In this document: one piece after another, positions 1 to 64,000 of the stretch | Position numbering within the stretch: position 1 is the stretch's first letter | How the letters are laid out: the number at the start of each line of letters is the position of its first letter | Source: Peribacillus frigoritolerans | GTDB lineage: Bacteria; Bacillota; Bacilli; Bacillales; DSM-1321 | Direction of reading: 5' to 3' | Length of the DNA stretch: 64,000 nt | NCBI RefSeq assembly: GCF_001636405.1 | Contig: NZ_KV440950.1 | Span: 4,951,977-5,015,976 of the forward strand | The notes under the pieces: model-generated | Told to the model about the DNA's origin: nothing | The model's database searches: none | What the model saw: the letters and a program-made list of their open reading frames with translations, nothing else | Position numbers and translations under genes: made by a program

Positions 1-878
1 TTCCATGAATAAGCTATCCATATTCCCTTTGGAATGCGAACGGTAAGCATGCCCGAATGACATACTGATGTGAGGGCCTTTGTTTAGGGAGTTTTGCAAA
101 AGGATTTCTTCCATTAATAATTCACTCGCTTGCTTCTGTCAATCAGAAGCACGGCGAACTCATCTCCTCCCACTCTCGCTACAACAGCGATTTCCGAAAA
201 AATCCGTTTTAATAGATTTGCCGCTGCTTTAATCAATTCATCTCCTTTCTTATGGCCATGCGTATCATTCATAAATTTCAGTTCATCTAAATCACACAAT
301 ATCATGGCAACGGGAGTGTCAAAAACCAGATTGGATTTTGCAGCTATATTATCTAAAAACTGTCGATTATGAATGTTCGTTAAAGGGTCATGGGACATTT
401 GATACTCAATATCCTGTATGAATTTCACTCTTTCATCGATATTGCGAATGATTCCTTGAACGGCTACCAATTGCTCTTTTTCATATATGGGTGTAGCATA
501 TTCCTCGAACCACAAAAAATCACCCTCGATAGTTCTCCAGCGTTGAATGACCGGCTTAGTATAATCTATCCCACCATATATCTTTTCATTTAGGAGCTCA
601 AAATCATCAGGATGAATCCTTTCGAAAGGAGAGGAAGGGTCATTGTATGCTTCTTCCAAGACGCCTTGACCTAAAAGTGAATTGATGGATGGACTTAGAT
701 ACCTGAACTTGGAACTTGGATTCGATTCGTAGCAGTAGATAATATCCTTAGAACTTTCCACTATATTAAAAACCTTTTTTTGCACTTCGAAGCCTTTTTT
801 AAGATAATCCTTTTCCCTTTTCTTGCGAGCAAAGATCATACTCTTAAATATATCCAATGACCATTTATTGAATTTCAT
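1..878 (-). pseudogene. PAS-GGDEF diguanylate cyclase-like gene, frameshifted and cut by the window edge
   Basis: The uninterrupted frame (114-878, 254 residues) holds a PAS domain at about residues 30-150 (S-P-S-I-N-S-L-L-G, then F-E-R-I-H-P-D-D) and a GGDEF domain from about 165 with an intact GGDEF motif at 237-241. It stops in mid-domain at a TAA at 114. In a neighbouring frame, from about position 129 to the window edge, the minus strand reads on as A-S-E-L-L-M-E-E-I-L-L-Q and then I-S-M-S-F-G-H-A, which matches the missing end of a GGDEF domain. I infer one indel near 120-131. The family makes cyclic di-GMP from GTP; this copy would lack the last strand-helix elements. No transmembrane segment is visible. 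Either a true mutation or an assembly error is possible; the homopolymer context is not obvious. Confidence 0.75.
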
Positions 879-1061
879 TATACAGCCCCCATACTTTTGA
901 AGTCGTTTCCTTAAAACCCCATCCTTAGATTTGAGGGCGGACTTACACTCATTACTCTTAACATAATTATCCTTTCTATATTATAATTCCAAAAACATCT
1001 AAAAGGAAAAACTATAAATGTTTTTCCTTATCTCCTTAAGAAAAGGGGATGCATAACTGAA

Positions 1062-1090
1062 AAAAGCCGATCCCAATTGGATCGGCTTTT
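1062..1090 (-). terminator. Rho-independent terminator after the DUF4097 gene
   Basis: A 12-bp stem AAAAGCCGATCC / GGATCGGCTTTT with a 5-nt loop, followed on the minus strand by a T-run. It lies 13 nt beyond the DUF4097 stop codon. Because the stem carries A/T arms it may also act on the plus strand. Confidence 0.85.
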
Positions 1091-1102
1091 CATGCTTCAC
1101 GA

Positions 1103-1897
1103 CTATTTCGTTATCTCGATTTTCCCATTATTCGTTTCCAATTTAACTAGATTTTCACCTTTGCCAATGACAGTATCGCCCTCATACTTACCAAGGATAT
1201 CCACTCTCCCATTGTCAACATGAACATCGAAAGTTGTATTCGTCGGTTCATTCTCCGTTTTGATCATGATTTTACCATTATTACTTTCGAGTTCGATTTC
1301 CCTATCCAAGTCTTTCGTGACTAATGTGATTTTACCGTTATTCGAAGAACCAATTAGCTTTCCCTCCACATTATTAAGCTCTACTTTTCCATTAGCAGAT
1401 TTCACTTCAACTTTTTCGGTTATTATATCATTTAATTCTACCCGGCCATTTTGAGATTTCACATTTAGATTTTCACTTTTCAATCCTGTTATTTGCAATT
1501 TTCCATTATCGGATTCGGCGACAAAGGATTTATAAGATTCATCAGGCACATACACCTTTAAATGTAAGGATTGAATATGAAAACCAAAGCTAAACGTACG
1601 TCGATCCTTTAATTGTACCGAAAGCTTCTTCCCTTCCACATCTGCAGTGAAATCCAACTTGGAAACATCCATCCCCTTTGAAACCAACTCTATCCTGGTC
1701 TCCTTTTCCCTCGTTGGCACGATCTCTACAACTGCATTGTCAGCGTCGATCTGAATGTCCGTCACGATTTCCGAAATCGTTTTTTCCTCTGTAGTCGTTT
1801 CCTTATTCGTCATTTGGGAAAACGTAAACAGACTTCCTATTACCCCGATCAATAACAATACAAGTGCAATGATCGATAATTTTTTTACATTAATCAT
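1103..1897 (-). CDS. DUF4097 (putative adhesin-fold) membrane-anchored protein
   Basis: A 264-residue protein with one N-terminal transmembrane segment (about residues 7-27). The long extracytoplasmic part is rich in repeated G-K-V/I-E-L and N-N-G-K-I units, the beta-helix-like pattern of DUF4097 proteins (LiaG/YvlB type). In Bacillus such proteins sit in cell-envelope stress operons; the biochemical role is unknown. It is the last gene of a PadR-DUF1700-DUF4097 operon and overlaps the DUF1700 gene by 8 nt, so translational coupling is likely. No catalytic motif is seen. The family call rests on the repeat pattern, the single anchor and the neighbours. Confidence 0.85.
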   Translation of the reverse strand: MINVKKLSIIALVLLLIGVIGSLFTFSQMTNKETTTEEKTISEIVTDIQIDADNAVVEIVPTREKETRIELVSKGMDVSKLDFTADVEGKKLSVQLKDRRTFSFGFHIQSLHLKVYVPDESYKSFVAESDNGKLQITGLKSENLNVKSQNGRVELNDIITEKVEVKSANGKVELNNVEGKLIGSSNNGKITLVTKDLDREIELESNNGKIMIKTENEPTNTTFDVHVDNGRVDILGKYEGDTVIGKGENLVKLETNNGKIEITK

Positions 1898-2444
1898 TTT
1901 TCAAACCGCCTTTCACAAGGGAAGCGTTAAATTTTAAATAGCGAATGAATCCTTTAGTTAAAGCACTCGTAGCGACAAACATTCCCATGGCAATGAAAAT
2001 GCCAATCCCGCATAGTCCCAATGCGAAGAAAAGATCGAATAATTGAAAGTTACCTAACACAAGGTTAAACAGAGCGCCAAGCGGAGCAAGAATGAACGCT
2101 ATCGCCGAAACCCACCCTGCAATGACAACTCCGATCAAGGCTATAAATGGTCCCAAAACGATCACTAAATTAAAGAACCCCAAACCAATGACTGCCCAAA
2201 CTGCCCGCATAACATTACCTGCAGAAGTCGTTTGTTCAACCTGACCAAGATGATAGGTTGCCATCAGTTCCTTGGAAATCTGTTTAGGATTCCCAAGGGA
2301 TTTGGAGATTTCCTGCTCTGACTTCCCTTCTTCCATTCCAATTTCGAAATACTCTTCGTAATCTTGAAGGATATCTTCCCGTTCCTCTAAGGAAAGTCTG
2401 GTTAAAGAGGCATTCAATTGTTTTAAAAATTGTTCTTTATTCAT
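1890..2444 (-). CDS. DUF1700 / HAAS-domain membrane protein
   Basis: A 184-residue protein. Residues 1-75 form the acidic helical HAAS region ([13 protein letters not shown], then [12 protein letters not shown]) typical of DUF1700, followed by three or four hydrophobic segments to the C-terminus. These proteins are usually encoded beside a PadR regulator and a DUF4097 protein, as here, and are thought to help sense or respond to envelope state. It overlaps the PadR gene by 4 nt and the DUF4097 gene by 8 nt. A TTCCTT-type Shine-Dalgarno on the minus strand precedes the ATG. Confidence 0.85.
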
Positions 2445-2761
2445 TGGTTCACACCTTCCTTGATTAATTGGTTGACCCCATTGGAAAATTCATTCCATTC
2501 CATCAGCAGTTCTTGAAGGTATCTCCGTCCTTTTTCTGTTAATGTATAATATTTGCGCGGAGGCCCTTCTGTTGATTCTTGCAAATATGTCGTAAAATAC
2601 TCTTCCTTCGTCAATCGTCTTAAAAGTGGATATACCGACCCTTCCGATATTTCAATTTGATCCGAAATCTTCTGTACAAGTTCATACCCATAGCGATCCT
2701 GCTTATCCAGTAACACCAGAACACACAGTTCCAGGACACCTTTCTTAAATTGTACATTCAT
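2441..2761 (-). CDS. PadR-family transcriptional regulator
   Basis: A 106-residue winged-helix protein of the usual length for small (subfamily 2) PadR repressors. Visible hallmarks are L-E-L-C-V-L-V-L-L near the N-terminus, Y-G-Y-E-L-V-Q, the recognition region [12 protein letters not shown], and the wing [12 protein letters not shown]. It is first in the operon with DUF1700 and DUF4097 genes and presumably represses its own promoter, where repeated GTAC-centred motifs are found. The inducer is not predictable. The C-terminal helix for dimerisation (L-L-M-E-W-N-E-F) is present. Confidence 0.92.
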
Positions 2762-2805
2762 AGCACCTTCACTCCTTCCAAAAGTTTTTCAGTATAGTTC
2801 AATAA

Positions 2806-2880
2806 ACAGTACTGAACACCGAACAATACATCTTATGTAAATAATTTACCACATGGTACTGTTCATTGCAAGGTACTATA
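2806..2880 (-). promoter_or_regulatory. Possible PadR operator/promoter region
   Basis: Upstream of the padR gene the minus strand holds two related motifs, GAACAGTACC and TTCAGTACTG (around 2855-2866 and 2807-2818), plus a third GTACC (about 2873-2877). Repeated, partly palindromic motifs within 80 nt of the start suit autoregulation by the PadR protein. The assignment is positional; spacing and exact half-sites cannot be proved from one sequence. Confidence 0.35.
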
Positions 2881-2989
2881 AATATTTTTATGTCTTACAC
2901 GCATTCCAATAAGGAAGAAAATTAGCATTATATTCAAAGCTGCAGGAGAATACGATGTATAATAGTAAAATGTGGAAGGAGGAGTTACT

Positions 2990-4048
2990 TTGGCCAATAA
3001 AGCAATAACAAAGAAGCAATTCGATTTTCTTGAACATGAATTTAATTACCTTGAAAAGGAAGGAGTCATCTCCCGGCAAGAGAAAGTGAGGATGTTAGGT
3101 TCCTATGATGTAAAAGGCAATTTGAACTTCATCACGATTCTATTATCCATTGGGGCACTTCTTTTAGGTTTAGGCGTATTGACCTTCGTAGCCAGCAACT
3201 GGATCTATTTAAGTAAAGCGGTTAAATTACTGCTTATCATTGCATGCCTATTCGGAGTGAACTTTGCTGGCGTGAAGGTGCAGGCACGCTTTCCCAAAAC
3301 GGCACGAAGTCTGCATTATGCAGGTATCCTGATCTTTGGTGCAGGGATATTTCTAGTCGAGCAGATGTTTAACATTAGCATCAATTTCAACAATTCCTTT
3401 TTATTATGGGCGATTGGAACGGTATTCATTGGATACTATTTGAAGGATGCTTTCATCCTCCTTTTTACATCTTTCCTGCTTTTCATTTATTTGAACGGAA
3501 GTATATTCGTTGATGAAACATCTTATCCGCTTGCCATTCTTGTGTTTCTACCGGTTTTATACATTCTGTTAAAGAAATTCGATTACCCTAATTATCTGAC
3601 CTTTTTCATTAACGCTTTAGCCATCAATACAATTGCCTTATTTCTTATGGAATTCGTGCCGAAACTAGGGTTTGAAAATTCGAATACGATTGTCCTTTCC
3701 ATCTTGTTTGTACTGGGTATCGTGCTTGCCTATATTCCGGTAAGAGCCAAATTACAAAACATCACACACATACAAGGGCATATCTTACATGGTTTAACCG
3801 CACTCTTCCTTACCTTTGATTTTTCAATCTGGTTTCCTATAGCTTATTTCGTTTTTCTGCTTTATCTGATTCTAAAAGGCAGTTTGACCAGCATCGTGAT
3901 AATATGTGCACTGATTTTCAGATATTACATCTACTCCTTTGACTTCCTGCCAAAATCGCTTACATTCATCATCGGTGGAATCATGCTCATCGGTTTTGGC
4001 TTCTTCTTTGAAAACCAACGAAAAAAAGGAGGGGAACTCAATGAGTAA
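2990..4048 (+). CDS. DUF2157 polytopic membrane protein
   Basis: A membrane protein of about 352 residues: a soluble N-terminal part (about 55 residues, helical, with K-K-Q-F-D-F-L-E) followed by roughly ten hydrophobic segments, the DUF2157 layout. I chose the TTG at 2990 because AAGGAGGAG lies 6 nt before it; a GTG at 2972 in the same frame would place that Shine-Dalgarno inside the gene. The following gene starts 8 nt before this stop. DUF2157 proteins of Bacillus are commonly paired with a GDYXXLXY-domain protein, as seen here. No transport or catalytic motif is recognised. Confidence 0.85.
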   Translation: MANKAITKKQFDFLEHEFNYLEKEGVISRQEKVRMLGSYDVKGNLNFITILLSIGALLLGLGVLTFVASNWIYLSKAVKLLLIIACLFGVNFAGVKVQARFPKTARSLHYAGILIFGAGIFLVEQMFNISINFNNSFLLWAIGTVFIGYYLKDAFILLFTSFLLFIYLNGSIFVDETSYPLAILVFLPVLYILLKKFDYPNYLTFFINALAINTIALFLMEFVPKLGFENSNTIVLSILFVLGIVLAYIPVRAKLQNITHIQGHILHGLTALFLTFDFSIWFPIAYFVFLLYLILKGSLTSIVIICALIFRYYIYSFDFLPKSLTFIIGGIMLIGFGFFFENQRKKGGELNE

Positions 4049-4577
4049 TCCATCATTCCGGCCACTCATCATATTTTCCATTCCAGTCTTGATTTTGTTA
4101 ATCTTGGCGTTTCCCCCGGTCTGGACAACAATGACAGGAGATGTAATCAAAATCAAAACAGCCCCGGTCGACCCGACTGATTTGTTTAGGGGAAGCTATG
4201 TGGCTTTGAAATACGAAATTGAATCAGTAAAGCCGTCGCAAGTCGATGACTCGATTAAAACCGAGTTCAATACAAGGAATATGGGTGATTATAAAAAGGT
4301 ATATGTACGTTTAAAACAAAATAAGGATGGACTATATGTTGTCGATTACGTAACGAAAGAAAAACCCGGCGAAGGCGTGTACCTAAAAGGGGAATTGGAA
4401 GTCCCTTATGACCTGCAAAATGCTAAAACCATTCAGATCAGATACGGTCTGGACAATTATTTCGCATCCGAAGAAAAGGCAAAGGAAATGGAGAAGGAAG
4501 CATTGGCCAATCCTTCAGTGGCCGTCGTAAAAGTTCGTAATGGCCATGTTGTTTTAACCGATATCATCATTGAATGA
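4041..4577 (+). CDS. GDYXXLXY-domain membrane-anchored protein
   Basis: A protein of 178 residues from the ATG at 4041, preceded by AAGGAGGGG. One transmembrane segment (about residues 8-28) is followed by an extracytoplasmic domain with the family motif in the form L-F-R-G-S-Y-V-A-L-K-Y-E-I. The related D-L-R-G-D-Y form names the family. The gene overlaps the DUF2157 gene by 8 nt, a conserved partnership suggesting a membrane complex of unknown function. A longer reading of the frame from 3939 lies inside the upstream gene and is not credible. Confidence 0.85.
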   Translation: MSNPSFRPLIIFSIPVLILLILAFPPVWTTMTGDVIKIKTAPVDPTDLFRGSYVALKYEIESVKPSQVDDSIKTEFNTRNMGDYKKVYVRLKQNKDGLYVVDYVTKEKPGEGVYLKGELEVPYDLQNAKTIQIRYGLDNYFASEEKAKEMEKEALANPSVAVVKVRNGHVVLTDIIIE

Positions 4578-4598
4578 ATGGCCCCCGGATATGACTAG

Positions 4599-4631
4599 CA
4601 AAAAGAGCATCGGTTTTTCGATGCTCTTTTG
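4599..4631 (+). terminator. Terminator after the DUF2157/GDYXXLXY pair
   Basis: Stem CAAAAAGAGCATCG / CGATGCTCTTTTG with a 6-nt loop, 20 nt after the stop codon. The A- and T-rich arms make it usable in both directions, so it can also end the convergent NlpC/P60-like gene. Confidence 0.85.
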
Positions 4632-4664
4632 TTTTCTGGACTATTATCATGTGAATTCAGATTG

Positions 4665-5144
4665 TTACTTAATGACCCGTTTTGCCCCTATATATTTTTC
4701 TTTCCAATATTCATCACTCATTTTGACCACTTTGACCCCTTTGGTGGTGGTCCCGACAAATGTGCCATTTCCATAATAGATTCCTACAAAAGAGACCTGC
4801 CCTTTCTTCCCTGTCGCATAGAAGACCAAATCGCCCGCTTTCAAATCTTTTTGCTTCACGGCCTTTCCGGTTTTATACTGGTCCGCACTCGTTCTTGGAA
4901 TCTTCATTTCTGTGGCCGCATTTTTATATACATATTGGGTAAGACCGCTAGCATCAAACCCTTTAGGGGTCGTCCCCCCATATTTATATTTGCTTCCCAC
5001 CTGCTTCTTTGCCAAAGCGGCAACTTCATCACCATAATTGATAGAGGCTGAAGCATTAGCCGGACTGAATATGAATGCCGTCAATAATGCCCCGACTAAA
5101 ACTATGGCTGCAAACCATTTTGAAACTGGTAAACGATAACTCAT
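4665..5144 (-). CDS. Secreted NlpC/P60-fold protein lacking the catalytic triad
   Basis: A 159-residue protein with a signal peptide (basic start, hydrophobic residues 10-28, likely cleavage after A-N-A near residue 33) and one NlpC/P60 domain. Normal members cut peptidoglycan peptides with a Cys-His-His/polar triad. Here the D-C-S-G motif reads F-D-A-S-G-L (Ala65, codon GCT), the H-V-G-I motif reads F-V-G-I-Y-Y-G (Phe119), and the third position reads F-V-G-T (Gly131). The fold-supporting residues K-Y-K-Y-G-G, I-P-R-T-S-A-D-Q and A-G-D-L-V-F are kept. The frame is intact, so this looks like a maintained pseudo-enzyme, perhaps a wall-binding or regulatory protein, not a decayed gene. Confidence is high for the fold and moderate for loss of activity. 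Confidence 0.88.
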   Translation of the reverse strand: MSYRLPVSKWFAAIVLVGALLTAFIFSPANASASINYGDEVAALAKKQVGSKYKYGGTTPKGFDASGLTQYVYKNAATEMKIPRTSADQYKTGKAVKQKDLKAGDLVFYATGKKGQVSFVGIYYGNGTFVGTTTKGVKVVKMSDEYWKEKYIGAKRVIK

Positions 5145-5252
5145 CCTTTTTCCTCCCCAAACTGAAAATGAACCACAATTTTAAATGTATGTTGATTTTC
5201 GGTTTTTAGACCAAATCATTTTCGGCGATCGTCATCCCTGCAAAAAAAATAA

Positions 5253-5292
5253 CCAGATAACGCCGTTGTCTAGCTAATACGGTGCTATCTGG
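5253..5292 (-). terminator. Terminator after the holin-like gene
   Basis: Inverted repeat CCAGATAnCnCCGT / ACGGnGnTATCTGG, followed on the minus strand by TTATTTTTTTT. It lies about 40 nt beyond the holin-like stop codon. Confidence 0.85.
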
Positions 5293-5330
5293 TATACTCT
5301 ACTTTTCAGTAGCTGAAAGAATAGTGTTCA

Positions 5331-5603
5331 TTACTTAGGTTCCTCGTATTGTCGTGCATTTTCACTGTCACTTAAACCTTTAGTTGTATGATCGACCACA
5401 CCGCCGATCCCAAAGAATGTAAGCGCTATGAAGTTAATGATGCCTAAAGCGCCGTTCAAGGCATCATCAGAAATGGTAAAGCCTATAGGAGTAATGAAAT
5501 TGTTTATGAACGCGGCAACCATCTGCACCAATATTAAAAGCCCAGGAAGGAGTACAGTGAATATAAACGTAGGGTTCTTAAGACGCACTTTCCAGTTGAT
5601 CAT
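5331..5603 (-). CDS. Phage holin family protein (phi-LC3 type)
   Basis: A 90-residue protein with W-K-V-R-L-K-N-P at its start, a transmembrane segment at about 12-35, a second at about 48-70, and a charged tail, matching the small phiLC3-type holin family. Holins make membrane holes for endolysin release. No phage genes are nearby, so this is a stand-alone holin-like gene of the sort common in Bacillus chromosomes. Its gene neighbour (4665-5144) is a secreted NlpC/P60-fold protein, but the two are separated by a terminator and so are probably not cotranscribed. A GGGGGAAAA Shine-Dalgarno precedes the ATG. Confidence 0.8.
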   Translation of the reverse strand: MINWKVRLKNPTFIFTVLLPGLLILVQMVAAFINNFITPIGFTISDDALNGALGIINFIALTFFGIGGVVDHTTKGLSDSENARQYEEPK

Positions 5604-5737
5604 TGCTTTTCCCCCTCTCTATCCTATTAAGTCCGCTTCATGAAGATTGTCGCGGACCTGCTATATTTTATGCGGCTTGTCCTTCTTACGTTCAAAAATT
5701 CCATTATCATCTATTACTCTAGTATCCACATAAACAT

Positions 5738-5760
5738 AAAAAAGCCCATCAGAGGATGGA
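5738..5760 (-). terminator. Terminator after the GntR/ABC operon
   Basis: A short stem CCATC / GATGG with a 4-nt loop followed on the minus strand by GCTTTTTT, about 37 nt beyond the ATPase stop codon. The stem is short, so efficiency is uncertain. Confidence 0.6.
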
Positions 5761-5796
5761 CCTTCAAAGTAGTTTTTAAAAACACTAGAGAGCGCC

Positions 5797-6648
5797 TCAC
5801 TTTAACAAGTAAGTAACAGCTTCCTCGAGCTCTATATACTCCTCGGCGTGCCATTTCATTCCTGCCTTTAGAAAATAAGCTTCTGCCTCTAAAGGTAAAT
5901 GGGTAGTCACCGTCCGCAAACCTTTTCTCTCAATTTCCCCCGGAATGGATACCTGCGGCAAGTCCTCTGCCAGCCAATATCGTTTATACTGCTGAGCCAA
6001 TTTGTCTTTTTCGAACTTTCCTGCCATTTGTCCCCGGTTTATAAATATCAGGTAATCGGCAAGTTTACGGATATCCTCCATTTGATGAGTGGAAATGAAA
6101 ATCGTCTTATCTTCCCTTTCCATCCACTCAGTCAAAAAATCCGTATACTTCCGTTTTGAGACAATATCCATATGTGCTGTCGGTTCATCCAGAATCAATA
6201 GTTGGGCATTTTTGGACAAAGTCAGGGACGCTAGTAACTTCTGTTGATTACCCTGTGATAATTTTCCGTACTTCTTATTCATGGGTATGTCGAAGGTATC
6301 CACCATATTCCCAAACCAATTATCATCCCAATTCGGATACCATTTAGAGAATAAGACCTTTAATTCATTTCCCGTAAATGAGTCACAGCCCATCAAAGTT
6401 TGAGGCTGGTAAGCAATTTGCTTTTTCCAACTTTCATCATCCTGGTTTGTATTACTTCCAAAAACGATAACCTCACCCATATCTTGTCTCGCCAGCTGCA
6501 TGATCGTTTTCAGCAGTGTACTTTTACCTGCACCATTATTACCGACCAAAGCCGTAACCGTACCCGATTCAAGCTTAAGGTTAATCGGTCCTAACAAAAA
6601 ATCCTCGATTTTCTTTTCAACGGAAAGTACCTCAAGTGATGCCGTCAT
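5797..6648 (-). CDS. ABC transporter ATP-binding protein (YtrB-like)
   Basis: An ATPase of 283 residues from the ATG at 6648, which shares one base with the stop of the GntR gene; GGGAGGG precedes it. Walker A is G-N-N-G-A-G-K-S-T, Walker B is L-L-I-L-D-E-P-T, and the signature is L-S-Q-G-N-Q-Q-K, a variant of LSGGQ seen in YtrB-like ATPases controlled by GntR regulators. Adjacent genes encode a GntR regulator and an ABC-2-type permease, so the three form one exporter or envelope-related operon. In Bacillus the ytr operon responds to cell-wall antibiotics; whether this one does is an inference. Confidence 0.88.
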   Translation of the reverse strand: MTASLEVLSVEKKIEDFLLGPINLKLESGTVTALVGNNGAGKSTLLKTIMQLARQDMGEVIVFGSNTNQDDESWKKQIAYQPQTLMGCDSFTGNELKVLFSKWYPNWDDNWFGNMVDTFDIPMNKKYGKLSQGNQQKLLASLTLSKNAQLLILDEPTAHMDIVSKRKYTDFLTEWMEREDKTIFISTHQMEDIRKLADYLIFINRGQMAGKFEKDKLAQQYKRYWLAEDLPQVSIPGEIERKGLRTVTTHLPLEAEAYFLKAGMKWHAEEYIELEEAVTYLLK

Positions 6649-7052
6649 CAACCTTTCCCTCCCTTTTTTATTTTAAGCTCTTCGATCAGTTCTGCAAAAA
6701 TCGTCTCGATTTCTTCAAATGTATAATTTTGTTGAAGCGCTGATTCAATGCTTTTCTCCATCGCTTGCTGGACGGATTTGATTTTCACACTTCGGATGAG
6801 ACTTTCCTCCACTTTTGCAACGAAGGTCCCTTTTCCCTGGATGGTAGTGATGAATCCTTCCAGTTCCAAATCCTGATAGGCTCTCCTGGTGGTAATTGCA
6901 CTGATTTCCAAATCCTTCGATAGCGTTCTTATTGACGGCAAAGGGGCACCTGGAGCCAGTTGCCCACTTGCTATCATGGCTTGAATCTGACCAGCTATCT
7001 GATGATAAATGGGGACTCTTGATTCTTTTGATAAATGAACCGGTAGCTCCAC
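6648..7052 (-). CDS. GntR-family regulator, YtrA subfamily
   Basis: A 134-residue protein with an N-terminal winged helix (P-I-Y-H-Q-I-A-G-Q-I, P-G-A-P-L-P-S-I-R-T-L-S-K, T-T-R-R-A-Y-Q-D-L-E, T-I-Q-G-K-G-T-F-V) and only a short C-terminal helical tail, the YtrA size class. It starts at a GTG with AGGAAAAGGAAA upstream. It lies between the permease and ATPase genes. A 20-bp near-palindrome of the GTGT..ACAC type upstream of the permease gene (7821-7840) is its likely operator. Confidence 0.92.
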   Translation of the reverse strand: MELPVHLSKESRVPIYHQIAGQIQAMIASGQLAPGAPLPSIRTLSKDLEISAITTRRAYQDLELEGFITTIQGKGTFVAKVEESLIRSVKIKSVQQAMEKSIESALQQNYTFEEIETIFAELIEELKIKKGGKG

Positions 7053-7075
7053 TTTCCTTTTCCTCCCCGGATATC

Positions 7076-7792
7076 TTATTTTAAATAATCTATTTTTTTC
7101 ATTTTCTTTACCATATAATGCTTACAGTAATAATAACCGCTGACCGCTATCACTCCTGAAACAGCCATTGACCAAATAGGGAATGCCTTCGCCGCTTCCA
7201 TCGATAAGCCAACGATCCCTGTATCTGTTTTCACGTAGAACCATACGAGAATTAACGTTACTCCCCCATATATGATGATACTCCATACTAACAGCATCAT
7301 TGGAGTGATCCTGTCTCCTACGTCGCTTGCGGCATAAGTGAAGGCAGATGCTACCCCAAAAACCAACCAAATAAGCATAAATGCAATGTATTCAAGAATG
7401 TCCATCGATTCAAGGAGCATTGGCGAAAATAAAATCAAGAACAATAGTTGAAAAGGCAAACCGGGAAACAGTGCTTGAACTAAGCGACTCTTCATCAGCA
7501 CTTCCTTGTCTATAGGCAGTGTGTTTAACATCATGAAAAATGGCGAACCCCAAATTTCCCCATCCACCTTTTGATATTGTAATTCTTTGGATCTAACCAT
7601 ATAAGGAACCAAACCAAATAGCAGCAGAAAAGCAATATCAATAAAAATGGAGGGCAGTTTGTCCCCATCATTCCAAACAACCGTATACATAACAGCGACC
7701 GCAAGAAGGATGAAAAACAAACTGAATATCCCGATCCATGATTTTTTCCATTCCATTTTTGCTAACCAGAAAGCATCTTTCCACGTATCCAT
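7076..7792 (-). CDS. ABC-2-type permease of the GntR-regulated operon
   Basis: A 238-residue protein with six hydrophobic segments: about 17-37, 47-67, 103-120, 128-152, 165-187 and 203-223. It ends with a basic tail (K-K-M-K-K). It has no recognisable substrate motif; placement before the GntR and ATPase genes (23 nt gap, same strand) makes it the membrane partner of that ATPase. It is the first gene after the GTGT/ACAC palindrome and so is likely repressed by the GntR protein. Substrate is unknown. Confidence 0.82.
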   Translation of the reverse strand: MDTWKDAFWLAKMEWKKSWIGIFSLFFILLAVAVMYTVVWNDGDKLPSIFIDIAFLLLFGLVPYMVRSKELQYQKVDGEIWGSPFFMMLNTLPIDKEVLMKSRLVQALFPGLPFQLLFLILFSPMLLESMDILEYIAFMLIWLVFGVASAFTYAASDVGDRITPMMLLVWSIIIYGGVTLILVWFYVKTDTGIVGLSMEAAKAFPIWSMAVSGVIAVSGYYYCKHYMVKKMKKIDYLK

Positions 7793-7820
7793 GTACGTAA
7801 GCCCCTTTCAAATTGTTATA

Positions 7821-7840
7821 GTGTTTATATCTATATACAC
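7821..7840 (-). promoter_or_regulatory. YtrA-type operator palindrome
   Basis: The sequence GTGTTTATAT/CTATATACAC is a 20-bp palindrome with few mismatches, about 30 nt before the permease start. GntR regulators of the YtrA group are known to bind GTGTA...TACAC palindromes, so this is the expected autoregulatory site. The rest of the 335-base gap (7793-8127) holds nothing else I can support apart from the aminotransferase terminator. Confidence 0.6.
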
Positions 7841-8082
7841 AGTATATGTTAATAATATCCACTTTGCAACCATAAATAGGATTTTATCTCCATAACAAAG
7901 CGAAGTTAAACTTGATATAGGAACACATCTTTCGAATATCAGCATGACAAGGTATGAAAAAGAACAGCGGCTTTTTGCTCCAGGTGTTTTAGGTCAGGAC
8001 ATCATTCCATAAGGGTCAACTTTCTCAAATGCCTTAATGATACTTGTACATTTCACCTTATATAAAAGCAGGAAAATAAAAA

Positions 8083-8113
8083 AAGAACGTCCGATCCGTG
8101 ACCGGGCGTTCTT
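8083..8113 (-). terminator. Terminator after the aminotransferase gene
   Basis: Stem AAGAACGNCCG / CGGNCGTTCTT (one mismatch per arm) followed on the minus strand by TTTTTTT, 15 nt beyond the stop codon. Confidence 0.85.
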
Positions 8114-8127
8114 AAAACCTGAATATA

Positions 8128-9321
8128 TTAAATGCTAGATTTTTCACACTCCATTTTTTCCTGCAAAAACACTCTGATCCGTTCAGCAGCTTCAGTCAAT
8201 CTCTCGGCCGGCTGGACCAAGGCCATCCGGACATACCCTTCACCCTGCTTCCCAAAAGCATCGCCTGGAACGACCGTTACCCCTGCTTTTTCAATCAATG
8301 CATAGGCAAAATCCCGTGATTTCCAGCCAGCAGGAATTTGGGCCCAAATAAACATCGTAGCTGATGTTTTCGGTACATGCCATCCCCCTTCCGCAAGACC
8401 TGAAATCAAGGCATCACGTCGGGCCTGGTATTCCTTAACCTGTTCGGATAGCAGCGAAAGATTGGAAGTTAGCGCCATTTCGGCAGCTTTTTGAATAGGA
8501 TAAAAAACCCCATAATCGATGTGTGATTTCAGCGTTTCCAGGATGTTCAGCGCCTCTTGATTGCCCACTGCATACCCAATGCGACAGCCGGCCATATTAA
8601 AGGTTTTGGAAAGTGAGTTAAATTCAATCCCCACTTCCTTTGCACCAGGAATGGACATAAAACTAATTTGCGGATGATCATCAAAAATCAATTCCGAATA
8701 AGCAAAATCGTGAACCACCATTATTTCATTCTTTTTCGCAAACGATATAACGTCCGAAAAGAAAGTCTCATCAGCAAGGGCCGTGACAGGATTTCCTGGA
8801 TAACTGATGATCATCATTTTCGTCTTTTTCAGTATTTCATCCGGAATTTCGTTGAGCTGCGGCAGGAATCCATTTTCGGCAGTAAGCGGCATCGGATGAA
8901 TGATTCCGCCGGCAAGTTCCACACTCGCTTCATAAATTGGATATCCTGGATCTGGCACCAGCACATAATCTCCAGGGTTTATCATCGCCGTTGCCAAGTG
9001 CGCAAGGCCATCCTGTGACCCCATCAGTTGGAGGACTTCCCTTTCTGCATCCAGCTCCACTCCATAGCGCATTCGATAAAAATAACGGACTGCCTCATGG
9101 AATTCAGGCGTACCTTTTAACGTATACCCGTAGGAATTGCGATCCTGCGCATACTTCACAAGCGTATCCACTACAAAGTCAGGAGGTGGTAGATCCGGAC
9201 TTCCAACACTCAAATCGATAACATCCAGCCCACGTTTCATTGCATCCTGCTTGCGGGCCGCCAACTCTGAAAATATCCCTGTTGTGAATCTTCCGACTTT
9301 TTCAGATGGAGTCATATTCAT
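8128..9321 (-). CDS. Class I/II PLP-dependent aminotransferase (LL-DAP aminotransferase-like)
   Basis: An enzyme of 397 residues from the ATG at 9321, chosen because GGAGGGG lies 9 nt upstream; the longer frame would include that site. Fold-type I motifs are present: L-S-V-G-S-P-D near the N-terminus, Y-P-G-N-P-V-T, and S-L-S-K-T-F-N-M-A-G with the PLP-binding lysine at about 238, then R-I-G-Y-A-V-G. The sequence resembles the DapL/PatA group that acts on aromatic or diaminopimelate-type substrates. Exact substrate is not decidable. It is followed by its own terminator, so it is probably monocistronic. Confidence 0.88.
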   Translation of the reverse strand: MNMTPSEKVGRFTTGIFSELAARKQDAMKRGLDVIDLSVGSPDLPPPDFVVDTLVKYAQDRNSYGYTLKGTPEFHEAVRYFYRMRYGVELDAEREVLQLMGSQDGLAHLATAMINPGDYVLVPDPGYPIYEASVELAGGIIHPMPLTAENGFLPQLNEIPDEILKKTKMMIISYPGNPVTALADETFFSDVISFAKKNEIMVVHDFAYSELIFDDHPQISFMSIPGAKEVGIEFNSLSKTFNMAGCRIGYAVGNQEALNILETLKSHIDYGVFYPIQKAAEMALTSNLSLLSEQVKEYQARRDALISGLAEGGWHVPKTSATMFIWAQIPAGWKSRDFAYALIEKAGVTVVPGDAFGKQGEGYVRMALVQPAERLTEAAERIRVFLQEKMECEKSSI

Positions 9322-9383
9322 TCTGCGATTCCCCTCCATTAATGATTTTCTATCTATCATTATAGCAATCTTTCTCGAGTATT

Positions 9384-9788
9384 TTAAGAATTCATCAGTA
9401 TCTGTTCGAGAGCCCCATCAAGATGATAGAATTTAAATGCATACCCCGACTTTTCCAATCTCTCAGGTATGCCCCACCGGCTTTTTAATATCAATTCCGT
9501 TTCGGCCCCCATAAGAGTTGGAAAGGGGAGTCCTATCCGAATATTCATGAGCTTTCTCAAATGAGCCATCAATTCACGATTTGTAACTGGATGCAGCGAA
9601 GAACAATTGAACACCCCGCTCAACTCCTGATTCTTTCTTAGAAAATGGACAATTTCTATATGTATCCAACTGAATTTCTGATCTCCTGATCCCTGATGGC
9701 CTCGCAGTCCGAATTTAACCAAATTCCTATATGGGGTCATCACTCCCCCATCTCGCATATAACCAACCCACTTTCGTTTATGAGTCAA
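9384..9788 (-). pseudogene. Remnant of a TIGR01777-family (YfhF-like) NAD-dependent epimerase
   Basis: 134 residues match only the C-terminal half of TIGR01777 epimerases, which are normally about 300 residues. The stretch F-G-L-R-G-H-Q-G-S-G-D-Q-K-F-S-W-I-H-I-E, then E-L-S-G-V-F-N and P-V-T-N-R-E-L-M are family landmarks. The N-terminal Rossmann domain with the GxxGxxG motif is absent, and a few residues seem missing after W-I-H-I-E, where family members have a D-V/I-x-x-I helix. The start (M-T-H-K-R-K) has no clear Shine-Dalgarno. I read it as a truncated, non-functional remnant. Confidence 0.75.
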
Positions 9789-9970
9789 TAGTATGAATAA
9801 TAACGAACGTCTTCTATGTGAAGTAATTCACATAGATTATACCATGTTATTACATTAAATGGTAGCAACACCTGCCGCTGTGCAATAATTGGTGAACTTG
9901 TCCAAGCAAAAGGGAAAATTACACATAAATTAGTAATGTGGAAATTTATAAAACAAAGGGGATGATTTCA

Positions 9971-10171
9971 GTGTCAAACAAAAAGCTAAGAAGAGCTGTT
10001 AATTCTGGAACTGGTAATTCTGGAACTGGTAATTCCGGGACTGGCAATAGCAGCCTTAGGTCTGCCTTGAGAAGAGTCTTACAAAATTTATTAAACAATA
10101 ATAGAGGTACTTCAATTAAGGAACCTACTTCCATCAAGAAACCCACTTCTGTCAAAAAATTTGAAAATTAG
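9971..10171 (+). CDS. Small repeat-rich basic protein
   Basis: 66 residues from a GTG at 9971 (AAAGGGG 8 nt upstream; ATG at 9962 is a poorer alternative). It contains three copies of N-S-G-T-G encoded by a 15-bp tandem repeat (about 10004-10048), a helical stretch L-R-S-A-L-R-R-V-L-Q-N-L-L-N-N-N, and three copies of T-S-I-K-x-P. The net charge is strongly basic. I do not recognise a family. A good terminator follows, which supports expression. It might be a spore-associated or secreted peptide, but there is no signal peptide. Confidence 0.6.
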   Translation: MSNKKLRRAVNSGTGNSGTGNSGTGNSSLRSALRRVLQNLLNNNRGTSIKEPTSIKKPTSVKKFEN

Positions 10172-10197
10172 AAGGTTGCTTTTTTGAGATTAACATG

Positions 10198-10235
10198 GAA
10201 TCCCTTTGGACCTATCTAAAGGGATTCCGTTTTAT
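10198..10235 (+). terminator. Terminator after the small repeat protein gene
   Basis: Perfect 11-bp stem GGAATCCCTTT / AAAGGGATTCC with a 9-nt loop, then GTTTTAT. Confidence 0.85.
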
Positions 10236-10305
10236 GTATTTACATGTACCAGCTATATATGTCTAGTGAATAACTGTTATATCTAATAGAGATAAAGGAG
10301 AAGTT

Positions 10306-10722
10306 ATGATGTATTTTTTTCGAGACTGGAAACCTAAAAAGGATATAAAGAAATTAACGGATATCACCGTAAAAAATTTTCGGGTTTCTTCCGATAAAGT
10401 GAATGAAATTCTGCAAAAGTCACACAAGGTACTTGTGATTTGTAATGATAAAGGTAAAGTAGTGGGATTCATTTGTTATAATCTTTATTTATATAAAGTG
10501 GCTCATATTAATTATGTAGTCATTGACAAAAAATATAGAGGAAAGGGAATTCTGCAAGCCCTTTTACCCGAATTAGTAGAATATGTGAGAAATAAAGGAA
10601 TCCTTGTAGTGTCCGGTTTCGTGAACAAAAATAACCATGAGGCATTGCAAAAGTTTAGAGCCCTTGGTTTTAAACCGATTTTTATTTATCATGATGACAT
10701 TCTAATTCAATCACTGATTTAA
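10306..10722 (+). CDS. GNAT-family N-acetyltransferase
   Basis: A 138-residue protein with the GNAT acetyl-CoA loop V-I-D-K-K-Y-R-G-K-G-I-L (the R/Q-x-x-G-x-G/A motif) after a beta-strand pair V-V-G-F-I-C-Y and I-N-Y-V-V-I. The C-terminal N-K-N-N-H-E-A-L-Q-K-F-R-A-L-G-F is the usual motif B region. The Shine-Dalgarno AAAGGAG lies before the ATG at 10306. Substrate is unknown; the gene stands alone between a terminator and a 520-base gap. Confidence 0.85.
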   Translation: MMYFFRDWKPKKDIKKLTDITVKNFRVSSDKVNEILQKSHKVLVICNDKGKVVGFICYNLYLYKVAHINYVVIDKKYRGKGILQALLPELVEYVRNKGILVVSGFVNKNNHEALQKFRALGFKPIFIYHDDILIQSLI

Positions 10723-11244
10723 GAAGGGTCTCTTGAAGCTTATAGCGTAAATAAGAAGAAAGATCGACCAAAATACATTCTGTTTCACCCCCTATTAACT
10801 GGAATTTCATTCCTGATACCAATACAAATAAGCGGGAATAGGATTATAGGGATATATGAATTCCCTGTTCCTCCATACAATGAATAACTAGGGAAGGAAA
10901 GCCTGTAAATTCTACACGGATTCATAGGCATTTTCCCTGTAGTCTCTTCAACCTTTCTTATAATCTTACTTCACTCTCCGATGCTTAATTCAAGGCAATT
11001 CTATTAAAAAAACAGTATGCAACGTTTGTCATTCCTAGGCTTGATCGTAGAGTTCCCATTAAAAAGGTCAACCAGTAAACACTAGTGAACCTATCATATG
11101 TTTATCTTTTTGAATAAAACTGGAGCGCTACTATATTGGAAGGAATCGCAATAATTTATTACCCCAGACATAACATTTTCCTGTATTTTCAAAATAAACC
11201 CATTCCTGTATAGTTAGTGTATACCTTCTAAAAGGGGAGATATA
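10723..11244 (+). other. 522-base gap without a recognisable gene
   Basis: No frame here shows a credible start or family motif. There is an AT-rich stretch with a weak hairpin around 10833-10876 (GGGAATAGG ... GAATTCCC) and a possible promoter for the DinB gene near its 3' end (TATAGTTAGTGTATACC around 11208-11223). Confidence 0.4.
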
Positions 11245-11715
11245 ATGAAATCGATAGAACTAATCATCTTAAATCTGGAAGAGGTTAGAAGAAGAAACAT
11301 TAAACTATGGACTTCAATACCTAAAGGCACACTCCATTGGAAACCGGACGACAAGGCAATGAACTGTTTAGAAATGGTTAGACATGTCCTTGATAGTGAG
11401 CATTACTATCATTTATCCATTAAAAATCAAGGCAGCTTACCAGTTTATGAATCACCATATGAAAAACAGCCACTTTGCTCCGTGGAAGCGGAATTAACCT
11501 TTGCTGAACCATACAGGCGTGATTTTTTGGAAACAATCATGTCCTTCAGCGAAGACGACTTATCCACAATTAAAATTGATCGATCTGACGTAGGATATAT
11601 CAGGGATTTAGGAGACATGTTGCTACGAATCGCTTATCATGAGTCTGTACATACTGGTCAATTATTGGACTATTTAAGAACTGCTGGAGTCCCTAGAATA
11701 AGCGTTTGGGATTAA
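11245..11715 (+). CDS. DinB-superfamily protein
   Basis: A 156-residue four-helix-bundle protein with the DinB metal-binding histidines His47 (M-V-R-H-V-L-D-S-E), His132 and His136 (A-Y-H-E-S-V-H-T-G-Q). T-L-H-W-K-P-D near residue 30 is also typical. AAAGGGGAG precedes the ATG at 11245. Family members bind Ni/Zn and include thiol-dependent transferases; the substrate of this one is unknown. It is monocistronic. Confidence 0.92.
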   Translation: MKSIELIILNLEEVRRRNIKLWTSIPKGTLHWKPDDKAMNCLEMVRHVLDSEHYYHLSIKNQGSLPVYESPYEKQPLCSVEAELTFAEPYRRDFLETIMSFSEDDLSTIKIDRSDVGYIRDLGDMLLRIAYHESVHTGQLLDYLRTAGVPRISVWD

Positions 11716-11756
11716 TCAAATCATTTTCAGTGGTGTTTCATCATGCTGAAGCACCA

Positions 11757-12103
11757 CACTGTAGGCAACTCGATGTCGTGTTTGTCTGCAGTTTTTTTAT
11801 TGCTTGTACGATTTGGATGTTGATTTCTGCTTCAGGCACTCGCTTTCCGCGGGCGGGCGGCCCTCGGTCTAAGCCTGCGGGGTCTCCCCCAGACACGCTT
11901 TTCCCGCAGGAGTCTCGTACCTTCCGCACCAACTTTGTATTAGCATTTAGTTAGAAACCATACCTGGGAGTTGAAGGTTGGTTTGAGAACATCATTTGAT
12001 CAAAGATATGTTTTCCGCCTACAAACTGGGGGGACCGGTCTGCATGGCCTGCAGTTTTTTTGCTGGTATGATTTGGATGTTGATTTCCGCTTCAGGCACT
12101 CTT
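11757..12103. repeat. GC-rich Bacillaceae intergenic repeat plus partial second copy
   Basis: A GC-rich block (about 11830-11930) with CGCTTTCCGCGGGC, AAGCCTGCGGGGTCT and CTTTTCCCGCAGGAGTCTCG arms has the form of an interspersed repeat I recall from Bacillus and Peribacillus genomes. Its left edge (about 11787-11840, CTGCAGTTTTTTT ... GATTTGGATGTTGATTTC ... CTTCAGGCACT) is repeated at about 12051-12100, so a second, truncated copy lies 260 nt away. The rest of the 609-base gap (11716-12324) shows no credible gene. Confidence 0.65.
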
Positions 12104-12324
12104 TATTGTTTTAAATGGAAGTATTTAAACCTGTGGCGATGAGGATGCTTGCTAAACATGATTCTAGGGATCAACTTGATATGTTTACTTTAAATCAACT
12201 GTTGCCGCAGATGCAGCTTATAAATCTCCTGATGCTCCACCATGATCAAACAATCCAAATATCTTCAAGAAAATGTTTCATGCAAGAAAATTGTGGAAAA
12301 GTAATGATATAGGAGGGATAAGAA

Positions 12325-12909
12325 ATGTTATCAAAAAAACCGGCGGCCAGAATGGTCAGCGCCTTTATTCTGACCGGTTCTCTTTTAGGGGCAGGTGCAT
12401 CGTTTTCAACAGAACCTGTTGAGGCTGCATCCACAATGGATTCCGCTTCTGCCATAGCTAAGGATCACGCTCTTACCACCTTACATGAAATCTACAACAA
12501 AGCTTTTTCAGGAGAAATGCCTTATACAGCCATGGGTTTGAAAATTAATGAAAACACCCAAAAAGAAGTATATGAGACATTTGGTTCTCCCCCAGAACCA
12601 GGTAACACAGATGAAACTTTTGACTATTACCATGCAGAAATGGGGCATCCAGGTTTTGCATTTGCCTATAACGCTGACAAGACCATCTCACAAATCCGAT
12701 ATTTCGGGACAAATGTGGAACGGGACCATAATCTAGGAAGCATCACACCTAAAGTATTAGGAAATCAACTCGGCAGTGCTGACGAAATACGCCATATTTC
12801 CAGTACGAATGAAATCAACTACATTTACAAGACAGGGAATTATGAACTGCAATTCATTGTCGGTGAAGATCAAACTGTAGATCATATCAACCTACTCGAA
12901 GCTAAATAA
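12325..12909 (+). CDS. yjgB: YjgB-like secreted DUF4309 protein
   Basis: A 194-residue protein with a signal peptide (basic start, hydrophobic core at about 11-30, cleavage near V-E-A-A-S at 35). The mature domain has the DUF4309 pattern, with L-K-I-N-E-N-T-Q-K-E-V-Y-E-T-F-G-S-P as its first conserved block and F-A-F-A-Y as a later one. AGGAGGGATAAGAA precedes the ATG. In Bacillus subtilis YjgB is an uncharacterised exported protein. The gene has its own terminator. Confidence 0.82.
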   Translation: MLSKKPAARMVSAFILTGSLLGAGASFSTEPVEAASTMDSASAIAKDHALTTLHEIYNKAFSGEMPYTAMGLKINENTQKEVYETFGSPPEPGNTDETFDYYHAEMGHPGFAFAYNADKTISQIRYFGTNVERDHNLGSITPKVLGNQLGSADEIRHISSTNEINYIYKTGNYELQFIVGEDQTVDHINLLEAK

Positions 12910-12933
12910 TATGTACGGCAAAATAGGTGTCGC

Positions 12934-12973
12934 AGGCTGTAGAGAAGGAAAATTTTCTCTACAGCCTTTTTTT
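12934..12973 (+). terminator. Terminator after the YjgB-like gene
   Basis: A 13- to 14-bp stem AGGCTGTAGAGAA / TTCTCTACAGCCT followed by TTTTTTT, 25 nt after the stop codon. Confidence 0.92.
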
Positions 12974-13144
12974 GCTTAACCCCCTTCCCCTTCAACTTCC
13001 AAACCGCTGTAACCGCCCCAAAGCATATAATGGAAGCAATCATTTCATTTACATAAACCATACTCACCCCAAACGGATTCTTAATATTTTTACAATAAAA
13101 TTAGCTTGTTCAATATTATTTCAATATATGGAGGGTGTCATAAA

Positions 13145-14719
13145 ATGATTAATAAGTTCAGGGCTTTCACAGTATCGGTTCTAAGCCTGGCCATCCTTTT
13201 TCAGGGTCTTCCACCCGCGGTTTCAGCAAAAGATGCAGAAGACAATCAGACAAATCCAGGAGGCAGATGGATGAAGGGGGAATATCACGCCCATACCACT
13301 CAGTCAGATGATGCCGAGGGATCACAGAGCCTTGAATGCTTGCTGAATAACGCATTTGATAAGTATGGCATGGATTGGATGGGAATTTCCGATCACTTGA
13401 GGATGTCTTCGAGGGATGATGAAGGTAATTTGATTCCAGGAGGGCCGATACCGCTGTCTCAGGGAATCATTCAATATCAAGCACCCAAAATAAAACAACT
13501 GCAAAAAGAGGGCAAATTTAAAAATAAAGTCATCTTTTCAGGCTTCGAATGGGACATGCCCATATACGAGCATGTCGGCATAGGCATTTTGGGAGATCAG
13601 CCGGGCTCGCCCAAAAGTCTGAAAGCTGGCAATCAGTTCGAATATCTGTTCACCAACCAGGATGAAAAGATGTTTGATCCAAAGGATGTAGCCATATGGA
13701 AGTCACAGGATCAAAGAGCCAATAAAACATCCGATGATGCCCGAACGGCATTGGCATGGCTCGAAAAAAATTATAAGAATACAAGTTATGCCATATTGAA
13801 CCATCCATCAAGAAAGAGGGTGTACAGCATATCTGATTTTCGCGACTTCAACAATATCGCCCCGGATGTCATGTTCGGATTTGAAGGTATGCCAGGTAAC
13901 CAGATGGAGCCGGACAGAGGCGGTTTAAATCTGACAACACCGGAAAACCGGACATATGGCGGTTCCGATTACATGCTTGCTAAGATAGGAGGTTCATGGG
14001 ATGCGCTACTTGGGGAAGGTCGCAAGTTCTGGAATTTTTCCAATTCGGACTCCCATTTTGAAATCAGTGAAAACCGCCTATACTCAAGCGGTTACTGGCC
14101 TGGAGAATATTCCAAGAATTATACATGGGTAAATGGCTCATCAATAAAATCTGTCCTTGATGGCATGCGATCCGGAAAATCCTTCTCCGTTTTTGGTGAT
14201 TTGATCGATACCCTTGAATTCCAAGCTAAAAACGGAAACAATACGGTGGATATGGGCGGGGACCTTAAAGTGAAGGAAGGACAGATGGTCAAGATCACCG
14301 TCCGATTTAAGAGCCCCGAAAAGAACAATAACGGGGACCCCGTCAAGGTAGATCACGTGGATCTAATTTCCGGTGAAGTAACCGGGAAAGCTGAGCCTGG
14401 AACACCTGCTTATAATAAAGCCACCAATGATACGACAAAAGTGGTTAAACGCTTTACAAGTAAAGACTGGAAAACCGATCGCGATGGTTTTCATGCCATC
14501 ACTTACAAAGTCAAAGCCAATAAGGATCAATATTTCCGTTTGCGCGGCACGAATCTGGGGGAAAATGTATCTGGAGAAACGATGGACGGTGAACCGCTGA
14601 TCGATAAAAAGACTGAAATCGAGGATAACGAAACGCGTTTTTCAGAAATAAACAAACGTAACTATAAAGACCTTTGGTTCTATTCAAACCCTATATTCGT
14701 CAGCGTAGAGGATAAATAA
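13145..14719 (+). CDS. Secreted PHP-domain phosphoesterase-like protein
   Basis: A protein of 524 residues from the ATG at 13145 (GGAGGGTGTCATAAA upstream; an earlier in-frame start at 13106 lacks a site). The signal peptide spans about 1-28 (cleavage at V-S-A-K). A PHP domain follows with metal ligands in G-E-Y-H-A-H-T (His48, His50), I-S-D-H (Asp83, His84), E-W-D with H-V-G (about 138-150), N-H-P-S (about 220) and S-D-S-H (about 315). The C-terminal 150 residues look like a beta-sandwich. PHP enzymes hydrolyse phosphoesters with two or three metals; the substrate here is unknown, perhaps extracellular phosphate esters. Confidence 0.85.
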   Translation: MINKFRAFTVSVLSLAILFQGLPPAVSAKDAEDNQTNPGGRWMKGEYHAHTTQSDDAEGSQSLECLLNNAFDKYGMDWMGISDHLRMSSRDDEGNLIPGGPIPLSQGIIQYQAPKIKQLQKEGKFKNKVIFSGFEWDMPIYEHVGIGILGDQPGSPKSLKAGNQFEYLFTNQDEKMFDPKDVAIWKSQDQRANKTSDDARTALAWLEKNYKNTSYAILNHPSRKRVYSISDFRDFNNIAPDVMFGFEGMPGNQMEPDRGGLNLTTPENRTYGGSDYMLAKIGGSWDALLGEGRKFWNFSNSDSHFEISENRLYSSGYWPGEYSKNYTWVNGSSIKSVLDGMRSGKSFSVFGDLIDTLEFQAKNGNNTVDMGGDLKVKEGQMVKITVRFKSPEKNNNGDPVKVDHVDLISGEVTGKAEPGTPAYNKATNDTTKVVKRFTSKDWKTDRDGFHAITYKVKANKDQYFRLRGTNLGENVSGETMDGEPLIDKKTEIEDNETRFSEINKRNYKDLWFYSNPIFVSVEDK

Positions 14720-14771
14720 CCGTGGTAAACACTAAGTTAAAAAGAATACTGCAATAGTTCTGGACGGCCTT

Positions 14772-14813
14772 AAAAAGCCCCTCTCCCACTTAGCGGAAAG
14801 AGGGGCTTTTTGA
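14772..14813 (+). terminator. Terminator after the PHP gene
   Basis: Stem AAAAAGCCCCTCT / AGAGGGGCTTTTT with a 14-nt loop, 53 nt after the stop codon. Confidence 0.9.
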
Positions 14814-14928
14814 CCCCTTAGAATCTTAACGTACACTTCCCTACCCTTTCGTTTTATTTCACTTCCATGCATGAAAAACCGTATAATTCACCAAGTTTCA
14901 TTAACACTAATGATATAAGTTATTTTCA

Positions 14929-14957
14929 TTGACTTTTTTCCTTTTCTTGTATAGTAT
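14929..14957 (+). promoter_or_regulatory. SigA-type promoter of the cystine ABC operon
   Basis: TTGACT (14929-14934) and TAGTAT (14952-14957), 17 nt apart, lie about 45 nt before the binding-protein start. An overlapping TATAGT gives a less ideal spacing of 15. Confidence 0.6.
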
Positions 14958-15001
14958 CACAGAGTATCAATCCCTATCAGATTACTAGGAGGTTTACCCA
15001 A

Positions 15002-15826
15002 ATGAAAAAAATGGTTGCACTTTTATCGCTATTGTTAGCTTTCACGGTTGTACTTACCGCATGTGGTACCGATACAAAAAATGAGGCAAACGATACCGGC
15101 AATAAATCTTCTTCACAAGAAAGTCTATATGATAAAGTAAAAAAAGATGGCGTATTAACTGTTGGAACAGAAGGTACATATCCTCCTTTCACATTCCACG
15201 ATGATTCAGATAAACTTACGGGGTTTGATGTTGAAATTGCTAAAGAAGTGGCAAAACGCCTTGGAGTGAAAGCTGAATTCAAGGAAACACAATGGGACGG
15301 CATGTTTGCAGGCTTGGATGCAAAACGATTTGATATGATCGCAAACCAAGTGGGCATCGATGAAGACCGTCAAAAGAAATATGATTTCTCTGACCCATAT
15401 ATTCAATCAGGGGCCGTATTGCTTGTACACAAAGATAATACGGATATTAAATCCTTCGATGATTTGAAAGGCAAGACCTCTGCACAATCTTTAACAAGTA
15501 ACTACAATGATCTAGCCAAATCACATGGTGCTGAAGTTACAGGCATTGAAGGATTTTCACAATCCGTACAGCTTATTGGTTCTAAACGTGTAGATGCGAC
15601 GATCAATGACAAATTATCGTACCTTGATTATAAAAAGCAACATCCGGATGCACCTATCAAAGTGGCTGATGAGGAAGAAAGCGGAGTCGCAAGTGGTTTA
15701 ATGTTCAGAAAAGACAGCGGCAAATTAGTGGAAGAAGTAAACAAAGCACTTAAAGCAATGAAAGACGACGGCACGTACGCGAAGATCTCGGATAAATGGT
15801 TTGGTGAAGATGTTTCTCCTAAGTAA
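15002..15826 (+). CDS. tcyA: Cystine/amino-acid ABC transporter substrate-binding lipoprotein
   Basis: A 274-residue lipoprotein: signal sequence with lipobox L-T-A-C (Cys21), then a polar amino-acid binding domain ([35 protein letters not shown]). It closely resembles Bacillus subtilis TcyA, including K-E-T-Q-W-D-x-M-F-A-G-L, [13 protein letters not shown] and the C-terminal K-W-F-G-E-D-V-S. It captures L-cystine outside the membrane and is cotranscribed with the permease and ATPase genes. The start has AGGAGG 8 nt upstream. Confidence 0.85.
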
Positions 15827-16514
15827 TATTTTCACCGACCCCGAGCGTATGAACCAGCTTGTTTCCATCGCTCAAACCTCCCTCTATCCGATGATAGAGG
15901 GAGCTATTCAATATACGATTCCACTAACATTGATCACATTCGTTCTCGGCCTTATTCTTGCTGTACTCACAGCATTGGCTAGATTATCTTCCATTAGAAT
16001 TCTTCAAATAATTGCGCGTGTATATGTGTCAATCATCCGCGGGACACCTTTACTTGTGCAATTATTTATCATTTTCTATGGACTTCCAAATTTAGGTGTA
16101 ACCATCAATCCTTTCATATCGGCTATTATAGGATTCTCTTTAAATGTAGGAGCATACGCTTCGGAAATTATACGAGCAGCCATTTTATCGATACCAAAAG
16201 GGCAATGGGAAGCAGGCTATTCAATCGGGATGACATATACCCAAGCGTTAAAGCGGATCGTCTTGCCGCAAGCAGCACGGGTTTCCGTTCCCCCATTATC
16301 CAACACGTTCATTAGCCTTTTAAAAGATACATCGCTTGCATCACTCATTCTTGTAACGGAATTATTCCGTAAAGCTCAAGAAATCGCTGCAAAAAACTAT
16401 GAATTTTTACTACTTTACATGGAAGCAGCTGCTTTATATTGGATTTTGTGTACGATTCTATCTTTCATTCAAGGAAGTTTAGAGGAGAGACTTAATCGTT
16501 ATGTAGCAAAATAA
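15810..16514 (+). CDS. tcyB: Amino-acid ABC transporter permease (TcyB-like)
   Basis: A His/Glu/Gln/Arg-type permease of about 234 residues. It has five hydrophobic segments and the EAA loop [13 protein letters not shown], with [10 protein letters not shown] near the middle. I place the start at the ATG at 15810, overlapping the end of the binding-protein gene by 17 nt; TTG 15801 and GTG 15804 are alternatives and no strong Shine-Dalgarno decides. Together with the flanking genes it forms the membrane channel of the cystine importer. Confidence 0.85.
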
Positions 16515-16543
16515 GAACCGCAGTAGTTAAAGGAGATTTTAAA

Positions 16544-17281
16544 ATGATCAACATTAAGAATCTTCATAAATCGTTTGGTGACCTTGAAGTATTAAAGGGC
16601 ATCGATTTGGAAGTGGAGCAAGGCAAAGTCATTGTATTGATCGGTCCTTCCGGTTCAGGAAAAACAACCTTTCTTCGGTGTTTGAATCTCCTTGAGGTGC
16701 CCACGGACGGGACGATTGAAATCGATGAAACGGTAATGGACTTCAAAAAACCCGTTAGAAAAAATTCGATTACATCTTTTCGCAGTTTGACAGGGATGGT
16801 TTTCCAAAGCTATAACCTCTTCCCCCACAAAACAGCTTTGGAAAATGTAATGGAAGGCCCCATCATTGTAAAAAACATCGCCAAACATCAAGCGAAAGAA
16901 ACGGCGGCTGCCCTGCTTACAAAGGTGGGCTTAGGTGAAAAAATCGATTTTTATCCGTTTCAATTGTCCGGCGGTCAGCAGCAACGGGTCGGAATTGCAA
17001 GGGCCCTGGCCATGGAGCCTAAGGTGATGCTATTCGATGAACCCACTTCCGCTTTGGATCCCGAACTAGTGGGAGACGTCCTGCAGGTCATGAAAGACCT
17101 GGCGAAAGATGAAGGCATGACAATGATCGTGGTAACCCATGAAATGCGTTTCGCCCGCGAAGTCGCCGATGAAGTCATTTTCATGGATGAAGGAAAAATA
17201 ATGGAGCGGGGAACACCCGAGCAGATTTTCACAAACCCTAAAGAAGCGCGCACACGAAAATTCCTCAATATGATTCAATAA
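16544..17281 (+). CDS. tcyC: Amino-acid ABC transporter ATPase (TcyC-like)
   Basis: A 245-residue ATPase with Walker [11 protein letters not shown]-loop [12 protein letters not shown], signature [15 protein letters not shown], Walker [14 protein letters not shown] and H-loop V-T-H-E-M. The Q-S-Y-N-L-F-P-H form is typical of polar amino-acid importers. It follows the permease by 29 nt with AAAGGAG upstream, and the operon ends at a strong terminator. Confidence 0.9.
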
Positions 17282-17315
17282 AAAAACGGTACTATTCAAG
17301 CACCGCTCGCAACTT

Positions 17316-17345
17316 CCCCCCATTTTTTGAAATGGGGGGTTTTTG
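17316..17345 (+). terminator. Terminator after the cystine operon
   Basis: Stem CCCCCCATTT / AAATGGGGGG with a 4-nt loop, then TTTTT. The convergent MFS gene stops 13 nt further on. Confidence 0.92.
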
Positions 17346-17357
17346 CCCATCATTATA

Positions 17358-18533
17358 TCAATGAGATGCTTGAACCTGTTTAGTCTGTGTCCGTGCATGG
17401 TATAACTGAAAAAGAATCAAAGCAAAAACGGAAAGAATGGCACCCGATATAAATGGTAAATCAATCGAAATCGAAAATAACCAACCGCCGATCGGAGGAC
17501 CTGCAATCCTGCCGAACGAGTCGAAGGAAGATAGCAATCCCGTGACACTGCCATGGCCCGACATGGAACTTTTGGTAAGCAGGGCCGAAATGGCAGGCCG
17601 GATGAACCCATTACCCACTCCGAAAATCGTCAGGAAGACCGCCGATGTCCAGAACCCGGAAGAAAACAGGATGAGAATGAAACCGACTGCCGAGACGATG
17701 ATTCCCATTCGGATGACCGCGCCTTCCCCATATTTCTTTGTCATCCTGCCTACTAATCCACCTTGAACGATCGCACTCCCAAACCCCATGATCATAAAGA
17801 TATAGCCTAATTGCACAAGATTTATATCAGCTTTTTTGGCTGCAAAATAGGCGAAAGTCGTTTCTAGTCCTGCCATTGAAAGGGTGACGATCATTTGCAA
17901 AAAGAACATGGTTTTAAGCGGCCCTCTAAAGGCTTTCCACATGGACTCTTTATTTTTTGACTGTTGGGCCCTCTTCTCTACTGTATGTGATTCCTTCAGT
18001 ATCGCAATCACTAAGAATAAAGTAATCAAAGAGGATATTCCAGCAATGTAAAACGGCAAGTTCAAACTTGTTTTGGAGAATACCCCGCCAATCGCAGGTC
18101 CAAAGATGAATCCAAGCCCTGTGGCGGCCCCGATGATTCCCATCCCTTTTCCCCGATCTTCCGGCGTCGTGATGTCAGCCACATACGCCATTGCGGTTGG
18201 CATGTTTGCCGATGACAAAATCCCGCCAATGATTCTGGCTGCAAATAATACCCATAGGGAATCTGCCGATGCCTGGATGAAAAACGAAAGGGCCAGTCCA
18301 GCAATCCCGATAATCATGACAGGCTTACGCCCTATCCGGTCAGATATACGTCCCCATATCGGGGCAAAAAATAATTGCATCAGTGAATAAACAGCCATTA
18401 AAAGGCCAAGCTCTGTGGGACTGCCACCAACCTTTTCAGCAAGGAACGGAATGACGGGAATGATGATCCCAAATCCGACCATGACTAAAAACATCACTAA
18501 AAAAAGTACGGGTAACACCTTTTTTGTTTCCAT
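17358..18533 (-). CDS. MFS drug-efflux-type transporter
   Basis: A 391-residue protein with twelve predicted membrane segments. The 2-3 loop reads G-R-I-S-D-R-I-G-R-K-P-V (motif A). The antiporter motif C region is G-L-G-F-I-F-G-P-A-I-G-G-V, which points to a proton-drug antiporter of the TetA/Bmr-like group. A-Y-V-A-D-I-T precedes P-E-D-R-G-K-G. The substrate cannot be read from sequence. It is transcribed alone; AAAGGAGAAAAAT lies before the ATG. Confidence 0.88.
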   Translation of the reverse strand: METKKVLPVLFLVMFLVMVGFGIIIPVIPFLAEKVGGSPTELGLLMAVYSLMQLFFAPIWGRISDRIGRKPVMIIGIAGLALSFFIQASADSLWVLFAARIIGGILSSANMPTAMAYVADITTPEDRGKGMGIIGAATGLGFIFGPAIGGVFSKTSLNLPFYIAGISSLITLFLVIAILKESHTVEKRAQQSKNKESMWKAFRGPLKTMFFLQMIVTLSMAGLETTFAYFAAKKADINLVQLGYIFMIMGFGSAIVQGGLVGRMTKKYGEGAVIRMGIIVSAVGFILILFSSGFWTSAVFLTIFGVGNGFIRPAISALLTKSSMSGHGSVTGLLSSFDSFGRIAGPPIGGWLFSISIDLPFISGAILSVFALILFQLYHARTQTKQVQASH

Positions 18534-18885
18534 TATATTTTTCTCCTTTTATTTCTTCCACATTCACTACGTACATTGGAACGAATTCCTAAAATCCCAT
18601 TACTTAGCATAATCTACCTGGCAATACTTTAAACAGTTTATCATACAACCTTTACCAAATCAGTATGAAGCACGACCTTCTTTCGGAAACTCCCTTAAAT
18701 AAATAAGAACCAGGCATAAATATCCTCAACTCTACAGTCATTTCTCCTGTAATGGCACTTCGTTATTTTCACTGTGTTTCGTGAAATCAATGGCATGAGT
18801 TCGTTAAAAATCTTTTCCTCCCCTTATTTTTTCTTAAGGGGTACTCTATACTGTAGGGTATGATTGATGTTTGGGAGGTAGAAGA
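18534..18885. other. 352-base intergenic region between divergent genes
   Basis: This spacer lies between the MFS gene and the response regulator, both reading outward. The 3' part has AAGGGGTACTCTATACTGTAGG, with TATACT as a candidate -10 about 40 nt before the regulator start. I see no further gene or strong structure. Confidence 0.4.
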
Positions 18886-19596
18886 ATGTCTAATGATCAG
18901 TGGATTTTAATTATTGACGATGAAGAAGATTTGGCACGTCTCATGGAGACAGTTTTACATAAAGAAGGTATCCCCAATATTATTACGGCGGGGACAATTG
19001 CGGATGGGTGGGCAAAGTTTCAAAAGTTCGATCCATCACTAGTCTTACTGGATATCATGCTGCCAGATGGTGAAGGCTATGACTTATGCAAGCAAATTCG
19101 TGAAGTGTCGAATGTGCCGATTTTATTTTTGTCGGCAAAGGATGAGGAAATTGATAAGCTTTTGGGGTTGGCGATTGGCGGGGATGATTATATTACCAAA
19201 CCATTCAGTCCGAAAGAAGTTGCCTATCGAGTAAAGGCGCAGCTTAGGCGGGCGGGCTATACAGAGGAAAAAACCTCACCGAAAAAATTGCAAATTGGTC
19301 CATTTGAACTTAGTTCAAATGAAAATGAAGTGAAAAAAGATGGCAAAATCCTTGAGCTGACAGCTAAAGAAATCGGTCTGATGAGCTGTTTTATGCATCA
19401 TCCGAATCAGATCTTGAGCAAGGAAACTTTGTTTGAACATGTGTGGGGCGATGATTTCTTTGGCTCTGATAATACAGTGATGGTCCATATTCGCCGTTTA
19501 CGCGAAAAAATAGAAGCAGATCCTTCAAAGCCATCTTTTTTAATAACCGTTAAAGGGCTTGGTTATAAATTACAGACCAAGGGTGAAACAAGATGA
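18886..19596 (+). CDS. OmpR-family response regulator
   Basis: A protein of 236 residues from the ATG at 18886 (GGGAGGT 7 nt upstream; an earlier in-frame codon at 18871 includes that site). The receiver domain has D-D-E-E-D, the phospho-acceptor Asp56 (L-L-D-I-M-L-P-D), and K-P-F at about 105. The C-terminal winged helix carries E-L-T-A-K-E-I, W-G-D-D-F-F and V-M-V-H-I-R-R-L-R-E-K-I-E. It overlaps the sensor kinase gene by 4 nt. The convergent Bce/Yxd-type module is the likely target. Confidence 0.92.
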   Translation: MSNDQWILIIDDEEDLARLMETVLHKEGIPNIITAGTIADGWAKFQKFDPSLVLLDIMLPDGEGYDLCKQIREVSNVPILFLSAKDEEIDKLLGLAIGGDDYITKPFSPKEVAYRVKAQLRRAGYTEEKTSPKKLQIGPFELSSNENEVKKDGKILELTAKEIGLMSCFMHHPNQILSKETLFEHVWGDDFFGSDNTVMVHIRRLREKIEADPSKPSFLITVKGLGYKLQTKGETR

Positions 19597-20981
19597 AGTG
19601 GAAATTGACACGGCGCTTTTTAGGATCCGTTGTGACAATTGTCGTAATCGTAGGAATCGTAAATACAATTTTACTTTTATGCTTACTCTTTGTTCATTTC
19701 GACACGGAAGAGGAATCTGCGGAGAACTTTAGCCGATCTTTTTCAAAATATGTAGAACTAATAGATGACAAACCAATGGTAAATGAAGAAGGGCTGGAAA
19801 AACTGCGGAACACGAACGCCTGGATACAATTTTTGAATGATAAGGGTGAACAAGTAGCAGCCTATTACACACCTCAAAAATTGCAAACCGTATATTCTCC
19901 TGTTGAAATCGTCCAAATGTATAAGTATAAAGAAATTGATGCAGAGACGACTGTTTTTGCCGGCGAAGCTCATGATTTCAGCTATTTTGTAGGGGTTAAA
20001 GATCGAGGAATAGGCCGATATGTACTGTCCTATAATTATGTTCACATTTTAAAGTACTTCAACATCATACTTTTACTGTTTTTAACGGTGGATATCATTA
20101 TTGCCCTAGTCATTGGACTATTATTTGGTAAAAGATTAACGACACCACTTAACACTTTAATAGAAGGAATTCAGCAGCTTCGTGAAAGACGCTTTAAAAA
20201 GATGAGTATACCAAAAGGCGTCTATGAAGATGTATTTCACAATATGAATGAACTATCGGTAAAGTTAGATCAGTATGAAAAAGAACGTGATCAACTCGAC
20301 CAAATGCGTGAGGAATGGATTAGCAATGTTTCTCATGACATGAAGACACCACTTGCATCCATCCATGGTTATACAGAGTTGATGAAAGACAATGCCCATG
20401 AATTAACACCACAAGAATTGTATGAGTTTACATCCATTATTAATAGACAGTCCGTATATATGAAAAATCTGTTGGATGACCTCAATTTAACGATGCGTTT
20501 ACGCAACCAAAGACTTCCTTTGCAATTTGAAGATCTTGATATCGTTGGGTTTATAAGAGAAATGACGATAGAGCTCTTAAATGATTCACAATTTGGTGAT
20601 CGAGAGGTCGAATTTGAGGCAAATGTGGATAAAGCAATGCATAAAGTCGATAAAAATTTACTGAAACGGGCAATTTTTAACTTTATCTACAATGCGCTCG
20701 TACATAATGATGAAAATGTCGTCGTGAAAATACAAATTGATGATATTCATCTACAATCAGAACATCATACCCAGATCACCATTGCCGATAATGGCCGCGG
20801 TATTCCCTCCAAAGATTTGGATCAGGTTTTTGAACGCTACTATCGAGGTACGAATACTGCCAGTAAACATGGGACCGGCTTAGGAATGGCCATTGCAAGG
20901 GACATTATCCTGGCTCATAAAGGTAAACTGGATTTGACTAGCATTGAAAATAAGGGAACAACCATCACGATACTTTTATAA
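19593..20981 (+). CDS. HAMP-containing sensor histidine kinase
   Basis: A 462-residue kinase: transmembrane helices at about 12-35 and 154-178 flank an extracellular sensor domain of about 115 residues, followed by HAMP (about 178-230), a dimerisation domain with His248 (N-V-S-H-D-M-K-T-P-L) and an ATPase domain (N-F-I-Y-N-A-L-V-H, A-D-N-G-R-G-I, F-E-R-Y-Y-R-G, G-T-G-L-G-M-A-I-A). Classical Bce/Yxd kinases are short intramembrane-sensing proteins; this one has a full extracellular domain. It pairs with the preceding regulator. Confidence 0.92.
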   Translation: MKWKLTRRFLGSVVTIVVIVGIVNTILLLCLLFVHFDTEEESAENFSRSFSKYVELIDDKPMVNEEGLEKLRNTNAWIQFLNDKGEQVAAYYTPQKLQTVYSPVEIVQMYKYKEIDAETTVFAGEAHDFSYFVGVKDRGIGRYVLSYNYVHILKYFNIILLLFLTVDIIIALVIGLLFGKRLTTPLNTLIEGIQQLRERRFKKMSIPKGVYEDVFHNMNELSVKLDQYEKERDQLDQMREEWISNVSHDMKTPLASIHGYTELMKDNAHELTPQELYEFTSIINRQSVYMKNLLDDLNLTMRLRNQRLPLQFEDLDIVGFIREMTIELLNDSQFGDREVEFEANVDKAMHKVDKNLLKRAIFNFIYNALVHNDENVVVKIQIDDIHLQSEHHTQITIADNGRGIPSKDLDQVFERYYRGTNTASKHGTGLGMAIARDIILAHKGKLDLTSIENKGTTITILL

Positions 20982-21000
20982 TTATTTTTTCTTACAGAGA

Positions 21001-21030
21001 AAGGGCTGTCCTAACTTACAGACAGCCCTT
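21001..21030. terminator. Bidirectional terminator between the kinase and YxeA-like genes
   Basis: Perfect 10-bp stem AAGGGCTGTC / GACAGCCCTT with a 10-nt loop, between two convergent genes. T-rich flanks are present on the plus strand and, less clearly, the minus strand. Confidence 0.8.
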
Positions 21031-21038
21031 CTTCCTAT

Positions 21039-21392
21039 TTATATTGGTTGTGCCTTTTTTGGAATATCCTCAAATTTCACTTCATCATATGACGAAACCT
21101 CATCACCATTTTTCACGTACATCTTTAAGTAAGCATCTTTTCGAAGATTTTTTTGTGCCGTGAATTCAAGCGGTATCGTTTCACCATCTGCATTTTTGGC
21201 GTCAAGTTTATAAGAATAGTAAGTCATCACTGTACCATCATCCAGTTTGGTTTCATGCTGCACCCCATCCTCTGTAATTTGCAAATAATAATTATCGGCA
21301 TTCATGCGATTAAAGTCAATTTTGGTAAGCGCGAATACTCCTGCCGCTCCAAGTATGAACAATATGCCAACTACCATAAAAAATTTCTTCAT
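21039..21392 (-). CDS. yxeA: YxeA-family (DUF1093) exported protein
   Basis: A 117-residue protein with an N-terminal membrane/signal segment (about 4-22) and a small beta-rich domain (Y-Y-L-Q-I, Y-Y-S-Y-K-L-D-A, L-R-K-D-A-Y-L-K-M-Y-V-K) that matches DUF1093. In Bacillus subtilis yxeA ends the yxdLM-yxeA operon, the same order as here. It starts 5 nt after the permease stop. Function is unknown; the context ties it to the peptide-responsive ABC module. Confidence 0.82.
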   Translation of the reverse strand: MKKFFMVVGILFILGAAGVFALTKIDFNRMNADNYYLQITEDGVQHETKLDDGTVMTYYSYKLDAKNADGETIPLEFTAQKNLRKDAYLKMYVKNGDEVSSYDEVKFEDIPKKAQPI

Positions 21393-21397
21393 TTAGA

Positions 21398-23317
21398 TCA
21401 TCCTTCTGTTTTATTATTTTGTGTGATAATACGATTATAAGAAGCTACCGTTAAGATATAATACAGACCGTAAATAATCGTATAAGCGATCATCCAGATC
21501 AATACAGGTTTTGCCAGATTCATCATTAATAAGCCGGAGAAGGCTTTTAACGCAACCGCACTGTGCAATAGCCCGACTGCCAGCGGGACGAAAAAGATTA
21601 CAAACACTTGTGATGCAATGGATTTCCGCATTTCTTTTGCGTTAACGCCCATTTTATGAAGCATATTGTATTGTGATTTATCTTCCTCAGCTTCCGTTAG
21701 AACTTTAAAGTAAATGATACTGCCTGTTGCCGCTAAAAAAACCAGACCAAGAAAACTGCCGATAAAGAGCAATGATCCTACACTTTCAATGCTTGCTTGA
21801 AAATCTTGAGGCGCACTGGAAAATAGAGCTTCTTCAGGTATTTGTTTTGATATTTTTTCAGATAAATCCACGGAGGCTTGATCAACACCGATAGCACGAT
21901 AGTTCAGGGCTTCCCCTTCTTTTTGCAATGATTTAAATTGATCATTCGATACAACCATTGCAATGCCTGCTGTTTTGGCATTTAAAACCGTTTGTGTTTT
22001 AAAGCTTTGGAATGTTATCGCCGTGTTGTTTTCTGTCCTTATTGTCTTGTCCTTGTATTCAGGTGAGAATCTTTTGTCATATCCAATATCTAAAATGACT
22101 GCTTTGCCATGATTCACATGCAATGCTTCCTTACCCTGTACATCTGCCAATTTGTTATATGTTCTTTCATCGATTACCGTGTAAATCTTTTTATCCGAGT
22201 TATCGAATGCTGATTCCTCGCTAAGTTCTTTCGTATTAAATGTGATGGATAGCGCTTCAACATTTTCATCATACTTTGTATCTGGCAAAACGGCGGTGAC
22301 TTGATGATCGCTTTTAGCATCCGTTTGCTGATACATGAAGGTATTCGGATCAACGGTCATAACTTGGTCATTCGCGTTGTAATAAAGACCATAAACCGAA
22401 CCTCCAGCCGTTACCGTTGTAGCACTTAACACCGCAATTACGGTCAATGTCCTTGCATTCCCCCGAATGCGATAAAGCAATTGCGAGACCGTCATCAGAT
22501 GCAGGCCTTTCCATAGCCATTTTTCATTTTTCTTGATCACGGCTAACACAAAGCCTGTCACGCTATGAAACAATAAAAATGTACCGGCAATAACAGTTGT
22601 CAAAATAATGAGTGCCGTCATCAAAAAGCCAATCTTTTCCCACACTTTAGAAGTAAAAAGATCTTGCATCGCCAACCAATATCCGATGACAATCAGGAAA
22701 ATTCCCAGAAAGGCTACAATCATAGATGGCTTCGGAGCCGCTTCCCCTTTTTTCGATGCATGGAAAAGATCAATTAGTTTAAATTGGTAAATTAAACGAT
22801 AGCCCTGGAATGATGTCACCAAGAAAATAATAAGAAATACGATAGAGGTGTTCAAAGCTGCAGATCCTGAAAATGTAAAAGGTGCGATGACATCATAGCC
22901 CATTAAATAGATCAAGATCGTCATGAACCCTTTTGAACATAGAAATCCAAGTAAAATCCCTACAACTAATGAAACCAAGCCTAGCAATAGATTTTCAAAG
23001 AAGAGCATAAAGCCAATCTGGCGATTACGTACGCCAAGCAATGCATATAATGCCACTTCTTTTTTACGTTTTTTCATGAAAAATGAATTGGAATAGGCAA
23101 TAAAAATGGCAACGAAAAAAATCAGGATGACGGCCGCACCACTCATTAATGAACCTAATTTCTGTGATGAAGCCGTTTGTTCTGCAACTGCATCACTATA
23201 TTTCAATGTTACAAATGTGAAGTAGATGATAATGCTAAATACCATGGATGCGATATATATAAAATATTGGGAAAGGTTCCGGGCAATATTTTTTCTCGCC
23301 AGACTAAATAACGTCAT
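21398..23317 (-). CDS. BceB/YxdM-type FtsX-family ABC permease
   Basis: A 639-residue protein. Ten membrane segments are arranged as in BceB-type permeases, with a large extracytoplasmic loop of about 190 residues (about 310-505) between segments 7 and 8. The FtsX-like blocks F-M-K-K-R-K-K-E-V-A-L-Y-A-L-L-G and L-H-K-M-G-V-N-A-K-E-M are present. Such transporters sense and detach antimicrobial peptides from their targets. The gene overlaps the ATPase gene by 14 nt. Confidence 0.9.
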   Translation of the reverse strand: MTLFSLARKNIARNLSQYFIYIASMVFSIIIYFTFVTLKYSDAVAEQTASSQKLGSLMSGAAVILIFFVAIFIAYSNSFFMKKRKKEVALYALLGVRNRQIGFMLFFENLLLGLVSLVVGILLGFLCSKGFMTILIYLMGYDVIAPFTFSGSAALNTSIVFLIIFLVTSFQGYRLIYQFKLIDLFHASKKGEAAPKPSMIVAFLGIFLIVIGYWLAMQDLFTSKVWEKIGFLMTALIILTTVIAGTFLLFHSVTGFVLAVIKKNEKWLWKGLHLMTVSQLLYRIRGNARTLTVIAVLSATTVTAGGSVYGLYYNANDQVMTVDPNTFMYQQTDAKSDHQVTAVLPDTKYDENVEALSITFNTKELSEESAFDNSDKKIYTVIDERTYNKLADVQGKEALHVNHGKAVILDIGYDKRFSPEYKDKTIRTENNTAITFQSFKTQTVLNAKTAGIAMVVSNDQFKSLQKEGEALNYRAIGVDQASVDLSEKISKQIPEEALFSSAPQDFQASIESVGSLLFIGSFLGLVFLAATGSIIYFKVLTEAEEDKSQYNMLHKMGVNAKEMRKSIASQVFVIFFVPLAVGLLHSAVALKAFSGLLMMNLAKPVLIWMIAYTIIYGLYYILTVASYNRIITQNNKTEG

Positions 23318-24080
23318 CTACCTCACCTCCAATTGTTGCAAGGACATCCATGATTTCTTGGAAGAAAGCTTTACGTGATTGGCCACGACGATAAATTTCT
23401 GTTGAAAGTGTACCATCCTTGATGAAAATGATCCGCCGGCAGAAGCTTGCGGCATATGCATCATGTGTCACCATCATGATGGTGGAATTATTATTTTCAT
23501 TTAGTTCACTTAAGCTTTCCAGCAGACCTGTTGCAGATTTTGAATCAAGTGCACCTGTTGGCTCATCTGCCAGGATCAATGCCGGCTCTGTCACAAGCGC
23601 TCTGGCTGCAGCTGTTCTTTGCTTTTGCCCACCGGAGATTTGGTATGGATATTTAGCTAATAAATCTTCAATCCCAAATACTTTAGCAATACGATTCACC
23701 AATGCAGTAATTTCTTTCGCTGGAATTTTCGCAATCGCCAGTGGCAATAATATATTTTCCTTCACAGTCAATGAGTCTAGCAAATTGTAGTCCTGGAAGA
23801 TGAAACCCAGATTTTCACGTCTGAAATCCGTTAATTCCGCCCCTTTCATATCGTGAATGCTCGTATCATTCATATAAATTTTCCCCTCAGTCGGCGAGTC
23901 GATAGTTGCCAACATATTAAGCAATGTCGATTTCCCCGCTCCAGAAGGTCCCATGATTCCTACAAACTCCCCTGCATGAATGTCAAAAGATATATTTTCC
24001 AACGCCGTATAGGCAGCGCTTGATTTACCATATGTTTTTTTTATATTTTCCACTTTTAATAATGGTTCCATTTGTTTCAC
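23304..24080 (-). CDS. BceA/YxdL-type ABC transporter ATPase
   Basis: A 258-residue ATPase with Walker A G-P-S-G-A-G-K-S-T, signature I-S-G-G-Q-K-Q-R-T-A-A-A-R-A-L, Walker B L-I-L-A-D-E-P-T-G-A-L-D-S and H-loop V-T-H-D, all typical of MacB/BceA-like ATPases. The C-terminal extension (R-G-Q-S-R-K-A-F-F) is characteristic of BceA relatives. It heads the operon ATPase-permease-YxeA and has two direct repeats upstream that are candidate sites for the nearby OmpR-type regulator. Confidence 0.92.
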   Translation of the reverse strand: MKQMEPLLKVENIKKTYGKSSAAYTALENISFDIHAGEFVGIMGPSGAGKSTLLNMLATIDSPTEGKIYMNDTSIHDMKGAELTDFRRENLGFIFQDYNLLDSLTVKENILLPLAIAKIPAKEITALVNRIAKVFGIEDLLAKYPYQISGGQKQRTAAARALVTEPALILADEPTGALDSKSATGLLESLSELNENNNSTIMMVTHDAYAASFCRRIIFIKDGTLSTEIYRRGQSRKAFFQEIMDVLATIGGEVDDVI

Positions 24081-24120
24081 CTCTTCAGTATTGTTGATAC
24101 ATTTATCTTACATGCTCATT

Positions 24121-24151
24121 CTTACAGCATCTTTGTGCCAACCTTACAGCA
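24121..24151 (-). promoter_or_regulatory. Direct-repeat candidate response-regulator site before the BceA-like gene
   Basis: TGCTGTAAG occurs twice on the minus strand, at 24143-24151 and 24121-24129, exactly 22 nt (two helical turns) apart and 41-71 nt before the ATPase start. OmpR-type regulators often bind such same-phase repeats. The link to the 18886 regulator is an inference. Confidence 0.5.
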
Positions 24152-24171
24152 AGCTTAAATCCATCAAAAAA

Positions 24172-24195
24172 ACGCCTTCCACTTATGGAAGACGT
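24172..24195 (-). terminator. Terminator after the DUF3817 gene
   Basis: Stem ACGNCTTCCA / TGGAAGNCGT with loop TAAG, then TTTTTTT on the minus strand, 14 nt beyond the DUF3817 stop. Confidence 0.85.
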
Positions 24196-24209
24196 TAAAG
24201 TAAAAGTAT

Positions 24210-24500
24210 TTAACTTTGCTTCAGAAGCCTGCGGTCGATAACAAAATTACCAAATGGAATGAATGAAACGATGAAAATCATCGCCATTTTTAAAAAGGAC
24301 CATTTTGATATGATGCTCACATAAAGTAATAAAAGCCCAAACACGACAAACAAGAAACCATGGATGCTGCCTAAAATGAGTGTTGCTTCCCCAATATCCA
24401 ATATGTACTTAATGGGCATACCAATGGCAAGCAATAAAACATATGAGATTCCCTCAATTATTGTAATAAACCGAAACCATCCAATAGCTGTCGAAAACAT
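24210..24500 (-). CDS. DUF3817 small membrane protein
   Basis: A 96-residue protein with three hydrophobic segments (about 8-28, 38-62, 68-88) and the motif F-R-x-x-x-x-x-E-G-x-S-Y near the N-terminus, plus G-S-I-H-G-F-L-F-V in the middle, which mark DUF3817 (YdzA-like). Function is not known. It is monocistronic, with its own terminator. Confidence 0.82.
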   Translation of the reverse strand: MFSTAIGWFRFITIIEGISYVLLLAIGMPIKYILDIGEATLILGSIHGFLFVVFGLLLLYVSIISKWSFLKMAMIFIVSFIPFGNFVIDRRLLKQS

Positions 24501-24643
24501 TCGCTCATCCCCTTATTCATTGTACAAGTACGGCACACAAATCCAGCTTCCTGTCCTCAATCCAAAATCCGTTACTCTATCATATTATATTACGGAGACA
24601 CCCACTAATAAATAGTACCAGGTTTTCCTAAAAGTAGAACAAC

Positions 24644-24665
24644 AAAAGCCCAATCAAAGGATTGG
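24644..24665 (-). terminator. Terminator after the C45-family gene
   Basis: Stem CCAATC / GATTGG with a 4-nt loop, then GCTTTTG on the minus strand, 39 nt beyond the stop codon. A short stem and interrupted T-run make it weak. Confidence 0.6.
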
Positions 24666-24703
24666 ACCCTTAACAAAGTAGGTGAAATTTCACTTAAAGA
24701 TGT

Positions 24704-25768
24704 TCAATTCCGAAACCAATTCGCTCCCTCATCCATGTGCACGAAGGGAATATCCGTATCAATTACACCTTTGATTTGTCTTAAATCAACATCTTCCCCT
24801 TCGAGCCATTTCGCAAAATCTATGGAAGTCGGCTCTTGGTTCCCTCCCAAGGCAATCCAAGCTTTCATCTCTTTAGGTAAATAAGCGGATGTATGAATCG
24901 TTCCCGCCCAGCTGCTATATAAATCCGAGAAGACACCTTGATTGGTATCATTAAACAACCGATAAGCATCGTAGGCTGAAGAAAGTTTCCCTTCATGATC
25001 CTGGATGATCTCCAATCGGCGTCTCGAATCGATAAGATGGTTACGGTTTTCATTTTTCATGATTTCAAAGTGATTGGTACAGGCATTTGACGTGCGCACC
25101 TCTACATTTCTTGGGGAGGTTTCCACAATATAGGTATTTCCGCTTTTATCATAGACGACGTAAGTGAAAGAATGACGATGCGGGATTTCCTTCAACATCG
25201 CCACCGCTTCCTGAACGTCCGCACAAGATTCAACAATCAGTCTGCCAATCATGCAGCAGATGAAACCATCACCAGGGTTCTTGCGATTCATGAAATTATA
25301 GCCTATCACCAACCCTTTTTCGTTCATTCCATCCATCCGGCCAGTCCCTCGCTGACTAGGGCCGATGCTTGAGTACCCTTGATCGGTTGGCTGGAATAAG
25401 ACATAGCGTCCTTCATAAGTCTTCGGGTGGTAATCATAATTGCGAATGAGATAATCATTGCCTGTCATGATCGAACAGCCCGACCGGACATAATCCAATC
25501 GGTATCCACCGAACTCTTGAAGCACGCGGTCCATTGGCCATTTCAACGCTTCTTGCAATCCGAGTAATTCTTCCCAAACTCCAGGGGCGAATTGTGTAAT
25601 GGCTCTCTTGACCTCTTCTTCTTCAACCGTAAACCTCGGCTGCCTGATCTTCCACTGATCTTCACGGTTCTTTACCGTTAGCGAATCTTTTAATTCCTTC
25701 CCTTGCATGTATCCAAACTCATAATGTGTACCCCGAAATTGTATGACATCACTATATATTTGCTTCAC
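24704..25768 (-). CDS. C45-family autoproteolytic acyltransferase/hydrolase
   Basis: A 354-residue protein related to acyl-CoA:6-aminopenicillanate acyltransferase and linear amide hydrolases (Ntn fold). The expected N-terminal nucleophile is Cys98 in R-S-G-C-S-I, reached after self-cleavage of a pro-peptide. Following blocks R-N-Y-D-Y-H-P, G-M-N-E-K-G-L-V-I-G and C-T-N-H-F match the family. It starts at a GTG with GAGGG upstream. The substrate may be a linear amide or N-acyl amino acid; the sequence does not decide. Confidence 0.85.
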   Translation of the reverse strand: MKQIYSDVIQFRGTHYEFGYMQGKELKDSLTVKNREDQWKIRQPRFTVEEEEVKRAITQFAPGVWEELLGLQEALKWPMDRVLQEFGGYRLDYVRSGCSIMTGNDYLIRNYDYHPKTYEGRYVLFQPTDQGYSSIGPSQRGTGRMDGMNEKGLVIGYNFMNRKNPGDGFICCMIGRLIVESCADVQEAVAMLKEIPHRHSFTYVVYDKSGNTYIVETSPRNVEVRTSNACTNHFEIMKNENRNHLIDSRRRLEIIQDHEGKLSSAYDAYRLFNDTNQGVFSDLYSSWAGTIHTSAYLPKEMKAWIALGGNQEPTSIDFAKWLEGEDVDLRQIKGVIDTDIPFVHMDEGANWFRN

Positions 25769-25829
25769 GGCTTATCCCTCATTTACAATAGTTGCTATTC
25801 AAATTAAGGATACTTGAACTATTGTTGAA

Positions 25830-26010
25830 AATAAAGAAGATAAGCCTTTAAAATTCATGAAAAAACTCACTACCCCGTACCCCCCTCATAATCTGTAACT
25901 AGGCACATTTATGAGGGGGACGTATCATGGAGATGGAATTAACGGCACTCCATTGCTAGGCGTGGCGATAGCGATGAACCTTTTTGGTCACGGAATAGCA
26001 TTATCAGGGT
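25830..26010 (+). pseudogene. Fossil internal-deletion copy of the transporter gene at 30670
   Basis: Positions 25845-25960 repeat the leader and first ten codons of the 30670 permease gene (same CCGTAC, same hairpin, same GAGGGGG site, ATG at 25927, M-E-M-E-L-T-A-L-H). Then, at a junction near 25958, it jumps to a block equal to 31109-31160 (GGCGTGGCGAT, ATGAACCTTTTTGGTCACGG). About 400 nt of the parent are missing and a TAG follows codon ten. It is a duplication remnant, not a working gene. The rest of the 25769-26240 gap shows nothing else. Confidence 0.85.
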
Positions 26011-26179
26011 AAACGAGGAAGAATTCACTTTAATAAGACGAACTTATACTGTATTTGAGGAGTCCTGCTTATGGAAAACTTATCCTAAAATAGAAAAGAC
26101 CTGCTTCATGTTGTAAAAGGGTATATGAATTCTCCTTTTGATTTTTGACTCGTTTTACCATGCTGTATAAGTAAGGAAC

Positions 26180-26206
26180 AAAAAAAGGCCTAGTAATCCA
26201 GACCTC
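26180..26206 (-). terminator. Terminator downstream of the small membrane ORF
   Basis: Stem AGGTCT / AGGCCT (one G-T pair) with an 8-nt loop, then TTTTTTTG on the minus strand, 36 nt beyond the 26241 stop codon. Confidence 0.6.
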
Positions 26207-26240
26207 TTATCGGGGAAAGTGATTCCACTAATAAAACCAA

Positions 26241-26339
26241 CTACCTTTTAGATTTATCTTTTATAGTTTTTGCTATTGCTAAAAGAACTATAAATCCGAT
26301 AATACCGACGAAACCTAATATATTAATTATAGTAGACAA
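26241..26339 (-). CDS. Small hydrophobic protein of 32 residues
   Basis: The minus strand reads a TTG-initiated 32-residue peptide: M-S-T-I-I-N-I-L-G-F-V-G-I-I-G-F and onward, ending K-T-I-K-D-K-S-K-R. A single membrane helix is followed by a basic tail, the style of small regulatory membrane proteins and type I toxin-like peptides. AAAGGAAG lies 8 nt before the TTG, and a terminator lies 36 nt after the stop. I do not recognise a family. The TTG start lowers confidence. Confidence 0.5.
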   Translation of the reverse strand: MSTIINILGFVGIIGFIVLLAIAKTIKDKSKR

Positions 26340-26504
26340 TCCGATTCTTCCTTTCCGTTAATAATCTTATTCATTATTTTGAATAACAACTCTAAAGGAA
26401 CCAAAAGTTTGTTGACTCTGATAATTATCAGCATTTACTTAATAAGGAAGTGGGAAGGTGGTGAGCTGGAAATTATTTCTTCATTCAACGTCGGGTAGAT
26501 TAGT

Positions 26505-27310
26505 TTATGGTGGAACAGTGGTATATAAGACGTCTGTGTTATCTCTAACTGCAACTTGTTCCCAATCTTTTATAGCTATGATTGCATATCTGATTCCAGC
26601 ATTTGTCTCATTTCCGGCAGAGAACTTAAGTTCCTTGCCTTCTTTTTCAGTCATAATTGATTGCAACTTTTCCTGACTATTTGTCATAGATATATTTTCA
26701 TTGAATCCATCCTTTATAATAGCATCAGGTTTTTCTTGCTTTACTTTTTAACAACTTTCCCGTTTGGCGGATTTGTTGAGGAATACCGAATACTTAATAC
26801 TTGTTCTAAAATCCCTGCCCTGTTTAGGTCGAGCTCCTTCAATTTATACTCTGGCTTTTGAACGATTACAAAAGTCAATTCACTTGAGTCGGAACGAATA
26901 GGAACAGTAACATTAAAGTTTATGGAGCTATTTAGGTTTCATATCAAAGAAATATTTATTTACGTCCTGCTCCTTATTTTTAACCTTAAATTTCACTTAT
27001 TTATAATCTTCAAAAACAAGTAAAGCATACTTTCTGACCTCATCAATGTGGTTATCTACTGAGGCAACAACTGACACTTCATTGTCAGTACTATTAAGTA
27101 TACTTCCTTCATCGATAACTTTACTTTTCAATTTTCCCACCCCATATCCAACCGTACCAAAATCAGCAGCAGCATTCGTTACTTCACGTTCTTTTTCAAT
27201 AACATCGATATTAGAAGTGGTTAATTCTTTAGGTGGAGATAAGAATAAAACAAGTAAAAACCCCAAGCAATACCAAAATAGATAGCGCAGATATGTAGTA
27301 TTTTTTCATA
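26505..27310 (-). pseudogene. Decayed membrane-anchored protein gene with several frameshifts
   Basis: The minus strand starts M-K-K-Y-Y-I-S-A-L-S-I-L-V-L-L-G-V-F at about 27310, then shifts frame to L-L-V-L-F-L-S-P-P-K-E-L (stop at 26997), then another frame (N-S-S-I-N-F-N-V-T-V-P-I-R-S-D-S-S), and finally the frame of 26505-26687 (K-P-D-A-I-I-K-D-G-F-N). Together they suggest one original gene of roughly 265 residues with an N-terminal hydrophobic anchor. No family is recognised. At least three frame changes and one in-frame stop show it is dead. Confidence 0.65.
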
Positions 27311-27331
27311 AACCAATCTTCTTCTAATTAA

Positions 27332-27358
27332 AAGAGATATGCAATGAGCATATCTCTT
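27332..27358 (-). terminator. Hairpin upstream of the decayed gene
   Basis: Stem AAGAGATATGC / GCATATCTCTT with a 5-nt loop and TTTTAATT after it on the minus strand. It lies after a short coding remnant (about 27378-27560, minus strand) that includes K-G-Y-K-T-V-N-G-Q-T-E-A-Y-W before a stop, and S-A-S-S-T-K-A-D-Y-I-G-D-E-T in a different frame; I do not recognise the source gene. Confidence 0.6.
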
Positions 27359-27566
27359 CATTATTTTTCTATTACCAATTACCAATAGGCCTCTGTTTGA
27401 CCATTAACAGTTTTATACCCTTTTAAGTTTAAAAGTATGAGTCCCAATAGCAAAATCATTCCTGAAGCATGTTCAACCGTTCAATGTTTCATCTCCAATA
27501 TAGTCCGCCTTTGTAGAACTTGCCGATTTAGTTTGATTAAAAAACCATATACCGTTTTATTTAAAA

Positions 27567-27690
27567 AAAGCCTTCTCGATTGAGAAGGCTTTATCTGAAT
27601 AAGTGAAGGGTAACACATTATTTGATTTTATTCATTTAATTACTTAATATTCCTGTAAATTAAAAAATCCCTCTCATTAGAGAAGGATTT
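27567..27690. repeat. Terminator-like hairpins 1 and 2 of an eight-member family
   Basis: Hairpin 1 (27567-27592) is AAAGCCTTCTC / GAGAAGGCTTT with loop GATT. Hairpin 2 (27665-27690) is a near copy, AAATCCNTCTC / GAGANGGATTT with loop ATTA. Both are followed on the plus strand by related tails (GTGAAGGGTAACACATT and AGAGTGTTGGAAACACA). They lie downstream of the Q-rich gene at 27790 on the minus strand and may end its transcript. Confidence 0.8.
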
Positions 27691-27789
27691 ATTTGTCTGA
27701 AGAGTGTTGGAAACACAATAATATTTTTTCCAATCAATTATTTAATATACATTTTTTAACATTTAATTATTCTCAGTCTAACTTCTTGA

Positions 27790-28311
27790 TTACTGCAGTT
27801 GATTTTGTTGTCCCATTTGGCCAAATTGTTGTTGCCCTTGTTGATTTCCCATTTGTTGGCCAGACTGTTGATGCCCTTGTTGGTCCCCCATTTGTTGGCC
27901 GGACTGTTGATGCCCACCTGTCATTTGTTGTAACTGCTGTTGTGCTTGACTTACAGCTTGATTCATTTGAGTTAATGCTCGATTACTTTGAATGTATTGA
28001 GATGCTTGATTTAAAGTTTGAATTGCCTGTTGGATAGATTGTTGGAGTTGTTGATCTGTTTGTTGTAATTGTTGTTGAGTTTGACCACTTAATTGTTGAA
28101 TTTGATGTGACAATTGATTTTGCCCTTGTGGTGGTTGCTGATTTTGTTGTCCCGTTTGTTGGCCGGACTGTTGTTGCCGTTGTTGTAGACTAGAAAGTGA
28201 ACTTTGCAGATTATTTAATTGATTTCTAAGGTCACTAAATTCTTGAGCAATTTCAACATCCACCGTTCTTTTAACTTCTGATTCAATCTTTTTCTTCGTA
28301 TTATTATCCAT
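27790..28311 (-). CDS. Glutamine-rich low-complexity protein, copy 1
   Basis: 173 residues from the ATG at 28311, where GGAGGG stands 6 nt upstream; the longer frame adds an unlikely hydrophobic leader. The first 40 residues (M-D-N-N-T-K-K-K-I-E-S-E-V-K) are charged and helical. The middle is a coiled-coil-like Q-rich tract (Q-L-Q-Q-T-D-Q-Q-L-Q-Q-S), and the C-terminus has repeats of H-Q-Q-S-G-Q-Q-M-G. It has no signal peptide and no recognised domain. A paralogue lies 440 nt upstream. Confidence 0.8.
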   Translation of the reverse strand: MDNNTKKKIESEVKRTVDVEIAQEFSDLRNQLNNLQSSLSSLQQRQQQSGQQTGQQNQQPPQGQNQLSHQIQQLSGQTQQQLQQTDQQLQQSIQQAIQTLNQASQYIQSNRALTQMNQAVSQAQQQLQQMTGGHQQSGQQMGDQQGHQQSGQQMGNQQGQQQFGQMGQQNQLQ

Positions 28312-28460
28312 AAAAATCCCTCCGTATTCAATAGTCGCCCTTAGGCACTTTATTAAATTGTTCAATATCCTGATAAATATCCATAAAAAATTTAATATAC
28401 AAAAAATACGACTAATCAAAACCCTATCACCAATCCACTATTGAATTGCATATAAATAGG

Positions 28461-28680
28461 CCCATCTCAATTAAGAGAAGGGTTAAAATCTGGAGGAGTG
28501 ACCCTTTTGGGTAACACATTAAAAGTATTTTATCCATTCAATTACTTTATATACAGAAATAAAAAGACCCTCTCCAATTAATAGAGGGGTATGAAGAGAC
28601 TCTAGGGTACTATAGTTTATTCAATTAATAATTCATCTTACAAAAGTAAAAAAAGCCCCTCTCGATTTGAGAAGGGCTTT
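28461..28680. repeat. Terminator-like hairpins 3, 4 and 5 of the family
   Basis: Three related hairpins lie between the Q-rich genes: 28461-28482 (CCCNTCTC / GAGANGGG), 28567-28590 (ACCCTCT / AGAGGGGT) and 28652-28680 (AAAGCCCNTCTC / GAGANGGGCTTT). Two are followed by tails such as GGAGTGACC...GGGTAACACATT and ATTCAATTA. No gene is seen between 28312 and 28752. Confidence 0.8.
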
Positions 28681-28752
28681 AGGTCGGACTTCTTGCCATT
28701 AATGCTCAGAATCTAATATAGTACTTTCACACATAAAATTATATTAACTATA

Positions 28753-29241
28753 TTATTGTAGTTGATTTTGTTGTCCCATTTGACCATATTGTTGATTGCT
28801 CATTTGTTGTTGACCTTGTTGACCTTGTTGACCTTGTTGTTGACCTTGTTGTTGACCCTGTTGTTGACCCAACTGGTTGAATTGCTGTTGTGCTTGACCT
28901 ACTACCTGATTGATTTGGTTAAGCGCTTGGTTTGTTTGAGCATATTGAAGACATTGGTTTAAAGTTTGAATTGCTTGTTGAATGGATTGTTGTAATTGTT
29001 GATCAGTTTGTTGTAGTTGATTTTGTGCCTGGCTAGCAAATTGTTGGATTTGTTGCATTAATTGATTTTGTTGTTGTTGATTTTGTTGTCCTGTTTGTTG
29101 CCCTGAATTTTGTCCAGTATTTGATAGTGAATTTTGAAGATGATTTAATTGAGCTCTAAAATCACTTAATTCTTGAGCAATTTCAACATCCACCGTTTTT
29201 TTAACTTCTGATTCAATCTTTTTCTTAGTATTATTATCCAT
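28753..29241 (-). CDS. Glutamine-rich low-complexity protein, copy 2
   Basis: 162 residues with GGAGGG upstream of the ATG. By my count about 63 residues are Gln (near 40%). The N-terminal 30 residues are nearly identical to copy 1 (I-E-S-E-V-K-K-T-V-D-V-E-I-A-Q-E), the central segment L-Q-Q-T-D-Q-Q-L-Q-Q-S-I-Q-Q-A-I-Q is shared, and the C-terminus has G-Q-Q-Q repeats. The two genes are a tandem duplication. The composition resembles prion-like or self-assembling proteins; localisation is unknown. Confidence 0.8.
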   Translation of the reverse strand: MDNNTKKKIESEVKKTVDVEIAQELSDFRAQLNHLQNSLSNTGQNSGQQTGQQNQQQQNQLMQQIQQFASQAQNQLQQTDQQLQQSIQQAIQTLNQCLQYAQTNQALNQINQVVGQAQQQFNQLGQQQGQQQGQQQGQQGQQGQQQMSNQQYGQMGQQNQLQ

Positions 29242-29332
29242 AATAATCCCTCCATATTGAAATTAACCCTTTGAAAAAGGCCATTTATTAACCTGTTCAA
29301 TATTTGCGGTAAATATCCATAAAAACACCAAT

Positions 29333-29562
29333 AAAAAAGCCCTTCTCGATTAAAAGAAGGGCTTTTTTGTCTGAAGGAGTGTTGTTGGAAACACAATTAT
29401 ATTTTATCCAATTAATGATAATAGAAAAGCCCTCTCATTAGAGAAGGGCTTTTGGAAAAGGAGTGTCTATTGGAAGTATTAACACATTTGATACTTTATC
29501 CATTCGATTACCTTTTATTCATCCTACCAAAAGATAAAACCCTCTCCAGTAGAGAAGGTTTT
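29333..29562. repeat. Terminator-like hairpins 6, 7 and 8 of the family
   Basis: 29333-29368 (AAAAAGCCCTTCT / AGAAGGGCTTTTTT), 29425-29453 (AAAAGCCCTCTC / GAGANGGGCTTTT) and 29536-29562 (AAAACCNNCTC / GAGNNGGTTTT). The first is followed by CTGAAGGAGTGTTGTTGGAA and the second by GGAGTGTCTATTGGAAG, matching the tails of hairpins 1-3. The 29242-29691 gap holds no other feature. Confidence 0.8.
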
Positions 29563-29691
29563 ACAACTGACGAGACTTGTGAGGGCTTCTCACATTAGTA
29601 TTTTAACCTTGTAAAATCCTTTTATTCCTCGCTTTATATTATGCAGCAAACAATTCCGTGATGGCAGCTTTACCCGCCTTCTTATCTGCAG

Positions 29692-30371
29692 TCATCTTTT
29701 ATCTTTCTGGAATTTATATAAAGCCGACTCTGTACCTTTTCCGAATATAGAATCAAGTGATCCAGGGTTATATCCTTCCAAATAAAGTACAGCCTGTAGG
29801 ATCCACGTGAGATTGTATTTTGCACCTTTTTCGACCGTAACGATGGCGTCCTTAGTTTTTACTCCCCATTTACCATCCACAACTAGCTTTTTATTGAATT
29901 GCTTATTAAGTTCTGTTTGTAGGGCTTTGATAAGTGCTGTTTTTGTATTAGGGCCATTAAATCCATCTACATAAAGACCAGTTTTATAACGGCTAATTAA
30001 CGTGTTTTGAATCGACTTAACTGTTTCATCTCCACTGATTGAAGGTTTGCTCTCTTCTTTATTTTTAGCATTTCCAAAATTGATTCTCTGACCTATTTTT
30101 AATTTAGTTGGATCGATACCAGGGTTTGCTTTTATTAAATCTTCAACTTGAACCCCGCCTGTTCCATCCTTATGTGCAATGCAATCCTGGCCCTTTTACC
30201 ATTTGGGGAATTAATTAGATTCTTGGGCTCGATAATAAATGTATATCCAACTCCAGGCCAACCCAGCGTGTTTACATGATAATCTGCGAAGCTTTCAGCA
30301 TCAGATCCACCCAAATTCTTTTTTGTTAATGAATGATGCCATACACGGTGAGTGATTGTTTTAGTAGGCAT
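29692..30371 (-). pseudogene. Broken N-acetylmuramoyl-L-alanine amidase with LysM and peptidoglycan-binding parts
   Basis: 30135-30371 keeps the start of an Amidase_2 domain: R-V-W-H-H-S-L-T, D-Y-H-V-N-T-L-G-W-P, G-Y-T-F-I-I-E-P-K-N-L-I. The frame is then lost; most of the amidase domain is missing. A second frame (about 30187 to 29692) holds a LysM-like block (G-V-Q-V-E-D-L-I-K-A-N-P, K-L-K-I-G-Q-R-I) and two peptidoglycan-binding repeats (V-D-G-F-N-G-P-N-T, V-D-G-K-W-G-V-K-T, then D-S-I-F-G-K-G-T). This is an endolysin-like cell-wall amidase with an internal deletion and frame change. Confidence 0.85.
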
Positions 30372-30625
30372 TGAATATATGCCTTTTGACTTTTAATTTG
30401 CCAATTCTATCGACTACTTGTGGAAGATTTGTAAAGTTCATTTACTTACTTTGTACGGATGATAACTGATTCAGTAGAATTATCTTATACAACATTCCCC
30501 TATTTCAACTAAGCCTTAAGCAAAAGAAAAAACACACCCAGTAATCTCCTAATTCGATATTCACATCATAAGTTGAAAATAAGATAAGCCTTTAAATTTT
30601 TGAAACAACTCACCACCCCGTACCT

Positions 30626-30662
30626 CCCTCATAAACTGTAACTAGGCACATTTATGAGGGGG
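30626..30662 (+). promoter_or_regulatory. Hairpin that masks the ribosome-binding site of the 30670 permease gene
   Basis: Arms CCCTCATAAA (30626-30635) and TTTATGAGGG (30651-30660) pair perfectly over 10 bp with a 15-nt loop. The 3' arm contains most of the GAGGGGG ribosome-binding site (30656-30662), 7 nt before the ATG. The hairpin is conserved in the fossil copy at 25882-25918 (10 bp, arms CCCCTCATAA / TTATGAGGGG), which supports a role in translation control or as an operator. Confidence 0.6.
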
Positions 30663-30669
30663 ACGAATC

Positions 30670-32061
30670 ATGGAGATGGAATTAACGGCACTCCATTGGA
30701 TTTATGTTGTATTTATTGCATTGATAATCGGGTTTATGGTAAAACGTCGTGATACTACCCTCATCTGCATAATTGGCATTTTCCTTTTGGCCTTAGTGGC
30801 TACAGGCAGTTTAGCCTCTTCCATAAGCGGGATATTCAACAGCTTCATTTTCGCAATCACGGAATTAATGTCCACGATTTTAATCATTTCCATCATCGTA
30901 GCCATGAGTACGGTTTTAACGAAGTCGGGCATTAATGATGTCATGATTACACCATTTGCGAAATTCATTAAGAACCCTACACTTGCTTTTTGGGTAATTG
31001 GCATCGTCATGATGGTGATATCCTGGTTTTTTTGGCCATCACCTGCCGTTGCCTTACTTGGGGCTGTTCTGCTCCCCGTAGCCTTACGGGCTGGTTTACC
31101 GGCCCTTGGCGTGGCGATGGCGATGAACCTTTTTGGTCACGGAATCGCATTATCAGGGGATTTCATCATTCAGGCTGCCCCTAAACTTACGGGCGATGCG
31201 GCTTCCATACCAGTCGGTGATGTAATCGCTGCGAGCATTCCCCTTGTCATTACAATGGGGGTTGTCACCACCCTCTCCGCCTTTATCCTTTTAAAGCGGG
31301 ATATGAAGCTTGGAAGAATCAAGGCGGCGGATAATGAGGGATTTGTCCAAGATCAAACAATCAGTGAAAACCTGCTTACACTGGGACAAAAGAAATTTTT
31401 TGCCGTCTTCATTCCGATTGCCTTTCTGTTGGATGTTGTGGCATTGTCGATTTTGAAGTTGCAAGGCGGAGATGCAACCGCGTTGGTTGGCGGTACAGCG
31501 GTTTTCATTTTGCTGATTTTATCCCTTGTCGCACATAAACAGCAAGGGCTTGAAAAATCAACGGGCTATTTGATTCAGGGTTTTCAATTTGGCTTCAAAG
31601 TATTCGGACCCGTCATTCCGATCGCCGCATTCTTCTATTTAGGTGATTCTGGATTCAATCAGATCATCGGTGACTACTTACCGAAAACATCCCTCGGCAT
31701 CGTCAATGACCTCGGTGCCGCATTGGCGGCCTCCGTTCCTTTAACGAAAGAAATAGCCGCCGTCACATTAACCGGCATCGGTGCCATCACCGGCTTGGAT
31801 GGATCGGGCTTCTCAGGCATTTCTTTAGCGGGATCTGTCGCCAAACTTTTTGGCACGGCCATCGGAGGCGGAACCGCCACCTTGACTGCACTCGGGCAAA
31901 TTACCGCGATTTGGGTTGGCGGAGGTACCCTGATTCCATGGGCACTGATCCCGGCAGCTGCCATTTGTAATGTCAGTCCCTTTGAACTTGCCCGCCGGAA
32001 TCTGCTTCCGGTAACCATTGGTTTAGCAGTGACTACAATAGTCGCGATGTTTCTCATTTAA
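30670..32061 (+). CDS. Polytopic permease of the ion-transporter superfamily type
   Basis: A 463-residue protein with about eleven or twelve hydrophobic segments and Gly-rich breaks (G-L-D-G-S-G-F-S-G-I and A-L-G-Q-I-T-A-I-W-V-G-G-G-T-L) reminiscent of GntP/dicarboxylate-like carriers. F-W-P-S-P-A-V-A-L-L-G-A-V lies in the first half and a mirrored A-A-S-V-P-L-T-K-E-I in the second. I do not know its substrate. Its leader carries a hairpin over the ribosome-binding site, and a fossil copy of its 5' end lies at 25830-26010. Confidence 0.75.
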   Translation: MEMELTALHWIYVVFIALIIGFMVKRRDTTLICIIGIFLLALVATGSLASSISGIFNSFIFAITELMSTILIISIIVAMSTVLTKSGINDVMITPFAKFIKNPTLAFWVIGIVMMVISWFFWPSPAVALLGAVLLPVALRAGLPALGVAMAMNLFGHGIALSGDFIIQAAPKLTGDAASIPVGDVIAASIPLVITMGVVTTLSAFILLKRDMKLGRIKAADNEGFVQDQTISENLLTLGQKKFFAVFIPIAFLLDVVALSILKLQGGDATALVGGTAVFILLILSLVAHKQQGLEKSTGYLIQGFQFGFKVFGPVIPIAAFFYLGDSGFNQIIGDYLPKTSLGIVNDLGAALAASVPLTKEIAAVTLTGIGAITGLDGSGFSGISLAGSVAKLFGTAIGGGTATLTALGQITAIWVGGGTLIPWALIPAAAICNVSPFELARRNLLPVTIGLAVTTIVAMFLI

Positions 32062-32086
32062 TCGATTTGTGTGGACTCTAAAACAC

Positions 32087-32117
32087 GGAACGGATCTCCA
32101 TTTCCGTTCCATTTTTA
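32087..32117 (+). terminator. Terminator after the permease gene
   Basis: Stem GGAACGGA / TCCGTTCC with an 8-nt loop, then ATTTTTA. Confidence 0.85.
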
Positions 32118-32159
32118 AAAGAAGGTTCGATTGGTTTTTACTTTATAAGGATGGACCCT

Positions 32160-32290
32160 CATTGATTGAAGAAATTAGCACATTCCTGCCAATAACTGGC
32201 TAGCTGGGACCCCACAGGCGCTTCCGTCGAGGAGGCTTAGCAGACTTGTCGGCGTATGGGAGTGGATTTCTGAAAGCAACTGGAACTTTA
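32160..32290 (-). repeat. Degenerate copy of the GC-rich Bacillaceae intergenic repeat
   Basis: GGACCCCACAGGCGCTTCC and GAGGAGGCTTAGCAG match the reverse complement of the kind of arms seen in the 11830-11930 block. The match is approximate. The 358-base gap 32062-32419 otherwise holds only the two terminators. Confidence 0.45.
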
Positions 32291-32306
32291 TAAATTTGTC
32301 TACAGT

Positions 32307-32338
32307 AAAAAGGACTGAAATAAATCAGTCCTTTTTTA
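32307..32338. terminator. Bidirectional terminator; end of the NRPS operon
   Basis: Perfect stem AAAAAGGACTGA / TCAGTCCTTTTT with a 6-nt loop and T-runs on both strands. It lies about 80 nt beyond the thioesterase stop and so ends the NRPS transcript on the minus strand. Confidence 0.85.
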
Positions 32339-32419
32339 GATGAAGATTGGGTTTCATTGGTATCCAAACGGATGCTTACATTAAGGCAAGTTTTGGTGCA
32401 AGGCAGTCAGTCAGCTATC

Positions 32420-33151
32420 TTAAATCAGAACTTCACAACGACTATTAAGTACATACTCTTGAATGATTTTTAAAACGATATCCTGGTTTTGCTTTATATA
32501 GAAATGATCACCCTTTAATATATGCAATCCTTCAATTTGTTCAATATATTCATTCCAGCTTTCGATACTTTCCTTCGTCACGGTATCATTCGATCCCAAT
32601 AGCAAAACGGCTTTGTTTCCCACCTTTTTCTCGCGTTTTTTTTCATGGTGGTAGTTGGCTAATACATTCAAGTCCGACTGGATTATCGGAAGGAATATAT
32701 TCATGAAATCTTCCGTTTCCAGGAGTTCCTTGTTTGTTCCCCCGATTTTTTCAAGCGATCGTTTTAAATGTTTTGTATTAGAGCAATCGATTTGATCTAC
32801 TTTATATTCTGGGGATGACTTACTTGAAATGAATAAATGTTCAACTTTATTATCATCTCTCTCTTCTAATTTTGCCGCAATTTCATAGGCTACGATCGCA
32901 CCCATGCTATGTCCAAACAAAGAGATGTTTTCCAGTGAATTCATTTGATGTTTCGTTTCCATTTCCTTCAATAATATATCCGTCAAATCCGTCATATGTT
33001 CACATAGTGGTTCACTATATTTACTGCCATGTCCAGGGTATTCCAGCGGGATTACCTCTATTACATCATCATCAAATTTCCATTCTCTATAAAAAGATGC
33101 ACTTCCCCCAGCATAAGGGAAACAAAAAAGTGTTTTCTTCAGTCCTTCCAT
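32420..33151 (-). CDS. Type II (editing) thioesterase of the NRPS operon
   Basis: A 243-residue alpha/beta hydrolase of GrsT/SrfAD type: F-C-F-P-Y-A-G-G-S-A near the N-terminus, nucleophile Ser82 in G-H-S-M-G, an Asp in G-S-N-D (about 189) and His216 in G-D-H-F-Y. These enzymes strip wrong or stalled groups from carrier-protein arms, which matters most here because two modules have no dedicated loading domain. It is the last gene of the operon, 20 nt after NRPS4. Shine-Dalgarno spacing before the ATG is very short (GGGGG adjacent). Confidence 0.92.
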   Translation of the reverse strand: MEGLKKTLFCFPYAGGSASFYREWKFDDDVIEVIPLEYPGHGSKYSEPLCEHMTDLTDILLKEMETKHQMNSLENISLFGHSMGAIVAYEIAAKLEERDDNKVEHLFISSKSSPEYKVDQIDCSNTKHLKRSLEKIGGTNKELLETEDFMNIFLPIIQSDLNVLANYHHEKKREKKVGNKAVLLLGSNDTVTKESIESWNEYIEQIEGLHILKGDHFYIKQNQDIVLKIIQEYVLNSRCEVLI

Positions 33152-33171
33152 CCCCCTACTACTATGATCAA

Positions 33172-36075
33172 TTATTTCAACATGTACTTCATAAAGCTTT
33201 CAACATACCTTGAATCGATTTCCGGCATTTTCATTGATAGTAGTTCCATTTCCTTCTTGGTTTTTCCTTGCAGGATTTCCGACTCTTTTAATTTAGTTGA
33301 TTCATCTATTAACTGGGACAAAGCACTTAATGAATGAATCTCGTTAGATTGTGTCTTTTCTTTTAAAGATTGTAACCACTCTTCCAAATCCATATTGGAG
33401 TAAGGTATTTCATTCTTTTCGAAGAAGGAGGTCACGAATTCACTTGAAACTCTCTGATCATTGAACATATGATAGATCCCGAGCTTCTGATTCTCTTTCA
33501 ATCTTGATATTTTGTAAATAAACTCACTTACAAAATCGACTGGCATCAATTCAAAATGAATTTCCTCTTTAAATGGCAATATCCTTTGTTCAATAAATGA
33601 TTCAAAAACCTTGTACAACATATCCTTCTCGTTCCAAACCCCATTTGAATTAGATGAAATCCTGCCTAACCGGAAAATATCGATTGTCAGTCCGAGTTCC
33701 CTTGCTTGAAAAAGCAATTTCTCGGCAACCCATTTGGACTGGCTGTATCCGATCATTAAATCGGGGGAATAAACCAATTCGTCTTCCTCGTCCCATTTCC
33801 TTTCTCCGGTCAAGACAGAAAGCGTTGATGCATAATAAATGTTTTTCCGATTGCATGATGAAGCAAACTTAATGACTTCCACTACACCATCCACATTCGA
33901 TATTTTTGATTTGCTATACGGCTCGAAGAAATTCGTTTCAGCACCGACATGATACACATGAGAAACATCATTGCTTAATTTCTCATATGTCACATCATCC
34001 AGACCGAAATGATGTTTACTAAGATCCCCTTCAATGACAACGATTCGACTTACGAATTCATCCTGCCAAAGACCATATTTCATTAAAGTATCTTTCAATC
34101 TATTTCTCGAAGGAAATCTAACCAAACAATAGATTTTGACATCTTCCAATTCCAGTAATAATTTGTTTAATAGGTGTGCTCCCAAAAAACCTGTTCCACC
34201 TGTAATCATCATATTTTTTTCAATTTGAACGGGTTTAGCGGATATTTCCCTTATTTTCTCCATCAATTCTCGATCGAGCACGGAACCCTTCTCCATCACT
34301 GCTTCCATGCTGCAAGAATAATCGACTTCAAGTGCTTCAACGAATTTATTCACTGTATTATTTTCCAATAAGATTTGTAAAGTGGCTTCAGGAAGTACCG
34401 TTTCCTTCATTACATAGACCAGTTTGGTAGCTAAAATGGAATGGCCTCCATGTTCAAAGAAGTTGTCGTCCAATCCTAGACTTTGATTTCCTAATACATT
34501 TCTCCAAATCTCCAATACTTCTTTTTTCTTTCCAGTTTCCTGATTGGCTAAGGAAGTTTTATTTTGCCCGATCTCCATTTCCAATAATTTCTCTTTATCG
34601 ACTTTACCGTTGGCATTAAGCGGGAAATCATCCACTCTGACAAAAAAGTGGGGAATCATATATTTCGGCAATTCATTGTTCAGATAATCTTTAATATCCT
34701 TTTCAGCGTTTTCCGCTTTTTCATCTTCATGTTTGTAATAAGCGATCACATAATTTTCATCATTGATGTTTTTAACAGCAACGACTGAACTTTCAATCTT
34801 CATGTATTGATCAAGCTTGTCTTGAATTTCATTCAGTTCAATTCTAAAACCGCGAATTTTCACTTGACTGTCTTTCCGACCTTTATACAGGATCTCACCA
34901 TTTCGTAACCGGATGCCATGATCACCTGTTTTATACCACTTCGTCTGATTCAAATCATCCTTGATCAACGCTTGATCCGTTAATTGCGGCTGATTTAAAT
35001 AGCCTCTCATGACCCCTTGACCGCCAATGTAGATTTCGCCTATTTCCCCATCTGCTACCTCGACTAGTCCTTCAGATAGAATCTTGATTTCTACATTGCT
35101 CAATGGTTTTCCAATGGGAATAACATCTGCATCTTTTTCTTCGACCTCATGACATATGGCAAAAGTGGTGCATTCAGTTGGTCCATACCCATTAATCAAG
35201 GAGAAGTGACCGATTGTTTGCTTCAATCTCCTCACATGGGAAACCGAGATTTTATCTCCGCCAACCACAATTTTCTTTAATCCTTCAAAAATCATTGGAT
35301 CCTCATCTACCATTGCATTGAAAAGACCTGTCGTAAAAAAAGCTACATCCACCTTTCCAATCGATATCGCTTCTTTCCAATCATCAAAAGAAGTGAACTC
35401 ATTCGGCATCAGGAATAAAGTCGCTCCATTCAATAAAGCTCCCCATATCTCAAAGGTTGCGGCGTCAAAGCATGGGTTGGAAAATTGGGCCACTCTATTA
35501 TTTTCATTAATTTTTAGTATTTCAGAGTTCAATACTAAATTGACTACACTTTTATGCTCTATCATTACACCTTTTGGCTTTCCAGTCGTACCTGATGTAT
35601 AGATGACATATGCGAGACCATTCTCCGAGGAACGGTTAACGGGAATATGCCCGTCCCTGCTTAGTTCATTCATCTCAAATGGAATTGGTTCAATATCCAA
35701 TTCCCTTAGCTTCCCTTCTTGACCATTAAACGATAAGAAGAACTTCATATCCGTATCTGCAAGCATATATTCCAATCTTTTTAATGGGTAATTTTCGTCG
35801 ATTGGAACATAGCAACAGCCTGACTTTATTATGGCAAGCATCCCTATAATCAGTTCAATGGACCTTTTGCTTGGAATACCGATCATTGTTTCTTCCTGAA
35901 TCCCCAAATCAATGATCCTTTTGGCAAGATTATCTGAAAGAATGTCTAATTCTTTATAAGTAATTTGACGTTCATTTTCGCAAAGTGCCGCTTTTGATTG
36001 ATTATCTTCCACGATTTTTTTAAAAGCTTCAGTTATTGACATCAATTTATTCGTCGTCATCGATTTACTTATCAT
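33172..36075 (-). CDS. NRPS4: adenylation, carrier and terminal thioester-reductase domains
   Basis: 967 residues, order A-T-R. The A domain (1-500) has A-Y-V-I-Y-T-S-G-T-T-G-K-P-K-G and F-D-A-A-T-F-E-I; the specificity residues I extract are D-A-F-F-V-G-G-T-F-K, close to Val codes (Val most likely, Ile possible). The carrier motif G-G-H-S has its Ser at about 543. The R domain (about 620-960) has G-G-T-G-F-L-G (NADPH binding), S-T-L-S-V and Y-S-Q-S-K, so the chain leaves by reduction to an aldehyde or alcohol instead of by a thioesterase domain. The gene overlaps NRPS3 by 4 nt. Its A domain lacks a C domain, which is supplied by the C-terminus of NRPS3. Confidence 0.92.
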   Translation of the reverse strand: MISKSMTTNKLMSITEAFKKIVEDNQSKAALCENERQITYKELDILSDNLAKRIIDLGIQEETMIGIPSKRSIELIIGMLAIIKSGCCYVPIDENYPLKRLEYMLADTDMKFFLSFNGQEGKLRELDIEPIPFEMNELSRDGHIPVNRSSENGLAYVIYTSGTTGKPKGVMIEHKSVVNLVLNSEILKINENNRVAQFSNPCFDAATFEIWGALLNGATLFLMPNEFTSFDDWKEAISIGKVDVAFFTTGLFNAMVDEDPMIFEGLKKIVVGGDKISVSHVRRLKQTIGHFSLINGYGPTECTTFAICHEVEEKDADVIPIGKPLSNVEIKILSEGLVEVADGEIGEIYIGGQGVMRGYLNQPQLTDQALIKDDLNQTKWYKTGDHGIRLRNGEILYKGRKDSQVKIRGFRIELNEIQDKLDQYMKIESSVVAVKNINDENYVIAYYKHEDEKAENAEKDIKDYLNNELPKYMIPHFFVRVDDFPLNANGKVDKEKLLEMEIGQNKTSLANQETGKKKEVLEIWRNVLGNQSLGLDDNFFEHGGHSILATKLVYVMKETVLPEATLQILLENNTVNKFVEALEVDYSCSMEAVMEKGSVLDRELMEKIREISAKPVQIEKNMMITGGTGFLGAHLLNKLLLELEDVKIYCLVRFPSRNRLKDTLMKYGLWQDEFVSRIVVIEGDLSKHHFGLDDVTYEKLSNDVSHVYHVGAETNFFEPYSKSKISNVDGVVEVIKFASSCNRKNIYYASTLSVLTGERKWDEEDELVYSPDLMIGYSQSKWVAEKLLFQARELGLTIDIFRLGRISSNSNGVWNEKDMLYKVFESFIEQRILPFKEEIHFELMPVDFVSEFIYKISRLKENQKLGIYHMFNDQRVSSEFVTSFFEKNEIPYSNMDLEEWLQSLKEKTQSNEIHSLSALSQLIDESTKLKESEILQGKTKKEMELLSMKMPEIDSRYVESFMKYMLK

Positions 36076-39000
36076 CGGGCCCCAACTTTCAAGTGATTTA
36101 TTAATTTTTCAATAGATGGCAGTGTTTCATTTTCTGTTAGTTTTAAGAATATTTCCTGCATGGAATCCATAAAACGTAAAATTTCATTTTCGGAGAATTT
36201 ACTGTCTTTATAAATGATCTTATAATGCAGCTTGGTTTGCATTACAGCCGCAGAGAACGTAAGATCAAAATTGGTCGATTCACTTCCGACTGAATTTTCG
36301 ATCATGATTCGCGAATCCTCTGCCGATTCTGTGCTCGGATAATTTTCGAATACAAATATATGTTGGAACAATTCCTTATCCCATGGAATTTCAGCGTATC
36401 GCTTTATATCCGTAAGTGAACTGAACTCATACTCTCTCATTTGTAATTGCTTGTTTTGAATCGCAGTAAGATAGGATTGCAAATCATCTTCCCAATCGAT
36501 TTTCAAAGAGAATGGCAGAGTATTGATCAATAATCCTACAGCTTTTTCAATATGCGGAATGCTGAGGTTCCTTCCTGAGCTTGTCACCCCATAGCATACT
36601 GAGTCGCTCTCACTGAAGCACGATAGAACGATGCTCCAAACTCCTTGAACAACGGTATTGATCGTCTTTCTATGCTGCTTGGATAATTCTGTTAATCTTT
36701 CGGTAAGCTCTTCAGGTAGGCTATATTCAATAACTTTATCCGATGTAAAAGCTTCCTTATCCGTTTTCTTACCTACTAGTGCTTTTACTTGTTCAAAATC
36801 CCTCAATTCTTCATTCCAAAAAGCTGCTTCATCCTGTTTATTCATATTCCTGACATGATTCATGACTTGTTTATAGGCAATCTTATGTTCATCACTGTCT
36901 TTTACCAAATTGGATGAGTTTCGATAATTATCCAAAAAATGATTAATGACGATTTGCAGGCTCCAGCCATCCATTAAAGCATGATGATGTGTCCATATGA
37001 ATTTATAGCGATGATCCGATAGCTGGATCAAGGTGATGTTCATGAGCGGACCATTCTCTAAATCCATTTGTCTGTTTTTGCTATGCTCTAAAAGATTTTC
37101 TATCTTGGATGCCGATTCGTCCTCGCTAAACGTCGTTAGATCCACATGATTAAACACATAATAAATGTCATTAAGGATGATTTGGTAACGGTCCCCCAAT
37201 TGATTGCGCCTGAAAACGGATCTAAGAACGTCGTATTTTCTACAGGTTTCATTCCAGGCTTCTTCCAATTTGTCCAAGTCCAGATCACCTATTAAATCAA
37301 TGGATAGCTGTGAAATATATTCAGGACTTTGAGTTACTTCACTATGGAATAACATCCCTTCTTGAAGTGATGTCACTGGGTAAATCTCTTCAATGTTATT
37401 AAACTTATTAATGAAATGGGTAATCGTACTTCCATCGACTATTTTCTCAGCTTGAAAATCCGTTTCGACAATGGAGTCATTCAAATATGCGCTTCCACTT
37501 AAAATATTGTTTAAGTGTACTTCAACTTCTTTACATATCATTTGGTAGTTTTCATTGTTGCTATCGCCAATAATATTCAGCATGAGCCTATTGTTTACGA
37601 TGCTGGCGACAAAATTGAGCTTATATGGAAATGTATAGTTCAAATCGATATTGCTGCTATTGGTTTGTTCCATATCACCAGTGTTATTAAATTGACCTAG
37701 ATAGTTGTAACTCACAAGGCTGTCTGGATAGTTATGATTCCGAGTGGAAATATACTTTAGGATTCCAAAGTCAAACCCTTTGTTTGGCACACTTCTTAAT
37801 CTGTTTTTTGTATTTCTCAAGGTTGAGCCCAAAGACGGCATTCCTTTAATCCTTACTGGATAAATGGAGGTGAACCACCCTACTGTCCTTGATAGATCAA
37901 TATCATCTTCAATATCCTCTCTGCCATGACCTTCTAAATCGAGCCAAAATTCATCAATTCCCATTATATTGGAAACTGAATGGGCAATAACGGATAATAA
38001 AACCTCATCAATCGTCGTTTTATGTTTTCTTAAAGTGTTTTTAATGAGGTTTTGTGTTTGGTCCTCATCCACCTGTATTTTGTACATGTTTTCAAAATCA
38101 CATGTTTCTCCTAAGCTATGCGTCAGCGGAGAAACTGGAATATTCATTTCCTTTTCCCAATAATGAACGGCATCTTCCGGTAGGCCAGTGTTCTGATACT
38201 CGTTCAGTTTCTCGGACCATTGTTTATAAGAAGTCGTTTTTAAAGGCAGTGATGGTTCTTGTCCATTCTTTATCTGTTGATAGCATCTTTCGAAATGATC
38301 AAGAAGTATCCTCCACGAAACACCATCAACCACAAGGTGATGAATCACCCAAAAAATCCTTACGTCCTTTTGATCCCTGAATAGAAGGAACTTCATCATG
38401 GGGCCATTGTGTATGTTTAAACTTTGTTGGGCGTTTTCTTCCAGCTCCTTAATTACTTTCAGACTATTTTCATCTGTAAAACTGGAAACTTGATACTCAT
38501 GAAAACCGCATGCCATATCAGCATTTGAAATATTGCCAATATATGAATCACCATGTTTTTCAAATAATGTCCTTAATATGTCGTGGTGATCAATTAATTT
38601 CATGATGATTTGTTTATATTGTTCGGTCGCCAATGCATGATCCTTCATCAAAACGACTGACTGATTCCAATGATGGATATTGTCATGATTTTCATTAAAA
38701 AACCAAGATTGAATAGGCGTCAACGGTACATAACCTGATATTTTTTCTTGGACCACTTGTTTTAGTTTCAGATCATTTACAACATTCCCTAGCTCACGGA
38801 CCGTTTGGTATTCAAATAAATCTTTAGGCGTTATAAATAGATCTTTTTCTTTTGCAGCCGAGCATATTTGAATGCTGATGATTGAATCACCGCCACATTC
38901 AAAGAAGTTATCTTCCGGTCCTATAGCGGGATCGTTTAATACATCTCTCCATATTGTCAGAAGCTCTGTTTCAGTTTTGGACAGCTCTTGCACATCCGGC

Positions 39001-42000
39001 ACTTTTTTCTTCCTCTCATCCAACTGTTCCGTCCATTTCGGCAGGGATTTCCGATCAACTTTTCCATTCGGCGTCAAAGGGAATTTATCCAGTTGCATAA
39101 AATGAGCAGGAATCATGAAAGCAGGCAGTGTTTCTTTCAGTCTTCTTCTGATTGAATCCACCGAAACCTCATCATTCACCGTATAATAAGCAATTAGGCT
39201 TTTATTCTCAAATCCATCTTCCATTGCCGTTACATAACTATCTTTGATTTCTGCTAGTTTTCGTAATGAAACATTAACCTCCGATAGTTCAACACGGTAT
39301 CCTCTTATTTTCACCTGGTCGTCCGCTCTGCCTATATAAACTAATTCCCCAGCTTTGTTATGCTTAACTAAATCCCCGGTTCTGTATAATTTTTCAGCAG
39401 GATTGAATGGATTGGATATGAATCTTTCATTTGTCAGGCTCTCATTATTCAGATATCCCCTCGCTAACCCAATTCCTCCGACATAAAGTTCACCAACCGC
39501 TCCTGCCGGCACTAGTTTCCGGTTTTCATCCAACACAAGTGCAACTGTGTTAGTCAGTGGCTTCCCAATTGAAACAACGAATTCATCCGTAGCATCCTCA
39601 TTGGGGGGAAACATTTTAAAACTTGTACACACCGAATATTCAGTAGGCCCGTAGCCATTGAAAAACGATATATGCTTAAACTTCGAAACGAGCTCGACTG
39701 GACATTCAGAACCTGCAGATCCCAACACTTTAATCGTGCTCAATTCATTGATTGGCAGTTCCTTCAACACAGCAGGCGGTAAAATGATATGAGAAATTCC
39801 TTCACGCTTAATTTGTTCAACAAGTTTATTCATGTCAAATTGATTTTCTTTATCTACGCTTATATGCAGCTCGGCACCGAACAATAGTGTGCTGAAAATC
39901 TCTATGACGGATGAATCAAAATTAAACGTAGCGAATTGCAGCACTTTAGCTGAAGTATCTAAACACATCATTTTATTTTGGTTATGAACCAAGTTAATGA
40001 TTCCCCTATGTTCCAGCATGACTCCTTTTGGCCTGCCTGTCGTTCCAGAGGTATAAATGACATAGGCTAAGTCCCGCTGATCTGCAATGTGAAGATTCTC
40101 TGTCATTAACAAATCCGATTCATTTTCAATATTTTCAAAATATATTATTTTGGATGGGTCAATCAAACCATTCTTTCCGAGTTCTTTGTGACTCAAGCAA
40201 TAGGAAATGGACGAATCTTCAACCATGTAGCTTAATCGTTCATTAGGATAATGAGGATCCAATGGAACATACGCAGCACCTGCTTTAATTACTGCCAACA
40301 TCCCCGTCACCATATCAATTGATCGATTCACATAAATTCCGACTCTTTCTTCTTTAGAAATCCCTTTGCTTAGTAAATAGTGAGAAAGCCGATTGCTCTT
40401 ATCATTCAATTCGCGATATGTAATGGTTTTGGAACCATCAACAATGGCTATCTTATCAGGAAATCGCTCGACAACTTTATGGAAGGCTTGTGGGAGTGTG
40501 TCATTGATCCCCTCAAAGCGAATGGTTTCTCCCTGCCATTCTTCCAATAATAATTTCTCCTGCTGCTTACTCACGACGGATACCTTGTCAATGGATTGTT
40601 CAGGCTGATAAGTAATCTTCCTGATCCACTCCAGGAAATTTACAGCTAATGATTGAATGGTTTGTTCATTGAAGATCCCTGAATTATACTCGAAGGCGAA
40701 TAATAGCTTATCTTCATATTCTTCTGCAGCTAAACTCAAATCGAATTTTGCTGCCTTTGATTTTAATACTTCAGGCGTTATCTTTATGTATTCACTTTCC
40801 AATGCAGCTTTGGCATTATTTTGTAAAATGAAGACGGTTTGAAATAAAGAAGTGCTTGCTAAATTTCTTTCAGGGTTAATGACTTCAACGATTTTCTCCA
40901 ATGTCATTTGCTGATGATCATAGATGTCGATGATATGGCCTGTATTTCTTTGAAGTATCTCTTCAAATGTTTCTTCATGTCCCAGCTTTAATCTAAAGGG
41001 CAGTGTATTGACAAAATAACCTATCGATTTTTCTGTCCCTTCAATCATTCTATTCGCCAAAGGACTTCCAACGATGATATCGTTTTGACCTGTATATTTT
41101 GCCAGGAAAGACTGGTACATCGTTAGCAGTGTCATGAATAATGTCGAGTTTTTTTCCAGGGACATCCGCTTTAAACCCTGAAGCTCTTCCCTCGTTAGTT
41201 CCACTATAAAACTACTGCCATCGTTGCGATTTTCTTTTGAACGTATCTTATCTAAAGGAAGCTCCAATTTAGGCAATTCCCCAGCTAAGTTTGTTTCCCA
41301 AAATTGCGATTCTTCTTTCATGTTTTTTTCCAACCAGTTTTTCTGCTCTAATGCAAAATCCTTATATTGTTTAAAGTCTTTTCCAAGGATAAGTTCTTTT
41401 TCATTCACTTCACTGTCATAAAACGATAACCATTCATCTAAAAATATGCTCACTGACCATCCGTCAAAAACAAAATGGTGGAGATTCACAAATAAAACAA
41501 AATCCTTTGCACTCAATTTAACAAGTTTCGCTGTCAGGAGTGGACCTTTTTCAATTTCAAAGATTTCCGATTGGACATCGTCTTCAATTTGCAGCATACG
41601 AGTCTTTTGCTGTTCGGGCTTTAACGCAGAGAGATCGATTTCATCTATTTTTATGTACAAATCTTCCCTGATTTCCTGATAGCCTTTACCGGCTTTTTCA
41701 CGGACGGTCGTCCTCAAAATCTCATGTCTAGTAACGACATGATTTAAGGCTTTTTCCAGCATTGGAGTATCAACTGTTCCAGAAATTTTATATTTCTGAG
41801 GGATATTATAATTGGCTGTCTTACCGTTGAGTTTTTCGTTGAACCATAAAGCCTCTTGGTTACTGGATAAAACATGATGATTTTCTTGTTGCACTTCTAT
41901 GTACTCCATGTCATGATCTGAAATTTCATTAATGATGAAGTCCGTCAACGAATCGATTGTTGAATTTTGAAAAATATTTTTCAAAGTTAGAATTTGATTG

Positions 42001-43757
42001 TATTCTTTGTTTAATTTCGTTAATAATTTCATGGCTAAAATCGAGTGTCCGCCCATTTCAAAGAAATCGGCATCTTTATCGATTTGACTTGTTGATAAGA
42101 CTTCCAAAAATGTCTTTTCCACAAAAGATGATACGACCTGCGTTTGATTTCTTGGAGGTATACTCATTTCCGGAAAGATCTTATGATTTAGCATTTTCAA
42201 TGTAGGATTTTCAAACAAATCAGCTAATTTCATATTCGCATCAAGTCTTTTATTTATTTTAGACACCATTTTCATGGCTGTTATCGAATGCCCGCCCAAT
42301 TGAAAGAAATCATCATTAATATCGCTGTTCAAGAAAAACTCTTGCCAAATTTCTTTAAGTCCTTGATTAACGGATGTGGATGTAATCGAATGGGCATCCG
42401 TTGCTGCTTGATCGTCTATACTCACATTATTGTTTAGTTTTGAAAAGTCAATATCCACATATATTTCAGCAATTTGCTGAGCTTCAGTAATTTGATGGGC
42501 AATCTGCATGAAGGCTGATTGGATATCATATACTAGCGAACGCTGTAAGAAGCAGGTATTAAAGTACAATTTGCATGTAATCGTTTCTTTATTATCCTGG
42601 GCTTGTAACGATAACGGAAAGCTATGTGACTCTTTTCCTCCTTCAACCTCCCAGTTAATGCTAAAGCCTTCATCTTTCGCTTCCGGATAATTTTCATAAA
42701 CAAATAAAGTTTCGAAAATCGGATCTTCCTTCTTTAATTTCGTATGCCTTTTGATATCCACTAAAGAAATTTGGGAGTAATCCAGCATATTGTTCAATGT
42801 TTCCTGGAATCGTTTCAGTAAATCGGTAACGCTGTCTGTATCGTTTATTTCAGCTATCATAGGAATCGTATTAATGAGCATCCCAACGATTTCTTCCGAT
42901 TTGAATAAGTTATTCGACCTGCCAGAGCTAACGATTCCAAAGACGATTCGATTTTGATTGGACATTTCCTTTAGGACGATTGACCAAATTAACTGCAGCA
43001 ATACATTAAGCGTTACATGGTTTTTAGCGGCAAACTCTCTTAAAAGCTTACTTTGCGTTTTATTCAGCTCCCAGAAGAGATCATTGTCCTGCTGGTTTTC
43101 CTTCACATGTTTTACGACGGGAAATGTGATCGTCGGCTGTTCAATATCCTTTGCAAGCTCTTTCCAAAAACGATTTAAATCTTCCGCATCTGTTTTATTC
43201 ATATACCGGATAAAATCTCCATATTGCTTTGGCTTTTCAATAAGTCCTTTGGAGTCTTTACCTACAATTCGGCTGTAAATAACAAAGAGTTCATCGATGA
43301 CTATGCTGGTACTCCAGCCATCCAAAATTATATGGTGATGAGTCCAAATCAAGTTAAACTGATTTTCTTCAATTTTCACTAACTGGAGTTTCATCAAATT
43401 GGAGTTATTAACATCCATCTCCTGGGATTTGGAAGTCACTCTTTTAATTTCCATTAATTGTTCATGCTCACTCAACTCTGTCATATCGATCATTTCCGGT
43501 TGATAATCCATTGTATTGAAGACAACCTGAACATTATTTTCAATATTTTTAGAGATGACCTTCATTCTTAATGCTTCATGTCGTTCTACAACCTGACTCC
43601 ACGCCTCGAACAATGCATCCACTTCAAGAGCGCCCGTTATCCTGATTCGCATTTGAGAAATGTAAAGGTTCTCTGTTGAATTGTTCATTTCCAATTCATA
43701 AAGGATTCCTTCTTGAAGCGGAGTTAATGAGTAGATATTCTGAATAGATTTCTCCAA
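36072..43757 (-). CDS. NRPS3: C-T-T-C-A-T-E-C, module 5 without an A domain and with tandem carriers
   Basis: About 2561 residues from the TTG at 43757, which follows GGGAGGCGCAAAA; ATG at 43796 is an alternative with a weak site. Order: DCL-type C (H-H-H-I-I-L-D-G, about 143), two carrier domains (G-G-H-S at about 488 and 570), LCL-type C (H-H-F-V-F-D-G, about 763), A (F-D-S-S-V-I-E, about 1280; specificity read as D-S-I-I-G-A-G-V-C-K, unresolved), carrier (C-G-G-D-S, about 1622), E (H-H-L-V-V-D-G, about 1808) and DCL-type C (H-H-H-A-L-M-D-G, about 2261). No A domain stands between the first C and the first carrier. The final C condenses onto NRPS4. Confidence 0.95.
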   Translation of the reverse strand: MEKSIQNIYSLTPLQEGILYELEMNNSTENLYISQMRIRITGALEVDALFEAWSQVVERHEALRMKVISKNIENNVQVVFNTMDYQPEMIDMTELSEHEQLMEIKRVTSKSQEMDVNNSNLMKLQLVKIEENQFNLIWTHHHIILDGWSTSIVIDELFVIYSRIVGKDSKGLIEKPKQYGDFIRYMNKTDAEDLNRFWKELAKDIEQPTITFPVVKHVKENQQDNDLFWELNKTQSKLLREFAAKNHVTLNVLLQLIWSIVLKEMSNQNRIVFGIVSSGRSNNLFKSEEIVGMLINTIPMIAEINDTDSVTDLLKRFQETLNNMLDYSQISLVDIKRHTKLKKEDPIFETLFVYENYPEAKDEGFSINWEVEGGKESHSFPLSLQAQDNKETITCKLYFNTCFLQRSLVYDIQSAFMQIAHQITEAQQIAEIYVDIDFSKLNNNVSIDDQAATDAHSITSTSVNQGLKEIWQEFFLNSDINDDFFQLGGHSITAMKMVSKINKRLDANMKLADLFENPTLKMLNHKIFPEMSIPPRNQTQVVSSFVEKTFLEVLSTSQIDKDADFFEMGGHSILAMKLLTKLNKEYNQILTLKNIFQNSTIDSLTDFIINEISDHDMEYIEVQQENHHVLSSNQEALWFNEKLNGKTANYNIPQKYKISGTVDTPMLEKALNHVVTRHEILRTTVREKAGKGYQEIREDLYIKIDEIDLSALKPEQQKTRMLQIEDDVQSEIFEIEKGPLLTAKLVKLSAKDFVLFVNLHHFVFDGWSVSIFLDEWLSFYDSEVNEKELILGKDFKQYKDFALEQKNWLEKNMKEESQFWETNLAGELPKLELPLDKIRSKENRNDGSSFIVELTREELQGLKRMSLEKNSTLFMTLLTMYQSFLAKYTGQNDIIVGSPLANRMIEGTEKSIGYFVNTLPFRLKLGHEETFEEILQRNTGHIIDIYDHQQMTLEKIVEVINPERNLASTSLFQTVFILQNNAKAALESEYIKITPEVLKSKAAKFDLSLAAEEYEDKLLFAFEYNSGIFNEQTIQSLAVNFLEWIRKITYQPEQSIDKVSVVSKQQEKLLLEEWQGETIRFEGINDTLPQAFHKVVERFPDKIAIVDGSKTITYRELNDKSNRLSHYLLSKGISKEERVGIYVNRSIDMVTGMLAVIKAGAAYVPLDPHYPNERLSYMVEDSSISYCLSHKELGKNGLIDPSKIIYFENIENESDLLMTENLHIADQRDLAYVIYTSGTTGRPKGVMLEHRGIINLVHNQNKMMCLDTSAKVLQFATFNFDSSVIEIFSTLLFGAELHISVDKENQFDMNKLVEQIKREGISHIILPPAVLKELPINELSTIKVLGSAGSECPVELVSKFKHISFFNGYGPTEYSVCTSFKMFPPNEDATDEFVVSIGKPLTNTVALVLDENRKLVPAGAVGELYVGGIGLARGYLNNESLTNERFISNPFNPAEKLYRTGDLVKHNKAGELVYIGRADDQVKIRGYRVELSEVNVSLRKLAEIKDSYVTAMEDGFENKSLIAYYTVNDEVSVDSIRRRLKETLPAFMIPAHFMQLDKFPLTPNGKVDRKSLPKWTEQLDERKKKVPDVQELSKTETELLTIWRDVLNDPAIGPEDNFFECGGDSIISIQICSAAKEKDLFITPKDLFEYQTVRELGNVVNDLKLKQVVQEKISGYVPLTPIQSWFFNENHDNIHHWNQSVVLMKDHALATEQYKQIIMKLIDHHDILRTLFEKHGDSYIGNISNADMACGFHEYQVSSFTDENSLKVIKELEENAQQSLNIHNGPMMKFLLFRDQKDVRIFWVIHHLVVDGVSWRILLDHFERCYQQIKNGQEPSLPLKTTSYKQWSEKLNEYQNTGLPEDAVHYWEKEMNIPVSPLTHSLGETCDFENMYKIQVDEDQTQNLIKNTLRKHKTTIDEVLLSVIAHSVSNIMGIDEFWLDLEGHGREDIEDDIDLSRTVGWFTSIYPVRIKGMPSLGSTLRNTKNRLRSVPNKGFDFGILKYISTRNHNYPDSLVSYNYLGQFNNTGDMEQTNSSNIDLNYTFPYKLNFVASIVNNRLMLNIIGDSNNENYQMICKEVEVHLNNILSGSAYLNDSIVETDFQAEKIVDGSTITHFINKFNNIEEIYPVTSLQEGMLFHSEVTQSPEYISQLSIDLIGDLDLDKLEEAWNETCRKYDVLRSVFRRNQLGDRYQIILNDIYYVFNHVDLTTFSEDESASKIENLLEHSKNRQMDLENGPLMNITLIQLSDHRYKFIWTHHHALMDGWSLQIVINHFLDNYRNSSNLVKDSDEHKIAYKQVMNHVRNMNKQDEAAFWNEELRDFEQVKALVGKKTDKEAFTSDKVIEYSLPEELTERLTELSKQHRKTINTVVQGVWSIVLSCFSESDSVCYGVTSSGRNLSIPHIEKAVGLLINTLPFSLKIDWEDDLQSYLTAIQNKQLQMREYEFSSLTDIKRYAEIPWDKELFQHIFVFENYPSTESAEDSRIMIENSVGSESTNFDLTFSAAVMQTKLHYKIIYKDSKFSENEILRFMDSMQEIFLKLTENETLPSIEKLINHLKVGAR

Positions 43758-43836
43758 TTTTGCGCCTCCCGATTCCATTATCTTCGTGTCTTCCATACCC
43801 GCTGACCACAATCAATCTATTAAACCAGTAATCACC

Positions 43837-46800
43837 TTATTTGTTAGAATTCAATATATGAAACAAATCTTCCTCAGTGAGCATCGCATCCGGGAAATCA
43901 CTTTCTATTAAAGAACCTTGGTCAAATTCAGTTCCCTTGATTTCCATGACAACATCACCAATAGCTTCCATTATTAGATTCATCTTTTCTTCGGCTAATT
44001 TTGAAATTATTTTTATGGTTAGTTTTCCAGCCTGGATAAATGACAGGAAATGCAATTTTGGTTTATTTTCAAACTCACCAAAGTCCCTGCTATTGGATGA
44101 TTCAAATTGAGAATCCAATCTTCCTAAGTAATTAAAAGTAACGTAGACATCCGGCTCCTGAATGACCCCAGGTCGTAAATACTTGATGACGCCATAATCA
44201 AAACCTTTATTCGGGATTTCCCTTATAGCATTCTTCGTGTTTTTTAAAGTATCGTCAAACGTCCCATCTGAATGCAGCAATATTGGATACATCGCAGTAA
44301 ACCAGCCAACGGTCCTAGTAACATCGATTGTTTCATCCACCATTTCCCTGCCATGCCCTTCTACTTCCAACCAGAAGTTCTTCACTTCAAAAGATTGTTT
44401 CAAACCCTTTGCGATTAATGACAACAATACTTCTTCCACAGTCGCTTTTGATTGCCTTGATAATTCCTGGATCAAGAATTCAGTTTCTTCCTCACTGAAT
44501 GGTTTCTCCATCGTTCTTTCTTCTTTAGCTATAAAGTCTTCCGCTATCTTAAAATCCGTTATTTCACTTTTTGTTTTTTGTTCCCAATAACGGAGTGTTT
44601 CAGGGTCCATCAACGATTCATTGTATTTCTTCAAGAAGTTTGACCAGTCTTTGAATGATGACGTTTTATGAGCAAGCCTTCCTGTTTGATTGTTTAATGC
44701 CAGATCATGGAGAGTATTGAAATCCTCAAGTAAGATCCTCCAGGAAACGGCATCAATCAATAAATGGTGGATTACCCAAAAGAAGCGATACTTGTTCGGC
44801 TGTTCTTTTAAAACAAGCATTTTCATGATCGGTCCATTACTTATGTCCAATGAACCTTGAGCCTTACTTTCCCATTCATCTCTCACCCTTATTCGCGTTT
44901 CCTCATCCAAATGATGTATATCCTTATAGACTAACTCCCATGTTTTGTGTTCGGAGTCTATATTCCCGATATATTTATCGTCACGTTTTTCAAATAGGGT
45001 TAACAATCCATCATGATGTTCCACGATATGTGATAGAATTTTTTCAATGTCCTCCATTTGAGCACAGGAATCTTTACTAAAAACAATGGACTGGTTCCAA
45101 TGATTGATGGAAGCAGTATGCTCCGCAAAGAACCATTCTTGGATGGGGGTCAGTTCCACATTCCCTCTAGTGGCTATAGGTTGAATCATGACCTTGTTTT
45201 CAGTTTTCGCTATCGCTGCCAGCTCTGCTACCGTTTGATTTTCAAAAATTGATTTTGGACTGATGATTATACTTTCCTGCCTTGCTAGTGAACATATTTG
45301 AATGCTCTGAATGGAATCGCCGCCAAGTTCAAAAAAGTTATCCCGGATACTGATGTCATCCAACCCTAAGACACTTTTGAATATTTGAAGAAGCGCTTTC
45401 TGATTGAACGTCACAGGTTCTTCCAATGTATTGCTTCTGGTTACGGGTACCGGAAGAAGTGCTGAATCAATTTTCCCATTTGCATTTAACGGAAATTTGT
45501 CCACTTGCATAAAGAATGAAGGAATCATGTAACTTGGTAATCTCTCTTTTAAAAATGCTTTTAAGTGATCGTAATCAACTTGTTGTTTGGATGTGAAATA
45601 AGCGATTATTTGTTTATTTAAGTTTGGCTGATCCTGAACCTTAATGAATGAGTCACTTACTTGCGGATACGCATTGAGGTTGACCGAAATTTCATCCACT
45701 TCGACACGGAAACCTCTGATTTTCACTTGATTATCTTTACGCCCCAGAAAAATCAACTCACCATCGCTCGTGAATTTTGCAAGGTCACCGCTGCGATACA
45801 AACGCTTTCCAGCTTTAAAAGGATGTTCAATGAACTTTTCTTTTGTTAAATCAACATTATTCACATAACCAACAGCTAACCCTTCACCACCAATATATAT
45901 TTCCCCTGCAGCACCTATTGGTACAAGTCTTTGCTCAGGACTTAATAAATAGACGTCAGTATTCAGGATGGGTTTGCCTATTGAGACTTTATTATTGGTA
46001 GTCTCATTGTTTTCATACGCTTTAAACATTTCAAACGTGGTCCATACTGAATATTCCGTTGGACCGTAGGCATTATAAAAATTTATATTTTGATAGCGAT
46101 CCAGCAAGGCTATTGGACATTCAGACCCGGCTGAACCGACGAATTTCACATGGGAGCCCTCTATATTGAGCTCTTGCAATACTGCGGGCGGCAATACTAG
46201 ATGTGTTAATTTTTCACTTTTGATTTGATTTTCCAATGCGTATAAATCAAACATTTCCTCCTTATTATTCCCGATATGCAGCTCTGCACCATTTAATAAG
46301 CTTCCAAAAATCTCATATATAGAAGCGTCAAAATTAAAAGTGGCAAATTGTAATACCTTTGAGGTCTCATCAAGTTGTAAGTACTTGTTTTGGCTTATTA
46401 TTAAATTCACTACGCCTCTATGGGATAGCATGACGCCTTTTGGTTTTCCTGTAGTTCCCGAAGTATAGATTATGTAAGCTAGATCGGAAGGTGCAATAGA
46501 TTCGATACAGCACTTGGTAGCCACGTAATGTACGGATTCAAGATCAATCACCTTAGCTATTTTTTTAATGGCGGGAGCCTCAACTTGATTCGTAATGCAT
46601 ATATCCATTTTCGAATCATTGACGATATATTCCAATCTTTCAGCTGGCAGCATAGGATCAAGCGGAACGTATGCACACCCGGCTTTAATGATTCCCAACA
46701 TGCCGATTACCATATCAATCGATCTGTTTACATGCAGGCCTACCTTATTAGAACCGTTTACGGTATGATTTCTGACCAATTTCGCAATCACATTCGATCT

Positions 46801-48555
46801 TTGATCTAATTCCGAATAAGTAATGGCCTGACCATTATCAGCAACGGCTAATTTGTTTGAATGCTTCTTGACGATTCTTTTGAATATGGAGGTGATCGTC
46901 TCATTTTGATGAGCATCCGAAACCTCACCTTGCCACTCAAATAACAAATGATTCATTTGATTGTCATCTAAATATTCCAAATGACAGATAGGTATATCCG
47001 CATTTCTGCAAATTTGGAATAACCATTTTTCGAAACTCAGCATGAATCTTTCAATTGTTTCCCGCCTGAAAAGTTCATCGGAATACTCGAATTCCAGGAT
47101 TAAGTCATGAGAACCCTTCACCTTTATAGTCAGGTCATAATTTGAATAAGGAATTTCGAATTTGTCTTGTTCAAGAGTGAAGAATGCGTTGCTAAAGTTC
47201 CCGTCAAAGCTTTCTTCCATTGCCAAAGCTGTTTGGAACAATGGGGAATGACTGAGATCCCTGTCTGGATTAATGATTTCAACGATTTTTTCAAATGGAA
47301 AAGCCTGATGTTCCAATACATCCAAAATCACTTTACGATTCCGGTTCAATATTTCATGAAATGATTCTGATGGATCAACGGTCAGCTTCAATGGCAACGT
47401 ATTGACAAAGCATCCAACTGTCCGGGCAAATTCTTCTTGGCCACGGTTTGCCACGGTACTCCCGACAATGATTTGATTCTTCCCGGTATACCGACTTAAA
47501 AACACTTGATAGGCGGTCATCATAAAAGCATATAAAGTCGTACCATTCTCCTTTAAAACCCTGTCAATCCATGCACGAAGTTCATTCGTTATGGCCATTT
47601 CCAGTCTTTCGCCTGAGTAAGAAGGTGATTTTGGACGTTGAAAGTCAAATGGAAGTTCTAATGCTTCTTCCTCTTGATCTAAATAACTTTCCCAAAACCT
47701 CCTTTGGCTTGGCGTGCTTTCCTCGACCCACTCCTTATGCCAGACAGCATAATCTAAATATTGCATGTCCAGAGGGGGAATATCCCCAACCCTGCCTGTT
47801 TGAATTCTTTCATAAATCTCCAATAACTCTTCGAAAAAGGTGACAAACGATACTCCATCAAAAATGATATGGTGAAAATTGCATACCACATAATGTTTTT
47901 CTTCATCAACTCGAAATAGTTTCATATTAAATAAATGATCATTTTCCAGGTCGAAGCATCTTTCCATTTCTTCAGTAAGATGGGAGGTGACCATTAAATC
48001 GCTGACTTCTGGATCTAATCCCCTGCAGTCTTCATAGGCAATCATGTTTCGGCTTTTTTTTGATAAGAATTGAAGGATTTGATGTTCTTCCCCTTTGAAA
48101 TTAGTTCGCAAAGTTTCATGGCGTTCAATCATGAAATCTAATGCCTGTTGCAGGTCATCAATGTCCACAACGCCATTTAAAATGAATTTAAATGGCATAT
48201 TATAGAGCATTTTCCTTTCATCCAGGCTGTTGAACAGATACATTCGATCTTGATTATGAGAAAGCATTCCTTCACTTTTCCCACGTTTATAAGGCTTATT
48301 TACCTCGTCTTCCCTCATGTCGAGGAGCATGTCCAGAAAACTTGCCAGTTTTTCTATATTCCATTGACTTGAAATGATTTCCGGTGTTAATTGAATACCA
48401 AACTCCTGTTTTATCGAAGACAAAAACTCATCTTTTTTTTCATTTGTGCTTAGTGATTCATTCATGTCCTCTACTAGTGATAGTTTTAAAGGTTCAATAA
48501 CAATTGAAATCAAGTTTAATAGCCTATTTTCCGTTTCACTGATCATCCTGTTCAT
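43837..48555 (-). CDS. NRPS2: C-A-T-E module 4 (D-residue)
   Basis: About 1572 residues from the ATG at 48555 (GAGGTG 7 nt upstream; the longer frame starts at a TTG without a site). Residues 1-95 look like a worn carrier/linker region without a Ser motif. Then C (H-H-I-I-F-D-G, about 231, LCL type), A (F-D-A-S-I-Y-E, about 741; specificity read as D-A-Y-V-G-A-A-V-W-K, not assigned), carrier (L-G-G-D-S, about 1077) and an epimerase with H-H-L-L-I-D-A-V-S-W (about 1264; the Gly of DG is Ala, but the catalytic His pair and Asp are kept). Product: a D-configured residue of unknown side chain. Confidence 0.95.
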   Translation of the reverse strand: MNRMISETENRLLNLISIVIEPLKLSLVEDMNESLSTNEKKDEFLSSIKQEFGIQLTPEIISSQWNIEKLASFLDMLLDMREDEVNKPYKRGKSEGMLSHNQDRMYLFNSLDERKMLYNMPFKFILNGVVDIDDLQQALDFMIERHETLRTNFKGEEHQILQFLSKKSRNMIAYEDCRGLDPEVSDLMVTSHLTEEMERCFDLENDHLFNMKLFRVDEEKHYVVCNFHHIIFDGVSFVTFFEELLEIYERIQTGRVGDIPPLDMQYLDYAVWHKEWVEESTPSQRRFWESYLDQEEEALELPFDFQRPKSPSYSGERLEMAITNELRAWIDRVLKENGTTLYAFMMTAYQVFLSRYTGKNQIIVGSTVANRGQEEFARTVGCFVNTLPLKLTVDPSESFHEILNRNRKVILDVLEHQAFPFEKIVEIINPDRDLSHSPLFQTALAMEESFDGNFSNAFFTLEQDKFEIPYSNYDLTIKVKGSHDLILEFEYSDELFRRETIERFMLSFEKWLFQICRNADIPICHLEYLDDNQMNHLLFEWQGEVSDAHQNETITSIFKRIVKKHSNKLAVADNGQAITYSELDQRSNVIAKLVRNHTVNGSNKVGLHVNRSIDMVIGMLGIIKAGCAYVPLDPMLPAERLEYIVNDSKMDICITNQVEAPAIKKIAKVIDLESVHYVATKCCIESIAPSDLAYIIYTSGTTGKPKGVMLSHRGVVNLIISQNKYLQLDETSKVLQFATFNFDASIYEIFGSLLNGAELHIGNNKEEMFDLYALENQIKSEKLTHLVLPPAVLQELNIEGSHVKFVGSAGSECPIALLDRYQNINFYNAYGPTEYSVWTTFEMFKAYENNETTNNKVSIGKPILNTDVYLLSPEQRLVPIGAAGEIYIGGEGLAVGYVNNVDLTKEKFIEHPFKAGKRLYRSGDLAKFTSDGELIFLGRKDNQVKIRGFRVEVDEISVNLNAYPQVSDSFIKVQDQPNLNKQIIAYFTSKQQVDYDHLKAFLKERLPSYMIPSFFMQVDKFPLNANGKIDSALLPVPVTRSNTLEEPVTFNQKALLQIFKSVLGLDDISIRDNFFELGGDSIQSIQICSLARQESIIISPKSIFENQTVAELAAIAKTENKVMIQPIATRGNVELTPIQEWFFAEHTASINHWNQSIVFSKDSCAQMEDIEKILSHIVEHHDGLLTLFEKRDDKYIGNIDSEHKTWELVYKDIHHLDEETRIRVRDEWESKAQGSLDISNGPIMKMLVLKEQPNKYRFFWVIHHLLIDAVSWRILLEDFNTLHDLALNNQTGRLAHKTSSFKDWSNFLKKYNESLMDPETLRYWEQKTKSEITDFKIAEDFIAKEERTMEKPFSEEETEFLIQELSRQSKATVEEVLLSLIAKGLKQSFEVKNFWLEVEGHGREMVDETIDVTRTVGWFTAMYPILLHSDGTFDDTLKNTKNAIREIPNKGFDYGVIKYLRPGVIQEPDVYVTFNYLGRLDSQFESSNSRDFGEFENKPKLHFLSFIQAGKLTIKIISKLAEEKMNLIMEAIGDVVMEIKGTEFDQGSLIESDFPDAMLTEEDLFHILNSNK

Positions 48556-48581
48556 AGAAAAACACCTCAATTCTTTTCCAT

Positions 48582-48848
48582 TCAACTTAACTTATGCATA
48601 TCGTCCAATTGTTTGATGAGTACAGATAGTTCCTTGATGGTGGATTGTTCGAACATCACCTTGATTGGTAATCTCACTCCCAGGTTATTCTTCACCATTT
48701 GAATAAATTGCATCGCTAAAAGAGAATTCCCCCCTAAGTCAAAGAAGTTGGAATCTGTATCTATTGTCTCTTGTTCTAAAATTTCTTTCCAAAATCCAAT
48801 AAGTTTTTCCTCAATTAACCTTTCCTTCACCGCAATTGTTGTCTCCAT
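48582..48848 (-). CDS. Free-standing peptidyl-carrier protein (module 3 carrier)
   Basis: An 88-residue carrier domain with the phosphopantetheine serine in F-F-D-L-G-G-N-S-L-L-A-M-Q (Ser about 41). It lies between the C-terminal C domain of NRPS1 and the N-terminal C domain of NRPS2, exactly where a module-3 A-T pair should be. It starts 10 nt after NRPS1 and ends 26 nt before NRPS2, so it is certainly in the operon. No dedicated A domain accompanies it. It most likely receives its amino acid in trans. Confidence 0.93.
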   Translation of the reverse strand: METTIAVKERLIEEKLIGFWKEILEQETIDTDSNFFDLGGNSLLAMQFIQMVKNNLGVRLPIKVMFEQSTIKELSVLIKQLDDMHKLS

Positions 48849-48858
48849 ATATTTCCCC

Positions 48859-51800
48859 TCATTTCACTTTTGATTTTTCCAGCATTTCACTTAAGATTTG
48901 ATTAAATATAGAAAGTACGGATGACCTTAACTTTGGATTGACCGCTGCCTCATTAAATTTAATTTGAACACTTGAACCAGGGGTGATGATGATGACGATT
49001 GGATAATGGGTCGTTTCCCGTCCTTCTTTCAAACTAACATTGATTTCATCATTATTAGCTAGTTTCATCGGATAGTTTTCAAAAGCATATAATGATTCAA
49101 ATAGTTGGTTTTCCAAATTAGCCCACTCATAAATCTCTGATAAAGGTGTATTCTCATAGGCACTTAATTCCAAAAATTCATTTTGAACCTCATCCAGTAT
49201 TTCCATGTAGCTCTTTTCGTGGCTGATATGCTTGATGAACGGCACAGTGTTGATAAATGGACCAACCATTGCCTCAATATTTTGGATAGGAATATTCCTG
49301 CCGGATGTCACTACGCCGCAGCATACATTTTCCGTACCTTTTATTTCTTTCAAAGTGGCTAGCCAAATGGTTAGAAAGAAAGTATTCATGGTAATCTTGT
49401 ATTCCTGACAGAATCGTTGAATGGAATCACTTAATTCCTCATCCAATACTTTCAAATAGCTATTCTCAATGTACCCCTCGCCTTCTTGCACTCCCATTAA
49501 ACTGGATCCGGAATTCCGGGTACCTTCCAATTTCCCTGCCCAATAGTCCCGCAGTTCCTTATTACTTGTATAATCTTTCATATATTCAACATACTTTTTA
49601 AATGAAGGACTCACGGATGATGATGGTGTTATTGAATGATAAGCAGCAAAAATGTCATTAATCACCATCGAGTAACTCCAGCCATCCATAATAATATGAT
49701 GGAATGTCCATATTAATTGGTATTGATTTTCCGCAAGCTTAACGATCATGAAGCGATTCAGCTTATTATTCTCGATATCTATGATCTTATATTGTTCTGC
49801 TAACAACTTTTCCAACTTCTCTTGATGATTGATCATTTCTTCATATTCAATCTCGGTATCCATGGAACTCATTAAAAGTTGGTAGAATACCCCTTTTCTG
49901 CTTGAATATAATTTGGTTTTTAAAATGTCATGTTTCCCTGCAGTTGTCACAATGGCATTGGTTAATTTATCGACGTCCAGGAAACCTTTAATATCAAAAA
50001 TGAGCTGTACTTTATACTGGCTGCTTTCACTATCAAACAAGCTATGGTACAACATCCCTTTTTGCAAAGCCGTCAATTCATAAATATCAATAATGCCTGT
50101 TTCGTTGTGCAATAGTTGGTTAAGTTCCTCTTCGGGCATATCCACCAATGGAAAGTCTTCCGGACGGTACATCTGTTTTCCCCTTGTTTCTTCTTCCAAT
50201 GTCCGTAACAATTCCGGCATATTGTGTTGAATATATTGCTCAAAATCTTCTCTTACGAAATGTCTGTTATAGTTTATTTTTATGGTTTGCTCCTCATTCA
50301 CTACAAGCAATTCGATATCGACTTCATGTTCGGTATAGGAATTATGTTGAATATCTTGTTCACTAAAAAAGGTGACCTCTTTTGCAGCCCATTCATTGTT
50401 TTGGTGAAATCTACCTAGATTATTGAAACTGATGATCGGCCTATTTTGTTTCATATATGTCTCGCCGCATAATTCGGTTATGATCCCATACTCAATCCCT
50501 TTATTAGGCAGGGTCCTTAATTTTTTCTTTGTACCTTGAATCGTGTTCGAAATCGATTCTTTATTTTCTATATAGACCGGGCACATGGTAGTAAACCAGC
50601 CTACTGTCCTGGATAGATCGACACCTGCAAATAACTCTTCGCGACCATGTCCCTCCAAAGTAAAATGAATATCTTTTTTATTAAAATATTTCCCTATTAG
50701 CGCTGCGAAAATGGATAAGTATATTTCATCGATAGATGCTTTATACGTTTTTGTCATATCATTATAGATTTTGCTTGTAATCTCTTTATTCAGTTTCATT
50801 TCAAATGATTTTCCATCGTAAACATTTCCTGTTTTGACCAGGGCGTTTTCATATACCGTTTCATGTTCATTCAGCCAGTACTCTTTAATGCCTAAAGGAA
50901 TGCTATTTTTATATTCATTGAGGTTATTCGCCCATTCCTTATATGATGTCGTTTTATTATCCAGTTTTAGTTCCTGATTGTTTATATCCTGAATATATAG
51001 CCGGTCAAAATCTTCGATCAAGATTCTCCAGGAAACCCCATCAACAAGTAAATGATGAATGATCCAAATGATTACATGCTCGTTTTGCCCAGTATTGATA
51101 CATACTATTTTCATTAGTGGTCCGTTTGAAATGTTGATGCCTTGTTGTGCACCGGTCCCGAGTCTAGCTATTTCCCGTTCCTGTTGGTCCTTATTCAGGT
51201 TTGATAGATTTACGTAATTCAAAGTCCAATTTTCAGACGGGCCGATTTGCTTTTCCACCTGCGAAAATGATTCTTCTCTATTGAACCTTAATCTGAGCCC
51301 ATCATGATGTCTGACGATATGGGCCATGATTCTTTGCAACCGTTTCTCATTCAATTGCGGGTAGCCCTTTAACGTTACAGATTGATTCCAATGATTATAA
51401 TTATTTATTTGTTGAGTGAAAAACCAACTTTGAATAGGTGTAAATGGTGCCTTTCCAAAAACATCTGACTGATTTATCGTTACATCGCCCGTCAATTCCA
51501 CAACCTTTGCCAGCTCTTCGATACTTTGTTTTTCAAAGATGTTTTTTGAAGTGATGAGAAGATTTTCTTTCTTGGCAAGTGAACAAATTTGAATGCTTAG
51601 GATGGAGTCTCCTCCACATTCGAAAAAGTTATCAAAGATGGTTATTTCCTGATTATTCAGTACCTCTTTCCATATCTTTAACAATTTTTGTTCCGTTCCA
51701 TTCATGACACTTTTACTGTTAGTGCCTTCCGGGTTCGTTTTTGTATCCGGCAAGCTCTTAGCATCCACTTTGCCGTTAACGGTTAGCGGAAAGGACTCCA

Positions 51801-54800
51801 TTTTAATGAAATAAGAAGGAATCATATAATGTGGAAGATGATTCTTCATATAATCCCGGATATAATTTTCTTCAAGGTCATTGTCGGAGATATAATAGGC
51901 CATGATGAATTTCTTCGATTTAGATTCATCTTTTATCGCTATGAAGCAATCCTTTATACCAGGGCATTTATTTAGAACTGCACTGACCTCCCCAAGTTCG
52001 ATACGATATCCGCGTATTTTCACTTGGTCATCAGCCCTGCCTGCAAAGAGTAGATTTCCACCCTCCGCATACTTAACCAAATCTCCAGTTTTATATAGTT
52101 TCCTTGAGGGATTGAACGGATTTTGAATGAAGCTTTCATCGTTTTTCCCCGGATTATTTATATATCCCCTTGCAATGCCTTTCCCGCCGATATACAGCTC
52201 ACCTATTTGACCTTTAGGAGCAGGCTTCATCCTGGAATTGAACACGTATGCTTCTGCATTTAAGATTGGCTTTCCGATCGGAATCACTTGATCATCACTT
52301 GGAAGTACCTTATATGCTGTTGCAACGACAGTGCCCTCCGTTGGACCATAATTATTATATAAATCAAAGCTCAAACTATCGGGTATCGTTTTTAAACGAT
52401 CTCCCCCTGTCAAAATGGCTCTGATTGATTCTGGAAATTTCATATCGTTAATAAATAATTGCTCGAGCAGCCCCGTTGAAAAAAACGCGAGTGTGACCTT
52501 CTCCTTTTCCATCTTCTCCGAAAGGATTTCTACATCCAATAAATCATAGTAATCCAGTATCAGGAGTTTATTCCCATTCGTCAGATAAGGGAATATCTCC
52601 CAAACGGAAGCGTCAAAAGATGTATTCGAAACCAGTACTGCTGCATCCTTTCCATCTACTGAATAATAATTGATATGCCAATTACAGAGGTTGGCCAACC
52701 CTCCATGTTCAATCATGACCCCTTTAGGTTTTCCCGTTGTTCCTGAAGTGTAGATGATATAGGCCAGATCACTTTCCGATATCTTTGTTGAATCGAATAC
52801 TGTGCATTCAATTTCTGGTTCTTTTAGTATGTCTTCGATACATAAAAGTTTTCCTTCATCACCGGGATACTTTGGAAGTCCTTCTTCATTACTTAAACAA
52901 TATGTGATTTGAGAATCCTCAATCATATGTTTCAACCGTGACACTGGCTGTGAAGGGTCCAAAGGCACATATGCCGCCCCAACTTTCATAATGGCTAAAA
53001 TGGCCGTAACCATATTGATCGATCGATCCATAAAAATCCCAATTCTATCCTCTACACCTACATGATTTAGGAATAAGCGTTGTGCCACCTGATTTGCCCG
53101 GGCATTTAACTCGCTATACGTCACCTGATCATCACCATGAACAATGGCAACATCATTGAAATTTGTACTCACTTTATTCTCAAACCTGGTTATTACATCT
53201 TCAAAACGATGACCTTCCACTTCTAGAGTTACATTGCCTGTCCCCATTTCGATTAATGATCGCAACTGTGCAGGCTCTAAGTAGGTAATGTCCTTTATCC
53301 GCTTGCTTTCCTTGGTTGTAATCTCTAACAGCCAATGCTGAAAATTACTAGCCATTCTTTGAATCGTCGTTTTATTGAATAATGCTTTGTTATATTCAAA
53401 CGAAATGAGTAATTCATCCTCATCCATTTCTTCTGCCTGAACAACCAAATCAAATTTAGCTTTAAAGGTATTGATTTTTTTCGGTTTTAACTTGAAATTC
53501 CTATATGCCAGCTTTTCTTTTTGGTTATTTTGCAGGACGAATACTGTATCGAACAATGGAGTATTTTCCATGGTTCTTTCTGCCGATAAATATTTCAAAA
53601 TCTCCTTAGTAGGTAAATTTTGATGGTCAAAAACACCTGCAATATTTTTTATGTTTTTTCGCAAAATCCCTTCAAATGAATCTTCCTGGGATACATGTAA
53701 TTTAAAGGGCAAGGTGTTGACGAAATATCCTATCAATTGTTCAGTATCCACATGGTTTCTCTTCGCCAAAGGACTGCCCACGACAACTTCCTCTTCATCA
53801 AAGTAAACCGATAAAAAGGTTTGATAGGCGGTAAGTAAACTCATGAACAAAGTCGATTTCGTTTTTTTATGAAGACTTTCCAGGTTGTCTTGAATTTCTT
53901 TAGGTAACAAAAAGCTGATAATATCGGACGTGCTTTTACCTTCTCCGGTTTTTTGATGATCATATTGTAAAAAAGACTTTTGCCGTAATGCCGTTATTTC
54001 ATTACTCCAGAACTCATTATCCTTACCTGTTACATAATTTGGTGAGTTTTTTTGCCATAAAGCATAATCTCCATATTGGATTGATTGGTTATCTCTATCA
54101 TTTCGGTCGCCATTCTCGATTTCCTCATAAATGGCAAACCATTCATTGATCAATAATGGAATCGACCAACCATCAAAAATAATATGGTGGATGTTACATA
54201 ATAATTGATATTCACTTTCATTCCTCTTCACTAACGTAATTGATAGGAGGGGACCATTTACTAAATCAAATTGCCGTTCCGTTTCTTCCTTCACAAAGTG
54301 ATTCATTTTTTCTTCCTGCATGTCTAAAGGAAGATCCGAAACATCGAAATAATTAATATCATGATGAATCGACTCATCGAAAACCAAGATGCCCATTCCA
54401 GCTTCTTCCCTAATGACACTTTTTAAGATTTGATGTTTATTGCTTAGCTTATCTAACGATAATTCCAGGTTTCCTTCATTCACTTCACCTGCTATTTCAT
54501 ACGAAAAAACGATGTTATATAATGATTTGTCTACATTGGTTTGATGAATGAACCACAAATTTTCTTGCTCATATGTTAAAGGATATGTATTTCTGGCATT
54601 GATATGGATAGGTGTATAATCTTGCTTTCCCTCTTCTTTTTGACGAGCTTCTATGACTTCGGATAATTTCATAATCGTATCGTTTTCCAATAAAACGGAA
54701 GGAGCAATTTCAATATGAAATTGATTTTTAATATTGACAATCAATCTCATTATCGATAATGAGTTCATTCCACTTTCAAGTAGCGACTGATTATTTTTTA

Positions 54801-56397
54801 TAACCCCATTGCCTAGGATGCTAACCACCAATTCCCTTACTTTTTCACTTATTGTTTCATCTACTGGATTCTTGAAATTCGGTATAGTTTCACGGTCTTT
54901 TATTATGAATTTTGGTAATGAAGATTTATCCAGTTTTCCATTTACAGTTAGGGGGATGTTGTCCACCTTGATAAAAAAGCTTGGTATCATATACGCTGGC
55001 AATGAGTTTTTTACACTTTCCCTCAAATAATCAGCAGCTAATTCTTCATCAGCAACATAGTATAAAAATAAATGCATATCATCATTAAACGCTTTATCCA
55101 TCGTAACAACTGCGTTCTTGATGTTTTGCAATTCATTATACGCGCTCTCAATTTCCCCTAATTCAATCCTGAAACCTCTTAGCTGCACTTGCTCATCATT
55201 TCTGGAGATATATTGCAGATCACCATCATCCAACAGTTTCACTATATCCCCTGACTTATAGTAGCGGACATTATCGATATCCGTAAATTTCATCTCATTC
55301 ATCATCGGGTTTTTATAATAGCCAAGCGATACACCTTTTCCTGAAACGTATAATTCGCCCTCTTCATCTCCAGTTACTTCTTCTCCATTTTGATTCATCA
55401 CTTTGAACCCAAGATGAGGCAAGACTTTTCCGATATTGGTCATTCCTTTTTCAACATCACCCTTAGCGATTTCTTTGTAGGTTACATGAACGGTGGTTTC
55501 AGTTATTCCATACATATTTATTAGCTTTGGCAGCCTGCCATTTTCGGGTGAAAACCACTGCGCCAATTTCTTGAAGTTTAATGCTTCCCCTCCAAAAATA
55601 ATGTATTTTAAACTTAATTCATTTTGACGATTTATGAGCTCACCACTCACTTCGAAGAAAGCGCTTGGCGTACAATTAAAAACGGTTGTTTGTGTATTTA
55701 TCATTAACTCAACAAAGGATATTGGATTTCTGCTTTCTTCAAATGAAACCACAACAACTTCTCCGCCATATATCCAAGCCCCCCACATCTCCCATATGGA
55801 GAAATCAAATGCGTAGGAATGGAAAAATGTCCATTTATCTTTATTAGTAAACTCGAACAAATCGTCGCAGCCATAAAACAAGTTCATGACGTTTTCATGT
55901 GAAACACAAACTCCTTTAGGCTTTCCCGTTGAGCCCGATGTAAAAATGATATAGGCTGGATCTTCTGGTTCAATTAAAGTATGTACATTCTCACCTGTCA
56001 TACCTTTTGATTTATCTATCACTTCATCAATGGATACATAATTACAACCAATGTCGCTAATCCGGCTTTTATCCCCAATTAATAACTTCAATTCTGAATT
56101 CTTTATTATATGCTTTACTCTTTCATCAGGACTTTTAGGGTCGATAGGTACATAAGTAACACCCGATTTAAGCAGGGCTATGATCAAAAATAAAACCTGC
56201 TCGGATTTTTCAATATAGATTCCGACATTGTCTCCTTTATTTATCCCTTTGTCCTTTATGTACATTGCCATTTTATTTGCCAAGATATTCGTTTCTTTAT
56301 ATGTAAATTGCATACCCTTATTTCTTACTGCAATATTGTCTCCATATTGCCTGACACTTTCTTCAAATAAATTCGCTAAAGAATTCATATTCATCAT
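48859..56397 (-). CDS. NRPS1: A-T-C-A-T-E-C initiation protein (Thr, D-Leu, then condensation to module 3)
   Basis: 2512 residues. A1 (1-500, no preceding C domain, so it initiates) gives the residues D-F-W-N-I-G-M-V-H-K, an exact Thr code. The first carrier has an unusual G-M-N-S-L motif (Ser about 542). C (H-H-I-I-F-D-G, about 739), A2 (F-D-A-S-V-W-E, about 1262) reads D-A-W-F-L-G-N-V-V-K, a standard Leu code. The second carrier reads C-G-G-D-S (about 1595), E domain H-H-L-L-V-D-G (about 1783), and a final DCL-type C (H-H-I-I-M-D-G, about 2235). It starts 9 nt after the membrane-protein gene; GGGGGA lies just upstream. Confidence 0.95.
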   Translation of the reverse strand: MMNMNSLANLFEESVRQYGDNIAVRNKGMQFTYKETNILANKMAMYIKDKGINKGDNVGIYIEKSEQVLFLIIALLKSGVTYVPIDPKSPDERVKHIIKNSELKLLIGDKSRISDIGCNYVSIDEVIDKSKGMTGENVHTLIEPEDPAYIIFTSGSTGKPKGVCVSHENVMNLFYGCDDLFEFTNKDKWTFFHSYAFDFSIWEMWGAWIYGGEVVVVSFEESRNPISFVELMINTQTTVFNCTPSAFFEVSGELINRQNELSLKYIIFGGEALNFKKLAQWFSPENGRLPKLINMYGITETTVHVTYKEIAKGDVEKGMTNIGKVLPHLGFKVMNQNGEEVTGDEEGELYVSGKGVSLGYYKNPMMNEMKFTDIDNVRYYKSGDIVKLLDDGDLQYISRNDEQVQLRGFRIELGEIESAYNELQNIKNAVVTMDKAFNDDMHLFLYYVADEELAADYLRESVKNSLPAYMIPSFFIKVDNIPLTVNGKLDKSSLPKFIIKDRETIPNFKNPVDETISEKVRELVVSILGNGVIKNNQSLLESGMNSLSIMRLIVNIKNQFHIEIAPSVLLENDTIMKLSEVIEARQKEEGKQDYTPIHINARNTYPLTYEQENLWFIHQTNVDKSLYNIVFSYEIAGEVNEGNLELSLDKLSNKHQILKSVIREEAGMGILVFDESIHHDINYFDVSDLPLDMQEEKMNHFVKEETERQFDLVNGPLLSITLVKRNESEYQLLCNIHHIIFDGWSIPLLINEWFAIYEEIENGDRNDRDNQSIQYGDYALWQKNSPNYVTGKDNEFWSNEITALRQKSFLQYDHQKTGEGKSTSDIISFLLPKEIQDNLESLHKKTKSTLFMSLLTAYQTFLSVYFDEEEVVVGSPLAKRNHVDTEQLIGYFVNTLPFKLHVSQEDSFEGILRKNIKNIAGVFDHQNLPTKEILKYLSAERTMENTPLFDTVFVLQNNQKEKLAYRNFKLKPKKINTFKAKFDLVVQAEEMDEDELLISFEYNKALFNKTTIQRMASNFQHWLLEITTKESKRIKDITYLEPAQLRSLIEMGTGNVTLEVEGHRFEDVITRFENKVSTNFNDVAIVHGDDQVTYSELNARANQVAQRLFLNHVGVEDRIGIFMDRSINMVTAILAIMKVGAAYVPLDPSQPVSRLKHMIEDSQITYCLSNEEGLPKYPGDEGKLLCIEDILKEPEIECTVFDSTKISESDLAYIIYTSGTTGKPKGVMIEHGGLANLCNWHINYYSVDGKDAAVLVSNTSFDASVWEIFPYLTNGNKLLILDYYDLLDVEILSEKMEKEKVTLAFFSTGLLEQLFINDMKFPESIRAILTGGDRLKTIPDSLSFDLYNNYGPTEGTVVATAYKVLPSDDQVIPIGKPILNAEAYVFNSRMKPAPKGQIGELYIGGKGIARGYINNPGKNDESFIQNPFNPSRKLYKTGDLVKYAEGGNLLFAGRADDQVKIRGYRIELGEVSAVLNKCPGIKDCFIAIKDESKSKKFIMAYYISDNDLEENYIRDYMKNHLPHYMIPSYFIKMESFPLTVNGKVDAKSLPDTKTNPEGTNSKSVMNGTEQKLLKIWKEVLNNQEITIFDNFFECGGDSILSIQICSLAKKENLLITSKNIFEKQSIEELAKVVELTGDVTINQSDVFGKAPFTPIQSWFFTQQINNYNHWNQSVTLKGYPQLNEKRLQRIMAHIVRHHDGLRLRFNREESFSQVEKQIGPSENWTLNYVNLSNLNKDQQEREIARLGTGAQQGINISNGPLMKIVCINTGQNEHVIIWIIHHLLVDGVSWRILIEDFDRLYIQDINNQELKLDNKTTSYKEWANNLNEYKNSIPLGIKEYWLNEHETVYENALVKTGNVYDGKSFEMKLNKEITSKIYNDMTKTYKASIDEIYLSIFAALIGKYFNKKDIHFTLEGHGREELFAGVDLSRTVGWFTTMCPVYIENKESISNTIQGTKKKLRTLPNKGIEYGIITELCGETYMKQNRPIISFNNLGRFHQNNEWAAKEVTFFSEQDIQHNSYTEHEVDIELLVVNEEQTIKINYNRHFVREDFEQYIQHNMPELLRTLEEETRGKQMYRPEDFPLVDMPEEELNQLLHNETGIIDIYELTALQKGMLYHSLFDSESSQYKVQLIFDIKGFLDVDKLTNAIVTTAGKHDILKTKLYSSRKGVFYQLLMSSMDTEIEYEEMINHQEKLEKLLAEQYKIIDIENNKLNRFMIVKLAENQYQLIWTFHHIIMDGWSYSMVINDIFAAYHSITPSSSVSPSFKKYVEYMKDYTSNKELRDYWAGKLEGTRNSGSSLMGVQEGEGYIENSYLKVLDEELSDSIQRFCQEYKITMNTFFLTIWLATLKEIKGTENVCCGVVTSGRNIPIQNIEAMVGPFINTVPFIKHISHEKSYMEILDEVQNEFLELSAYENTPLSEIYEWANLENQLFESLYAFENYPMKLANNDEINVSLKEGRETTHYPIVIIITPGSSVQIKFNEAAVNPKLRSSVLSIFNQILSEMLEKSKVK

Positions 56398-56406
56398 TTT
56401 CCCCCA

Positions 56407-57066
56407 TTATTTTAAATATGTGCCTGATGCAACTGTCAACATATGAAAAACCAAAGAAACCAAAGCGATTACAATCGTTATGATCCATGCATTTCTTCTC
56501 TTAATGAGCGCCAATTTTTCCAGACTATAGCTGAATAGAATTAAACTGACAATGTAAAACAACTCAAACTCAGCCATGAATGTGTGAAGGATGGAGTTTT
56601 TATCATGCACCAGTAAGGATAAACTAGTGAATGTCGTTTCCTTGCTCTTAACCAATAATGCGATGATTGCATTAACACCGGATCCAATTACGATGCATAC
56701 CCCTGCATTTATGACAGCTTGGCAAACCCCTTTTATATTTACCGGTCTTTCTTTTAAAACTAAAAATAATAGACACACAATTAATATTTGAATGATGAAT
56801 GTAACCAATAATCCAAGAGCTCCCATTACAATTGTGTTAATGGCAAAACTAAGGGCTCCAATCTCTGAAATGGACATGCCATTTAATACGTTCATCCCTT
56901 TTTGATCTGCAGAATATAACAAAAGCGTCGTTTCGATACCTGCTATTAAACTGAGTATCAATAACGAAATGATTAACTTGTGAACTCTATCCTCTTTTTT
57001 AAAAAGATATTGTACTAATTTGTTTTTGTTTTTTAATTCAGCATTTGCTTCCATTTTTAATTCCAT
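56407..57066 (-). CDS. Membrane protein of unknown function in the NRPS operon
   Basis: A 219-residue protein with a charged N-terminus of about 30 residues and five or six hydrophobic segments (about 32-52, 68-100, 112-133, 160-178, 190-212). The layout is YIP1-like but I cannot name a family. It overlaps the PPTase gene (57066 versus 57057) with GAGGGGG upstream and precedes NRPS1 by 9 nt, so it belongs to the operon. Possible roles are self-protection, export help or membrane location of the synthetase; none is shown. Confidence 0.75.
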   Translation of the reverse strand: MELKMEANAELKNKNKLVQYLFKKEDRVHKLIISLLILSLIAGIETTLLLYSADQKGMNVLNGMSISEIGALSFAINTIVMGALGLLVTFIIQILIVCLLFLVLKERPVNIKGVCQAVINAGVCIVIGSGVNAIIALLVKSKETTFTSLSLLVHDKNSILHTFMAEFELFYIVSLILFSYSLEKLALIKRRNAWIITIVIALVSLVFHMLTVASGTYLK

Positions 57067-57767
57067 TGGTATTCCCCCTCAATTATTTTCGTAGAATTTA
57101 TCGGAAAGGTAACACTTCTTATTTCATCATTCACGAGTACAACCGTTGATTTATATTGGGTAAAATTTTTATAGAAAAGTGAGATGTTATCATGATCCAT
57201 GTCAACCTTGGAAATTTCATAGATTTCAAGTGGAGAGGTCAATCCTGTTTTTAATATCTTTGATAGACTTTCTTTTGCACTAAAGAAAACTTCTTTACTT
57301 AAAACACCATCGCTTTCCTTAATCATTTTATTCTCGGATTCCGTTAAGTAGGTTTCTAAAAATTCAGAATCGGATTTCGTTTTAGTCTCAATATCGATTC
57401 CCATTGGATGCAGTTGATCAAAAAGCAATATTCCGAATGTTTTATCCGTATGTGTGATGGATATACCTATGTTCGTTAAAAAGAACAAGCTTGTAACAAT
57501 GACCGGCTGTCCAAAGACTCCTTTCAACAGGGATACATTCTTTATTTCATCCAAACCGATACCAAAAAACTCCATAATTGTTTTTTTTCCAAAGTACAAA
57601 CTTTTCTTTGCTTCGATGGATCTTTTGGGACCATTTTGCAAATTTAAATAATTCCATTCTTTTTCGTTAAAAATATCATCAATATAGTCCAAATTGACTG
57701 AATCCGCTTCATAATACTTGATATAAGATTTATAAATTTTTGTCTTATTCATAAAGTATTCAATCAT
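57057..57767 (-). CDS. Sfp-type 4'-phosphopantetheinyl transferase
   Basis: A 236-residue protein with the two hallmark motifs: G-I-D-I-E (Asp125, Glu127; Mg binding) and F-S-A-K-E-S-L-S-K (Lys165, Glu166, Lys170). It moves the phosphopantetheine arm of CoA onto the carrier Ser residues. As the first gene of the operon it would activate all eight NRPS carrier sites seen in this window. GGGGAGG is 10 nt before the start. Confidence 0.93.
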   Translation of the reverse strand: MIEYFMNKTKIYKSYIKYYEADSVNLDYIDDIFNEKEWNYLNLQNGPKRSIEAKKSLYFGKKTIMEFFGIGLDEIKNVSLLKGVFGQPVIVTSLFFLTNIGISITHTDKTFGILLFDQLHPMGIDIETKTKSDSEFLETYLTESENKMIKESDGVLSKEVFFSAKESLSKILKTGLTSPLEIYEISKVDMDHDNISLFYKNFTQYKSTVVLVNDEIRSVTFPINSTKIIEGEYQWN

Positions 57768-57881
57768 TTATAATTTTCCTCCCCTCTTTTTTCTAGAAAT
57801 CCCGCATTTTTTCTCCATTTTTTACCTCTAAAATTTCTTTTTTAAAACAATTATTTCATTTTCTGGGTTAAATATTACCTA

Positions 57882-57897
57882 TTATCATTATCGATAA
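57882..57897 (-). promoter_or_regulatory. Palindromic operator candidate before the NRPS operon
   Basis: TTATCATTATCGATAA, with the 10-bp perfect core TTATCGATAA, lies about 115 nt upstream of the PPTase start. The left 16 positions equal the larger palindrome before the exporter operon (62794-62815). The rest of the 360-base gap (57768-58127) holds the transposase terminator. Confidence 0.6.
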
Positions 57898-58063
57898 CAC
57901 TTTATCACAACAATTTTGCCGAGTCCATTAAAAATTTGTAAATTATCTACATTACATAATAACTTTACCAATTTTCATTATTTTTCTACTTTAGTAGTAT
58001 TTTCATAGGACTTATCGTGTGAAATTTAGAATGAAAAAATCAACTTGAAATTTTCTAATTAAA

Positions 58064-58115
58064 AAAGCCATATTTTATTTTTCACTATAATTTGTGAAAA
58101 ATAAAATATGGCTTT
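58064..58115 (-). terminator. Long perfect hairpin after the orphan transposase gene
   Basis: 22-bp perfect stem (AAAGCCATATTTTATTTTTC... arms) with an 8-nt loop, followed by TTTTTTAATT on the minus strand, 13 nt beyond the 58128 stop. The stem is much longer than a typical terminator. It insulates the NRPS promoter from the exporter operon. Confidence 0.85.
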
Positions 58116-58127
58116 AATACTGTTCAA

Positions 58128-58415
58128 TCATTTTGGTTGTTTAATGAAAATGTGCATGGCCTTTTTTAATATCTCATTCTCTTCTTGTAGATCTTTAATT
58201 ATTTTATCCTTTTCCTCTTTCAGACTGAGCCCTGAAAAACCATTACTGGAGTCCGCCGAGCCAACTTCATTTGTTTCTTTATAGATATTGATCCAATTTC
58301 TTAATGTAGGTATGGATATATTAAGTTCTTCGGCCAATTCTCTAGGCTTTCTGCCTTCTTCCAGGACTAATCGAGCAGCATAAATTTTAAAATCTTTATC
58401 ATGGTGCTTCCCCAT
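58128..58415 (-). CDS. Orphan IS3-family OrfA-type transposase subunit
   Basis: A 95-residue protein with an N-terminal helix-turn-helix (K-I-Y-A-A-R-L-V-L-E-E-G-R-K-P, I-S-I-P-T-L-R-N-W-I) and a C-terminal leucine-zipper helix (I-K-D-L-Q-E-E-N-E-I-L-K-K-A), as in OrfA of IS3 elements. No OrfB with a DDE catalytic domain follows and no terminal repeats are seen, so it is a remnant or a domesticated DNA-binding protein. It lies between the exporter and NRPS operons on the same strand. Confidence 0.85.
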   Translation of the reverse strand: MGKHHDKDFKIYAARLVLEEGRKPRELAEELNISIPTLRNWINIYKETNEVGSADSSNGFSGLSLKEEKDKIIKDLQEENEILKKAMHIFIKQPK

Positions 58416-58503
58416 AATAAGACACTCCTTTTTTAAATTTATTTAGTGCCGATTTTCTGTACTTCTTTTATCAAACGAAAATGTTTTTCTAATATAAAGA
58501 CTT

Positions 58504-60096
58504 TCATAAATTTAATTTCAATCTATTAATCAAAATGGAATTGATCGCTATTGCGATCACTAAAATCACTAGCGCCCCAATCAGGGGTTGGACACTGAAC
58601 CAAACCAAGCCAAAATGAATCGCTGTTACCAAGATCAATAATGGCAATCCATAAAGCAGGCTTATTAATACATTGGGGTTGGATTTAATTGCAGCAGATG
58701 GGTTCTCCCATTCAATACTAGGATTTTTCATATCATATAATGGTGTTAGAAGATTATAGCAAACCACTAAACAAGAAGTGATTAATAACATGACTGCATT
58801 TTCCATTTCCCAATAGCCAAATAGAGCAAATATCAAAAAGCTGATCACCACGGCTATAATACTGATTATTGATGAAAATATCACTTTAGAAAAATAAACA
58901 TATTTTTCATCAAACGGGACGCTTTTTAGTAAATAATGGTATTTACCTTCTCTTGAATATGGGGTTCCGCTTATATTATTTATACAACACAAGAAAAGGA
59001 CCGAATAGGAAAAGTATTTATCAAAGACTCCCTCTTTCGTTATATTCAAATAATTCGGGAATACTTCATTCTGAATCAGCAATAACATGACAAGTGAAAA
59101 GATCGGAGGCAAAAGAAGACCTAAAGCGATTTGCATCTTAAAATATGCTTCAGACTTAATGATCCATATCTCTCTTTGTAAATAGTTACTCCATTGATTT
59201 TTTGATATATTTACCTTTGAGTTTTTCATATTCGTTTTGTTGTTTCCCAATATCCCATTTTTAAAGTAATGAACAGAAATGTTCTCTATAATCATTGAAT
59301 ACAAAAGGAAACCTATTACCATTATCGAAATATAAATAATGAAAAATTGAACGGTTATTTCATTTGATACAAAAGCATCCAATATCCATTTGATCACTGG
59401 AATCATATTTGCGGTTTCAAATATATGTCTCATCAACAATTCCAACGAGTTTTTTAGCCCTTCAAAAGAATTCAAATCTATTTCCGAGATGACCTTTGAA
59501 ATGGCAACTGATGATTTTCCTGCAAAATATACAATGGAAATAATCATAAGCGTTAGGATGATACCAATGTTAACCATTAAGTATGCTACTTTACTTTTGA
59601 ATCTATAATAATGCCTATTCATGCACGATAGGATAAAAAGCAGGAACAAAGCCGTTAAACCATTGACGATTGGTAAAAATGTGATTAATTTAATCGCTTC
59701 GATAAACTTTAGATCGACTATCAAGAAGCCTAATGTTGGCACTTGGATCATCATTGATAAGATGATCGGGACCCATAAGCTACTTAACACTTTGGCCCTT
59801 GATATTTCCTTATAGGTGAGTGGCAGAGGTGCCAATACTTTAAATTCATCATAAGAAAATATTTGTGATGTGGACAAATAGCAAACCAACGCAAAGACGA
59901 GAATGCTGGAAATCGTTAAATTATAAAACAGGAAGACCTGGGTATCTCCAAGAAAATAAACAAAGGCGTTAACGACAGTCAGCTGCAAAAACATATAAAA
60001 AACGGCTATTATCAGGACAGCCTGTAACATTGTCTGCTTGGGCATTTTATAGAAGGAAGAAACGAAAAATCTAGTTAACTGAAGTTTTTCCTTCAT
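58504..60096 (-). CDS. ABC exporter permease, large ABC-2/EcsB-like type
   Basis: A 530-residue protein with about eleven or twelve hydrophobic segments and no ATPase motifs. It overlaps the ATPase gene at 60071 by 26 nt. F-K-V-L-A-P-L-P-L-T-Y-K-E-I in the cytoplasmic loop resembles bacteriocin- and peptide-exporter permeases. With its ATPase it forms an exporter whose natural candidate substrate is the NRPS product, or a self-protection system. Substrate is inferred from position only. Confidence 0.8.
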   Translation of the reverse strand: MKEKLQLTRFFVSSFYKMPKQTMLQAVLIIAVFYMFLQLTVVNAFVYFLGDTQVFLFYNLTISSILVFALVCYLSTSQIFSYDEFKVLAPLPLTYKEISRAKVLSSLWVPIILSMMIQVPTLGFLIVDLKFIEAIKLITFLPIVNGLTALFLLFILSCMNRHYYRFKSKVAYLMVNIGIILTLMIISIVYFAGKSSVAISKVISEIDLNSFEGLKNSLELLMRHIFETANMIPVIKWILDAFVSNEITVQFFIIYISIMVIGFLLYSMIIENISVHYFKNGILGNNKTNMKNSKVNISKNQWSNYLQREIWIIKSEAYFKMQIALGLLLPPIFSLVMLLLIQNEVFPNYLNITKEGVFDKYFSYSVLFLCCINNISGTPYSREGKYHYLLKSVPFDEKYVYFSKVIFSSIISIIAVVISFLIFALFGYWEMENAVMLLITSCLVVCYNLLTPLYDMKNPSIEWENPSAAIKSNPNVLISLLYGLPLLILVTAIHFGLVWFSVQPLIGALVILVIAIAINSILINRLKLNL

Positions 60097-60787
60097 ATAC
60101 CTGAGCCTCCATAAAGGTAGATTCTAATGAACTTTCACCTATTATATTTTGTATCTCATCATGCAGGATGATTTTTCCCTCTTTTAAAATAGCCACTGTA
60201 TTACAAATTTTCTCTGCCACATCCAGCAGATGCGTCGAGAAAAACACTGTACCGCCCATTTCAACATATTGTTTGATTAACCCCTTGAAAACTAAAACGG
60301 CGTTTGGGTCTAATCCGTTCAATGGTTCATCCATAATGATGATCGGGGGATTAATGGTAAAAGCCGCTATCAGGGATACCTTATGCATCATTCCATAAGA
60401 ATAACTTCCCATTGGCTTTTTAATGGACTCCTGCATCCCAAACCGATTGATATATTTCCCCAACCGTTCTTTGTCATCATTTCCATATAGGTTCATCAAG
60501 AAACGAATCCAATCAAATCCCGAAACATTGTTAAACACATTGATAGTATCAGGAATGAAGAAAAATTGTTTTTTATATTCTATGCCGTCTTCTTTGGTCA
60601 GGCCATTTATTTCAACCTTTCCATTTTCTGAATCTAAAATGCCTGTAATGAGGTTCAGCGTCGTGGTTTTCCCTGCACCATTTGCTCCTATAAAACCTAA
60701 GGTTTCCCCTTTTTTGATTTCTAGATTTACACCATTCAAAATCTTCTTGGCCGAGTAGCTTTTCTCCAAATCTGTGATGCTTAACAA
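60071..60787 (-). CDS. ABC transporter ATPase (EcsA-like)
   Basis: A 238-residue ATPase: Walker A G-A-N-G-A-G-K-T-T, Walker B I-I-I-M-D-E-P-L-N-G-L-D-P, H-loop S-T-H-L. The signature reads Y-S-Y-G-M-M-H-K, a departure from LSGGQ found in EcsA-like and some lantibiotic-immunity ATPases. It partners with the overlapping permease gene and follows the YxlG-like gene after 49 nt, so all five genes probably share one transcript. Confidence 0.88.
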   Translation of the reverse strand: MLSITDLEKSYSAKKILNGVNLEIKKGETLGFIGANGAGKTTTLNLITGILDSENGKVEINGLTKEDGIEYKKQFFFIPDTINVFNNVSGFDWIRFLMNLYGNDDKERLGKYINRFGMQESIKKPMGSYSYGMMHKVSLIAAFTINPPIIIMDEPLNGLDPNAVLVFKGLIKQYVEMGGTVFFSTHLLDVAEKICNTVAILKEGKIILHDEIQNIIGESSLESTFMEAQVYEGKTSVN

Positions 60788-60836
60788 AGTTATTATCCTC
60801 CCATCACTTCATGATTAAAACATTTCCATCCTCAAC

Positions 60837-61625
60837 TTATTCATTATTGAATTTCTTTTTAGAAATCCATATGTTCGTTATCAATATCGTTACTGCCGTC
60901 CATGCAAGTGCAGCTAATACACCCCAAAGCGCTTGTGAATTGACTGTGCCTAAAATCAGTACTTCCATGGCATGCTTACTCATGCTTGCCGGATTCACAT
61001 TGTCTATTACCGGACTTAATCCAACTATGATTCTGCAGCCGAGGAGAAATACTATCGAAATTAATGCAATGATACCCTGGCTATTAAAAATGGTACTGAT
61101 CATCGTCGTGAATGAAACGATAAATAGGATCCACAGCAGATAGAACAGTAAAGCCACTATTAAATCCCCAAAATCAACACTCGTAAACAAAAAAACTACA
61201 TACAGATATGAAACCAAATATCCCAATGCCACACTGCAGGCAACAAACAGGTAATTGGAAATGATTTTCCCGCTTATATAAGATCCAACCGTCACAGGCC
61301 TTGTAAGTATGAAAGCAAGCATCCCATTTGCTTTATCGGATTGAACGACTCCCATCATGGAAACGATGATGATCATGACCCCTAACTGATCAAATTGAGA
61401 CCCTAAAGTACTGGCAAGAACTTCGCCGCCTTTTTGGGCAGCCATGCTTGGATCAATGGTGATCCCTTGGCCCCCGCCCAGTGCCTCTAATATTGAAGGT
61501 AAATAATAGCTTACAACTGGTTGAGTTATTCCTAAAAATATAAATACAAGCGGCAGCCAAATCACTTTAAATTCACGTACCATCTGAACAAATTCCTTTT
61601 TAGCTAAAACGGCAAAGTTATTCAT
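60837..61625 (-). CDS. ABC-2 permease (YxlG-like)
   Basis: A 262-residue protein with six hydrophobic segments and the usual ABC-2 pattern (F-V-Q-M-V-R-E-F-K-V-I at the start, A-F-I-L-T-R-P-V-T-V-G-S-Y in the middle). It overlaps the ATPase gene by 4 nt and follows a PLDc_N protein gene, the arrangement of yxlE-yxlF-yxlG in Bacillus subtilis. Substrate is unknown. Confidence 0.85.
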   Translation of the reverse strand: MNNFAVLAKKEFVQMVREFKVIWLPLVFIFLGITQPVVSYYLPSILEALGGGQGITIDPSMAAQKGGEVLASTLGSQFDQLGVMIIIVSMMGVVQSDKANGMLAFILTRPVTVGSYISGKIISNYLFVACSVALGYLVSYLYVVFLFTSVDFGDLIVALLFYLLWILFIVSFTTMISTIFNSQGIIALISIVFLLGCRIIVGLSPVIDNVNPASMSKHAMEVLILGTVNSQALWGVLAALAWTAVTILITNIWISKKKFNNE

Positions 61626-62527
61626 TTTTCCACCACCAATTTTAAGAATATCTCTTCCAATGTATCGTTATCTATTTCGAACCTGACAAGATCAACATTA
61701 TGCTCCAAAGCATTCGCCAGTAACATATTCTTGTTTGACTCAATATCTTCCACTTCTATCTTCAATTTGTTCCCCATTACCTCTACACCCTTGACGAAGT
61801 TCAAGCTTTTAACGTTTTCAATCCATTTTTGACTTTTAGAGGTTATGTCGACATTGATTTTATTTCCGCTATTCCTGTTCAATAATTCTGACATCGTTGT
61901 GTCCTCAATTTTTTTACCGCTTTTTATAATGACAAACCTCTCACATATTTCTTCTGCATCGCTTAATATATGCGTCGATAATAAAATTGTCGTATCTTTC
62001 TTTATCTCTTTTATGATATTCAACACTTCTCTCCGGCCGATGGGATCTAATGCCGAAACCGGTTCATCCATGACAATCAATGCCGGTTTATGTAACAGCG
62101 CCTGTGCAATACCAAGCCTTTGTTTCATTCCGCCTGAAAAAGTCCGCACCTTTGAATTCTCTTCCCCGCTCAACCCCACTTTCGACAATATCTCTGGGAT
62201 GCCGTTTAATAATTCTTCCCTCTTGATACCCGAAAGCTGCCCCATGAAAGTAAGGGTTTCTTTGGCGGTCATCCATTGAAAGAAGTTAGGGTATTGTGGT
62301 AAGTAGCCTATTTCCTTTTTCATTTTTGAAATTTTCTTACCATCAAGCAATACTTCTCCCGTACTTGGATCTATAATATCTGCAATCACTTTTATCAGTG
62401 TCGATTTACCAGCCCCATTTGGCCCAATCAATCCAACACATTCCCCTGATTGCAATTCCATTGAAAAATTATTGACCGCTGTTTTTTCTTTGAATTTTTT
62501 TGTAACATTTTTAATTTCTAATTTCAT
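61622..62527 (-). CDS. ABC transporter ATPase (YxlF-like)
   Basis: A 301-residue ATPase with Walker A G-P-N-G-A-G-K-S-T, signature F-S-G-G-M-K-Q-R-L-G-I-A-Q-A-L, Walker B L-I-V-M-D-E-P-V-S-A-L-D-P and H-loop S-T-H. The C-terminal 80 residues form the extension of the CcmA/NatA-type exporters. It overlaps both neighbours by 4 nt. Confidence 0.9.
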   Translation of the reverse strand: MKLEIKNVTKKFKEKTAVNNFSMELQSGECVGLIGPNGAGKSTLIKVIADIIDPSTGEVLLDGKKISKMKKEIGYLPQYPNFFQWMTAKETLTFMGQLSGIKREELLNGIPEILSKVGLSGEENSKVRTFSGGMKQRLGIAQALLHKPALIVMDEPVSALDPIGRREVLNIIKEIKKDTTILLSTHILSDAEEICERFVIIKSGKKIEDTTMSELLNRNSGNKINVDITSKSQKWIENVKSLNFVKGVEVMGNKLKIEVEDIESNKNMLLANALEHNVDLVRFEIDNDTLEEIFLKLVVEK

Positions 62528-62763
62528 ATTCTTTCACTGTCCTTTCTACCGATAACGAAGTACAGAATTGGACCGATAGTATTTGCAAAAATAATGATGA
62601 GTGTCCACAATAAAACATTTTTCCTCGTCTTTCGATTTCTGTATAAATCAATTAATGCTATAAGCACTAAAATCATTCCAATTGCAATTACCGGTAAAAT
62701 GATCGGCAGAATAGACATGAAATCAATATCTTTCAATTCGTTCCATCCATAATGCAATTCCAT
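62524..62763 (-). CDS. PLDc_N-domain membrane protein (YxlE-like)
   Basis: A protein of 79 residues from the ATG at 62763 (AAAGGAG 8 nt upstream; an earlier GTG falls inside that site). It has two hydrophobic helices and the PLDc_N motif I-A-L-I-D-L-Y-R-N-R-K and G-P-I-L-Y-F-V-I-G-R-K-D. It heads the exporter operon. In Bacillus subtilis YxlE sits in the sigY operon and may modulate that system; no sigma-factor gene is present here. Confidence 0.85.
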   Translation of the reverse strand: MELHYGWNELKDIDFMSILPIILPVIAIGMILVLIALIDLYRNRKTRKNVLLWTLIIIFANTIGPILYFVIGRKDSERI

Positions 62764-62793
62764 ATATACCACTCCTTTGGTAACGAAATATTA

Positions 62794-62815
62794 TTATCAT
62801 TATCGATAATGATAA
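62794..62815. promoter_or_regulatory. 22-bp perfect palindrome upstream of the exporter operon
   Basis: Half-site TTATCATTATC read against GATAATGATAA, centred at 62804/62805, 31 nt before the YxlE-like start. It is built of four GATAAT-type hexamers in an R-R-F-F order. The classical Fur box has an F-F-x-R order, so Fur is possible but not the best fit. Confidence 0.65.
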
Positions 62816-62883
62816 CATCTAATTTGGAATTTTGCACCTATTTTTTTCTTAATAAAATATTGTTTTAGTTTTTATTGTTATTT

Positions 62884-62905
62884 ATAATGATAATATTATC
62901 ATTAT
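62884..62905. promoter_or_regulatory. Second 22-bp perfect palindrome in the divergent promoter region
   Basis: ATAATGATAAT followed at once by its reverse complement ATTATCATTAT. It contains TGATAAT-ATTATCA, a Fur/Per-like 7-7 arrangement without the central base. It lies about 265 nt before the regulator start and 120 nt before the exporter operon. The surrounding 405-base gap (62764-63168) is very AT-rich and shows no gene. Confidence 0.6.
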
Positions 62906-63039
62906 GAATAATAATAAAAATATAGCGATATTTATTAATTTTCATGAAATGTAGACATTTTTTTAAAAAATTAAAATAATTAAAAAATAATTATTATTTA
63001 CTTAGAAAAAATATTTAGGTACTATTATTTTTCGAACCG

Positions 63040-63061
63040 TGTCATTTTTATGTAAATGACA
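63040..63061 (+). promoter_or_regulatory. Inverted repeat before the regulator gene
   Basis: TGTCATTT / AAATGACA, 8 bp perfect with a 6-nt spacer, about 108 nt before the regulator start. It may be an autoregulatory site of the 63169 protein. Evidence is the symmetry and position only. Confidence 0.4.
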
Positions 63062-63168
63062 ATGATTCAAACATTACAATATATGAAGAATTAAACGTAT
63101 TATTCATGGCCAACAGGAAAGTTCACTAAAAATTATCCAGTTATAATTTCCAATGTGAGGAGAATAAG

Positions 63169-63714
63169 ATGATTAATAAAGCTGAAATTTTAATGCACCC
63201 AGTAAGAATAAAGATTACCCAAGCTTTAATGAGAAATAGGGAAAATGGTTTAACACCATTAGAAATGTTAAAAATCATTAAAGATGTACCCCAGGCAACA
63301 TTATATAGACATATACAGGTCCTTTTGGATTCAGGGGTCATTCGCATAGTAAAAGAGAAAAAAGTGAGATCCGTTTCCGAAAAATACTACGTTTTAAATG
63401 AAGAAGAAGCACGACTTAGCGGGGAAGAATGGAAAAAATCCTCTAATGAAAAAAAGGTGAACTATTTTTCTTATTATCAATTATCCCTTATGACCCAATA
63501 TCAAAACTATCTTACTAAATTGGAAGAAAGAGACTGCGCAGAAGATGGTTCAACCTTTTCCCTTTTAGAACTAAAGCTTGATGATGAAAGCTTCCTTAAC
63601 TTCCAAAATGAATTGAACGATCTAATGTTAAAATACTACAAAGCAACGAATCAAAGTGCCAAACAAGACTCTCCTATTCGAACAATCGGCGTTACAATTA
63701 TTCCAGAATCATAA
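63169..63714 (+). CDS. Winged-helix (ArsR-like) transcriptional regulator of the cluster
   Basis: A 181-residue protein with an N-terminal winged helix (H-P-V-R-I-K-I-T-Q-A-L, T-P-L-E-M-L, V-P-Q-A-T-L-Y-R-H-I-Q-V-L, wing K-E-K-K-V-R-S-V) of the HTH_20/ArsR-like type and a helical C-terminal half with no recognised ligand domain. It has no visible metal-binding Cys/His cluster. GAGGAG precedes the ATG. It is divergent from the exporter operon and next to the palindromes, so it is the leading candidate regulator of the NRPS and exporter operons. Confidence 0.85.
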   Translation: MINKAEILMHPVRIKITQALMRNRENGLTPLEMLKIIKDVPQATLYRHIQVLLDSGVIRIVKEKKVRSVSEKYYVLNEEEARLSGEEWKKSSNEKKVNYFSYYQLSLMTQYQNYLTKLEERDCAEDGSTFSLLELKLDDESFLNFQNELNDLMLKYYKATNQSAKQDSPIRTIGVTIIPES

Positions 63715-63724
63715 AAAATGAAAA

Positions 63725-63837
63725 GGCTGTTCCAAAACCTTGGACTCAAAATCGAATATTATAGAAAAACACGTTAAGAAACATATCTATATATTCACCA
63801 ACCAGTCAGGTTGCAGTCCGTGTTTTGAAACAGCCCA
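63725..63837. repeat. Inverted repeat behind the regulator gene
   Basis: GGCTGTTCCAAAAC (from 63726) and GTTTTGAAACAGCC (63823-63836) form a near-perfect terminal inverted repeat about 110 nt apart. It may be a small non-autonomous element or a long terminator. Nothing coding lies inside. A short plus-strand terminator-like hairpin (GCAGTTAT / ATAACTGC, T-run) occurs at 63973-64000. Confidence 0.5.
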
Positions 63838-64000
63838 ATAAATTCCATAATGGGCTTACCACCCGTTATGGGACATGACTAAAAGTGATGCACCCGCAAT
63901 CAGCAGCTCCCCAATGTTTCCTTTATACTGCTGTATACTTCGTCCCACAGGTGTTTTTCTTCAGCAAAAGCCGCAGTTATCTTTTTAATAACTGCTTTTT

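Follow-up and report, generated by a model that had tools for sequence, protein, structure and literature searches.

The window, a stretch of 64,000 nucleotides of Peribacillus frigoritolerans, carries on its minus strand, from 56397 to 33172, an NRPS line of seven modules with five adenylation (A) domains, as read from translations and Pfam matches. The line is encoded by five minus-strand genes, for KorA, the free carrier T3, KorB, KorC and KorD (Table 1). Over its length Pfam returns 5 AMP-binding, 8 PP-binding and 9 Condensation matches, the latter accounting for six C and three E domains, which were distinguished by position and tree; the E domains follow directly after T2, T4 and T6. T3 starts with an ATG of its own, preceded by a stretch rich in purines, and KorB starts either at the TTG at 48585 or at the ATG at 48555. 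The predicted terminal reductase of KorD scores 272.3 bits against TIGR01746, for which the cut-off is 213.35.

Table 1 Features of the synthetase line and its accessory genes, with coordinates in the window
Feature	Coordinates	Strand	Basis
kfp, phosphopantetheinyl transferase, 711 bp, 236 aa	57057..57767	-	Pfam
KorA: A1(Thr)-T1-C2-A2(Leu)-T2-E2-C3	48859..56397	-	Translation, Pfam, codes read from alignments
A2 (DAWFLGNVV, leucine code), proposed to load T2 as well as T3 beyond the end of the gene	51730..53214	-	Code; function as related in PMC9640594
C3, after E2, with no A domain behind	48862..50085	-	Translation, Pfam, tree
T3, free 88-aa carrier; A-less module 3	48582..48848	-	PP-binding, 59.1 bits
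KorB: Tx-C4-A4-T4-E4; Phe4 by position	43837..48585	-	Translation, Pfam
Tx, carrier-like domain starting KorB; Asn in the carrier-serine column	48301..48555	-	Profile comparison, predicted model, alignment
KorC: C5-T5a-T5b-C6-A6-T6-E6-C7	36072..43811	-	Translation, Pfam
C5, after E4, with no A domain behind; A-less module 5	42402..43748	-	Translation, Pfam, tree
T5a, first of the tandem carriers	42156..42389	-	Translation, alignment
T5b, second of the tandem carriers	41901..42134	-	Translation, Pfam, alignment
KorD: A7 (DAFFVGGTF)-T7-thioester reductase; A7 proposed loader of T5a, T5b and T7	33172..36075	-	Pfam, code; function as related in PMC9640594
korTE, type II thioesterase, 732 bp, 243 aa	32420..33151	-	Pfam

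The first-pass annotation of this DNA had described two modules devoid of an A domain, module 3, in which the C domain ending the first synthetase is followed by a free carrier, and module 5, in which the first C domain of the third one is followed by two carriers. Translations and Pfam confirm both: C3 and T3 have no A domain between them, and neither do C5 and T5a. The C-domain types that it had assigned (DCL after each E domain, LCL at C4 and C6) hold as well. Indeed, C2, C4 and C6 form one clade in the tree (support 1.0), and C3, C5 and C7, each standing behind an E domain, fall outside this clade, with a support of just 0.32 for a grouping of their own. Identity among C3, C5 and C7 is 27-28%, as compared with 17-24% to C2, C4 and C6.

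Several other genes of the minus strand lie near the line. Between kfp and korA, a 219-aa protein with no Pfam match (56407-57066) might be the counterpart of the hypothetical gene in the published koranimine cluster. Upstream of kfp, two ABC ATPases, an ABC-2 permease and a 530-aa protein with no Pfam match (58504-62527) are possible export genes. A protein of the acyl-CoA:6-aminopenicillanate acyltransferase family (Pfam) is encoded at 24704-25768.

Conservation of the layout among relatives

Eleven clusters were compared, that of the window and ten others, two of which come from other genera: the Priestia aryabhattai B8W22 record (G271) and Halalkalibacter alkalisediminis (G421, L005). The aligned pieces of KorA-D from these two clusters are 59-73% identical to those of the window. 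T3 is a separate open reading frame in all 11 clusters and is fused to KorA in none, and C5 passes into T5a too closely for an A domain to fit between them in 11/11. The layout with two A-less modules is stable over the three genera covered.

A match to KorD at E <= 1e-200 was found in 9 of 36 genomes in the genus set, counting the window's own, and in 5 of 397 in the order set: the own genome again, three further members of the genus and G271. In the class set, at E <= 1e-180, the own genome is the only one of 398 with a match. Twenty-five plasmid records match KorD, all below 60% identity. Some copies of the cluster are damaged: korA and korC of G271 (L021, L022) contain stops or frame breaks, with the start of korA on another contig, and korA, korB, korC and korD are all frame-broken in one other genome (G007).

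A carrier-like domain opening KorB

KorB begins with a domain of about 85 residues, Tx, which receives no Pfam call. Its profile matches that of the pooled active carriers with a probability of 94.4% (90.0% in global mode), while comparisons with single carrier types are weak, the best reaching 38.5% (T1) and those with T5a and T5b staying below 1%. As a control, the pooled carrier profile was set against 123 segments of KorA-D. Fifteen of these overlap listed carriers; among the other 108, the two covering Tx gave 92.5 and 54.6%, and the next one 4.0%. The predicted model of Tx (mean pLDDT 82, pTM 0.68, from 10 sequences) is all helix in a carrier-like order. Foldseek found no match to it in the PDB at E 0.001, the best being at 0.013; nevertheless, 38 of the 50 listed PDB titles name a carrier protein, and 9 of the remaining 12 are small chains of respiratory complexes, which we take to be acyl carrier subunits. 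Moreover, the model gives a TM-score of 0.76/0.83 to the peptidyl carrier of 4mrt.

In the column of the carrier serine, the 10 aligned Tx sequences (the frame-broken G007 was left out) have Asn in eight cases, Val in one and Tyr in one. The Tx of the window has serines two and four residues earlier, neither of which is retained in G271 and G421. The GG ahead of the serine position is also missing. Since it has neither a serine at the aligned column nor the GG, Tx looks like a carrier fold that would be unable to take the cofactor. Tx is less conserved than its neighbours, with 50-52% identity in G271 and 38-39% in G421. None of 82 pattern matches for relatives of Tx on viral contigs was confirmed, and a literature search returned no paper on serine-less carriers, which is no proof of absence.

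Tx occupies the position ahead of C4 that would belong to a donor carrier. It might have been kept as a working docking domain that brings T3 to KorB, being the decayed partner of T3 in parallel to the live pair T5a-T5b, an idea that we put forward tentatively and consider rather doubtful. Because the single-type comparisons are weak, pairing Tx with T3 is a matter of position alone; for the same reason an assignment of Tx to one carrier type was dropped. Tx is an apparent pseudo-carrier at the very place where the free carrier must meet the next module.

Proposed loading of the A-less modules in koranimine synthesis

The genes korA-D occur together with kfp and korTE in the order published for koranimine, and the traits of that system are found: five A domains for seven modules, A-less modules 3 and 5, the tandem carriers of KorC and a predicted terminal reductase that would release the aldehyde. 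We identify the line as the koranimine synthetase (korA-D, kfp, korTE) of a Peribacillus, with loading in trans by A2 and A7 within the line, at a probability of about 0.92.

The codes of the A domains were read from the alignments of the 11 clusters, at nine positions each; the Stachelhaus scheme has ten, the tenth being Lys. A1 reads DFWNIGMVH and A2 reads DAWFLGNVV in 10 of the 11 clusters, the aligned A1 and A2 pieces of G007 stopping before the last three code positions. The A7 code, DAFFVGGTF in 10/11 and DAYFVGGTF in G421, is presumably Val-like. A4 has DAYVVSAVW in nine clusters, with the variants DAYVASAVW and DAYVISAVW, and A6 has DSIILSGVC in nine and DSIILSAVC in two; Phe is given to both by position alone. 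As predicted from sequence, the codes would fit koranimine for Thr (A1), Leu (A2) and a Val-like residue (A7). DFWNIGMVH is printed for a predicted Thr domain in PMC4169593 and DAWFLGNVV for predicted Leu domains in PMC7524897, and both also appear in PMC12283262, the first under Thr and the second under Leu/Ile/Val. The available text of PMC12283262 holds no match for the codes of A4, A6 and A7, and that of A7 was absent from the literature searched.

The koranimine cluster is known from Bacillus sp. NK2003 and Peribacillus (PMC9640594); in addition, koranimine-related clusters are described in 50 of 51 P. frigoritolerans genomes (PMC11678259) and kor genes in two B. simplex strains (PMC4585168). 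According to PMC9640594, which relates the work of Evans et al. 2011, five A domains serve seven residues, and the Leu A domain of KorA installs both leucines, Leu2 and Leu3. The same source has the Val A domain of KorD charge both tandem carriers of KorC and supply Val5 and Val7, and has the peptide released reductively as an aldehyde, which closes to an imine; the product, of 804 m/z and seven residues, is reported there in two strains.

In the window, A2 of KorA would provide leucine to two carriers, T2 of its own module and the free T3. A7 of KorD, the last A domain, would supply valine to T7 and, reaching back along the line, to T5a/T5b, the tandem carriers of KorC. With A2 and A7 loading them in trans, C3 and C5 would be provided with loaded acceptor carriers in spite of the A-less modules. 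We infer that the window's strain shares the loading scheme and the product of the other koranimine strains. Kinship among the carriers is not aligned with the donors: T3 scores higher against T5a/T5b than against T2, and T5a and T5b are each other's closest carriers, rather than T2 or T7. As the carrier tree places T3 elsewhere than the pairwise scores do, kinship was dropped as a sign of the donor and nothing was drawn from it.

Skipping of modules 3 and 5, which would then stand idle while a pentapeptide is made, had been considered by the first-pass annotation. It would account for the missing A domains, and T5a and T5b are indeed conserved less well than the majority of the line's carriers: identity in the other two genera is 57 and 58% for T5a, 60 and 44% for T5b, and 56 and 53% for T1, all of them below T2, T4, T6 and T7 (67-82%). 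However, C3 and C5 of the window retain HHxxxDG, and its T3, T5a and T5b retain GGxS. Furthermore, the conservation of C3 (61-62%), C5 (63-65%) and T3 (67-74%) in G271 and G421 is similar to that of their neighbours, C2 and C4 being at 61-65%, and koranimine is reported with seven residues in two producers (PMC9640594). Skipping is extremely unlikely. The same annotation had proposed, as one option, an A domain outside the window as the loader of both sites, and a genome search for stand-alone A domains as the check, and 18 of the 23 AMP-binding match rows in the genome do lie outside the line. Yet only the five rows belonging to this line pass the cut-off for amino-acid adenylation (TIGR01733, 317.4 bits), the next best row reaching 237.9 bits, and loading is assigned to KorA and KorD in PMC9640594. 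Loading of T3 and T5a/T5b by such an outside domain is very improbable. Nine PP-binding matches were found in the genome at E <= 0.1, eight of which are the carriers of this line.

Donors other than the published ones might also be envisaged within the line. A6, for example, is the sole A domain that shares a protein with T5a/T5b and could load them, but Val5 fits the A7 code, which we take to be Val-like, and does not suit an A domain whose place in the line is that of Phe6. KorD is, moreover, the protein named by PMC9640594, and we give such a change of donor very little credit. As for an assembly fault or a recent deletion, the former evoked by the first-pass annotation together with an A domain inserted in related strains, the frame-broken copies in relatives could be cited in its favour, with nothing comparable for the window itself. 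KorA and T3 adjoin, as do C5 and T5a, in 11/11 clusters, two of them from other genera; because the ten other clusters share this A-less layout, the gap is not an assembly fault, and the chance of either event is practically negligible. Taken together, the loading assigned to the related KorA and KorD (PMC9640594) and the codes that would fit it support loading in trans within the line rather than a skipping of modules, an A domain outside the line or a faulty assembly, in agreement with a shared A domain of the line, the other option that had been raised. Two A-less modules in one line were rightly called unusual, but they are not unexplained: this oddity is already known as koranimine biosynthesis. 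With the window, this known case of loading in trans gains one more copy, and an intact one.

Comparison with known systems

A shared A domain is also found in the yersiniabactin synthetase. Together with the synthetases of syringomycin, andrimid and WS9326A, it belongs to the systems in which A domains are described to act in trans (PMC7539972; for syringomycin also PMC8949500); those of syringomycin, andrimid and WS9326A differ from the present line in that the donors are separate A or A-T proteins (PMC7539972, PMC8949500). In capreomycin and viomycin biosynthesis, the A-less module of CmnI/VioI likewise receives its residue in trans, from an A domain that belongs to a different module, but it is one A-less module among five and the product is another; loading was shown there by protein mass spectrometry (PMC12400406). 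For thalassospiramide, A domains were similarly proposed to load the carrier of another module, although that line is a hybrid NRPS/PKS and the loading is a proposal (PMC5577590).

The cluster of NK2003, as described in PMC9640594, shares with the window korA-D, kfp and korTE, five A domains for seven residues, the tandem carriers of KorC and reductive release, predicted in the window, as well as one leucine and Val5 with no A domain of their own. Its korTE has the same size (732 bp, 243 aa). The korA of NK2003 is given as 7815 bp (PMC9640594), to be compared with 7816 bp here from the ATG of KorA to the stop of T3 (48582-56397); being one base off, it would seem to include T3, which suggests either a T3 fusion in NK2003 or a sequencing difference there.

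Strain BE93 of P. frigoritolerans resembles the window in the sizes of KorD (967 aa), of the free carrier (88 aa) and of Kfp (236 aa), but its published cluster counts 11 ORFs and six A domains (PMC9640594). Its korA is listed in the same source as ORFs of 1333, 1171 and 88 aa. When the KorA of the window is cut at these ORF sizes, the cut falls in A2, at 52374-52399 of the window, and the AMP-binding hits become 2 + 1, three for two A domains, the last spanning just profile positions 315-383 of 384. Modelled in this way on the KorA of the window, the extra leucine A domain of BE93 would most simply be an artefact, A2 being split by an ORF break, which offers a simple cause for the additional A domain published for that strain.
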